Made by a program: the position numbers and the translations under genes
Notes under the pieces: generated by a model
What the model was told of the DNA's origin: nothing
Seen by the model: the letters and a program-made list of their open reading frames with translations, nothing else
The model's database searches: none
Shown here: positions 1-37,752 of the stretch, one piece after another
Layout of the letters: every line of letters starts with the position of its first letter
Numbering within the stretch: the stretch's first letter is position 1
Source of the DNA: Thiohalobacter sp.
GTDB lineage: Bacteria; Pseudomonadota; Gammaproteobacteria; DSM-19610
Assembly: GCA_026984515.1 (NCBI GenBank)
Contig: JALSRZ010000156.1
Location: 1-37,752 of the forward strand
DNA: 37,752 nucleotides
Reading direction: 5' to 3'

Positions 1-39
1 GAACCAGTGGTCGCACCGGTGCCGGAAGCCGCCGAATAA
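1..39 (+). CDS. C-terminal end of an upstream gene (partial)
   Basis: Only the last twelve codons and a TAA stop are inside the window. The encoded tail is rich in Pro, Ala, Val and Glu. Because gspL, gspM and gspN follow on the same strand, this could be the end of gspK, the usual gene before gspL. The tail itself carries no diagnostic motif, so the identity is an inference from gene order only. Confidence 0.4.
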   Translation, partial: EPVVAPVPEAAE

Positions 40-107
40 AGGTTGCGAACGTGGTACGATAAGAACCGGGCGTCCCTGATAAAGGAAAGTCTGATCAATT
101 TGTTACC

Positions 108-176
108 CGTCATTCCGGCGCATGCCGGCATCCAGTACGCAGACTGTTCTGGATGCCGGCATGCGCCGGAATGACG
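108..176. repeat. REP-like perfect inverted repeat, 28-bp arms
   Basis: Positions 108-135 and 149-176 are exact reverse complements (28 of 28), separated by a 13-nt loop. The arm begins with the CGTCATTCCGG motif common in dispersed gammaproteobacterial palindromes. A diverged relative lies at 7168-7238. It sits in the 186-nt gap between the upstream gene and gspL, where T2SS genes are usually tightly packed, so it may have inserted there and could reduce readthrough or protect mRNA ends. Confidence 0.85.
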
Positions 177-225
177 AAGAAATCAGGGTTTCCCCGGGAC
201 GAATTCAAATTCTGGATAAACAGGC

Positions 226-1428
226 ATGGCTGAAACGCTACTGATCCGACTGGCGCCCGCGGCGCAGGGTTTCCGGGACTGGCTGCTGATCGACGAGCAG
301 GGCCGGGGCCGGGGGGCCGTGCAAATCGGTGCGCCGGATGCCGGCGTCATCAACAGCATCCGCCGCGTCGTGGTGCTGGTTCCCGGCAGCGAGGTGCTGC
401 TGCTGGAGGTGCAGGTGCCGGGCCGGAACCGGCAGCGGGTGTTGCGCGCAGCGCCCTACGTGCTGGAAGAGCAGCTGGCCGAGGATGTCGAACAGCTGCA
501 TTTTGCCCTGGGTGCGGCCGGCGGCGACAGCCGTTACCCGGTGGCCGTGGTCGAACGCAAACGAATGGATGACTGGCAGGCCCTGTTGCAGGAGCAGGGC
601 ATCAGCGCCACGCAGCTGGTCCCTGAAACACTGGCGGTGCCGACGGACGGTGGCTGGAGCCTGCTGGTGGACGGCTCGACCGTACTGGTGCGCAGTGGCG
701 AGTACAGCGGTTTCGCGGCGGACGGCGAAAACCTTGCAGAACTTTTTGCCCTGCTGCGGGTAAAGGAACAGGCGCCGGAATCGGCCCGGGTATACGGTTC
801 CCTGGTACTCGACCTGGAGGGCGTGGACCTCGACCTGGTGGAAGACCCGGCGCAGCCACTGGAACTGCTGGCGCGGGGGTATGTGCAGGGACCGGTCATT
901 GATCTGCTGCAGGGTGCCTACAGCCGGCGCGAGGAGTGGGGACGCCTGCTGCGGCCCTGGAAAGCCAGCGCAGCCCTGTTGCTGGCCGGTCTCATCCTGG
1001 CCGGGGTGTCGACGGGGGTGAACTACCAGCGGCTCACGGGGCAGAAAGAACAGCTCACCGCCGACATCAAGGCACTCTACCGGCAGACGTTTCCCAATGC
1101 GCGGCGTATCGTCAATCCACGCGCCCAGATGGAGCAGCAGCTGAAAAAGCTGCAGCGCAAGAGCGGGGTCGGCAGCACGGATTTCCTGGCCATGCTGGCG
1201 GAAACCGCCAACGTGATTCGTGCCAGTAAAGGGATCACCGTGCGCGGTGCCAGCTACCGCGATGGCCGCCTGGACCTCGACCTGCTGGCCGACAATCTGC
1301 AGGTACTCGACAAGCTCAAGCAGGACCTGATCAGCGGCGGACAGCTGAATGCCGAAATCCAGTCGGCAGCGACGGAAAAGAACCAGAAGGTCAAAAGCCG
1401 CATGCGGGTACAGGGGAAAACCTCATGA
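226..1428 (+). CDS. gspL: type II secretion system protein GspL
   Basis: This 400-residue protein has the GspL layout. An actin-like cytoplasmic domain covers about residues 1-240. The conserved VIDLLQGAYSRR element sits just before a single membrane helix at about 246-263, and a periplasmic ferredoxin-like domain follows. In the T2SS, GspL links the cytoplasmic ATPase GspE to the inner-membrane platform and pairs with GspM. The ATG at 226 has only a weak ribosome site, but the N-terminus matches the family. The stop overlaps the gspM start in an ATGA, which implies translational coupling. Length is normal for the family. Confidence 0.93.
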   Translation: MAETLLIRLAPAAQGFRDWLLIDEQGRGRGAVQIGAPDAGVINSIRRVVVLVPGSEVLLLEVQVPGRNRQRVLRAAPYVLEEQLAEDVEQLHFALGAAGGDSRYPVAVVERKRMDDWQALLQEQGISATQLVPETLAVPTDGGWSLLVDGSTVLVRSGEYSGFAADGENLAELFALLRVKEQAPESARVYGSLVLDLEGVDLDLVEDPAQPLELLARGYVQGPVIDLLQGAYSRREEWGRLLRPWKASAALLLAGLILAGVSTGVNYQRLTGQKEQLTADIKALYRQTFPNARRIVNPRAQMEQQLKKLQRKSGVGSTDFLAMLAETANVIRASKGITVRGASYRDGRLDLDLLADNLQVLDKLKQDLISGGQLNAEIQSAATEKNQKVKSRMRVQGKTS

Positions 1429-1913
1429 AGGAGTGGTTCGCCGGACTGGAACCGAGAGAACGCCGCCTGGTGACGGGCGGTGCCATCGTACTGCTGTTGC
1501 TGTTGCTGTACGTACTGGTCTGGGAGCCGGTGGTCGGCGCCTACCGCGACCTGAAGGCAGACGTGGCCGAACAGCGGCAGACGCTGGCGTGGATGCAGCA
1601 GGCGGCTGCGCAGATCAGGACATTGCGTGGCAGCGGGGCCGGGACTGCACGCGGCCTGGGTGGTCGTTCCCTGCTGTCAGTGGTGGATCAGTCGGCGCGC
1701 CAGGACGGCCTGGGCAACTACATCAAGCGCATCGAGCCGGACGGCAGCAAGGGGGTCAAGGTGTGGCTGGAAGGGGTGGCCTTTGACCCGATGATCCTGT
1801 GGCTGGGCCGGCTGACCCGTAGCTACCAGGTGGAAACCACGCTTATTACCATCGAACCCCAGGGGGGAGGACGCGTCAATGCCCGCCTCACACTGCTGGA
1901 ACCCGCTGCATGA
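1425..1913 (+). CDS. gspM: type II secretion system protein GspM
   Basis: This 162-residue bitopic protein has a short cytoplasmic N-terminus ending in the family-typical LEPRERRLV, one Leu-rich membrane helix at about residues 18-37, a short coiled-coil stretch and a small periplasmic domain. GspM partners GspL in the inner-membrane assembly platform of the T2SS. Both ends overlap neighbours by four bases (gspL before, gspN after), so L-M-N form one translationally coupled unit. Confidence 0.92.
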   Translation: MKEWFAGLEPRERRLVTGGAIVLLLLLLYVLVWEPVVGAYRDLKADVAEQRQTLAWMQQAAAQIRTLRGSGAGTARGLGGRSLLSVVDQSARQDGLGNYIKRIEPDGSKGVKVWLEGVAFDPMILWLGRLTRSYQVETTLITIEPQGGGRVNARLTLLEPAA

Positions 1914-2650
1914 GGCCGCTCTGGCAGGGTTTATCGCTGGGCGTGGTGGCGTACCTGTTTTTTATGCTGGCCACGGCGCCGGCTGCGAAGATCCTGTCAC
2001 TGGTGCAGCCCGAGGGGCTGCGCGCCACAGCCGTAGCGGGCAGCCTCTGGTCCGGGCAGGCAGCGCAGCTTGCACTGCCGCCGCTGCAGCTGAACGATGT
2101 GCACTGGCAGATCCGCCCCCTGCTGCTGTTTGCCGGCCGGCTGAGTTTCGTCGTCAGGGGGCAGCTGCAGGGGCAGCGCATCAAGGCACATGCCGGTGTC
2201 AGTCTGCTGGGAAATCCACAGCTCTCCGACGTACGTGGCCGGGTGACGGCGCAGGACCTGATGAACCTGCTGGGGCTGCGCCAGGTGCAGCCGGGCGGCA
2301 TGCTCAGCTTCGTCATCGCGGAGGTTGCCTGGCCGGAAGCCGGCTACCCCGCGCTGGAGGGAACGGTATACTGGTGGCCCGCGCGTATCAATGCGCCGTA
2401 TAGCCTGGATCTCGGCAAGATGCAGCTGGATACCCGCATCGAGGACGGGGTTACCCGCGGTACACTGAACAACGAGGGCGGTGCCCTGTCGGTGCAGGCG
2501 GAGGTGGAGATGCACAGCGACGGCGCCTACCGCTTTGATGCTAACCTGCAGCAGAAGGGCGACGTTCCGCAGGCGGTGAGCCGGTTCCTGTCGACCTTTG
2601 CGGAATTCAGGGATGGCACCTACCGGCTGGAGTGGTCGGATACCCTTTAA
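1910..2650 (+). CDS. gspN: type II secretion system protein GspN
   Basis: This 246-residue protein has one N-terminal membrane helix (about residues 8-26) followed by a beta-rich periplasmic domain. Its position directly after gspM and its length match GspN, an accessory T2SS component found in a subset of systems. The ATG overlaps the gspM stop. The beta-rich body resembles the AsmA-like fold reported for this family, but no catalytic motif is expected or seen. It is the last recognisable gsp gene here. Confidence 0.88.
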   Translation: MRPLWQGLSLGVVAYLFFMLATAPAAKILSLVQPEGLRATAVAGSLWSGQAAQLALPPLQLNDVHWQIRPLLLFAGRLSFVVRGQLQGQRIKAHAGVSLLGNPQLSDVRGRVTAQDLMNLLGLRQVQPGGMLSFVIAEVAWPEAGYPALEGTVYWWPARINAPYSLDLGKMQLDTRIEDGVTRGTLNNEGGALSVQAEVEMHSDGAYRFDANLQQKGDVPQAVSRFLSTFAEFRDGTYRLEWSDTL

Positions 2651-2679
2651 AGGGCCATGCCAGCGGAGCGACTGTTTTT

Positions 2680-4203
2680 ATGACGTTGTTGCTGACTACA
2701 CCGGAACAGCATAGCTTCCAGGATCCCACGCTCGAACTCGACGAGAAGCGCCTGAAAAAATGGCTGGCGAGCCTACCGGTACTGGACGTCGGCGATTCGC
2801 TGCGCAAGGTGCTGGATGCCCTGGAACCACTCAACGAACAGCAGCTCGATGTCGACCGGCGCCTGCGCCTGATGGGCCTGTACCAGGCGACCGTAAAGCG
2901 CCTGTATGATGCCGCCGAGCCGCTGCGCCTGCGCCAGCAGCCGCTGTCACAGCTACAGCGCCAGCATACCGTGGACCAGGTCGAACGCCTGTGCCTGGCA
3001 ACGGCCAACGGCTTCAAGATCGCCATCAAGGAAATCCACGCAGGCGCTGCGGGCACACTGGACAGCGCACGCTTTGGACAGGTGTTGCGCCGGGCGGTGC
3101 AGCAACTGGCGGCTGCCCTGCTGCACAGTTACCGCTACTACCGGCCGGAACCCCCCTTTGTATTTCTCGAACTCAACCAGTTGTACCGGCTGGCGCGTCA
3201 TCATGGCGTGCAGGAACAGGCCGGGGCGGCACAGGACGGCAAGACCAGCAGCAGCCTGGCCGATATCTACCAGGCTACCTGCCTGTTGTCGCTTACCGAC
3301 CCCTTCAGCGCGGCCGAAGGCCGGGTGGACCACCGTTTCCGCAGCCTGCTGCACTACGTTCCGGGCACCCGGATCATTCCCGGCAACAGCTGGCAGGGCA
3401 CGCCGGAGGGGCTGTACTTTATCGATCTGCAAAGCGACAGCCGCCCGCGCCACTGCGTTTTCCTGCAGTCACCGGTCAGCGGTGACGATCCGCATATCCT
3501 GGATGCGCGCGTACCGCTGCAGCGCATGCACAAAACGCTGGCGGCCCTGCCCGCGGACCGGCGCGGCAAGCGGGTCGAGACCGGTCTTCTCCGCACCCTG
3601 TTGCCGGAGGTTACGCCACGCGAGCGGCGGCGCAGTGTCCGTCGCCCCGCCGGGCGCTGGATAGAAGTGGTAACGGGCCTGGAGGTCATTTGCGACTACC
3701 TGGCCCGTTACCAGCGTAACGCGGCGACGAGCGGAGCCATGCAGGCGGACACTGTCCGCTGGCGCATCCGGGACGCCAGCGAGCAGGGCTATCGCCTGGC
3801 CTGGGGTGAAAGTGCGGCCAGCCTGTTACAGGTGGGTGACCTGGTGTGTGTGGTCGCGGACAGTGAGGAAGAAAAATGCTCCTTCCAGTTGCTGGTGATC
3901 CGCTGGGTGTGTGACGAACGCGATCAGGGTACCGGGGTGGGGGTGGAAAAACTGGCCGGTGTGCCGAGCCCGATGCGGCTCGAAGTCGTGGATGAGTCCG
4001 GTGGGGGAACCCGCCAGGCCTTGTTTCTGCCTTCCGCCGGCGACTTTGCAGCGCGCGTGGTGGCGCCCAGGAAAATCTACAAAAAAAATCGTTCCCTGCG
4101 GCTGCATGTCGGAGACCGGCAGGTGCCGGTGCGTTGTACGGTCCGGGTTGAACGGGGACCCGGTTTTGATTGTTTTGAATTCACCTCGGCGCACTCAACG
4201 TGA
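2680..4203 (+). CDS. PilZ-like hypothetical protein
   Basis: This soluble protein of about 507 residues has no signal peptide or membrane helix. The N-terminal two thirds are helical. The last ~170 residues include an Arg-rich RERRRSVRR stretch, a GLEVICDYL-type segment, a W-R-I-R-D-A-S strand and a VIRWVCDE strand ending in GVGVEKLAG. That pattern recalls PilZ-related domains of large gammaproteobacterial hypothetical proteins, so c-di-GMP binding is possible. A clean RxxxR...DxSxxG motif is not obvious, so this is tentative. The ATG at 2680 is preferred over an in-frame ATG at 2632 inside gspN, because it lies outside gspN and a GGAG precedes it. It may be co-transcribed with gspLMN. Confidence 0.6.
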   Translation: MTLLLTTPEQHSFQDPTLELDEKRLKKWLASLPVLDVGDSLRKVLDALEPLNEQQLDVDRRLRLMGLYQATVKRLYDAAEPLRLRQQPLSQLQRQHTVDQVERLCLATANGFKIAIKEIHAGAAGTLDSARFGQVLRRAVQQLAAALLHSYRYYRPEPPFVFLELNQLYRLARHHGVQEQAGAAQDGKTSSSLADIYQATCLLSLTDPFSAAEGRVDHRFRSLLHYVPGTRIIPGNSWQGTPEGLYFIDLQSDSRPRHCVFLQSPVSGDDPHILDARVPLQRMHKTLAALPADRRGKRVETGLLRTLLPEVTPRERRRSVRRPAGRWIEVVTGLEVICDYLARYQRNAATSGAMQADTVRWRIRDASEQGYRLAWGESAASLLQVGDLVCVVADSEEEKCSFQLLVIRWVCDERDQGTGVGVEKLAGVPSPMRLEVVDESGGGTRQALFLPSAGDFAARVVAPRKIYKKNRSLRLHVGDRQVPVRCTVRVERGPGFDCFEFTSAHST

Positions 4204-4528
4204 CTGAAACATAGGCGGCAGGTGTGTATTGAGCCAGGTCGGGCATCCTGGACATGGAACCGGTATCACCCGGTCAGGACACGCAGAACCTGCCATCCCT
4301 GGCTGCTCGACTGCCGCATCCCTGCGGCAGACGGTCTTGACCGGGTGATACCGGTTCCATGTCCTCACCTGCAGGCGCGCTGCAAAGTAACGGGAATACG
4401 CTCGGCAGCTGCATCGCTGCGCCTGGCGGCCCCGAACAGGCAAACATCTGTCAAAGGGACTGTGCTCCATATGGCAAGTGCTGACAGGCCCTGATATTCT
4501 TGCGCCCGGATACATGGAGCGAGCGCCA
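4204..4528. other. gene-free stretch with nested inverted repeat
   Basis: I see no convincing gene between the PilZ-like gene and the YkgJ-like gene. The stretch is dominated by the large nested palindrome at 4250-4364. The right side (about 4380-4515) holds no clear promoter that I can defend, only a GGAG ribosome site for the downstream ATG at 4529. Confidence 0.6.
4250..4364. repeat. nested inverted repeat: 27-bp arms with inner hairpin
   Basis: Positions 4250-4276 and 4338-4364 are perfect reverse complements (27 of 27) separated by 61 nt. Inside that loop, 4311-4318 and 4323-4330 form an 8-bp stem with a 4-nt loop. The whole 115-bp element could fold as a long two-part structure in DNA or RNA. 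No T-run follows either side, so it is not a standard terminator. It may be a small non-autonomous mobile element or a structured RNA. Arm sequence is unrelated to the REP palindromes elsewhere in the window. Confidence 0.8.
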
Positions 4529-4936
4529 ATGAGTGCCAGAAAGATGATTCCAGTCGAGGCGATGACGCCCGAAACCAAGTGTGATTACTGCACCAACTCC
4601 CGCTGTTGTACCTACATCAGCCAGGAGATCGACACACCGGTTTCCAAGGTGGATTTCGATTTCCTGCTGTGGCAGGTATCCCACCGGGATATCAAGGTCT
4701 ACAAGGACGAGGGCAGCTGGTACCTGATGGCAGACAACCCCTGTAACCATATCCAGCCGGACGGACGCTGCGGGATCTATGAAGACCGGCCGCAGATCTG
4801 CAGGGACTACAGCAATGATTACTGCGAGTTCGATGAACCAGCGGAAAACGGTTTTGAACTGTATTTCGACGGCTACGAATCGTTGCTGGCGTATTGTAAA
4901 AAACGCTTCAAGCGCTGGGGGCAGCGGCCTTATTGA
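4529..4936 (+). CDS. YkgJ-family cysteine-cluster protein
   Basis: This protein of about 135 residues contains the YkgJ-type (zinc/iron-chelating) cysteine pattern. A C-x2-C-x4-CC cluster lies near the N-terminus (CDYCTNSRCC), followed by NPC, DGRCGIYEDRPQICRDY and a further Cys. Members are annotated as putative metal-binding proteins; the biochemical role is not established. The ATG at 4529 is chosen because GGAG sits nine bases upstream. In-frame ATGs at 4478 and 4514 are less well placed. It converges on the nucleotidase gene, with a shared hairpin between them. Confidence 0.82.
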   Translation: MSARKMIPVEAMTPETKCDYCTNSRCCTYISQEIDTPVSKVDFDFLLWQVSHRDIKVYKDEGSWYLMADNPCNHIQPDGRCGIYEDRPQICRDYSNDYCEFDEPAENGFELYFDGYESLLAYCKKRFKRWGQRPY

Positions 4937-4983
4937 CCTGCATTTCTCCCCGTCTCGCCACGGAACCGGCTGGGAAATGCAGG
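4937..4983. terminator. possible bidirectional hairpin between convergent genes
   Basis: Positions 4937-4946 and 4974-4983 are perfect 10-bp reverse complements with a 27-nt loop, lying between the stops of the convergent YkgJ-like and nucleotidase genes. There is no strong T-run, so termination is plausible from position but not certain. Confidence 0.4.
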
Positions 4984-4993
4984 TAAGGATTCT

Positions 4994-5677
4994 TTACGCC
5001 AGGCCGTCGAGCAACTCGTCGAAACTTTCTATGGCGATGAATTCCTCCGTCTGTTTCGGCGGCGCCTGGCTGTCGGGCAGGCGCACGGCGCGCAGGTGGC
5101 GGATGCCGTAGTCGTGCGCAGCGCGCAGCACCGGCAGGCTGTCATCGACAAACAGTGTGCGCTGCGGGTCGAAAGGGTCTTCGGCCGCCAGGCGGGGCCA
5201 GAACTGCGGGTCTTCCTTGGGTACCCGGAAGGCGTGGGCGCAGATCAGGTGGTCGAAGTGTTCGGCCAGCCCGGTGCTGGTCATTTTCAGTTCGATCACC
5301 TTGTGATGCGCATTGGTCAGCAGCGCCACGCGCTTGCCCGTCGCGCGCAGCGCCTGCAGAAATTCGGTCACCTGCGGGTGGACCCGGATCAGGTGTTCCA
5401 GTTCACGTTTCAGCGCGCTGATGTCCAGGTCCAGCTCCCGGCTCCAGAAGTCGACGCAGTACCAGTCGATGCTGCCCTCCAGGGCGCGGAAGCGTGGAAA
5501 CAGTCGCTGCTTCGCTTCCTGCACGGATAGCTGGTGTTTCTCGGCATAACGCAGCGGTACGTGTTCCAGCCAGAAATGGTTGTCGAAGTGCAGGTCCAGC
5601 AGCGTGCCGTCCATGTCCAGGAATACGGTGTCGATCTCGTCCCAGGGGGGTGCTGCAGAGTCGATATTGCGGTTCAT
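4994..5677 (-). CDS. yrfG: HAD-family GMP/IMP nucleotidase (YrfG-like)
   Basis: This protein of about 227 residues is a haloacid dehalogenase-fold phosphatase. Motif I is FLDMDGTLLDL (nucleophile Asp), motif II is LLTNA, the motif III Lys is in the VPKED segment and motif IV is LFVDDS. The DLHFDNHFWLEHVP and IDWYCVDFWSRELDLDI segments match E. coli YrfG closely, an enzyme known to dephosphorylate GMP and IMP. The ATG at 5677 is chosen because it places the HAD motif at the family-normal distance. A GTG at 5713 would add 12 unconserved residues. It converges on the YkgJ-like gene. Confidence 0.88.
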   Translation of the reverse strand: MNRNIDSAAPPWDEIDTVFLDMDGTLLDLHFDNHFWLEHVPLRYAEKHQLSVQEAKQRLFPRFRALEGSIDWYCVDFWSRELDLDISALKRELEHLIRVHPQVTEFLQALRATGKRVALLTNAHHKVIELKMTSTGLAEHFDHLICAHAFRVPKEDPQFWPRLAAEDPFDPQRTLFVDDSLPVLRAAHDYGIRHLRAVRLPDSQAPPKQTEEFIAIESFDELLDGLA

Positions 5678-5741
5678 GCCCGGTATGATGGCCAGCGAAA
5701 ATACGGAAGTCACGGAAAGATTTTAGTAACCTGATTCTCCC

Positions 5742-5849
5742 GTAGGAGCGGGCTTGTCCGCGAACAGGGTCCAACGGAGCCCGAACTGTCCCCCGGGAGA
5801 CGTTCCCTACTTCGTATGTCGCCCTGTTCGCGGGCAAGCCCGTTCCTAC
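5742..5849. repeat. REP-like inverted pair (GTAGGAGCGGGCTTG family)
   Basis: Arms at 5742-5769 and 5822-5849 match in 26 of 28 positions as reverse complements, separated by 52 nt. The GTAGGAGCGGGCTTG head is the classical REP type of pseudomonads and relatives. A single shorter copy lies at 6671-6695, so cysQ is flanked by two members. It occupies most of the gap between the divergent nucleotidase and cysQ genes. Confidence 0.85.
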
Positions 5850-5882
5850 AGCTTATAAACCACAAAGCGGTGAATATTCCTC

Positions 5883-6674
5883 ATGAATCCATGCAGTTAC
5901 CTTGATGATGCGCGTGCGCTGGCGAAACAGGCAGGCGAAAAAATCCTGGACATTTACAACACCGAATTTTCAGTGGAAGAAAAGGACGACAAGTCACCGC
6001 TGACTGCCGCCGACATGGCTTCGCACAACGCGATTGTCGCCGGCCTGAAGGTGCTGACCCCGGATATCCCGGTATTGTCGGAAGAGTCGGCAAAAATCCC
6101 CTTTGAGCAGCGCGCTGGCTGGGATACCTACTGGCTGATCGACCCGCTCGACGGCACTAAAGAGTTCATCAAACGCAACGGGGAGTTCACCGTCAATATC
6201 GCCCTGATTCACCAGGGTGCGCCGGTGCTGGGGGTGGTGTACGTCCCGGTCAGCGGGGTGACCTACGCGGCCTGTGAAGGGCGGGGTGCCATCAAGGAAA
6301 CACCCGGTGAAGGCGAAAAACCGATTCACGTTCGCAAACTGGCAGAAGGCCCGGTGGCGGTAGTGGGCAGTCGTTCGCACCAGGGGGATTCACTGAAAGC
6401 CTTTCTCGCCAAACTGGGCGAGCACGAAATCGTCAGCATGGGCAGTTCGCTGAAGATCTGCCTGGTAGCCGAAGGCGCTGCTGATGTTTACCCGCGCCTG
6501 GGGCTGACCTCGGAGTGGGATACCGCGGCGGCACACTGTGTGGTCGAGCAGGCCGGTGGTTCCCTGACGGACCTGGAGATGAACCGGCTGCGTTATAATA
6601 CTAAGGACTCGCTGCTGAACCCGTTCTTCTTCGTCTTCGGTGACGACAGCCGCAACTGGTCAGACTATCTGTAG
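5883..6674 (+). CDS. cysQ: 3'(2'),5'-bisphosphate nucleotidase CysQ
   Basis: This 263-residue inositol-monophosphatase-fold enzyme removes the 3' phosphate from PAP, the by-product of PAPS-dependent sulfation and sulfate reduction. Metal-binding motifs are all present: LSEES (about residue 66), DPLDGTKEF (about 88-96) and the C-terminal SEWDTAAAH. Length is normal. The TAG stop (6672-6674) lies inside a REP palindrome. PAP inhibits sulfotransferases, so the enzyme is functionally relevant to the many sulfotransferase-like genes at 19-32 kb, although cysQ is also a normal housekeeping gene and is not in their operons. Confidence 0.95.
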   Translation: MNPCSYLDDARALAKQAGEKILDIYNTEFSVEEKDDKSPLTAADMASHNAIVAGLKVLTPDIPVLSEESAKIPFEQRAGWDTYWLIDPLDGTKEFIKRNGEFTVNIALIHQGAPVLGVVYVPVSGVTYAACEGRGAIKETPGEGEKPIHVRKLAEGPVAVVGSRSHQGDSLKAFLAKLGEHEIVSMGSSLKICLVAEGAADVYPRLGLTSEWDTAAAHCVVEQAGGSLTDLEMNRLRYNTKDSLLNPFFFVFGDDSRNWSDYL

Positions 6675-6695
6675 GAGCGGGCTTGCCCGCTCCTG
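6671..6695. repeat. REP hairpin overlapping the cysQ stop
   Basis: An 11-bp stem (6671-6681 with 6685-6695, one G-T wobble) with a 3-nt loop carries the same GTAGGAGCGGGCTTG head as the pair at 5742-5849. The cysQ stop codon lies inside it. It could stabilise the cysQ mRNA 3' end. A second hairpin, 6726-6758, follows and reaches the stop of the convergent VanZ-like gene. Confidence 0.8.
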
Positions 6696-6725
6696 CAGGG
6701 GGACTTCGCGGGTCGGATCAGCGCA

Positions 6726-6758
6726 GCGTAATCCGGCAAAGCTGCCGGAAAGTTACGC
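6726..6758. terminator. hairpin between convergent cysQ and vanZ-like genes
   Basis: GCGTAA at 6726-6731 pairs with TTACGC at 6753-6758, and an inner CCGGCA/TGCCGG stem continues the hairpin. It overlaps the stop codon of the VanZ-like gene (6753-6755). No T-run follows, so a terminator role is only suggested by the convergent position. Confidence 0.4.
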
Positions 6759-7148
6759 CCCGTCCCGGACTACCAGCGCAGTTTTCCATTTCCTGCTCAA
6801 CCAGCACAGCAAGGACACCGCGATGACCGCCCCCAGCGTATCCGCTACCCAGTCCCACGGGTCGGCGTTACGCCCCGGGACGAAGTACTGGTGTACCTCG
6901 TCACTGATGCCATACAGGCTGGCGATCAGGATACTGGCGTTCACCTGGGCGCTGCTGAAGCCATTGACCAGCGGTTTGCGGGCACCAAGCAACAGGAAAC
7001 CCAGCACCGCGTAGGCGAGCATATGAAAAAGCTTGTCCTGGCCCGAAAACAGCTGTGGTGTTTCCAGGGTCGGCTGGTGCGACAGGTAGAACAGCGTCCC
7101 CATCCACAGCAGGGCCAGCAGCAGAGACAGGCGTTGCAAACAGACCAT
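6753..7148 (-). CDS. VanZ-like membrane protein
   Basis: This is a small integral membrane protein (about 131 residues from the ATG at 7148) with four predicted hydrophobic segments. Family hallmarks are DKLFHMLAYAVLGFLL, GISDEVHQYFVPGR and DWVADTLGAVI. VanZ-like proteins are named after a teicoplanin-resistance protein; the usual function is unknown and many lie near polysaccharide genes. It is the last gene of the minus-strand exopolysaccharide run. The open frame extends to 7199, but those codons run into a dispersed palindrome, so I prefer 7148. No good ribosome site is visible; a GTG at about 7160 is an alternative. Confidence 0.8.
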   Translation of the reverse strand: MVCLQRLSLLLALLWMGTLFYLSHQPTLETPQLFSGQDKLFHMLAYAVLGFLLLGARKPLVNGFSSAQVNASILIASLYGISDEVHQYFVPGRNADPWDWVADTLGAVIAVSLLCWLSRKWKTALVVRDGA

Positions 7149-7167
7149 CAATGGCTTCACAGGGACG

Positions 7168-7238
7168 TCATTCCGGCGCGGGCCGAAATCGGAATCCACC
7201 GCTTACGGTGTTGCAGAGACCGGCCTGCGCCGGAATGA
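7168..7238. repeat. dispersed palindrome, relative of the 108-176 element
   Basis: Arms at 7168-7185 and 7221-7238 match in 17 of 18 positions as reverse complements. The TCATTCCGGCGC head is shared with the perfect palindrome at 108-176. It lies in the 133-nt gap between the ATPase gene and the VanZ-like gene and would separate or uncouple them. Confidence 0.8.
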
Positions 7239-7281
7239 GGGAAGACAGGTTCTGCACAGGCATAACTGTACGGCCAGCGGA

Positions 7282-8568
7282 TCAGGCGACGGACTGCGGT
7301 GCCTGTGGCACCAGCGAAAACAGTTTTTCGCTCAGCTTGCGACCGTATTCCTGGCGGTTCGGTTGTGACAGGCTGGCCTCGGTGGCCAGGCTGTCATTGA
7401 ACAATACCGGTCGCTGCCACTCTTCCAGGATTTCGTAGAGCGCTTCATCGAGGTGGTCCATGTTGTCGTCCAGTTCCACCAGCAGGACATCGATGTCGCC
7501 GGCCGGGAGTTGCCGCAGGTCGTGGGCCGTCAGCGGCAAGGTGGCAACGACTTCGATCGCAAAGCGGGATAACAGCCTTGACAGGTAGATGCGCAATAGT
7601 TCTGATTCGGCGGTAATGGCGACACGCAGGCGGCTGGATTTTTTCGCCGTGCCGACCGGTGCGGCCGAAACCGCTTCCTGTGCCGGTTGCACCGGTGTTA
7701 TGTCGGCCGCAGGCACGGTACCCGGCGACGCCTGCGCGCCGGTTTCGTGCTGTGCCGGGAACAGGCCGCCCTGCTGTTTTTCCTTTACCACTTCTTCCAC
7801 CAGGGCGGCATCGACGCGGTCGCGCTGCTCGGCATAGCCGTACACCAGGGCGGTATCGCACAGCAGGTTGATCAGGCGCGGGACGCCGCCGCTGTAGCGG
7901 TGAATCAGGTTGCAGGCCTGGTCGGAAAACAGTTCGGCCTTGCCGCCGGCCGTTTTACACCGATGGCGGATATATTCACCGGTTTCCTCTTCTTCCAGCG
8001 GCTGCAGGTGGTAGTCCACCCCGATACGCTGCGCAAACTGCACCAGGTCCGGGCGTTGCAGGGTTTCGCGCAGTTCCCGCTGGCCCACCAGGATGATCTG
8101 CAGCACCTGGTCCTTGTCGGCGTTGATGTTGGACAGCATGCGCAGTTCTTCCAGCGTTTCGGCGGGCATGTTCTGCGCCTCGTCCACGATCAGCACCGTG
8201 CGCCGGCCCCGGGCGTACTCCTGGATAATAAATTCCATGAATTCCTGGTACAGCTGCACTTTGTCCCGGCCCTGGTGGGGCAGATCAAAGGCCAGCGCGA
8301 TCCACTGCAGCAGGTCGCCGAAGGTCTGGTGCGTGTTCGATATCAGGCCTACCCGGATGGTGGGGTCGATGTCGTTCAGCAGCTTGCGGATGAGGGTGGT
8401 TTTGCCGGTGCCGATCCCGCCGCTGATCACGGTAAACCCGGCCTGGTTCATCAGGCCGTACTCCAGCAGCGTCAGCGCCATGCGGTGTTTGTCGCTCAGG
8501 TACAGGAAGCCCGAGTCCGGTAACAGGGAGAAGGGTTTTTCGCGGAAGCCGTAAAAACTCTGGTACAT
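7282..8568 (-). CDS. XrtA/PEP-CTERM-type ExeA-like ATPase with pseudo-receiver tail
   Basis: This 428-residue protein begins with the MYQSFYGFREKPFSLLPD signature of ExeA/GspA-like ATPases found in exosortase-type exopolysaccharide loci. The AAA module covers about residues 1-265, with Walker A GGIGTGKTT (50-58), Walker B VLIVDEAQ (125-132) and an RIGVDYHLQPL sensor region. After a Pro/Ala-rich linker (about 270-312), residues 313-420 look like a receiver fold resembling the N-terminal part of ChpB/CheB-type proteins. Glu365 sits where the phosphorylated Asp would be expected. It follows the CpsD-like gene by 13 nt. The likely role is energising or regulating exopolysaccharide assembly; the exact function is unknown for the family. 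Confidence 0.87.
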   Translation of the reverse strand: MYQSFYGFREKPFSLLPDSGFLYLSDKHRMALTLLEYGLMNQAGFTVISGGIGTGKTTLIRKLLNDIDPTIRVGLISNTHQTFGDLLQWIALAFDLPHQGRDKVQLYQEFMEFIIQEYARGRRTVLIVDEAQNMPAETLEELRMLSNINADKDQVLQIILVGQRELRETLQRPDLVQFAQRIGVDYHLQPLEEEETGEYIRHRCKTAGGKAELFSDQACNLIHRYSGGVPRLINLLCDTALVYGYAEQRDRVDAALVEEVVKEKQQGGLFPAQHETGAQASPGTVPAADITPVQPAQEAVSAAPVGTAKKSSRLRVAITAESELLRIYLSRLLSRFAIEVVATLPLTAHDLRQLPAGDIDVLLVELDDNMDHLDEALYEILEEWQRPVLFNDSLATEASLSQPNRQEYGRKLSEKLFSLVPQAPQSVA

Positions 8569-8581
8569 GGCGAGTGCCCCG

Positions 8582-9397
8582 TCAGTCCTTGCCCGACTTG
8601 TTCAGCACCGTACCCAGTATATTGGTACTGGCCAGCATGTCCACCGCGCGTTCGACTTCTTTTTTGGTGGTCTTGCCTTCTTCAACCACCAGCAGGGTAG
8701 CGTCCACGTAGGGTGAAAATGCCATGGCGTCCGATGCGTCGAGTACCGGCGGCAGGTCGAAGATGACGATGCGACCGGCGTAGCGGTTTTTCAGTTCGTC
8801 GACCAGCCTGGTCATCTTGGGCGAATTCAGCATTTCCGCGGAATTCAGCAGCGAGCGGCCACCGGGCAGGATAGTCAGGTGGTCGATACCCTTCGGGTGG
8901 ACCAGCAGCTCGGGCAGCGGGGTATCTTCCACCAGGTAGTCGCTCAGGCCGGGCTCACCTGGCAGGCCCAGGTGTTCGTGCAGGCTGGGATGGCGCAGGT
9001 TGGCATCCACCAGCAGCACCGTATAGTTAACTTCCAGGGCCAGGCTGGCAGCCAGGTTGAGGGCCGTCAGGGTCTTTCCCTCCCCGGTGCCGGGGCTGGT
9101 GATGGCCAGCACATTCCAGTCGTTTTCATTCAGCCGCTGCAGTACCTGGGTGCGTAGCATCTTGTAGGCGTCGGTGAATTCGCAGGGATCAAAACCGGTG
9201 ACGACGCGTTTTTCGCGCAGTTCCGGCCGCGATACCTCGATATGACGGGTCTGTGAGTAGGTGACCTGTTCTGCGGGTGTAGCGGTAGGTGCGGCAGATG
9301 CTTGCTGCATTGCTGCATTGCCGCTGACTGGGGTTGGTGCTGGCTGGCGTGCCCGCTCTGCGCGTGCCCGTTCCAGAGCCTGTTTTATGCGTTCCAT
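8582..9397 (-). CDS. CpsD/CapB-family P-loop protein of the exopolysaccharide locus
   Basis: This 271-residue protein resembles bacterial tyrosine autokinases that control polysaccharide chain length with a Wzz partner. Visible motifs are Walker A SPGTGEGKT (about 101-109), Walker A' LLVDANLR (about 128-135) and a Walker B-like IVIFDLPPV (about 208-216). The N-terminal ~60 residues are Ala/Pro/Gln-rich and probably flexible. No tyrosine cluster follows the catalytic domain: the C-terminus ends in LNKSGKD. That is common in the XrtA-linked subfamily and leaves open whether it autophosphorylates on Tyr. It lies 28 nt after the Wzz-like gene. Confidence 0.87.
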   Translation of the reverse strand: MERIKQALERARAERARQPAPTPVSGNAAMQQASAAPTATPAEQVTYSQTRHIEVSRPELREKRVVTGFDPCEFTDAYKMLRTQVLQRLNENDWNVLAITSPGTGEGKTLTALNLAASLALEVNYTVLLVDANLRHPSLHEHLGLPGEPGLSDYLVEDTPLPELLVHPKGIDHLTILPGGRSLLNSAEMLNSPKMTRLVDELKNRYAGRIVIFDLPPVLDASDAMAFSPYVDATLLVVEEGKTTKKEVERAVDMLASTNILGTVLNKSGKD

Positions 9398-9425
9398 TGT
9401 TTTGTCTCTGCTTTTATTCCCGGAC

Positions 9426-11162
9426 TCATGTGTTTACGACCGTATCCGCCTTTCTCAAAACTTTGTACCAGAGTACGTCCAGCGGTGTCCAGAAGTAGTG
9501 GAACAGGGTAACCGCCAGGATAATGGCCGCGGCGGTTGCGGTTACCCGCGTCGCGAACCGTCGTTTGCGTATGCGTTCTTCGGCATCGGTTTTCAGGTAC
9601 GGGATAATGGCCAGCGGCGGAATGCCTGCGGCAGAGGAGACTGCCCTGCTATTACGCACCGTATCGTCCAGGCTTTCCCCGACAGCTGCGTAGCCTATGC
9701 CGCAACCCAGTGCCAGAACAAAGCTGAGGAACAGGATCGCAGGGCGGTTGGGGCTAACGGGTTTTTCCGGCCGGATAGGCGGTTCGATAATCTGGAAGCG
9801 TTCGCCCTTGCTGTCTTTTTCGAGTTCCTGGCCGATTTGCGCGGCTACCAGTTTGGCGCGAATATTCTGGTATTCACTGGTTGCATTATCCAGCTTGCGC
9901 TGGAGGGACTGGTATTTCCGTTCAGCCTGGGGGGTCTCAACCAGGCGCTGCTCGTATTCGGCAAGCTTTTCCTTCAGGCGCAGTTTCTTCTTTTCCAGCG
10001 TTCGGATCTCCAGGTTTGCTGCCTCGATCTCGGATTGCATCTGTATGTAAATCGGATTATCCGGGTTATCCGCTGCTTTGGCCGTCAATGCGCTGGGGGA
10101 GTCAGGAACGTTTTCTTCGAGGGATTTGATCTGGCGTTCCAGCTTTACGATGTCCGGATGCTCGGGTGAATATTTTTTCTTCAGGGTGGCAAGTTCACTG
10201 CGCAAGGCTTCGACCTGCTTCAATTGTTCTGCCGAGCTGTCGACCTCGCCGGTTTCCTCTTCCAGCCCCTGGATTTCCTTGCGCATGCGAATAACGTCAG
10301 GGTGGTCTTCCGAGTAACGCGCTGCCAGTGCAAAATACTGGGTGCGCAACGCTTGCAGGCGGGTGGCTGGATCCAGCGAAACATCGGTGCTATGCGGCTT
10401 GATTTGTGCCAGTTGACCACTGAGGTAAACCTTGCGCTCCTCCTGTGAGCGGATCTGGCTATCGATGTTGTCAAGCTCTTTCTCGGTGCGGGTCATCAGC
10501 TCCATGTTGAGTTGTAACAGTTCCGGCAGGGAATTGGCGTGACTTTCCTTGAAAGCAGCAATTTCGGCCTCCATGGTGCCGATTTCCTTGCTTAGCCGAG
10601 TCGACTCGTCTTTAAGGAACAAATAGGTTTCGTTGGCCTGCTCGGTACGCTCTTTCAGATTTTCTTTGAGATACAGGCTCATTAATTCGTTGGTGACTTG
10701 CTGGGCCTTCACCGGGTTTTCACTGCTAAAGCTCAAGCTAAACGCAATCGTGGCAGCCATCGGCCGTCCGCTGCGCGGGTCGACCACATCGGCGTCGATC
10801 ATTTCCAGGCTGATGTTTTCACGCATCTCCGAGATAATTTCTTCAGTAGTCAGGCGTTTCCTTTTTTTCTTGTACAGGTCAAATTCATTGATTATTTTCA
10901 GAAGGTTGGGGCGGGCCATCACTTTCTGGCTGATGGCCTGGATACGTTGCGAAGCAAAGCTTGTGACCGTGGATCGTACCAGTTCCGGGGGAATGTCCTG
11001 TTCCTTGATGAGGATAGTGGCGGAAGAGGTATAGGTCGGTGGCGTGAACACGGCAACCAGCACCCCGATCGAGAAAATCGTTGCAGCAATCAGAAAAATG
11101 CTCAGGCGGCGCCTTTTGATAGCGCTCAAATAGTCAGATAAGTTGATCGATTGTTCTTCCAT
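9426..11162 (-). CDS. Wzz/GumC-like polysaccharide chain-length determinant
   Basis: This protein of about 578 residues has an N-terminal cytoplasmic stub, a membrane helix at about residues 19-40, a long periplasmic region with several coiled-coil stretches, and a second helix after the Pro-rich Wzz motif RPEKPVSPNRP. A third hydrophobic segment lies near the C-terminus. This is the PCP-2a-like or XrtA-associated chain-length architecture, which partners with the CpsD-like ATPase and the Wza-like exporter. The ATG at 11162 is chosen over the upstream frame extension to 11219 because an AAGGGA ribosome site lies six bases before it. Confidence 0.9.
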   Translation of the reverse strand: MEEQSINLSDYLSAIKRRRLSIFLIAATIFSIGVLVAVFTPPTYTSSATILIKEQDIPPELVRSTVTSFASQRIQAISQKVMARPNLLKIINEFDLYKKKRKRLTTEEIISEMRENISLEMIDADVVDPRSGRPMAATIAFSLSFSSENPVKAQQVTNELMSLYLKENLKERTEQANETYLFLKDESTRLSKEIGTMEAEIAAFKESHANSLPELLQLNMELMTRTEKELDNIDSQIRSQEERKVYLSGQLAQIKPHSTDVSLDPATRLQALRTQYFALAARYSEDHPDVIRMRKEIQGLEEETGEVDSSAEQLKQVEALRSELATLKKKYSPEHPDIVKLERQIKSLEENVPDSPSALTAKAADNPDNPIYIQMQSEIEAANLEIRTLEKKKLRLKEKLAEYEQRLVETPQAERKYQSLQRKLDNATSEYQNIRAKLVAAQIGQELEKDSKGERFQIIEPPIRPEKPVSPNRPAILFLSFVLALGCGIGYAAVGESLDDTVRNSRAVSSAAGIPPLAIIPYLKTDAEERIRKRRFATRVTATAAAIILAVTLFHYFWTPLDVLWYKVLRKADTVVNT

Positions 11163-11228
11163 TTTTTTCCCTTTCGCGCCAGGGGTACTGCGATAACGCG
11201 TGCATGGCCTGCCCCCCAACCCTGGCCA

Positions 11229-12443
11229 CTAGCGGGAAACCGCAATTCTAGGCCAGCGGTAGGATAGCGTCAAATACGCGGCGTTTTGCGTAGCGTCATC
11301 ACTGGTATTGTCAAAAGTCTGCTTTTTGAAATGGTAACTTGCTGAAAGATCCCAGAATTGCCTGAAACTCCACCTTATTCCAGGGGTAATATCATAATAA
11401 TCGCGGTTCAGGTTGGAGGTGATCGAGCTATCGGTCTTGCTTTGGTACAGGCTTACCGACAGCGACGCACTCAGCAACTCTGTGAAGCGATACTGGCTGT
11501 TCCACCCCACCCGGGTGACCTGGATAGGTACACCGTTGGTTGAATTGCTGATGTTCCGTGAGGCACTGACACTGGTTTCTCCACGGAGAAATTTTTTCCT
11601 GATGTTGCCGTTGAAAGTGGAGCCGGAACTGCTGTTTGATACGTTCTGGTTCAGGGGGGTAAACCCGATGATCGTGTCACCCGAGAATATCGGTACCAGG
11701 GTGTTCTGTGAAGCGTCGGTTTCAGTACGGCGTATGCCGGCGAACAGCGATGCGGACAGGGTTTCGCTGAACTGATAGGAGAACCCGCCCTGCAGGTTGC
11801 TAGTATTCGATTTTACGCCATTTTCGTTGTCATTGCGATTGTGAGAAAGGAATACCGATAGCGTGGTGCGCTCGTTGATGATCCTGCTCAGGCTGGACTG
11901 GAAATTGTGCGAGGTAAAGTCCGTGAAACCGGTTCCACCTGCATTCAGGTAGCGTACATCGGTATATCCATAGCCAAGGCTTACCTGGGTGAGTTCATTA
12001 ATATTATAGGACCAGTTAGGGCCACCGTTCAATTGCACACGCCGTACCCGGTCAAATACCACCCCGGTATCCTCAAGCTGGCTGTCCAGCGTGGAATCCT
12101 TGATGATGCTCGCATTCAGCCCGACCTGGGAGCGTTCCATGCGGTGGAAAGAATTTAAATCGAAAGAAACATTGTTTTCGTCAAGATTGCTGTCTTTTTC
12201 GAAACGCCGGAAATTCAAATGCAGGCCGCCGCTTACCCCGGATTCCGGGGTCGTCATGCTGAATACCACGCTCGGGCTCAAGGCGGTTTCAACGGTTGAT
12301 ATCTCATCATCAATATTCAGGCGAAGGTTGTCGTTATAGCCAGCCCGGGCTGTAACGGAGGGTTCGATTTTCCATTCAGCTGCGCGGACAGCTCCTGTAC
12401 CGAGCAGCAGCAAGAAAATTGAATGGCGAACGGATAGCCGCAC
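11229..12443 (-). CDS. PEP-CTERM-system outer-membrane beta-barrel protein
   Basis: This 404-residue protein has a signal peptide (cleavage near VRAAEW) and alternating hydrophobic/polar strands throughout, ending in an aromatic-rich strand (YLTLSYRWPRI). The composition is rich in Ser, Asn, Thr and Tyr, as in outer-membrane barrels. Its position between the Wza-like and Wzz-like genes and its GYNDNLRL start match the TIGR03016-type outer-membrane protein of exosortase-linked exopolysaccharide loci, thought to help export. It starts with GTG at 12443, with AAGGA nine bases upstream. It is 66 nt before the Wzz-like gene. Confidence 0.82.
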   Translation of the reverse strand: MRLSVRHSIFLLLLGTGAVRAAEWKIEPSVTARAGYNDNLRLNIDDEISTVETALSPSVVFSMTTPESGVSGGLHLNFRRFEKDSNLDENNVSFDLNSFHRMERSQVGLNASIIKDSTLDSQLEDTGVVFDRVRRVQLNGGPNWSYNINELTQVSLGYGYTDVRYLNAGGTGFTDFTSHNFQSSLSRIINERTTLSVFLSHNRNDNENGVKSNTSNLQGGFSYQFSETLSASLFAGIRRTETDASQNTLVPIFSGDTIIGFTPLNQNVSNSSSGSTFNGNIRKKFLRGETSVSASRNISNSTNGVPIQVTRVGWNSQYRFTELLSASLSVSLYQSKTDSSITSNLNRDYYDITPGIRWSFRQFWDLSASYHFKKQTFDNTSDDATQNAAYLTLSYRWPRIAVSR

Positions 12444-12557
12444 GATTCTGTGTCCTTAAGCCTTTGTATTTGAAATCAAAGAAGCGGCCCATTCGGCCAA
12501 GCCTTTAGAAAAATTTTGCGGGAATAGCAGGTGACTGCAGCCTGTCCGGAGAGAGTA

Positions 12558-13139
12558 TTACGGAACCACAACCACATCTCCCGCCTTGAGGAGAATATTC
12601 TGTTCCAGGTGTTTGCCTTTTTCGACATCTCCATACTCGAAGGGGATCGCGCTCAGTTTGCCATTTTCCCGGCGTAACACCTTGATTTTATTGAGTGCCG
12701 CATAGGTGGATGTGCCGCCTGCCATACTCAGGGCCTGCATTACATCGATATTGCGCACCATGGGGAATACACCCGGGCGGTTGACGTGTCCAAGGACGTA
12801 CACGGTATTACCCGAGAGGTTCAGGACCGAAACCGTGACCACCGGGTCGGGTATGAATTTGTTCAGGCGCTCGGTGATCTGCTGGCGCAGGGTCTCGATG
12901 GTACCCCCGCCAGCCTGGATCTCGCCCACAAGCGGGACGGTGATGTAGCCGTCCGGGCGCACGGTGACCTGTCCGGACATTTCATCTTCCTTCCATACAG
13001 AAACAGCCAGCTGGTCGCCCGGCTGGATCGGGTAGGTGCCCATCACACTGTTGTCGGTTTCTTCTGCCAGTGCGAGGGGAGTCGCGAACAGGACAGCCAG
13101 CGAGAGCAGGGTGCCGAGTAATTTCAGTGCCTTCAACAT
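12558..13139 (-). CDS. Wza-like polysaccharide export protein
   Basis: This protein of 193 residues has a signal peptide (about 1-25, LALAEET), then a polysaccharide-export (Poly_export) domain with YPIQPGDQLAVSVW and DGYITVPLVGEI, and one SLBB-type segment (VYVLGHVNRPG...VMQALSMAGG). Members form or line the outer-membrane/periplasmic export channel. It is shorter than Wza (about 380), as usual in XrtA-type loci. The ATG at 13139 follows a TGAGG ribosome site by five bases; the frame extends to 13169 without a good signal. It is the first gene of the minus-strand exopolysaccharide run. Confidence 0.9.
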   Translation of the reverse strand: MLKALKLLGTLLSLAVLFATPLALAEETDNSVMGTYPIQPGDQLAVSVWKEDEMSGQVTVRPDGYITVPLVGEIQAGGGTIETLRQQITERLNKFIPDPVVTVSVLNLSGNTVYVLGHVNRPGVFPMVRNIDVMQALSMAGGTSTYAALNKIKVLRRENGKLSAIPFEYGDVEKGKHLEQNILLKAGDVVVVP

Positions 13140-13271
13140 GGATACCTCAGATAGATAAATAACGCACAACGTTCATTTGCCCTGTCAGGGTCGTGGGAGC
13201 GGGCCGGTCTGTCCCGGGCACCTGTGTGCGGCTGATCATTGAAGCAAACGGCTTCTGAACGGTCAAGCCAC

Positions 13272-13305
13272 AAAAAAGCGGCACTATCCAGGGATGAGTG
13301 CCGCT
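13272..13305 (-). terminator. rho-independent terminator of the fadL-like gene
   Basis: Read on the minus strand, a 9-bp stem (13297-13305 with 13277-13285) and an 11-nt loop are followed by a T-rich run (13272-13276 complement). It lies 33 nt beyond the stop of the FadL-type gene. Confidence 0.8.
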
Positions 13306-13337
13306 CGATCGTGTCGCCTTGCGACGGGCCGTTTGGC

Positions 13338-14636
13338 CTAGAGTTTAAACCCGAAGCTTACGCCTACCGAATCCTGGTACATCTGGATTTTGCCCGTGTC
13401 GCCGATCAGGGTCGGGCCCTCCTGCTCATACTTGAAGGCATGGACGTAGGAGAAGCTCCATTCCATTTTCGGATTTGGTGAGTAGGTGGCGCCCAGTGTC
13501 ATGTGATTCTGGACCGTTGCCGGGGCGACGATGTTGAACAGCACTTCACCGTTCTTTTCGTCGATCGGGCTCTTGCCGTAGTTCCAGCCGGCGCGATAGG
13601 TCCATTTCGGGCTGTAGTCCCAGGCAAGGCCTACCTTGTATACCGTCTGGTCATCCCAGCCGAAACCGAGGCCGCCATCGGCGCCCAGGGAGTTCTCTTC
13701 CGGGCTGTCCGGGAAACCGTTGCCGGTGGTGGTGGCGCTGGCGTTACCGATGGAACGCACTTTGGAGTACAGGGTGCGCGTGACGTCGGCGCCAATCATC
13801 AGTTTTGGTGTGATCTTGAAGCCAAACCCGACACCGAAGTTTTCAGGGGTGTCCAGGCTGCCCTGTTCGGCGAAGAGATCCTTGTACTTGTCGAATTTGG
13901 TCATGTACACGCGCGAGGTGTAGGTCGCACCCAGCGACAGGCGTTCCTTGAAAAAGCGGCCCATCCAGCCCAGCCGCACACCGGCGCCGTAGGCCCAGTC
14001 GTTGCCCCGGTTGGTCAGATTTTCCGGGAATTTGCCGGTGTCATTGAATATGGAAGTGAAGGTCGAGAAGTAATCCAGGCCGAAGGCGCGGAAGGTCTGG
14101 ATGCTCATGACCAGCGAGGCGCCGATCCGGTTCTGCTTGTTGAGCCGGTAGGATGCGGTCGGGTTCATCTGCATGATCATCAGGTTGACGCCGAGCGTGT
14201 CGTTCACGTTGGAGCCGGTGATGTTGTTGTACAGGTTCAGGTTGTAGCGGCTGCCACCGCCGCCCGCGGGTATGGCGGAGAAGCCAACCGAGATCTTGCG
14301 GTTGAACTTGTAGGCGCCACCCATGGCCGGCATGACAAAGCGGTTGGCGCTGCTCTTGTAGGAGAGCTTCTCATCGCCTTCACCCAGTCTGGCCTTGGCC
14401 CGGGGCACGAAGAAATCACCGCCGACGTCTACCCGGTCTTTCATGAAACCAATGGATGCCGGGTTGACGGCGCCGGCGATGGCATCCTGCGGGGTGGCGA
14501 TGGCAACGCCGCCCATACCGCGCGACTTGGTGCCGTACCCGATCAGGAACATGCCGTTGGTGGCATAGGACAAGGAAGGCACAGCTGCAACGCTAGCTAC
14601 CAGCGTGCACGCCAGCAGTTGTCTTGTTCGGGCCAT
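13338..14636 (-). CDS. FadL/OmpP1-family outer-membrane transporter
   Basis: This protein of about 432 residues has a signal peptide ending SLSYA and a mature N-terminus ATNGMFLIGYGTKSRGMGG, the hallmark hatch start of FadL-type porins for long-chain fatty acids and other hydrophobic compounds. NPASIGFMKDRVDVG and a terminal SVGVSFGFKL strand fit a 14-strand barrel. The ATG at 14636 is chosen because GGAGGAG lies nine bases upstream; the in-frame codon at 14660 would put that ribosome site inside the gene. It is a stand-alone gene with its own terminator. Confidence 0.92.
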   Translation of the reverse strand: MARTRQLLACTLVASVAAVPSLSYATNGMFLIGYGTKSRGMGGVAIATPQDAIAGAVNPASIGFMKDRVDVGGDFFVPRAKARLGEGDEKLSYKSSANRFVMPAMGGAYKFNRKISVGFSAIPAGGGGSRYNLNLYNNITGSNVNDTLGVNLMIMQMNPTASYRLNKQNRIGASLVMSIQTFRAFGLDYFSTFTSIFNDTGKFPENLTNRGNDWAYGAGVRLGWMGRFFKERLSLGATYTSRVYMTKFDKYKDLFAEQGSLDTPENFGVGFGFKITPKLMIGADVTRTLYSKVRSIGNASATTTGNGFPDSPEENSLGADGGLGFGWDDQTVYKVGLAWDYSPKWTYRAGWNYGKSPIDEKNGEVLFNIVAPATVQNHMTLGATYSPNPKMEWSFSYVHAFKYEQEGPTLIGDTGKIQMYQDSVGVSFGFKL

Positions 14637-14985
14637 GATAGGCGTCTCCTCCATTTTCATTTATGTGTCCGGCGGGGCCGGCGTCCGGCGGTCTGTGTAA
14701 AACGCGGAACGGGCCAGCCTCTCACGAAAATCCGGTTTTTTTGATTCAAAACTGCCGCAAGATGGTGACGACCAAAGCAGTGTTTGTCAAGCTACTGTCT
14801 TTGGAATGTTTTCTATTAGCGGCGTCTAATTTACAGTCGGTCTCCAGCACCCCCGGGCGCGGAAAAATATGCCTGCCCGGGCACCCGGTTGCAAGGGTGC
14901 GGTTGCTGCATATTCATGCCCGGCAGGAAAAAGGGCGCAGCCATTGCGGACTGCGCCCTTTGGCTCTACAGGGTCACCGTCCGGT
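14637..14985. other. gene-free stretch between fadL-like gene and sorting-signal protein
   Basis: No supported gene lies here. It holds the fadL-like ribosome site, a minus-strand TTGACA (complement of 14785-14790) with only a weak -10 (complement of 14762-14767) at 17-nt spacing, and the terminator at 14925-14961. Short frames here look like chance. Confidence 0.55.
14925..14961 (-). terminator. rho-independent terminator of the 838-residue protein gene
   Basis: On the minus strand a perfect 11-bp GC-rich stem (14951-14961 with 14930-14940), with a 10-nt loop, runs directly into five T residues. It lies about 25 nt after the stop of the large secreted protein gene. Confidence 0.85.
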
Positions 14986-17502
14986 CTAGCGCTGTGCGCG
15001 CTTGCCCCGGTTCCAGCCCAGCCAGCCGAGGAACCCGGCCAGCAGCCACCAGTCCGCCCGTTTGCCCGCTTCGACCGGCGTGGCGGCGATGCTGCAGCCA
15101 CTGGTATCACTGCCGCGGTTGTCCACGAAAATCGGCGTTCCGGCCGTGCCCAGACCACTGGGATCTTCGATAATGCCCGGGGTCTTGTTCAGGTCGTTGG
15201 CGCCATCATCCGTGATGGAGAGCTGCACGCACTGGTGTCCCACGTTCACGGTGGTCTGGTTTTCGAGCGCGATATAGGCGGCATCGCCCGGGTTCGGGCA
15301 TTCCATGCCGGAGCCGCCAGCGATAAAGGGCGCTGTCTTGACGCTGTCGATGGTGGTATCGAAATCACGCCAGGTGCCGTTATCCAGGATGCGCCAGACC
15401 GGGTTATTGGGAACACCGCCACTCAGTGGCAGCACAATATCGACCCGGCTGCCCGGCGTTACACCGCTGATGGTGTAGTCGAAGCAGCTTCCGACGCACT
15501 GCTTGTCCACGTCACCGTCCGGTGTAGTTGCGCTGGCCGCCACGCGGGTCTCGTTGTCGATGGTTCCCGAGCTGGCTTTCAGACTGCCATCCAGGAACTT
15601 GACCGTGCCTTCCAGGTGCAGTGTATAGGGTACGGCGTTGAAGCCCGAGGATGCGCCCGGCAGATCCTCGACGTGCGCTGCATAGTCCAGGACGAAGGTG
15701 GAGCCGTCCTGGCAGGGTTTGTCGCTGCAGGTGATGGTGGCGAAGCCAAGGTCTTCCGGGAACTGCGAGCTGCCGCCCAGATTGATCAGGGGGATGCCGT
15801 TCCAGGTCACGTAGTATTTAGTCCGGAAATCCAGGGTGCCATCCGCCTTGCCCGTGATGCCGCCGTTGCGGGTCAGGTCAAAGCCGGTGTTGGAGAAAAA
15901 CAGCCAGGGTGCAGAGTAGCCAGGCTGCTCGGTACCGTTGGGCTTGCCGGTATGAGAACCCGTTGCCGGCTGGTCATAGCCGATGATAAATCCGCCATCC
16001 GGGCCGGGCTCCAGTACTGTATAGATGAGCTGCGTTGCCGACACCTGCATGCTGAACCAGGATATGTCGGGTTTGATACTCTGGTCTGGCTGGCCGACGC
16101 CCGGATCGAATGCGAGGATCGGGATTACGCCGGGAGGCAGAACGGTCGGCCAGTCAGAGTTGATGCTCTGTACATCGATGCTCATCGTTGCAACATTGGA
16201 GGTGAGCGGTCCGGTCACATCGATATCTGCAACCGTGTAGGTGCAGCTGTCCATGGTGGCAACGGACGGCAGCGTCTGGCTGTAGGTGATGGTGCCGTCG
16301 GCGTTGGCGGTACAGGCGCCTACGTTGCCCGGTGCATTGGTCACCGCCACCGAGCCCACGTTGATGCCGCCCGGCAGCCCGGGTGCGTTGTTGGCGTCGG
16401 TGTCATTGGCCAGCGCGTTGATCACCAGCGAACCGCCGCCCTGGTCCAGCGCCACCGGGTTGGTGGCTACCGGGTCGTCGCCGGCAACGGGTGCCACGTT
16501 GGTCTGGACGTCGACAGTAACCAGACCCTGTTCTCCTGCCGCGCCGGGTGGTGTGCTGGTCGGCGTGAGTGAAGCGCCGGCGGAGTTTGAAACGGTATAC
16601 ACAAAGGTGTCCTGGCCGGTGAAGCTCCCGGTCGGCGTGTAGGTCACGGTATCGTCCGGGTTGTCCGCCGCCGTGCCGCTGGTGGCCGGGGTATCGATGG
16701 TCACCGACCCGGGTACGAACGGGTCTGCCGCTGCAGTCCGGTCGTTGGCGGTGACACTGATGATGCGCGGGTTTCCGGTGACGGTGGTGACGGCATCGTC
16801 GACCGCAACCGGTACCGCGCCCGGCAACGTTATCCCACCTTCCAGGTGCAGTGAATATGAAACGGTCGTAAAGCCGGCGCCGGCCACGTGGTAGGCGGCG
16901 TCGAGTGAGTAACTGCTGCCGTCCGAACAGGTGCTCGTGTCGCAGCTTATGGTCGGCGTACCGGTTTCGGTCAGCGGGATGTCAGGGATGCCGTTCCAGG
17001 TAACCGACCAGGGCAGGTTCAGCGTGACGGTGTTGCCGGTTTCGCTGGCGATGGTCGTGTTAGCGGTGGTCTGGTGCATGCCGGTATTGCTGAAGAAGTT
17101 CCACGGCTTGTCGATATTCGGGCTTTCCGAGCCGTCGGGCGCGCCGGAGTGACTGCCGCTGGCCATCTGGGTGGAACCGATGACCAGACCGTTGTTGGAT
17201 TCGATAACGGTTTTTTCGCTGGGCTGGGCGCCCGGGATGCCGTTTTGGTCCATGCTGAAGTAGGAGCCGACGATGTCGGTAATTTCATAGGCCGCCTTGT
17301 TACAGGGCGGGGTGGTGCCGTAGGTGCAGCTGACCACCTGGGCTGAGCCCAGGGTGAAGTCCAGTGTCGCACCGGTCGGCAGCGCAGCCAGCACGGAGGG
17401 TGCAGACAAACCACCCAGCAGCAGGGAAATCGAGGTTGCCAGAGCTGTTTTCCTGATGCCGTTCGAGCTGAGGGCCTGAATGGCGCTTGTGTTACGTGAC
17501 AT
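14986..17502 (-). CDS. large secreted protein: duplicated unknown domain, Ig-like repeats, anchor-U region and GC-type sorting tail
   Basis: This protein has 838 residues. A signal peptide covers about 1-40. Residues 44-223 form a domain homologous to most of the divergent neighbour at 18188. Residues about 231-335 and 338-445 are two cadherin/Big_9-like modules (AVDDAVTT, GDDPVAT, NDT). Residues about 478-634 are a second, diverged copy of the first domain (WFSM, SHTG, FFSNTG, VTWNGIP, YTLHLEG). Residues about 645-790 resemble the choice-of-anchor U region. The end is a C-terminal sorting-type tail: SGCS at 801-804, hydrophobic 818-830, then Arg/Lys. It probably becomes a cell-surface protein. 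GGAGGAGGT lies eight bases before the ATG. The target or ligand is unknown. Confidence 0.8.
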   Translation of the reverse strand: MSRNTSAIQALSSNGIRKTALATSISLLLGGLSAPSVLAALPTGATLDFTLGSAQVVSCTYGTTPPCNKAAYEITDIVGSYFSMDQNGIPGAQPSEKTVIESNNGLVIGSTQMASGSHSGAPDGSESPNIDKPWNFFSNTGMHQTTANTTIASETGNTVTLNLPWSVTWNGIPDIPLTETGTPTISCDTSTCSDGSSYSLDAAYHVAGAGFTTVSYSLHLEGGITLPGAVPVAVDDAVTTVTGNPRIISVTANDRTAAADPFVPGSVTIDTPATSGTAADNPDDTVTYTPTGSFTGQDTFVYTVSNSAGASLTPTSTPPGAAGEQGLVTVDVQTNVAPVAGDDPVATNPVALDQGGGSLVINALANDTDANNAPGLPGGINVGSVAVTNAPGNVGACTANADGTITYSQTLPSVATMDSCTYTVADIDVTGPLTSNVATMSIDVQSINSDWPTVLPPGVIPILAFDPGVGQPDQSIKPDISWFSMQVSATQLIYTVLEPGPDGGFIIGYDQPATGSHTGKPNGTEQPGYSAPWLFFSNTGFDLTRNGGITGKADGTLDFRTKYYVTWNGIPLINLGGSSQFPEDLGFATITCSDKPCQDGSTFVLDYAAHVEDLPGASSGFNAVPYTLHLEGTVKFLDGSLKASSGTIDNETRVAASATTPDGDVDKQCVGSCFDYTISGVTPGSRVDIVLPLSGGVPNNPVWRILDNGTWRDFDTTIDSVKTAPFIAGGSGMECPNPGDAAYIALENQTTVNVGHQCVQLSITDDGANDLNKTPGIIEDPSGLGTAGTPIFVDNRGSDTSGCSIAATPVEAGKRADWWLLAGFLGWLGWNRGKRAQR

Positions 17503-18100
17503 TGAAATTACCTCCTCCGAAGTATTTAAGAGCCTTTCTTGTCGGTATTCATTGGCTTGCGGGCAAGCTGCTGAGCAACTTCAGGCTATTGTGCGGTCTG
17601 GTACATAACTATATATATCCTGTGTGCGGGCATTCACCCGCGTTGCCCGGCCATGACCGCACTGGTCGGCCCGGTTGACAATGTTGTTATGGTTTCTGTC
17701 CACCGGGAACCCGTACCAGATATCAACCGGGGCTGTTTTCCCGGCTGCCCGGACACCGGGTCGCTGTCAAGGGTAGCGATAGTGTACAGCAGGGCCGGTT
17801 TTGTCAAGGCGGGTGCGGACCTGGAAATCAGTCAGGCGGTCTGCCGTGCAGGAGGGGGATCCGCGCAGGTCCGTCCATCGGGAAGGGCGCATGCTGTCGA
17901 TATTTTTAAATCCGGTCCTTGTGGTGCATCGGCAACGCCATTATTCTCGTAACTGAATGATATTAAATATATATTTATCAATTCTGTGTGCCGCTGAGCG
18001 GATTTTTTCTGTCGGAAAACCTGACACTATGGGTGAAGGCAACTGGCTGACTGCAGTGCCTGACATAATAATGCGTTGAAAAACAGGACGATTGTGTATA

Positions 18101-18116
18101 TGGCACAATGATTGCT
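18101..18116 (+). promoter_or_regulatory. sigma-54 (RpoN) promoter
   Basis: TGGCACA-N4-TTGCT matches the -24/-12 consensus TGGCACG-N4-TTGCW at all but one base, with the required 10 nt between GG and GC. It lies 71 nt before the ATG of the PEP-CTERM-like gene on the same strand, giving a leader of about 60 nt. RpoN control of PEP-CTERM genes has been reported for other floc-forming bacteria, where the regulators PrsK/PrsR are linked to the system. That regulator pair is not in this window. Confidence 0.85.
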
Positions 18117-18121
18117 CACTA

Positions 18122-18149
18122 GACACTTGCACATTCTCGCGAGAGTGTC
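18122..18149. promoter_or_regulatory. dyad with central palindrome near the predicted start site
   Basis: GACACT (18122-18127) and AGTGTC (18144-18149) are inverted copies, and TCTCGCGAGA (18135-18144) is a perfect 10-bp palindrome between them. The element covers the predicted +1 region of the sigma-54 promoter. It might be an operator or a 5' leader hairpin. Confidence 0.4.
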
Positions 18150-18187
18150 GCGTATAAATAATCACGTGTATTGAGAGGAGAACTTGA

Positions 18188-18910
18188 ATGTTCAATCGTA
18201 AAACTATTTTGTCCGCAGCTGTTGTGGCCGCAATGGGGGGCGTCAGCTTCAGTGCTTCAGCTGCCCTGACCAGCAGTGCAACACTGGACTTCAATCTGGG
18301 CGCTCCGGGTACTGTGGCCTGTAACTACGGCACCACCCCGCCCTGTAACAAGGCGTCCTACGCGCAGACCGACATCGTCGGTTCCTACTTCAGCATGGAC
18401 ACCAACGGTGACGGTGTCGTTGCTGTTGGTGAAAAGACCCCGATCGGTTCCTTCAACGGCCTGCACTTCGGTACCGCACAGGGCGCCAGCGGCAGTCACT
18501 CCGGCACTGTAGACAATTCTGAAAATCCGAATATCGATATGGCCTGGAACTTCTTCGGCAATACCGGTATGCACCAGACCCTTAGTCCGACCACGGACAA
18601 TGGTGATGGTACCATCAACCTGGACTGGAACGTAACCTGGAACGGTCTGCCCAGTATTCCGTTGGTTGCAACTTCGTCTACCACGCTCGTGTGTGACACG
18701 GCTACCTGTTCCGACAGCAGCAACTACACCATCGACGGTGCGTTCCACGTTGCCGGTGCCGGTTTCACCACGGTTGGCTACACCGTGCATCTGGAAGGCC
18801 ACGTTTCGCAGCCTACCTCCACGGTTCCGGTTCCGGCCGCTGCCTGGTTGTTCGGTTCCGGCCTGATGGGTCTGGCAGGCGTTGCACGTCGGCGCAAAAG
18901 CAAGGCCTAA
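18188..18910 (+). CDS. secreted protein with VPLPA/PEP-CTERM-like sorting signal
   Basis: This protein has 240 residues. It carries a signal peptide (1-26, ending SASA), one ~180-residue domain homologous to residues 44-223 and more weakly 478-634 of the divergent neighbour, and a C-terminal sorting signal: VPVPAAAWLFGSG (213-225), a hydrophobic stretch and ARRRKSKA. This is the gammaproteobacterial VPLPA variant of PEP-CTERM, processed by an exosortase in known systems. Residues 71-82 (DTNGDGVVAVGE) form a canonical EF-hand-type calcium loop. Paired Cys (TPPC, LVCD, TATC) suggest disulfides. A sigma-54 promoter precedes it, AGGAG lies seven bases before the ATG, and a strong terminator follows. 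Confidence 0.87.
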   Translation: MFNRKTILSAAVVAAMGGVSFSASAALTSSATLDFNLGAPGTVACNYGTTPPCNKASYAQTDIVGSYFSMDTNGDGVVAVGEKTPIGSFNGLHFGTAQGASGSHSGTVDNSENPNIDMAWNFFGNTGMHQTLSPTTDNGDGTINLDWNVTWNGLPSIPLVATSSTTLVCDTATCSDSSNYTIDGAFHVAGAGFTTVGYTVHLEGHVSQPTSTVPVPAAAWLFGSGLMGLAGVARRRKSKA

Positions 18911-18963
18911 GTAGTATCGGGCCTGTCATCGGCCGGAAGTTTCGGCTGCATGACACAAGCTTG

Positions 18964-18996
18964 AAAGGGATCCAGGGCAACCTGGATCCCTTTTTT
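18964..18996 (+). terminator. rho-independent terminator
   Basis: A perfect 13-bp stem (18964-18976 with 18981-18993) closed by a GCAA tetraloop is followed by a T-run to 18996. It ends transcription of the PEP-CTERM-like gene. Confidence 0.93.
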
Positions 18997-19034
18997 AATG
19001 TTCAGTTGCCGCCGGTTGAAGAGCGGTCGCCGGG

Positions 19035-20804
19035 TTACCCGGGGCCGAGTGCGTTGATCAGCGGCGCCAGCTGTTGTTCGTAGTGTTTCCAGCGCCCGAC
19101 CGCGCTGGAGTAGAGCGGCTTCGTGACCTGCCCGGCGCTGGCCGTGGCCACCACACGGCCATGCCGGTGGAACGCCAGGCAGGCGGGGTCCCAGTCCAGC
19201 CCGCAGAAATCGATGATCTTTCTGCACGCCGTTTCGAAATCCCCCACCAGTGTTTCGTACTCGACTTCGAGCAGGTCAATCTCCAGTACGTCCGCCCAGT
19301 GCGCCATCAGGCGCCGGTATTGCCGGTAGTAGCGGCCCAGCGCCTGCAGGTCGGTCGCGTATGGCTGGTGCCCGGAAAAATCCTGGAAATAGCAGGACAG
19401 GCAGGTATCCAGCGCTGAGCGCCGGCAATGGATGACGCGCGCGCCCGGGAACAGCAGCTGGATAAAACCCAGGTTGATGAAGTTCGCGGGCAGCTTGTCG
19501 GTAATGCGCCGGGCCGTGGGCGCCAGCGATTCCAGGTGGGTGAGGTATTGCCCGGCGAGGCGGGTCAGCCGCGCCTGGTCGAGTTGTTTCAGCGCGTCGG
19601 GCAGCAGGTTTTCTGCCCCGACCAGGGCGGGAATCGAAGCCAGCAGGTCGGGCAGGGTATCCAGTTCGCCGGCGCCCCAGGCGTGCGGGTGTGAGGCGAT
19701 AATCTGCTCCACCAGGGTGGTTCCGGAGCGTGGCATGCCGACGATGAATACGGCCGGCTCTGCAGGCTGTTCCGCGCGCGGTGCGCTGCGCACAAAGTCA
19801 CGACTGAAGGTTTCCCGGATGAGTTCGACGGACAGGTCACTTTGTTCGCCCCCGCCTGGCACAGCGCGTAATTCGTTGCCCTGGCGAAAATGTTCGAAGG
19901 CGGTGTGGTACTGGTGCAGCTGGTCATGGAAGTGCCCCAGCCGGAAGTGGATCTGCGCACGATCATCCCTGCTGAGCCGGTCGGAATCCTGCAGTGTCCT
20001 TTCCAGCAGTTCGATGGCTTCCGCTTCACGCTGCGCTGCGCGCCGTGCAATGTCCGCAAAGGCCGTGGCAATACTGGCGTCCGGGCATTGTGTGTCGATA
20101 CGCGGTTCCAGGGTGGCAAAGGCGCGCGGATAGTCGTGCCGGCTTGCGTATACATGGGCCAGCCCGGCGATGGCGGCGTCATCCGCGGGATCTGTATCGC
20201 CAGCCTTGCGGTAGTAGTGCTCGGCGTTGTCCGCATCGCCCAGTGACAGGCAGGCCCGGGCCAGCTCTTTCAGCGCAGCGCTAAAACCGGGACGGTGGCG
20301 CAGGGCATCCTGGAAGGCATTGACTGCCTCCTGCCGCAGGCCCCGGTTGCGCAGCGCTTTGCCGAGGTTGTAACAACAGTCCGCCGAGTCCGGTTTCAGT
20401 TGCAGCGCGCGGCGGAAGCAGGCGATGGCTTCGTCGGTTTGCTGCAACTCCATGCAGACGTTGCCGAGATTGTTGTAGTGCTCGGGGATGTTTGGTGCGC
20501 AGGCGATAGCCTGCCGGTAACTGCCGGCGGCATCCGCCAGCTTACCCTGATGTTTTTGTGCGAGGCCCAGGTTGTAGTGCGCGCCGGCCAGCCCTGGCGC
20601 GACCTGTATGGCCTTGCTGAAATAGCGTTCTGCGTCGGTGTAGCTGCCCTGCATCCCGCTGATGGTGCCGAGCGCCATGAGTGCGTCGATATCACGCGCA
20701 TGCAGGGCCAGGGCTTTGGAAAACAGTTTTGCGGCTTCAGTCAGCCGGCCCTGGTGGACCAGCTGCGTGGCTTTTTCCTTCAGCCGGCCCGCCCGGTCGG
20801 TCAT
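19035..20804 (-). CDS. TPR-sulfotransferase fusion protein A
   Basis: This 589-residue protein has about six tetratricopeptide repeats (residues ~5-310) followed by a PAPS-dependent sulfotransferase domain of the Sulfotransfer_3 type. The 5'-phosphosulfate loop is VGMPRSGTTL (354-363) and the 3'-phosphate motif is CRRSALDTCLS. The DKLPANF segment and CGLDWDPACL match its paralogs. There is no signal peptide, so it should act in the cytoplasm where PAPS is made. The acceptor is unknown; TPRs suggest a protein substrate or partner. It is the most diverged of the four fusions (RRSALD instead of RRDPLD). It is the last gene of a minus-strand group with the 723-residue paralog (57-nt gap) and the oxygenase. 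Confidence 0.88.
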   Translation of the reverse strand: MTDRAGRLKEKATQLVHQGRLTEAAKLFSKALALHARDIDALMALGTISGMQGSYTDAERYFSKAIQVAPGLAGAHYNLGLAQKHQGKLADAAGSYRQAIACAPNIPEHYNNLGNVCMELQQTDEAIACFRRALQLKPDSADCCYNLGKALRNRGLRQEAVNAFQDALRHRPGFSAALKELARACLSLGDADNAEHYYRKAGDTDPADDAAIAGLAHVYASRHDYPRAFATLEPRIDTQCPDASIATAFADIARRAAQREAEAIELLERTLQDSDRLSRDDRAQIHFRLGHFHDQLHQYHTAFEHFRQGNELRAVPGGGEQSDLSVELIRETFSRDFVRSAPRAEQPAEPAVFIVGMPRSGTTLVEQIIASHPHAWGAGELDTLPDLLASIPALVGAENLLPDALKQLDQARLTRLAGQYLTHLESLAPTARRITDKLPANFINLGFIQLLFPGARVIHCRRSALDTCLSCYFQDFSGHQPYATDLQALGRYYRQYRRLMAHWADVLEIDLLEVEYETLVGDFETACRKIIDFCGLDWDPACLAFHRHGRVVATASAGQVTKPLYSSAVGRWKHYEQQLAPLINALGPG

Positions 20805-20861
20805 GGTCCCGGCCTGTCGGGCGCAGCAAGGTTGGTTCGCATGCGGGCGTATCCAGGGGTG

Positions 20862-23033
20862 TCAACCGAGCGCTTCGATCAGCGGTCCCAGGTGTTTCTC
20901 GTAGTGTTTCCAGCGCGCCACGGATTTTTTATACAGCGGACGGCGTACCTGGTCGTAACTGGCGGTCGCCACAAAACGTTCGGTTTCGTGGAAGCGCAGG
21001 CAGCTGTCATCCCATTCCAGCCCGCAGAAATCCACCATGGCGCGGCTGACCGTTTCCTGGTTTTCGATCAGTTCCTCGTAGCGGACCTCGAGTACGGGAA
21101 TCTGCAGCACTTCCTGCCAGTGCGCCATCAGGCGCCGGTAGTCCCGGTAGTAGTCGGCCAGCCCGGCCAGGTCGTAGGAGTAGGCGTGGGTGCGGGAAAA
21201 ATCCTGGAAGTAGCAGGACAGGCAGGTGTCCAGCGGGTCGCGCACGCAGTGGATGACGCGGGCGTCGGGGAACAGCAGTTCAATCAGTCCCAGGAAGCGG
21301 AAATTGCCCGGCATCTTGTCGATAACCCGGGCCGCGTCCGGCGCCAGGCTGTCCAGGTGCTGCAGGTAGCCGGCCGCCAGTGCGTCGGCCTGGGCCTGCT
21401 CCAGCGCGTTTACACAGCGCGGGTAGCCCTCGCTGGTTCCCAGTGTCTCCGGCAGGCGGCTCACCATCTGCAGCAGATCGGGCAGTTCACCGGCGCCGTG
21501 CACGGACGGGTGGCTGGCCAGGATCTGTTCTACCAGGCTGGTGCCGGAACGCGGCATGCCAACCACGAATACCGGTTTTTCCGTACGCTGGCTGGCGCGT
21601 ACTGCACTGGCCATGAAGTCCTTGCTGAAGACTTCGATGATGGCGTCGATTTCCCGGGCGTGGGTCGCTGCGTCGAATTCCATGGCGCGGGCCTCGTTGC
21701 CTTTACGGTAGTGTTCGAAGGCCTTTTCGTACTGCCCGGTGGAGTCGTACAGGCGACCCAGGTTGAAATGCAGGTTGCGCTGGCTGGTGACCGGCAGCGC
21801 CTCGTCCCGGGCCAGCAGCCGCTCCATCAGTTCGATGGCATCGCCCGGGCGGTCCAGGCTCTTGCTGACCTCGGCGAATGCAACCGCCAGGTTGGTATTA
21901 TCGATGCCGCGCTCGATCCAGGGTTGCAGGCGCGCCAGTGCCTGTTGCGGGTCGCCGGCGTGCTGTTCGATGGTGGCGGTCAGGGCAACCGCGTCGGCAT
22001 TGTCCGGGTTGATCTGCAGGGCCTTTTCACAGCAGGCCATGGCCTCGTCGGGCCGGCTCCTGGTCATCAGCGCGGAGGCGAGGGTGATATAGGCGTCGCT
22101 GTATTCCGGATTCAGGCGTATGGCTTCCTGCAGGTTCTGGATGGCGGCATCGCTTTCGCCGAGCACCATGAGGGCGCTGCCGCGGCCAAACCGGGCTTCG
22201 GCATACCCCGGGAACAGTTTCAGGGCTTCGTCGTAGTGGCCCAGCGCTTCCCGGTATTGCCCCTGCGCCTGCAGGGTGGAGGCCAGCCCGTTCTCGGCCT
22301 GTGCATATTGCGGCTGCAGGCGCAGGGCCTGGCGGAAATGTTCCGCGGCGTCCGCATAATCGTGCCGGGCGTTGCAGACATACCCCAGGCCGTAGTGGCT
22401 TTCCGCGTGGTTCGGATCGAGTTCGATGGTCTTGCGGAAGGCGTCCGTGGCTTCGTCCAGCCGGCCCTGGGCGGAGAGCGACGATCCCAGCATGTACCAG
22501 GCGAGCGCCAGGCCCGGCTGGACGTTCAGCAGTTGTTGGTACAGCCTGGCCGCTTCTTCAACTTTTCCCTGTCGAAACAGTGTGTTGGCCAGATTCATCT
22601 GGGCTTCCGGCGAATCCGGCAGCAGTTCGGCTGCGCGCCGGCAATACATTTCGGCCTGTTCGTGCCGTTCCAGCATGCCGCAGATTCCGCCCAGCATGGA
22701 CCAGGCTTCCCCGTAGCTGTCGTCGTTGGCGACCGCTTTTTCCAGGCTGGCGAGGGCGTCGTCCAGCCGGCCCTGGCTGCGCTGCAGGTTGGCCAGGTAG
22801 TAGTAGGCCTCGGGCATGGATGGGTCCAGTTCGATGGCGCGCTGCAATTGTTCCTGCGCCGGTTCCGGCTGGCCGGTCTCGGCGTTGATGGTGCCCAGCA
22901 TCATCCAGGCCTCGGCTTGCCCGGGATCAGCGGCCGTGATGGCTTCGTACTGCTGCTTTGCCTCGCCCAGCCGGCCCTGTTCGACCAGTTCGAGTGCCTT
23001 GCTGAGCATGCTGCTGACATCTTGCGTTGACAT
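20862..23033 (-). CDS. TPR-sulfotransferase fusion protein B
   Basis: This 723-residue protein has about ten TPRs (residues ~5-440), then a sulfotransferase domain starting near residue 485. The PAPS loop is VGMPRSGTSLVEQ, the 3'-phosphate motif is VRDPLDTCLS, and conserved family segments are DKMPGNF, CYFQDFSRTHAYSYDL and ATASYDQVRRPLY. It is cytoplasmic by the absence of a signal. It lies 18 nt downstream of the SyrP/TauD-like oxygenase gene and 57 nt before paralog A, so the three are likely one operon. A GAGGACACAGG stretch before the ATG may serve as ribosome site. Substrate unknown. Confidence 0.9.
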   Translation of the reverse strand: MSTQDVSSMLSKALELVEQGRLGEAKQQYEAITAADPGQAEAWMMLGTINAETGQPEPAQEQLQRAIELDPSMPEAYYYLANLQRSQGRLDDALASLEKAVANDDSYGEAWSMLGGICGMLERHEQAEMYCRRAAELLPDSPEAQMNLANTLFRQGKVEEAARLYQQLLNVQPGLALAWYMLGSSLSAQGRLDEATDAFRKTIELDPNHAESHYGLGYVCNARHDYADAAEHFRQALRLQPQYAQAENGLASTLQAQGQYREALGHYDEALKLFPGYAEARFGRGSALMVLGESDAAIQNLQEAIRLNPEYSDAYITLASALMTRSRPDEAMACCEKALQINPDNADAVALTATIEQHAGDPQQALARLQPWIERGIDNTNLAVAFAEVSKSLDRPGDAIELMERLLARDEALPVTSQRNLHFNLGRLYDSTGQYEKAFEHYRKGNEARAMEFDAATHAREIDAIIEVFSKDFMASAVRASQRTEKPVFVVGMPRSGTSLVEQILASHPSVHGAGELPDLLQMVSRLPETLGTSEGYPRCVNALEQAQADALAAGYLQHLDSLAPDAARVIDKMPGNFRFLGLIELLFPDARVIHCVRDPLDTCLSCYFQDFSRTHAYSYDLAGLADYYRDYRRLMAHWQEVLQIPVLEVRYEELIENQETVSRAMVDFCGLEWDDSCLRFHETERFVATASYDQVRRPLYKKSVARWKHYEKHLGPLIEALG

Positions 23034-23051
23034 GTACCTGTGTCCTCGTTT

Positions 23052-24011
23052 TCAGTGTTTGGGGGCCGCGCGCCGCCAGGGCTGCGTGGTGAGCAATGTG
23101 TCCAGGCCGGGAACGAACGCCGCGTAACCGAACTGCGTCCAGATGACGCGCTGCTTGCTGTTGAGCACGAAGTTTCTGCCGTGCAGGAAGCGGGTGTTAT
23201 CGACCATCAGCACGTCGCCTTGCTGCCATTTGTGGGCGACGCTCAGGGCGTCGGACACCTGTTTCAGTTCGTCGCACACGGCGGCCGGAACTTCACTGCC
23301 GTCTTCAAAAGTCGGGAAATCCTTCCAGCCCTGCATGTTGCGGGCGAACAGCAGGAAGCTGCCGAACGCGTACTGGTCGCTGAACATGGGTTTGTGGAGG
23401 GCCGGTGTGGTATAGGTGCTGTACAACACGCCGTCCTCTATCGTGATATCGAGCGGGCAATTTTCGTCCAGGCCGGCCAGCGCTGCTGCATCCGGTTGTT
23501 TGCTGCCGAGCCATAATTCACAGTCTTCCGGGGTCATCCGGGTGCGGTACCGGAATGACCGCTCCATCAGCAGGTTGCGCGTCTCTTCTTTCAGCGCTGC
23601 TACCACGGGTATGCCATCGCACAGCAGGGTTTCCCCGCCGACCAGCGGCGGCGACTTACAGGCAAACCAGGCGATATCGGGCCGGGTCGGCATGCTCGAC
23701 ATTTCCGGGTGCAGCGGAAAGGCTTCGTGACCCAGGTTGACGGTCTGGATGCGTCGGTCAGGCGAGACATTTTCCCGTCCACGGGCGCGGTTGACGATAA
23801 AATTGCTGCAGTAGGCGGCGGCCAGTTCGTGAAACGAATCGTGGTCCAGCGGGAAACCGCGGAACAGGATGGCGCCGTGTTCACGAAATGCAGCTATAAC
23901 ATCTTGTTTATCAAGTGAGTTCAGTGCCTGATCAGCGTTCTGCGGGGTAATTACCGCGTAATTGCCCCCGGCTTCAGGCTGGGTGATTTCTGGTTTCAAC
24001 GTCTTCTCCAC
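23052..24011 (-). CDS. TauD/SyrP-like Fe(II)/2-oxoglutarate dioxygenase
   Basis: This protein of about 319 residues has the jelly-roll oxygenase signature with an H-x-E variant facial triad: His101-Pro-Glu103 in FPLHPEMS and a distal His277 in NTRFLHGR. Arg288 is a good candidate to bind 2-oxoglutarate. The EMSSMPTRPDIAWF...GGETLLCDG stretch resembles SyrP-type amino-acid hydroxylases and clavaminate-synthase relatives (also H-x-E). Taurine or alkyl-sulfate dioxygenases are alternatives, but those use H-x-D. The frame is open to 24482, yet conserved sequence begins near the GTG at 24011. An ATG at 24140 is the other candidate. It heads the operon with two TPR-sulfotransferases. Confidence 0.82.
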   Translation of the reverse strand: MEKTLKPEITQPEAGGNYAVITPQNADQALNSLDKQDVIAAFREHGAILFRGFPLDHDSFHELAAAYCSNFIVNRARGRENVSPDRRIQTVNLGHEAFPLHPEMSSMPTRPDIAWFACKSPPLVGGETLLCDGIPVVAALKEETRNLLMERSFRYRTRMTPEDCELWLGSKQPDAAALAGLDENCPLDITIEDGVLYSTYTTPALHKPMFSDQYAFGSFLLFARNMQGWKDFPTFEDGSEVPAAVCDELKQVSDALSVAHKWQQGDVLMVDNTRFLHGRNFVLNSKQRVIWTQFGYAAFVPGLDTLLTTQPWRRAAPKH

Positions 24012-24140
24012 ATGGACCGGCCTGCTTGTCCGGTGGCATGTCTCGCAGCGCGTCGCCCCGCCCGGTTTCCGGCAGGACCCCCTGTACTCCTGATATTTGA
24101 CGCGCGAGAATGCAAATTCTAACACATAGCGAGACTGCAT

Positions 24141-25196
24141 ATGAATACGCCCCCCCCGGCCTTTGAGTGGGATGAGCTGTTCCACCGGCCGGATCACCAC
24201 CTGCTGGAATTTTCCGGCCCCCAGGCATTGTTTGTTCCCATGACGCGGGAGAGCTACGCGCGTTCCATTTTTACCGACCGGCAGCGTATCGTACCGGCAC
24301 ATCCCTCCGGACGTGGTGTCGATCTCAACCGGCTGCTGGAGCGCTTCGACGCCGAGGCGATCCCGGCGCGGCCGCTGCGCTTTGTTTTCCACCTGGCCCA
24401 CGGGGGTTCGACCCTGCTTTCCCGGGCGCTGGACTGCCCCGGTCGTAGCCTGGTTATCCGCGAGCCTTTCCCGTTGCGGCAACTGGCGGGCGAGCGCCTG
24501 TCGGCCGTGCCCGGTACCATGGATATGGCCTTATGGGAGAAACGGCTGCGGCTGGTAACGGCGCTGCTCGGCCGGCGTTACCGCGACTCGGAACCGGTGG
24601 TGGTAAAAGCCAACGTGCCGGTCAACTTCATATTGCCGCAGTTACTGGCACTGCAGGAGGATAGCCGCAGTCTGTTGTTGTACTCCGGCCTGCAACCCTA
24701 TCTCGTCTCGGTGTTGAAAGGGCCTGATCACCGGCGCTGGGTGAGCAATGTGATTCGGCAGCTCGAGGGAGGTGTGCGGAGTATCGAGGCGCTGTCTGCG
24801 GTGCGGGTGGCGGAGCTCTCCGCCCCTGAAGCAGCGGCCTGCCTGTGGCTGGCGCAGATGTACCAGTACGCGCGGCTGCTGGAAACGCACGCCGGCGTGA
24901 AGTCGCTCGACTCGGACCGGTTCTTTGATCGGCCGCTGGAATCACTGCGAGCGGCCGTGGAGTTTTACGGCCTCGAGCTGTCACAGGCTGAACTCGAAGG
25001 CATAGTGGCGGGCGAACTGTTTACCCGCCACGCCAAGCTTCCGGGCCAGCGTTATGACAATGCAGTGCGCAAGGCGGACATGGAACGACACACCCGGGAA
25101 AACCGGCAGGATATCGAGGCGGGCCTGCGCTGGGCGGAAAAGTTTCTGCCCGGACTCGACTTGCCCGGCGTGCTTCCCAACGCGCTGGTTTCCTGA
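24141..25196 (+). CDS. sulfotransferase-like P-loop protein
   Basis: This 351-residue protein has no TPRs. A FVFHLAHGGSTLLSRAL segment (81-97) has the position and pattern of a sulfotransferase PAPS loop, with GGSTLL in place of PRSGTT. VIREPFPLRQL and VVVKANVPVNFI resemble the following strands of that fold. The 3'-phosphate motif is not clear, so it may be a diverged or non-sulfating relative. It is divergent from the oxygenase gene; the ATG forms a CATATG with a possible opposite-strand ATG at 24140. It faces the tail of the 262-residue sulfotransferase-like gene (convergent, 6 nt apart). Confidence 0.65.
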   Translation: MNTPPPAFEWDELFHRPDHHLLEFSGPQALFVPMTRESYARSIFTDRQRIVPAHPSGRGVDLNRLLERFDAEAIPARPLRFVFHLAHGGSTLLSRALDCPGRSLVIREPFPLRQLAGERLSAVPGTMDMALWEKRLRLVTALLGRRYRDSEPVVVKANVPVNFILPQLLALQEDSRSLLLYSGLQPYLVSVLKGPDHRRWVSNVIRQLEGGVRSIEALSAVRVAELSAPEAAACLWLAQMYQYARLLETHAGVKSLDSDRFFDRPLESLRAAVEFYGLELSQAELEGIVAGELFTRHAKLPGQRYDNAVRKADMERHTRENRQDIEAGLRWAEKFLPGLDLPGVLPNALVS

Positions 25197-25202
25197 GGCT
25201 GG

Positions 25203-25991
25203 TCAGGTGTGCTCGGGCGGGTCGTGGTAACCCAGCATCGCGATGGCTTCCCGGTAGTCCCGGTTGCGCCGGAACCTGCGCAGCAGGTCCGGGTCGACCG
25301 GCAGTTGCGGCAGGGGTGTGATTCTGCCCAGCCGTGACCCGCGTGAGGATCCCGACAGGTCGCCCGTGACGTGCCGGTTGCTGTGCCAGCGGTCGATGAA
25401 GCGGGCATCGAACTCCAGCGCCAGCTGCGTGCACAGGGTGCGCATCTCTGACAACGGGTCGCGCGCGAAGTCTTCGTAGCGGGTGAAACCGGTTTTGCTG
25501 CACTGTTCGGCAAACTGCCGGTAGCCGGCAAGAAAGGCGTCGAGTTCGAGGTGACCGCGCATGATATCCAGGCGCGAGGTGCTCAACCACTGGTCCACCG
25601 GGTGGCGCGTCAGCGCATGTTGCGAAACGGTAAATACCTGCGCAAGCTGTTCGGTCAGCAGCAGGCGCCGGGCGGGATGGGCAATAAAAGGGATGCCGAT
25701 AAAGTCCAGGTGCGCCCAGTCGCGAATGATCAGGGTCTTTCCCTGTTCCGAACAACGTTGTTCGATCAGCTGTATCGCCTGGATAAAACTGAACGTTCTG
25801 CCACCGGTATCTTCCGGGCGCAGCAGCCGGTACCAGTCCTGTGCCTGCGCCAGCGGGTTGAAAAATCGCTGGTCCAGCGGGTGAATCTCGCTCAGCAATA
25901 CAATGTTATCCATGGCGCCCACGCAGCGGCTGATGAGCGTTCCGCCGGCACGGGCAAGGTTGGAAAGGATGCGGATGGGGCGCTTGCTCAT
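25203..25991 (-). CDS. small sulfotransferase-like protein
   Basis: This 262-residue protein begins with a P-loop-like ILSNLARAGGTLISRC (8-23) that replaces the usual PRSGTT. LIIRDWAHLDFIG follows, as does a good 3'-phosphate-type segment TRHPVDQWLSTSR (about 128-140). The size and motif order fit a single-domain sulfotransferase fold without TPRs. Catalytic competence is uncertain because the PAPS loop is altered. It is the last gene of the four-gene minus-strand operon, 26 nt after TPR-sulfotransferase C. Substrate unknown. Confidence 0.68.
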   Translation of the reverse strand: MSKRPIRILSNLARAGGTLISRCVGAMDNIVLLSEIHPLDQRFFNPLAQAQDWYRLLRPEDTGGRTFSFIQAIQLIEQRCSEQGKTLIIRDWAHLDFIGIPFIAHPARRLLLTEQLAQVFTVSQHALTRHPVDQWLSTSRLDIMRGHLELDAFLAGYRQFAEQCSKTGFTRYEDFARDPLSEMRTLCTQLALEFDARFIDRWHSNRHVTGDLSGSSRGSRLGRITPLPQLPVDPDLLRRFRRNRDYREAIAMLGYHDPPEHT

Positions 25992-26017
25992 TACGACAGG
26001 ATCGAATGCTCCGGGTC

Positions 26018-27784
26018 CTACCGTCCAAGTGTTTCGCGCAGCGGGGTGAGGAACTCGGCATAGTTTTTCCAGCGCGACACGGAGGAGGTGTACAGCGGGC
26101 GGCGCACCTGGTCGTAGCTGGCGGTTGCCACATAGCGCTGCGTCTTGTGAAAATCATGGCAGCGGTCGTCCCAGTCCAGACCGCAGAAGTCCACCATCTG
26201 CCGGCTGACCCGTTCCCGGTCGCTAACCAGTTCCTCGTACTGTACTTCCAGCATCGGCAGACTCAACACTTCGCGCCAGTGCTGCATGACCCGCTCATAG
26301 CCCCGGTAGAAGGCGCCAAGATCGCGCAAATCGTAGGAATACGGGTGTGAGCGGGAAAAATCCTGGAAGTAGCAGGACAGGCAGGTGTCCAGCGGGTCGC
26401 GCATGCTGTGGATGATGCGCGCATCGGGAAACAGTTGTTCGATCAGGCCGAGGTACATGAAATTGCCGGGCATCTTGTCAACCACCCGTGCTGCGTCCGG
26501 TGACAGTGCATCGATCTGCTCCAGGTAGCTTTGCGCAAGCACATCCAGCTCTGCCGGGGTCAGCCCCGGCACGCAGTGCGGGTAGGGTTGTGGCTTGTCC
26601 AGGGTGGCCTGCAGTGAGCCTGCGATTTGTATGACATGAATCAGTTCCCCTGCACCGAATACCGCAGGATGGCTGGCAAGTATCTGTTCGATCAGGCTGG
26701 TGCCGGAGCGTGGCATGCCGACCACGAATACCGGCCGCCCGGAGCGGGTGCCGGAGCGCGGCAGGGTGTTCATCCGTTCGCATGAATAGACCGCGATCGT
26801 TGCCTGCACATTGGCTTCGCGTGCCGCGGCATCGTACCCGGCGTTTTTGAGGGCATTGCCTTTCCGGTAGTGCCCGAAGGCCTTGCGGTATTCCCGGTTC
26901 TTGTCGTACAGGTTGCCGAGGTTGAAATGCAGGTTGCGCTGGCCGGTTGCCGAAAGGGGCGGCCCGGTGTCGAGCCGCTGTTCCAGCAATGGAATCGCCG
27001 CTCCGGGTTCGTCGCTGCTGCCGCACAGCGCTGCCCAGGCCAGCAGGATGTTGACTTCGTTGTTGCCGGCATCCACCAGCGGGGCCAGGCGCTCCCGTGC
27101 CTTTTCCAGTTTGCCCTTGTGCTGGTCGATGGTAGCGGCGAGGGAAATCAGTTCAATATTATCACGATCCTGTTCCAGTGCCGTTTCGATCAGTTGTTCT
27201 GCCTCATCCGGTTCGCCCAGTGGCATCAGGGTGGCGGCGAGCGCGATACAGGCATCGATATAGCCCGGTTTGAGTTGGATGGCTTCGCGAATATGTGGCA
27301 CCGCCAGCGGCTGTTTCCCCGCCAGGGACAGCACTACACCGATACCCAGCCGGGCTGCCGCGTGCCGCGGGTTGATTTGCAGCGCCTGCTGGTAGTGCTC
27401 CAGCGCTTCGCGGAGATTGCCCAGCATTTGCTGCGCATTGCCCAGTCCCCAGCAGGCCTGGGCAATGCGAGGGTTGAAACGCAGTGCCTGCCTGAAGAAG
27501 TCGATGGCACTGGCCCACTCGCCCTGTCTTAACAGGACATATCCCAGGCCGTGAGCCGCTTCGGCAAACTCCGGTTTGATGTGCAGGGCCTCGCGGTAGG
27601 CTGTGCCGGCTTCATCCAGCCGGTCGAATTCTGCGCAGGCGCGGCCGAGCATGAACCATGCGTCAGCCGCGCGGGGCAGCAGGCGGACCAGTCGGCTACA
27701 GAGCTCTGCGGTCGTCGCCCAGTCGCCACGCTGTGATGCGGCCGTTGCCTGTTCGGACAGCTGTTGTACGTCTTCGCCTGGCAT
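26018..27784 (-). CDS. TPR-sulfotransferase fusion protein C
   Basis: This 588-residue protein has about seven TPRs followed by a sulfotransferase domain from about residue 345: VGMPRSGTSLIEQ (PAPS loop), DKMPGNFMYLG, MRDPLDTCLSCYFQDFS (3'-phosphate site) and ATASYDQVRRPLYTSSV. The C-terminal half is strikingly similar to paralogs B and D, which shows recent duplication. It is likely cytoplasmic. It lies 23 nt after the CmoA-like gene and 26 nt before the small sulfotransferase-like gene, so it should be co-expressed with both methyltransferase-fold enzymes. No strong ribosome site is visible before the ATG. Substrate unknown. Confidence 0.9.
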   Translation of the reverse strand: MPGEDVQQLSEQATAASQRGDWATTAELCSRLVRLLPRAADAWFMLGRACAEFDRLDEAGTAYREALHIKPEFAEAAHGLGYVLLRQGEWASAIDFFRQALRFNPRIAQACWGLGNAQQMLGNLREALEHYQQALQINPRHAAARLGIGVVLSLAGKQPLAVPHIREAIQLKPGYIDACIALAATLMPLGEPDEAEQLIETALEQDRDNIELISLAATIDQHKGKLEKARERLAPLVDAGNNEVNILLAWAALCGSSDEPGAAIPLLEQRLDTGPPLSATGQRNLHFNLGNLYDKNREYRKAFGHYRKGNALKNAGYDAAAREANVQATIAVYSCERMNTLPRSGTRSGRPVFVVGMPRSGTSLIEQILASHPAVFGAGELIHVIQIAGSLQATLDKPQPYPHCVPGLTPAELDVLAQSYLEQIDALSPDAARVVDKMPGNFMYLGLIEQLFPDARIIHSMRDPLDTCLSCYFQDFSRSHPYSYDLRDLGAFYRGYERVMQHWREVLSLPMLEVQYEELVSDRERVSRQMVDFCGLDWDDRCHDFHKTQRYVATASYDQVRRPLYTSSVSRWKNYAEFLTPLRETLGR

Positions 27785-27807
27785 CTGGGTGTATTTCGTC
27801 CGGGGGG

Positions 27808-28539
27808 CTAGCGGATGCCAATGTAGCTGGCAAAGTTGTACCAGCGGAAAATCATGTCCACTTTTTTAAAACCGGCGTCGCGCAGTGCAGCCAGTTGCTG
27901 TTCGGGGGTAATCGGCCGCAATACATTTTCCAGCGCTTCGCGTTTCTGTGAAATTTCCAGTTCGGAGTAGCCGTTGCGGCGTTTGAAATCGTAGTACAGC
28001 TCGGTCAGCAACTCCTGCACGTGTGCTTCATCCACCCTGATCTTTTCGCTGAGCATGAATACGCCATCCTTGCGCAGCCCGTCGTGAATGGTTTTCAGTA
28101 CCTGCGGTCTTTTGTCGGGGTCCAGGAACTGCAGGGTGTAATTCATTACCACCAGGTCTGCATCGTGAATATCCGTATCTTCGATATTCCGGCAGTGGAG
28201 TGTACAGTCCCTGACGCCCGTCGATGAAATTTTCTCCCGGCACTTGACCAGCATGCTTTCCGAGTTGTCGACACCGACAAAGCCGGGCTGGATTCCGCTT
28301 GCGGCCAGGTGCCTGGAGAGAATGCTGATGGTGGTGCCGGTGGAACAGCCGAGATCGTAGACCCGCCTGAGATCCGGACAGGCACGGTCTACGATATCGA
28401 GCAGGATACGGTGAATTTCGTCATAAAACGGCACGGACCGGGAGACCATGTCATCGAAGACATCGGCAACCTCCTGGTTGAACTCAAAGGCGGTTCCGGG
28501 ACTCAGGTGTTTGTCGAATACCTTGTCTTTTCTGCTCAT
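27808..28539 (-). CDS. CmoA-like carboxy-S-adenosylmethionine synthase
   Basis: This 243-residue protein aligns over its whole length with E. coli CmoA: VADVFDDMVSRSVPFY, YDLGCSTGTT (SAM motif I, 61-70), VMNYTLQFLDP and FKRRNGYSELEISQKR. Tyr39 and Arg200 correspond to positions associated with the carboxylate of carboxy-SAM in CmoA, so it probably converts SAM and prephenate to carboxy-SAM. In E. coli that product feeds CmoB for tRNA wobble uridine modification. Here no cmoB is adjacent: the partner, overlapping by ATGA, is an N2227-like methyltransferase, and sulfotransferase genes follow. It could be a second, specialised CmoA or simply the housekeeping copy. Confidence 0.87.
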   Translation of the reverse strand: MSRKDKVFDKHLSPGTAFEFNQEVADVFDDMVSRSVPFYDEIHRILLDIVDRACPDLRRVYDLGCSTGTTISILSRHLAASGIQPGFVGVDNSESMLVKCREKISSTGVRDCTLHCRNIEDTDIHDADLVVMNYTLQFLDPDKRPQVLKTIHDGLRKDGVFMLSEKIRVDEAHVQELLTELYYDFKRRNGYSELEISQKREALENVLRPITPEQQLAALRDAGFKKVDMIFRWYNFASYIGIR

Positions 28540-29615
28540 TCTTTAACCGCTGTGAAATAGAGACAATCATACACCGTGCGCTGGCAGCTCTCACGGGGAG
28601 CGAGGTGCGGCTTGGTCGAAAATCCCTGCTTGATGACCCGGAAGCCTGAGGCGTTGACAATGGACAGGACTTCTTTGGCCGTGTAGTTGATGCCCGGTCG
28701 AAAGGACATGGCGCCGTAGTTTACCCAGTAGCCACCCGGCTGAAGAATACGCTGTATTCGCGGTGCGAAATCCCGCAGATCCTCGCCAACTGCGTCAATC
28801 AGAAAGGGGGTGAGGATGGCATGGAAAGCATGCTCTGCAAATGGCAGGCTGGTGGCGTCCGCCAGCATGAAAAGAAAATCGTTGTCCGGTTTGCGCGGTG
28901 CGTGTAGCTTCCACAGCGTGACATTGTCCTGTGCGTTGCGGACATTGTTCGGCTGGATCTGGTACAGGTTCAGTTCACCGCCCGACACGATTCGGGAAGC
29001 ACCGAGTAACATCAGCGGGGCAATGTCGACGGACACGGTGAGGGGGCAGTTGTAATGGTTGTGCAGGTTGTAGGCATCCCGGCATGCGCCGGCCCCGAGC
29101 ACCAGCAGGGATTCCAGTGCAAGGTCGTCGGGCAGGATTTCCATGACCTTGTCGCACAGGATGTCGACTTCACCGGTTTCCCAGCCCCAGTCGCGCAGCA
29201 GATACACCATGAGCATAAAGGATCCCAGTGCATCTGCGTGCTCTTCGGGGGGTGTGCCCGGCCCCAGATCGCGTTGCGGTGCCATTAGCTCAAGGATGGT
29301 CTGCAGGTTGTCTGCCCGTGCCCGGGTGACTTTTTTCAACCGTTCCCGCAACGGCGGGTAGATGGAGGGGGATGCGATCAGGTGCTGGTTCGATTCGATG
29401 TTACGTTGCTGGGAGGCAATGTAATTGGCAAAGCGGTTCTGCCACAGGCCAATGAATTTGTCGGGATCAGGCATCAGCACCGGTATGTCGGTAAGCAGCG
29501 GGAAGTCCTGCCCGCATGCGCTGCAAGCCAGTTTGTCCCCGAGGCGTAGTGTGCCGGAACAGCCGGGGCACTGCAGTTTGTTCGAGGCGAGGAGTTTTTC
29601 GATATTGTCATTCAT
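28536..29615 (-). CDS. N2227-like SAM-dependent transferase with N-terminal zinc ribbon
   Basis: This protein of about 359 residues starts with a Trm112/rRNA-MTase-type zinc ribbon (Cys16-x2-Cys19 ... Cys31-x2-Cys34), followed by DFPLLTDIPVLMPD. A Rossmann methyltransferase domain follows, with motif I LLVLGAGACRDAY and VSVDIAPLMLLGA. The late GGYWVNYGAMSFR...YTAKEVLSIVNASGFR region resembles N2227/carnosine N-methyltransferase relatives. The stop overlaps the CmoA-like start (ATGA), implying coupled translation. This raises the possibility that it uses carboxy-SAM as donor. The ATG at 29615 is preferred over a TTG at 29660. It is the first gene of the four-gene operon. Acceptor unknown. Confidence 0.75.
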   Translation of the reverse strand: MNDNIEKLLASNKLQCPGCSGTLRLGDKLACSACGQDFPLLTDIPVLMPDPDKFIGLWQNRFANYIASQQRNIESNQHLIASPSIYPPLRERLKKVTRARADNLQTILELMAPQRDLGPGTPPEEHADALGSFMLMVYLLRDWGWETGEVDILCDKVMEILPDDLALESLLVLGAGACRDAYNLHNHYNCPLTVSVDIAPLMLLGASRIVSGGELNLYQIQPNNVRNAQDNVTLWKLHAPRKPDNDFLFMLADATSLPFAEHAFHAILTPFLIDAVGEDLRDFAPRIQRILQPGGYWVNYGAMSFRPGINYTAKEVLSIVNASGFRVIKQGFSTKPHLAPRESCQRTVYDCLYFTAVKE

Positions 29616-29954
29616 GGGGTGTTTGCCTGATACTGTTCCGATCAGTGAAACCGTGTGCAAGAACCTGTAGTGCTTTTATAATTCAATATGTATTTCAACA
29701 GCTTGTAATTTATATTTGGCGGGAACCCTTGCTCCCCAGGTCCGGTCAGGTTCCGCTGGCTCAGCATATCAGCTTATGATGAAACCGTACATTGCAAGCC
29801 GTATGCGGTTCGCGCAAGCGGCCGGATCCGTGTTTTCCTTGGGCAGGATTATTGGTTAAAATACCGCCTGTAGAAGAATAAAAAACTCCGTTTCGATCCC
29901 GCCACGGCCCTGTTCACTGACTGGTAACACCCGGGAAACTGCGTTTTACAACAA
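29616..29954. other. gene-free divergent promoter region
   Basis: This separates the leftward methyltransferase operon from the rightward TPR-sulfotransferase D gene. It is more AT-rich than its surroundings (for example about 29670-29720 and 29845-29890), as expected for promoters, but I cannot assign a -35/-10 pair with correct spacing. No small gene is supported. There is no Shine-Dalgarno-like sequence before the ATG at 29955. Confidence 0.55.
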
Positions 29955-32459
29955 ATGGTAAAAAAATCCAAAGACCTGGCGGCCCGGGCGCAGGCGTTGT
30001 ATGACGAACGCAAGCTCGCTGATGCGCTGGCACTGTTCAGGGAGGCCTGTGCTTCCGATCCCGGTAATCCGGATGTGTGGATGATGCGCGGGGCCTGTCA
30101 TCAAAAGCTGGGTGACTTTGAGGCCGCAGTTGCCTCGTTGCAGCAGGCCGTCGAGTTGCAGCCTGACGCGGTCGATTACCGGCTGAACCTCGCCAACGCG
30201 CTGGTGACTGCCGGAAACCTGCCGCAGGCCGTGGAAATCTACCAGGGCATACTCAGGGTTCAGCCTGCCAGGGCCGGTGTATGGGCCCTGCTGGGCAAGG
30301 TCTGCCTGCAGTTGAATAATCCAGAAGCCGCTGAGCAGGCGTGCCGGCAGGCGCTCCGGTTGCGGCCGGATAACGTCAATGCGCGTATGACGCTGGGCAA
30401 TGCGCTGCGCGCGCGGGGGGAACATCACGAGGCGCTCGATTGTTTCCAGGAAGTTGTACAACAGGTGCCGGAACACGGGGCCGCCCATGCGCACCGCGGC
30501 CGGGTGCTGCAGAAGCTGGGGCAGACTGACGCAGCGCTGGAGGCTTATCGCAAAGCTGTACAATACAACCCGGGCCGACAGACCATCCACTGCCGACTCG
30601 GTAAACTGCTGAAGGAACAGGGCCAGCTGGAAGCGGCGGAAGCTTCGTACCGACGCGCAGTGGAATTAAAACCGGATGACACGCGTGCATTGACCGGGCT
30701 GGGCCATGTGTTGCTGGTACTGCGCAGGAAGGAAGAAGCGCTGCACTGCTACCAGCAGGCCGTGGAGTACGATCCGGAGAATACGGAAATGCACCTCAAC
30801 CTGGGTTGCGCGCTGCGCGACCTGGGACGAGAGGAAGCGGCGATCGCCAGCTTCAGGAAATCTCTCCGGCTCGATACCAGCAACGCCGATTCCCATTACT
30901 ACCTGGGCCTGGTACTGAAAGGGCTGGGCCGTTTCAGGGAGGCGGCTGAAAGCCTGTCCGCAGCAATCAAACTGTACCCGGAATACGTACCCTATGTGCT
31001 GGCACTGGCCACGCTGCAACAGAGTATGGCCGATTACCCGAGAGCCCTGAGCGGTTTTCAGCGGGTGTTGCAGCTCGAACCGGACAACGGGGAAGCCTGT
31101 TACGGGCAGGGCGCGGTGTTGTACACCCAGGGTCGTTACCGCGAAGCCATCAGCAGTTATCGTCAGGCCGTGCTCCACCGGCCGAAAGCCGCCAGGTATC
31201 ACGTTGGACTGGCGGCCGCCCTGATGGCCGAGAGCCGGCACGAAGAGGCCGGGGAGTGTTGCGAGAAGGCGCTGGCGATCGCGCCGGACAATAGCGATGC
31301 GGCAGCACTGGCGGCACAGATCGCCGTGCGCAGGGGGGACAAGAAAAAGGCCTATACCATTCTGCAGCCGTTGCTGGAACAGGGTGAACGGTCGGAAAAT
31401 GTCGTGATGGCGTTTGCCAATGTCAGCAAGGATGTCGGCCGTACCCGGGAGGCCATCCGGCTGTTGCAGGATATTGTGGACCAGGATTCCAGGCAGTCAC
31501 GGGAAAGCCTGGTTAACCTGCACTTCAGCCTGGGCAGGCTGTATGACAGGGAAGGGGAATATGAGCAGGCTTTTCACCATTTCGAACAGGGTAACCGGCT
31601 GAAGCAGGTTTCTTTTGGCGCTGCGCACCATATGCTGGAAGTGGATGCGCTGGTGGCGCAAAACAACTGGTACTTCATGAACAGCTTGCCCCGTTCCACC
31701 ATCCGCTCGGAGCGCCCGGTGTTTATTGTCGGCATGCCGCGCTCCGGAACCACGCTGGTCGAACAGATACTAGCCAGTCACCCGGCAGTATTCGGCGCAG
31801 GCGAGCTTCCCGATATCGGCCGGATGGCCGAGCGTTTGCCGACCATGCTGGCTACACAAAAAACATTTCCCCAGTGCCTGTCGCTGGTTGGGACAGAGCA
31901 GCTCGACGCGCTTGCAAGGGCCTACCTGGCCCGCCTGGAGAAACTGTCGCCGGATGCTGAGCGCGTTACGGACAAGATGCTGGGCTTTATGTACCTCGGA
32001 CTGATACAGCTGGTGTTTCCCTCTGCGCGGGTAATCCACTGCCGGCGTGATCCGCTGGATACCTGCCTGTCCGGTTATTTCCAGGATTTTTCCAGCGCGC
32101 ATTCCTACTCCTACGACCTGTACAACCTGGGGGTCTATTACCGCGGCTATGAGAAAATCATGCAGAACTGGCGCAATGTGCTCAGCCTGCCAATGCTGGA
32201 GGTGCAGTACGAAGACATGGTTGCTGACCAGGAGGCGGTCAGCCGCGAGTTGATTGAATTCTGCGGCCTGGAATGGGATGACCGCTGTCTGCGGTTCCAT
32301 GAGCACGAACGGTTTGTCGGTACCGCGAGTTACGACCAGGTGCGTCAGCCGATCTACACCAGTTCAGTCGGGCGCTGGAAAAACTACGACCGGTTTATTG
32401 GTTCGCTGCGCGAGGCGCTGGAGTTGTTCAAGGTACAGCAACATCGTGATGATCAGTGA
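29955..32459 (+). CDS. TPR-sulfotransferase fusion protein D (largest)
   Basis: This 834-residue protein has about twelve to thirteen TPRs over residues ~5-560, then a sulfotransferase domain near 590-820 with IVGMPRSGTTLVEQ, CRRDPLDTCLSGYFQDFS and GTASYDQVRQPIYTSSV. Compared with paralogs B and C, the conserved DKMPGNFMYLG segment reads DKMLGFMYLG: one codon is missing and Pro is replaced by Leu (nucleotides 31971-32000). That could change substrate handling. No ribosome site is obvious before the ATG. The next gene, a lipoprotein, starts about 50 nt downstream on the same strand and may be co-transcribed. It is cytoplasmic by lack of a signal. Substrate unknown. Confidence 0.9.
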   Translation: MVKKSKDLAARAQALYDERKLADALALFREACASDPGNPDVWMMRGACHQKLGDFEAAVASLQQAVELQPDAVDYRLNLANALVTAGNLPQAVEIYQGILRVQPARAGVWALLGKVCLQLNNPEAAEQACRQALRLRPDNVNARMTLGNALRARGEHHEALDCFQEVVQQVPEHGAAHAHRGRVLQKLGQTDAALEAYRKAVQYNPGRQTIHCRLGKLLKEQGQLEAAEASYRRAVELKPDDTRALTGLGHVLLVLRRKEEALHCYQQAVEYDPENTEMHLNLGCALRDLGREEAAIASFRKSLRLDTSNADSHYYLGLVLKGLGRFREAAESLSAAIKLYPEYVPYVLALATLQQSMADYPRALSGFQRVLQLEPDNGEACYGQGAVLYTQGRYREAISSYRQAVLHRPKAARYHVGLAAALMAESRHEEAGECCEKALAIAPDNSDAAALAAQIAVRRGDKKKAYTILQPLLEQGERSENVVMAFANVSKDVGRTREAIRLLQDIVDQDSRQSRESLVNLHFSLGRLYDREGEYEQAFHHFEQGNRLKQVSFGAAHHMLEVDALVAQNNWYFMNSLPRSTIRSERPVFIVGMPRSGTTLVEQILASHPAVFGAGELPDIGRMAERLPTMLATQKTFPQCLSLVGTEQLDALARAYLARLEKLSPDAERVTDKMLGFMYLGLIQLVFPSARVIHCRRDPLDTCLSGYFQDFSSAHSYSYDLYNLGVYYRGYEKIMQNWRNVLSLPMLEVQYEDMVADQEAVSRELIEFCGLEWDDRCLRFHEHERFVGTASYDQVRQPIYTSSVGRWKNYDRFIGSLREALELFKVQQHRDDQ

Positions 32460-32512
32460 TTATGCTTCATCTTCGCGCTATGTCCGCGCTGACGGGCGTT
32501 CAGGGGCGTAGC

Positions 32513-34390
32513 GTGAAGAAGTTGTTGCGGAACTGCTGTCTTGTGTCCATGCTGGCTTGCCTGGTGGCCTGCGAGCAGCCGACCGTGAGTGAATCCGAAT
32601 CCTTTGAGCCCCAGCTTGTCCAGGCGCTGTCGCTGGCAGGACTGGACCGGACCGTCCTGGTGCTGCCCAGGGTGCCTTACCCGGTAGCAAAGCCGGCGCG
32701 CTTGTCCCTGGTCGACAAGTCATTGTGGAATCCGCCCTCCATGGTGGATCTTTCGCAGCGGCTGACGGCGGCAAACCGGGACGGGGCCAGAAGTGCGTAT
32801 GCCGGTCGCCTGTTGCAACTGCTGGAACTGGATGCTGCAGTGCCTGACTGGCCGGCAGCAGGATCGGGAGATTCTGCTAGTGTGCCGGATCGGCAGGTGC
32901 CCCCTGCAGACTGGGTGGCGGATGCGGAGCTGGTAACCGCGCTGCGAAACCTGTTGCACGCTGAGGTGATAGCCAGACAGGCCTGGCTGGACGCTTCCGG
33001 GGACCCGAATGGGGAAGCGTTGCAGGCGCTGCCGGATTTGCTAAAGGATACGCTGGAGTACCACGGCAAGAACCCGGACAAATTCCGTTTTCTGAACAAG
33101 GCCTGGCACCGGGCGGGAGCAAACCAGAAGCTGGATCGTGTGGCAACGGCGATGACGGGATTGCTGGCCGTGGTGGAGCACAACCTGCCGGTATTGCAAC
33201 GGATGTCGTCCGTTGCCGGGGGCGAATGGATGACGCCGTTGGGAAAGGTGAAGGTTGCCGGTACGGGTGATGACCGGCACACTGGCGAATACCGCTTGCT
33301 GATCGACCTGGGCGGCAACGACCACTATGAAAATGTTACGGCGCCCCTTGCCGTCGGGAACGTATCGATCGTCATCGATCTGGCAGGAGATGACAGCGTA
33401 CACTGGGATGCGGCAGCCGGTCCCGGGGCGGGCTTGCTGGGACTGGGTATCTGGGTGGACCTGGCCGGAAATGACCGTTACTCGGGGGGCAGCCTGGGAC
33501 TGGGTGCCGGAATATTGGGTGCAGGCCTGCTATGGGATGTCGCCGGGGATGATGTCTATGACGCGCGGGCGATGTCCCAGGGAGCCGGGCAGTACGGGAT
33601 CGGTATGCTGTTCGATGACAGCGGTAGCGATCGCTATCGATCCGCGCTGAACGGCCAGGGCTATGGCGGATCGGGCGGCTTCGGCGTGCTGGTGGACAGC
33701 GGGGGTGACGACGATTATTCCTGCGCTGGTGCCTTCCCGGACCTGGCGCAGAGAAGGATCAACCGTCATGACAGAACACACTATCTGAGCCTTTGTCAGG
33801 GTTTCGGGTTCGGGATACGGCCCGGAATTTCCGGTGGGGTCGGGTTGTTGCTGGACCGGACGGGCAACGACCGTTATAAAGCGGACATCTTCGGGCAGGG
33901 CGCGGCGTACTGGTTTGGTCTCGGGTTGCTGGTAGATGCTGCCGGCGATGATCATTACGAGGCTTTTGAGCACGCGCAGGGTGAAGGATTGCACCTGGGT
34001 GCCGGCTTGCTGAGCGATCAGCGTGGCAACGATCATTACACCGGTTACGAACATGTCCAGGGTGTGGGTAAGGACAGGGGCGCCGGGATACTGTACGAGC
34101 GGGCGGGTAACGACGTCTACCAGGCTTTCAGGCAGTCACAGGGCGCGGGGCTTGCCTCCTATGGTGTGGGCATCCTGGTCGACGCCGGTGGAGATGACCG
34201 GTACCAGGCGAAAATTCATGCGCAGGGATATGCGGGGCGGCCCGACCCCGGTTTCCCGGAAGAGGAGTGGCCCACCGGCATACTGCTCGATCTTGGCGGG
34301 GCCGATATTTTTGACCAGCCGTATACCGATGAAGTGACTCCAGCCGGCAGAGTGCAAAACCGGCAGGGTGTTGCTATCGACTACAGGTAA
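32513..34390 (+). CDS. lipoprotein with about twelve G-D-x-x-G-N/D-D-x-Y repeats
   Basis: This protein of about 625 residues starts at a GTG with GGGGC just upstream. The first 20 residues form a lipoprotein signal (lipobox LVAC, Cys20). Residues ~21-260 are a helical domain with no family I recognise. From about 33296 to 34335, roughly twelve units of ~27 residues repeat the pattern G-[LI]-L-x-D-x-x-G-[ND]-D-x-Y-x-A-x4-QG-x-G. Regular Gly and Asp suggest a beta-solenoid, perhaps binding calcium at GNDxY turns. That is an inference; the units are not classic RTX nonapeptides. It probably sits in the outer or inner membrane facing the periplasm or surface. Starts at 32456 or 32462 are possible but weaker. 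Confidence 0.75.
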   Translation: MKKLLRNCCLVSMLACLVACEQPTVSESESFEPQLVQALSLAGLDRTVLVLPRVPYPVAKPARLSLVDKSLWNPPSMVDLSQRLTAANRDGARSAYAGRLLQLLELDAAVPDWPAAGSGDSASVPDRQVPPADWVADAELVTALRNLLHAEVIARQAWLDASGDPNGEALQALPDLLKDTLEYHGKNPDKFRFLNKAWHRAGANQKLDRVATAMTGLLAVVEHNLPVLQRMSSVAGGEWMTPLGKVKVAGTGDDRHTGEYRLLIDLGGNDHYENVTAPLAVGNVSIVIDLAGDDSVHWDAAAGPGAGLLGLGIWVDLAGNDRYSGGSLGLGAGILGAGLLWDVAGDDVYDARAMSQGAGQYGIGMLFDDSGSDRYRSALNGQGYGGSGGFGVLVDSGGDDDYSCAGAFPDLAQRRINRHDRTHYLSLCQGFGFGIRPGISGGVGLLLDRTGNDRYKADIFGQGAAYWFGLGLLVDAAGDDHYEAFEHAQGEGLHLGAGLLSDQRGNDHYTGYEHVQGVGKDRGAGILYERAGNDVYQAFRQSQGAGLASYGVGILVDAGGDDRYQAKIHAQGYAGRPDPGFPEEEWPTGILLDLGGADIFDQPYTDEVTPAGRVQNRQGVAIDYR

Positions 34391-34398
34391 TCCTGATT

Positions 34399-36084
34399 AT
34401 GAATCTACATACGCTTGGCATGGTGAATATTTTCTATCTGTTTATTACGCCACTGGTATTCACGCTGGGTATCGGTGCCCTTTTGTGGGCTTGGCGTCAC
34501 CGCCTGCCGGAACATTCCTGGCCGGTCAGGGTGGCTCTGCTCAGCGCGCTGTTTGTCGCTGCAAGTTTTCTGGGCGCATTGTCCTCACCCGGCCAGCTCG
34601 AAAAACTGCACAAGGTCGAGTACGGGGAAATCTACCATTACTATATGGGTTCAAAGTACTACAAGGAAGTTAAAAACACCGAACTGTACCGCTGCACCTG
34701 GCTGGGGTTCCAGGAGCTTGGCGAACGCGGTTACCAGGTGCCGCATCCAGATATCGTGCGCGATCTCGAGGTGGTATGGGCCAAGGAAGACCTGGGCAAG
34801 CTGCGCAAACAGATTCATACGCAATGCAATCACCGTTTTACAGCGGACCGTTGGGAACAGTTCATGGCTGACCTGGGCGTATTCCTGAAGGTGCGTCACA
34901 GTACCAGAAAATGGCACCGGATTTTTGTCGACTACGGGAACAATCCGCCACCCACCTGGAACGTGATGGCGGGTACAGCGTCAAACCTGATCCCGTTAAC
35001 ACCGACCCTGGTGAAGTCGGTTAAATGGGTCGATGTCGTGCTGACACTGGTATTGGTGCCGCTGGTGGTCTGGAGAGTGTTCGGCCTGATCCCGGCGACC
35101 GGTTTCGTGCTGCTGGCGGGCATGCAGCCGATGCTGCCGCCCGGTATGGATGGTGCCGCTTTTTTCCGCCAGATCTGGCTGGTGGCCCTGGGGCTGGGTA
35201 TCTGTGCCCTGTATGCGCGCCGGTTTGTGCTGGCGGGCCTGCTGCTGGGATTCAGTACGTCCATACGCGTGTTTCCGGCGGTCTTTGCCTTCGGCGCCGG
35301 CCTGCCCTTGCTGTGGTCCTGGCGGGACCTTGTTTCGCGTCGGGCGTTGCTGCAGCTGATTGGCGGTGCCTTCGCCGCGGGCGGTATGCTGGTGGCGCTG
35401 AGCCTGGTGATCTACGGCCTGGAACACTGGCGCAGCTTCCTGACGATTATCGATTCGAGCGCCAACATCCTTTCCCTGAATTCCATCGGCTTCAAGCGTC
35501 ACCTGCTGTCTTTTGTCTATACCGAGGCAAACCTGCGTACCTACGTTCAGGGTGCCCACTTCACGGGCGGGCTGCCCTGGTACCAGTACCTGGACAGCAA
35601 CCTTGAAGACGTTCGCATGTATATGTATGCCTATACCGGTGCCATCCTGCTGCTGACGGGCGCGGTTGCGGTTCGGGTCAGGCCCGTCGAGGCGGCCATG
35701 CTGGTCGGGACCGTATGCCTGTTTTTTCTTACTTCCGCGTACGGTTACTATTACGTGTTCCTGCCGTTGTTTGCCGCGGTCTGGCTGGCGGAAAAATTCG
35801 ACTGGCGTCCCATGAGTCTGTTGCTATGGCTGCTCGGTGTTTTCCTGGCGGTCGCCTGGTATTTCCCCCTGCATTACCCGGGGCTGATTGCCTACTATAC
35901 GGCGGCTTCCAACGTTATGTTCACCGCCATCGTGGGGATGGTGGTCACCGCGTTCGGTTTTTTATACCGCGAAGAGATCACGGATACGCTGGGAGCGAAG
36001 CAGTGCCATCCCGTTTCCCTGGTATTGCTGGCAACGGCTGTTTTCCTGGTGGCCGGTGCGGCCTGGACGCTGGGTCAGGCCTGA
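34399..36084 (+). CDS. GT-C-like polytopic membrane protein
   Basis: This 561-residue protein has about ten to twelve hydrophobic helices. A long extracytoplasmic loop follows the second helix (about residues 60-205) and contains acidic and Tyr-rich segments (KVEYGEIYHYYMGSKYY). That topology resembles GT-C glycosyltransferases of the GT87/DUF2029 kind, which use polyprenyl-phosphate sugars on the periplasmic side. The conserved GFSTSIRVFPAVFA segment is typical of such proteins. No catalytic Asp can be assigned with confidence. It starts 8 nt after the repeat lipoprotein and probably shares its transcript. It converges on the UbiA-family gene. Donor and acceptor are unknown. Confidence 0.65.
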   Translation: MNLHTLGMVNIFYLFITPLVFTLGIGALLWAWRHRLPEHSWPVRVALLSALFVAASFLGALSSPGQLEKLHKVEYGEIYHYYMGSKYYKEVKNTELYRCTWLGFQELGERGYQVPHPDIVRDLEVVWAKEDLGKLRKQIHTQCNHRFTADRWEQFMADLGVFLKVRHSTRKWHRIFVDYGNNPPPTWNVMAGTASNLIPLTPTLVKSVKWVDVVLTLVLVPLVVWRVFGLIPATGFVLLAGMQPMLPPGMDGAAFFRQIWLVALGLGICALYARRFVLAGLLLGFSTSIRVFPAVFAFGAGLPLLWSWRDLVSRRALLQLIGGAFAAGGMLVALSLVIYGLEHWRSFLTIIDSSANILSLNSIGFKRHLLSFVYTEANLRTYVQGAHFTGGLPWYQYLDSNLEDVRMYMYAYTGAILLLTGAVAVRVRPVEAAMLVGTVCLFFLTSAYGYYYVFLPLFAAVWLAEKFDWRPMSLLLWLLGVFLAVAWYFPLHYPGLIAYYTAASNVMFTAIVGMVVTAFGFLYREEITDTLGAKQCHPVSLVLLATAVFLVAGAAWTLGQA

Positions 36085-36087
36085 GAT

Positions 36088-36972
36088 TCAGCCTGGGCCC
36101 GGCCACAGCGACCAGAGCCAGATACCACCCCAGGCAACGACGGTCAGCAGCAGCTGCCAGTCGGTAAACAGGACGTCTGCGGGGGATTCTCCTCCCTCCT
36201 GTTCCTCCACCACGTACCAGTAGCGGAACAGGCCGAACAGGACCAGTGGGATGGTAGCGATCATTTGCTGTTTGACCGACATGACAAACAGGCTGTAGAA
36301 CAACAGGGAACCCGTTGCGGACATTTCAGCGTAACGGTCAACCAGTGCCACCGAGTAGCGTTTCAGTACGCCGCGGCTGTCCGCGCCGCTTTGCAGCAGT
36401 TCCTGCCTGCGTTTGACCGCCGCAAGATACAGCGCCAGGCACAGGGTGGTGACAAACATCCAGCTGGACACCGACACCGTCAGCGCGATGGCCCCGGCGT
36501 ACACGCGCAGCATGAAGCCGATGGCGATACTGAAGATGTCCAGCACGGGCTGGTGCTTCAGTACCAGGGTGTAGGCCACGTTCAGCAACTGGTAGGCAAT
36601 GATTACCGTCACAACCGCGGGCATCATGAACCAACCGGCCAGCAGTACGGCATACAGGCCGGTTAGCAATACCAGTGCGGAACGCAGCGATACCATACCG
36701 CTTGCCAGGGGACGTTTTTTTGATTTCACCGGGTGCAGGCGGTCGTGCTCGACATCGTGTATATCATTGAAAATATAGACGGATGAGGCCGCCATACAGA
36801 ACAGCAGGGTGGCCCACAGGGCCTGATAGACCGAAGTGGCGTGCAGAAACTCGCCAGAGAACACCAGCGGGGCCAGTACAAAGATATTTTTTATCCACTG
36901 TTTCGGGCGCATCAGGCTGACGAGGCCGCTCAGCCGGGCCGAAAATGAATGGCTTGTTACCGTGTCACCCAT
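36088..36972 (-). CDS. UbiA-family prenyltransferase, decaprenyl-phosphate phosphoribosyltransferase-like
   Basis: This protein of about 294 residues has roughly eight membrane helices. The start LMRPKQWIKNIFVLAPLVFSG, the first Asp-rich motif NDIHDVEHDRLHPVKSKKRPLASG and the VLDIFSIAIGFMLRVYAGA helix match the subgroup that transfers phosphoribose from PRPP to decaprenyl phosphate (Rv3806c-like) rather than quinone-forming UbiA. The product would be a precursor for lipid-linked pentoses. The ATG at 36972 is chosen because AGGAG lies seven bases upstream; the frame extends to 37035. It is divergent from the flippase-like gene and next to a GT-C-like protein, consistent with a lipid-linked sugar pathway. 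Confidence 0.83.
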   Translation of the reverse strand: MGDTVTSHSFSARLSGLVSLMRPKQWIKNIFVLAPLVFSGEFLHATSVYQALWATLLFCMAASSVYIFNDIHDVEHDRLHPVKSKKRPLASGMVSLRSALVLLTGLYAVLLAGWFMMPAVVTVIIAYQLLNVAYTLVLKHQPVLDIFSIAIGFMLRVYAGAIALTVSVSSWMFVTTLCLALYLAAVKRRQELLQSGADSRGVLKRYSVALVDRYAEMSATGSLLFYSLFVMSVKQQMIATIPLVLFGLFRYWYVVEEQEGGESPADVLFTDWQLLLTVVAWGGIWLWSLWPGPG

Positions 36973-37159
36973 GCCGGGCTCCTGTTCAGCGGGATGCAGC
37001 GATCGCAATTCTCTCAATAATCGGCACCATAGCAAATATAGCGGCCGGAATATCGTTATCCGCAGGCTCCGTATTCCGGCCCGGTATACGGGAGCTGTAT
37101 ACCGGTGGACTTTTCGAAACAGGGCTTTTATTCTCTAGCCTGCCTGAAGAGGGGAATCC

Positions 37160-37752
37160 GTGGCACTACTTTCTGTCCGTCGGCTGCGCCGCGCCGAATA
37201 TACGGTTGTCATGTCAATCGTACTCTTCGTGGCACTCGTTCTGCTGGCGTCGTTTCTGGCCGGCGGGGAAAACGTCCTTCGGCATATCAGCAAGCTCGAT
37301 GCGCGCATGATTGGCGGTCTTCTACTTTTGTCCCTGCTCAATTACACCGCCAGGTGGTTGCGCTGGCACATCTTTTCGCGACACATTGAGGTTCGTATCC
37401 CGCCTGCCCGCTCAGCGTTGTACTACGTCGCCGGCTTTTCCATGACAACGACGCCGGGAAAGATAGGCGAGGCTTTGCGCCTGTGGCTGATCGAGCGTTG
37501 TCACGGTTACGGTTACGACCGGGTGACGCCGCTGCTGCTGGGTGATCGTTTGAGCGACATGAATGCGATGGTGCTGCTCTGCCTGGTTGGTATATCGGTA
37601 TATTCAGGTTATTACTGGAGCATATTTCTGACCGTCGCAGCTTTCCTGGCCCTGACGACCCTGTTCATGAAACCCCGTTTTCTGGTGGCCGTACTGGGGC
37701 AGGTCTACGCGTTTACGGGGCGCAAAAGGGCGCGGTTTTTTGTAAAGGCACG
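37160..37752 (+). CDS. flippase-like membrane protein (LPG_synthase_TM family), partial
   Basis: This gene runs off the right edge; 197 codons are visible. It starts with GTG at 37160 after an AAGAGGGGA ribosome site; an ATG at 37211 is an alternative. The visible part has a first helix (VVMSIVLFVALVLLASFLAG), the LLNYTARWLRWHIF segment, AGFSMTTTPGKIGEALRLW and LLGDRLSDMNAM. Those are hallmarks of the lysylphosphatidylglycerol synthase transmembrane/flippase-like family, whose members move or modify lipid-linked substrates. It is divergent from the phosphoribosyltransferase-like gene, so it may flip that pathway's lipid-linked sugar, but this is inference. Confidence 0.85.
   Translation, partial: MALLSVRRLRRAEYTVVMSIVLFVALVLLASFLAGGENVLRHISKLDARMIGGLLLLSLLNYTARWLRWHIFSRHIEVRIPPARSALYYVAGFSMTTTPGKIGEALRLWLIERCHGYGYDRVTPLLLGDRLSDMNAMVLLCLVGISVYSGYYWSIFLTVAAFLALTTLFMKPRFLVAVLGQVYAFTGRKRARFFVKA

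Follow-up and report, generated by a model that had tools for sequence, protein, structure and literature searches.

A putative carboxy-SAM synthase paired with a CARNMT1-type transferase in a surface-modification locus of Thiohalobacter sp.

Carboxy-SAM (Cx-SAM) is a rare natural derivative of SAM for which four published uses were found. In E. coli it serves the CmoA/CmoB pathway to cmo5U34 in tRNA, and a preliminary description of the locus reported here had taken tRNA carboxymethylation to be its established use. Uses outside tRNA have also been published, namely TglE/TglF (3-thiaglutamate), MccS/MccB (microcin C-like) and the phage DNA system CmoA/CmoX (PMC10491745, PMC12783734). TglE and TglF are a Cx-SAM synthase and a carboxymethyltransferase in a dedicated pathway, and TglF is CmoB-like with Lys91 kept (PMC10491745). 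In the MccS/MccB-CTD system of Bacillus, a CmoA homolog feeds an enzyme that has a methyltransferase fold but no significant similarity to CmoB; this transferase is the C-terminal domain of MccB, the acceptor belongs to a peptidyl-cytidylate antibiotic pathway and sulfotransferases are absent (PMC10491745). The phage system, which makes 5-carboxymethylcytosine in a genome without cmoB, combines a CmoA homolog with CmoX, a homolog of DNA C5-cytosine methyltransferases (PMC12783734). The idea of a CmoA working with a non-CmoB transferase is, with these two systems, already published.

The locus studied here lies in a stretch of 37,752 nucleotides (the window) from a Thiohalobacter genome of 3.37 Mb with an estimated completeness of 99.99%. 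Based on the list of open reading frames and coordinate arithmetic, four genes on the minus strand form an operon with junctions of -4, +23 and +26 nt, in exact agreement with the preliminary description (Table 1). Like the Bacillus and phage systems it encodes a CmoA homolog and a transferase other than CmoB, and like TglE/TglF it pairs a putative synthase with a putative carboxymethyltransferase. Unlike CmoX, the partner is CARME/CARNMT1-like and belongs to a cellular surface locus, not to phage DNA; in contrast to the TglF system, the genome encodes no CmoB-like protein. The operon shares with E. coli a member of the CmoA family with the Cx-SAM contact residues, but cmoB is lacking in genome and genus and the CmoA falls outside the cmoB-linked clade. 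No paper on CmoA with a CARME/N2227-type, phospholipid or LmtA/ICMT-like partner, or in a sulfotransferase/XrtA setting, was found in the literature searched, which is not proof of absence.

Table 1. Coordinates of the operon and of neighbouring genes in the window
Feature	Position	Strand	Remarks
N2227/CARME-like transferase, putative carboxymethyltransferase	28536..29615	(-)	359 aa; PF07942; zinc ribbon
CmoA-family carboxy-SAM synthase (predicted)	27808..28539	(-)	243 aa; TIGR00740; sole cmoA in genome
TPR-sulfotransferase TPRST_C, protein-tyrosine-sulfotransferase-like catalytic domain	26018..27784	(-)	588 aa; PF13469
Small sulfotransferase-like protein, facultative operon member	25203..25991	(-)	262 aa; sulfotransferase-type P-loop ARAGGTL
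TPR-sulfotransferase TPRST_D, divergent neighbour, conserved beside operon	29955..32459	(+)	PF13469 157 bits
Lipoprotein-like repeat protein, lipobox-like LVAC	32456..34390	(+)	nine [DN]DxY repeats
Second small sulfotransferase-like gene	24141-25196		kept in G006, missing in G005

The CmoA-like protein matched TIGR00740 with 230 bits, passing the curated equivalog cut-off of 193.3. Arg199 of E. coli CmoA, which forms a salt bridge to the carboxylate of Cx-SAM (PMC3663124), is represented by R200 (QKREALENV). The equivalents of the other Cx-SAM contacts (Y39, D62, G64, S66, D89, N90, N132, F137 and E164) are retained, and a single adenine contact is altered (D117 to N). This substitution, the long branch of the protein in the tree and a score of 175 bits against the stricter NF011995 (PRK15451), below its cut-off of 285, would suit a protein that has lost Cx-SAM synthesis and either methylates with plain SAM or survives as a decaying relic of the tRNA pathway. 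Such a loss is very improbable, given the retained equivalents of Arg199, Glu164 and the other contacts, a dN/dS of 0.06-0.08 across the three species of the genus that carry the gene (purifying selection), and the fact that genomes without the transferase are also without CmoA. Synthesis of Cx-SAM from SAM and prephenate by this protein is, on its residues and profile match, highly likely.

A profile search of the whole genome returned one CmoA, the operon copy, and no cmoB (best TIGR00452 score about 27 bits, cut-off 275). No cmoB was found in any of the 17 genus genomes searched, and CmoA exceeded its cut-off in three of them, exactly those with the N2227-like gene. A canonical cmoA-cmoB pair is present in a sister genus, and the genus therefore appears to have lost the tRNA cmoA/cmoB system. 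The preliminary description would have been contradicted by a single cmoA with cmoB at another place in the genome and no lasting linkage to the N2227-like gene; the cmoA is indeed single, but genome and genus are without cmoB and the linkage is conserved. Its suggestion of an undescribed carboxymethylation is likewise supported, a sole cmoA without cmoB being found in a conserved operon with a CARME partner. Genomes free of cmoB offer a clean background, where a carboxymethylated product would have to come from such a system.

The partner transferase matched PF07942 (CARME) with 50 bits, the gathering cut-off being 27, and carries an N-terminal zinc ribbon formed by C16, C19, C31 and C34. Its AF2 model (pLDDT 88) gave CARNMT1, the carnosine/C3H zinc-finger histidine N-methyltransferase, as the top structural match (VIA; Z 27, rmsd 2.9 A over 298 residues), followed by OvoM, OvsM and OvoA (Z about 18-19), and after these by RlmA(I) and CmoB (Z 16-18), the latter tied with generic methyltransferases. 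CARNMT1 and the OvoM, OvsM and OvoA proteins are all imidazole N-methyltransferases or contain one. The window protein shares their fold, with D274 at the position of the motif IV residue Asp316 of CARNMT1, which hydrogen-bonds the imidazole (PMC6400499), and an acid at Post I, D197 replacing Glu229, an AdoMet residue required for activity (PMC12275196). It differs from CARNMT1 and OvoM in its zinc ribbon, its linkage to CmoA and an identity of 13-19% in the structural alignments. The N2227-like gene had no match on plasmids.

These models bear on a serious rival, in which the transferase is a non-homologous replacement of CmoB that carboxymethylates ho5U34 tRNA and CmoA keeps its usual pathway. 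The genome encodes TrhP (NCBIfam equivalog, 728 bits, cut-off 534), while trhO was not found in it, and ho5U34 is probably made; ho5U tRNA would therefore be available as an acceptor, which keeps this rival alive. CmoB is also near the best structural matches (Z 16.6, in the tie with generic methyltransferases), and in its zinc ribbon the transferase is reminiscent of RlmA(I), an rRNA methyltransferase (Z 17.6). Against this, six other members of the genus have a strong U32/TrhP-type gene and neither cmoA nor the transferase, so the genus manages without cmo5U; the pair is sporadically distributed and sits in a surface-modification locus, and the fold and the Asp316 equivalent favour imidazole acceptors. 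A CmoB substitute is considered improbable on balance.

A somewhat stronger rival, still unlikely, is that the transferase is an ordinary SAM-dependent methyltransferase of the histidine/imidazole type, with CmoA feeding an unlinked enzyme or the two contributing separate steps to a single pathway. SAM is the donor of the CARME relatives that are known, and the window protein has intact SAM motifs. Woeseiaceae and neighbouring groups often encode distant N2227-like relatives (27-38% identity); none of 78 has a CmoA nearby, and they presumably use plain SAM. The CmoA-linked clade, however, is altered at many positions invariant in these plain relatives, including the C-terminal strands on the acceptor side. 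These changes fit a switch of donor or of acceptor, either one. Further points against plain SAM use are that CmoA and the N2227-like gene occur in identical genomes, adjacent and, in two of these three, overlapping by 4 nt, and that both CmoB and the PEMT-like partner described below are absent. The carboxymethyl group is contacted by Lys91, Tyr200 and Arg315 in CmoB, an enzyme that prefers Cx-SAM to SAM, and by Arg350 in CmoX. For the transferase, no residue could be assigned to binding of the carboxylate; K335 and R341, which are specific to its clade, are candidates. Use of Cx-SAM by the paired transferase is moderately probable.

The order of the N2227-like, CmoA and TPRST_C genes is kept in two other species of the genus, here called G005 and G006. 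The N2227-like protein and CmoA are each 95% identical to those of the window in G006, and 79% and 84% identical in G005. Purifying selection also acts on the N2227-like gene (dN/dS 0.05-0.13 across the trio), and adjacency and order of the pair survive to a dS of 1.0-1.3 with dN/dS near 0.1. The 4-nt overlap of the two genes, which had been read as translational coupling, is shared with G006; in G005 a gap of 19 nt separates them. The flanking genes (the small sulfotransferase gene, TauD and ST351) come and go around the conserved pair: the small sulfotransferase gene has a 66% identical copy in G005 and is missing in G006, while TauD is retained in G006 and not in G005. This leaves a conserved core of three genes, the small sulfotransferase being facultative. 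TPRST_D is conserved in both species, and the repeat lipoprotein was found only in the same three genomes, the whole block being co-inherited. Since the pair is limited to three species of one genus and its block is inherited together, the co-occurrence amounts effectively to one evolutionary event.

TPRST_C matched PF13469 (Sulfotransfer_3) with 164 bits and has the P-loop PRSGTSL; the best PDB match of its catalytic domain was human TPST2 (E 2e-11). By catalytic-domain homology and its PAPS P-loop it is classed as protein-tyrosine-sulfotransferase-like. Neither Pfam nor NCBIfam gave a match for the small protein at the end of the operon; an AF2 model of low confidence (pLDDT 54) had TPST1 and other sulfotransferases as its top matches. 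Four TPR-sulfotransferases and two small sulfotransferase-like genes lie within 14 kb, and in so dense a neighbourhood adjacency to one of them is weak evidence of coupling. To the left of the operon are genes of the XrtA system (ATPase, tyrosine autokinase, chain-length determinant and EPS export), a cadherin-like secreted protein and a VPLPA/PEP-CTERM protein; the same order was found in G005 to the limit of its contig. On the other side, TPRST_D overlaps the repeat lipoprotein by 4 nt. The nine [DN]DxY repeats of this lipoprotein (against an expectation of 0.25; its ortholog in G005 has ten) place tyrosine in an acidic context that suits sulfation, which makes the protein a candidate sulfation substrate. 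A DHY motif in it was considered as tyrosine-sulfated and His-carboxymethylated, but the His is not conserved in G005, and a role as acceptor there is not supported. A scan of the locus for promoters and terminators was uninformative.

The most likely reading, held at about even confidence, is that a dedicated Cx-SAM synthase works with a carboxymethyltransferase of CARNMT type, both encoded in a locus for surface modification. It is favoured because the CmoA is an equivalog match with the Cx-SAM arginine, occurs without cmoB in the same three of 17 genomes as its partner, is conserved in adjacency, lies outside the cmoB-linked clade and has no PEMT-like partner here; because the transferase models as CARNMT1/OvoM type in an XrtA/PEP-CTERM context; and because MccS/MccB-CTD and CmoA/CmoX provide precedent. 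Weighing against it are the single evolutionary event, the 78 relatives without CmoA, the lack of an assignable carboxylate-binding residue, the presence of trhP and the diffusible nature of Cx-SAM, which could serve an unlinked enzyme. In the dedicated module, the CmoA homolog would convert SAM and prephenate to Cx-SAM, and the CARNMT1/OvoM-type transferase would move the carboxymethyl group to a nucleophile. The most plausible acceptor would be a nitrogen in a protein or small molecule, that of an imidazole or another, since the catalytic Asp that positions the imidazole in CARNMT1 is kept. The module would act in the exopolysaccharide/PEP-CTERM surface locus, where the tyrosylprotein-sulfotransferase-like enzymes would sulfate the same or neighbouring surface products. 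Should the transferase use Cx-SAM, there is a good probability that it acts on a surface protein, a glycan or a small molecule instead of tRNA; the presence of sulfate and carboxymethyl on one molecule, as in the dual-anion modification of the preliminary description, is doubtful. The preference of the transferase for Cx-SAM over SAM, its acceptor and any coupling with sulfation are the parts that we infer. If the reading is true, the locus would represent a fifth use of Cx-SAM and, with a CARNMT1-type transferase, a new biological carboxymethylation.

The separation of the window CmoA from cmoB-linked homologs was evident in three trees, in each of which a 100/100 branch sets the cmoB-linked CmoAs together and apart from the window protein. 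In one of these, all 45 cmoB-linked rows lie opposite the window CmoA across that branch. Phage CmoAs are no closer than 38.5% to the window protein; with three of them as outgroup, a position as sister of the cmoB side and one close to the PEMT side could not be told apart (AU p 0.19). All 25 CmoAs of the non-cmoB group, the window protein included, have Glu directly after the Cx-SAM arginine, against none of the 45 cmoB-linked ones, which carry mainly Ser, Thr, Ala or Gln. Among 369 genomes of the class, the CmoAs closest to that of the window are mostly not followed by cmoB. An APS-kinase gene beside CmoA in another genome (G221, locus L179) was considered as a link to sulfation and rejected, the neighbourhood being housekeeping (L13, GcvP, DAG kinase).

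A membrane methyltransferase of PEMT/ICMT type adjoins CmoA on the same strand in 16 of 22 non-cmoB-group loci (window lineage excluded), in 15 of them directly downstream with a gap of 0-87 nt, and in none of the 45 cmoB-linked ones. The best NCBIfam match of this PEMT-like protein, below cut-off, was LmtA, the lipid A 1-phosphate O-methyltransferase; the window genome lacks this PEMT-like protein. Use of Cx-SAM outside tRNA thus seems, from gene neighbourhoods, wider than published. Gammaproteobacterial CmoAs not adjacent to cmoB may, as a tentative generalisation held at rather less than even confidence, pair with differing transferases: elsewhere with LmtA/ICMT-like membrane enzymes that would carboxymethylate a lipid head group or lipid A phosphate, and here with a soluble CARNMT1-type enzyme whose carboxymethylated, possibly also sulfated surface product, of a hitherto undescribed kind, would belong to a tyrosine-sulfation/PEP-CTERM locus. 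CmoA with an LmtA/ICMT-like gene provides, in many genera, a concrete gene pair for the question of lipid carboxymethylation. Most genomes with the CmoA-PEMT pair are without cmoB; several have an unlinked cmoB, so that in these one CmoA may serve two users.

The sulfotransferase array is adjoined by genes for XrtA/PEP-CTERM exopolysaccharide export and by one for a VPLPA/PEP-CTERM protein. This PEP-CTERM protein has a YGTTPPCNKAxYxxTDIVGSYFSMD-like stretch in common with the cadherin-like protein, and the similarity suggests that the two are tandem, related secreted proteins. The gene for the lipoprotein-like repeat protein overlaps that for a TPST-like TPR-sulfotransferase by 4 nt; the repeat protein is possibly a tyrosine-sulfated surface protein. 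A profile match was sought for the 351-aa protein and none was found. Its gene is present in one congener (G006), and is missing at the corresponding locus of another (G005).

Features of the window in and around the sulfotransferase array
Feature	Position	Remarks
XrtA/PEP-CTERM exopolysaccharide export genes	7282-13169	adjoin array
Cadherin-like protein	14986-17502	
VPLPA/PEP-CTERM protein	18188-18910	adjoins array
TauD-family dioxygenase	23052-24014	within cluster
351-aa protein	24141-25196	convergent gene; sulfotransferase-like loop (LAHGGSTLLSRAL)
Lipoprotein-like repeat protein	32456-34390	nine [DN]DxY motifs

Outside the window, CmoA without a neighbouring cmoB is adjoined on the same strand, usually directly downstream, by a gene for a PEMT/ICMT/LmtA-like membrane methyltransferase in many genera of Gammaproteobacteria (loci L170-L175, L177, L180-L185, L191 and L199). 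This pairing suggests a Cx-SAM-dependent modification of a lipid or of lipid A phosphate.

Six genomes of the window genus (G004, G009, G010, G013, G015 and G016) encode a strong U32/TrhP-type gene with neither cmoA nor cmoB; their hydroxyuridine tRNA may be left unmodified or be methylated via a different route.

In Woeseiaceae, distant N2227-like proteins (loci L041, L042, L043 and others) are extended at the C terminus by some 90 residues (DGKRSIxxxA...), a stretch reminiscent of PqqD-like domains. L041 and L043 share a gene order in which a run of secreted-looking proteins is followed by the distant N2227-like gene.
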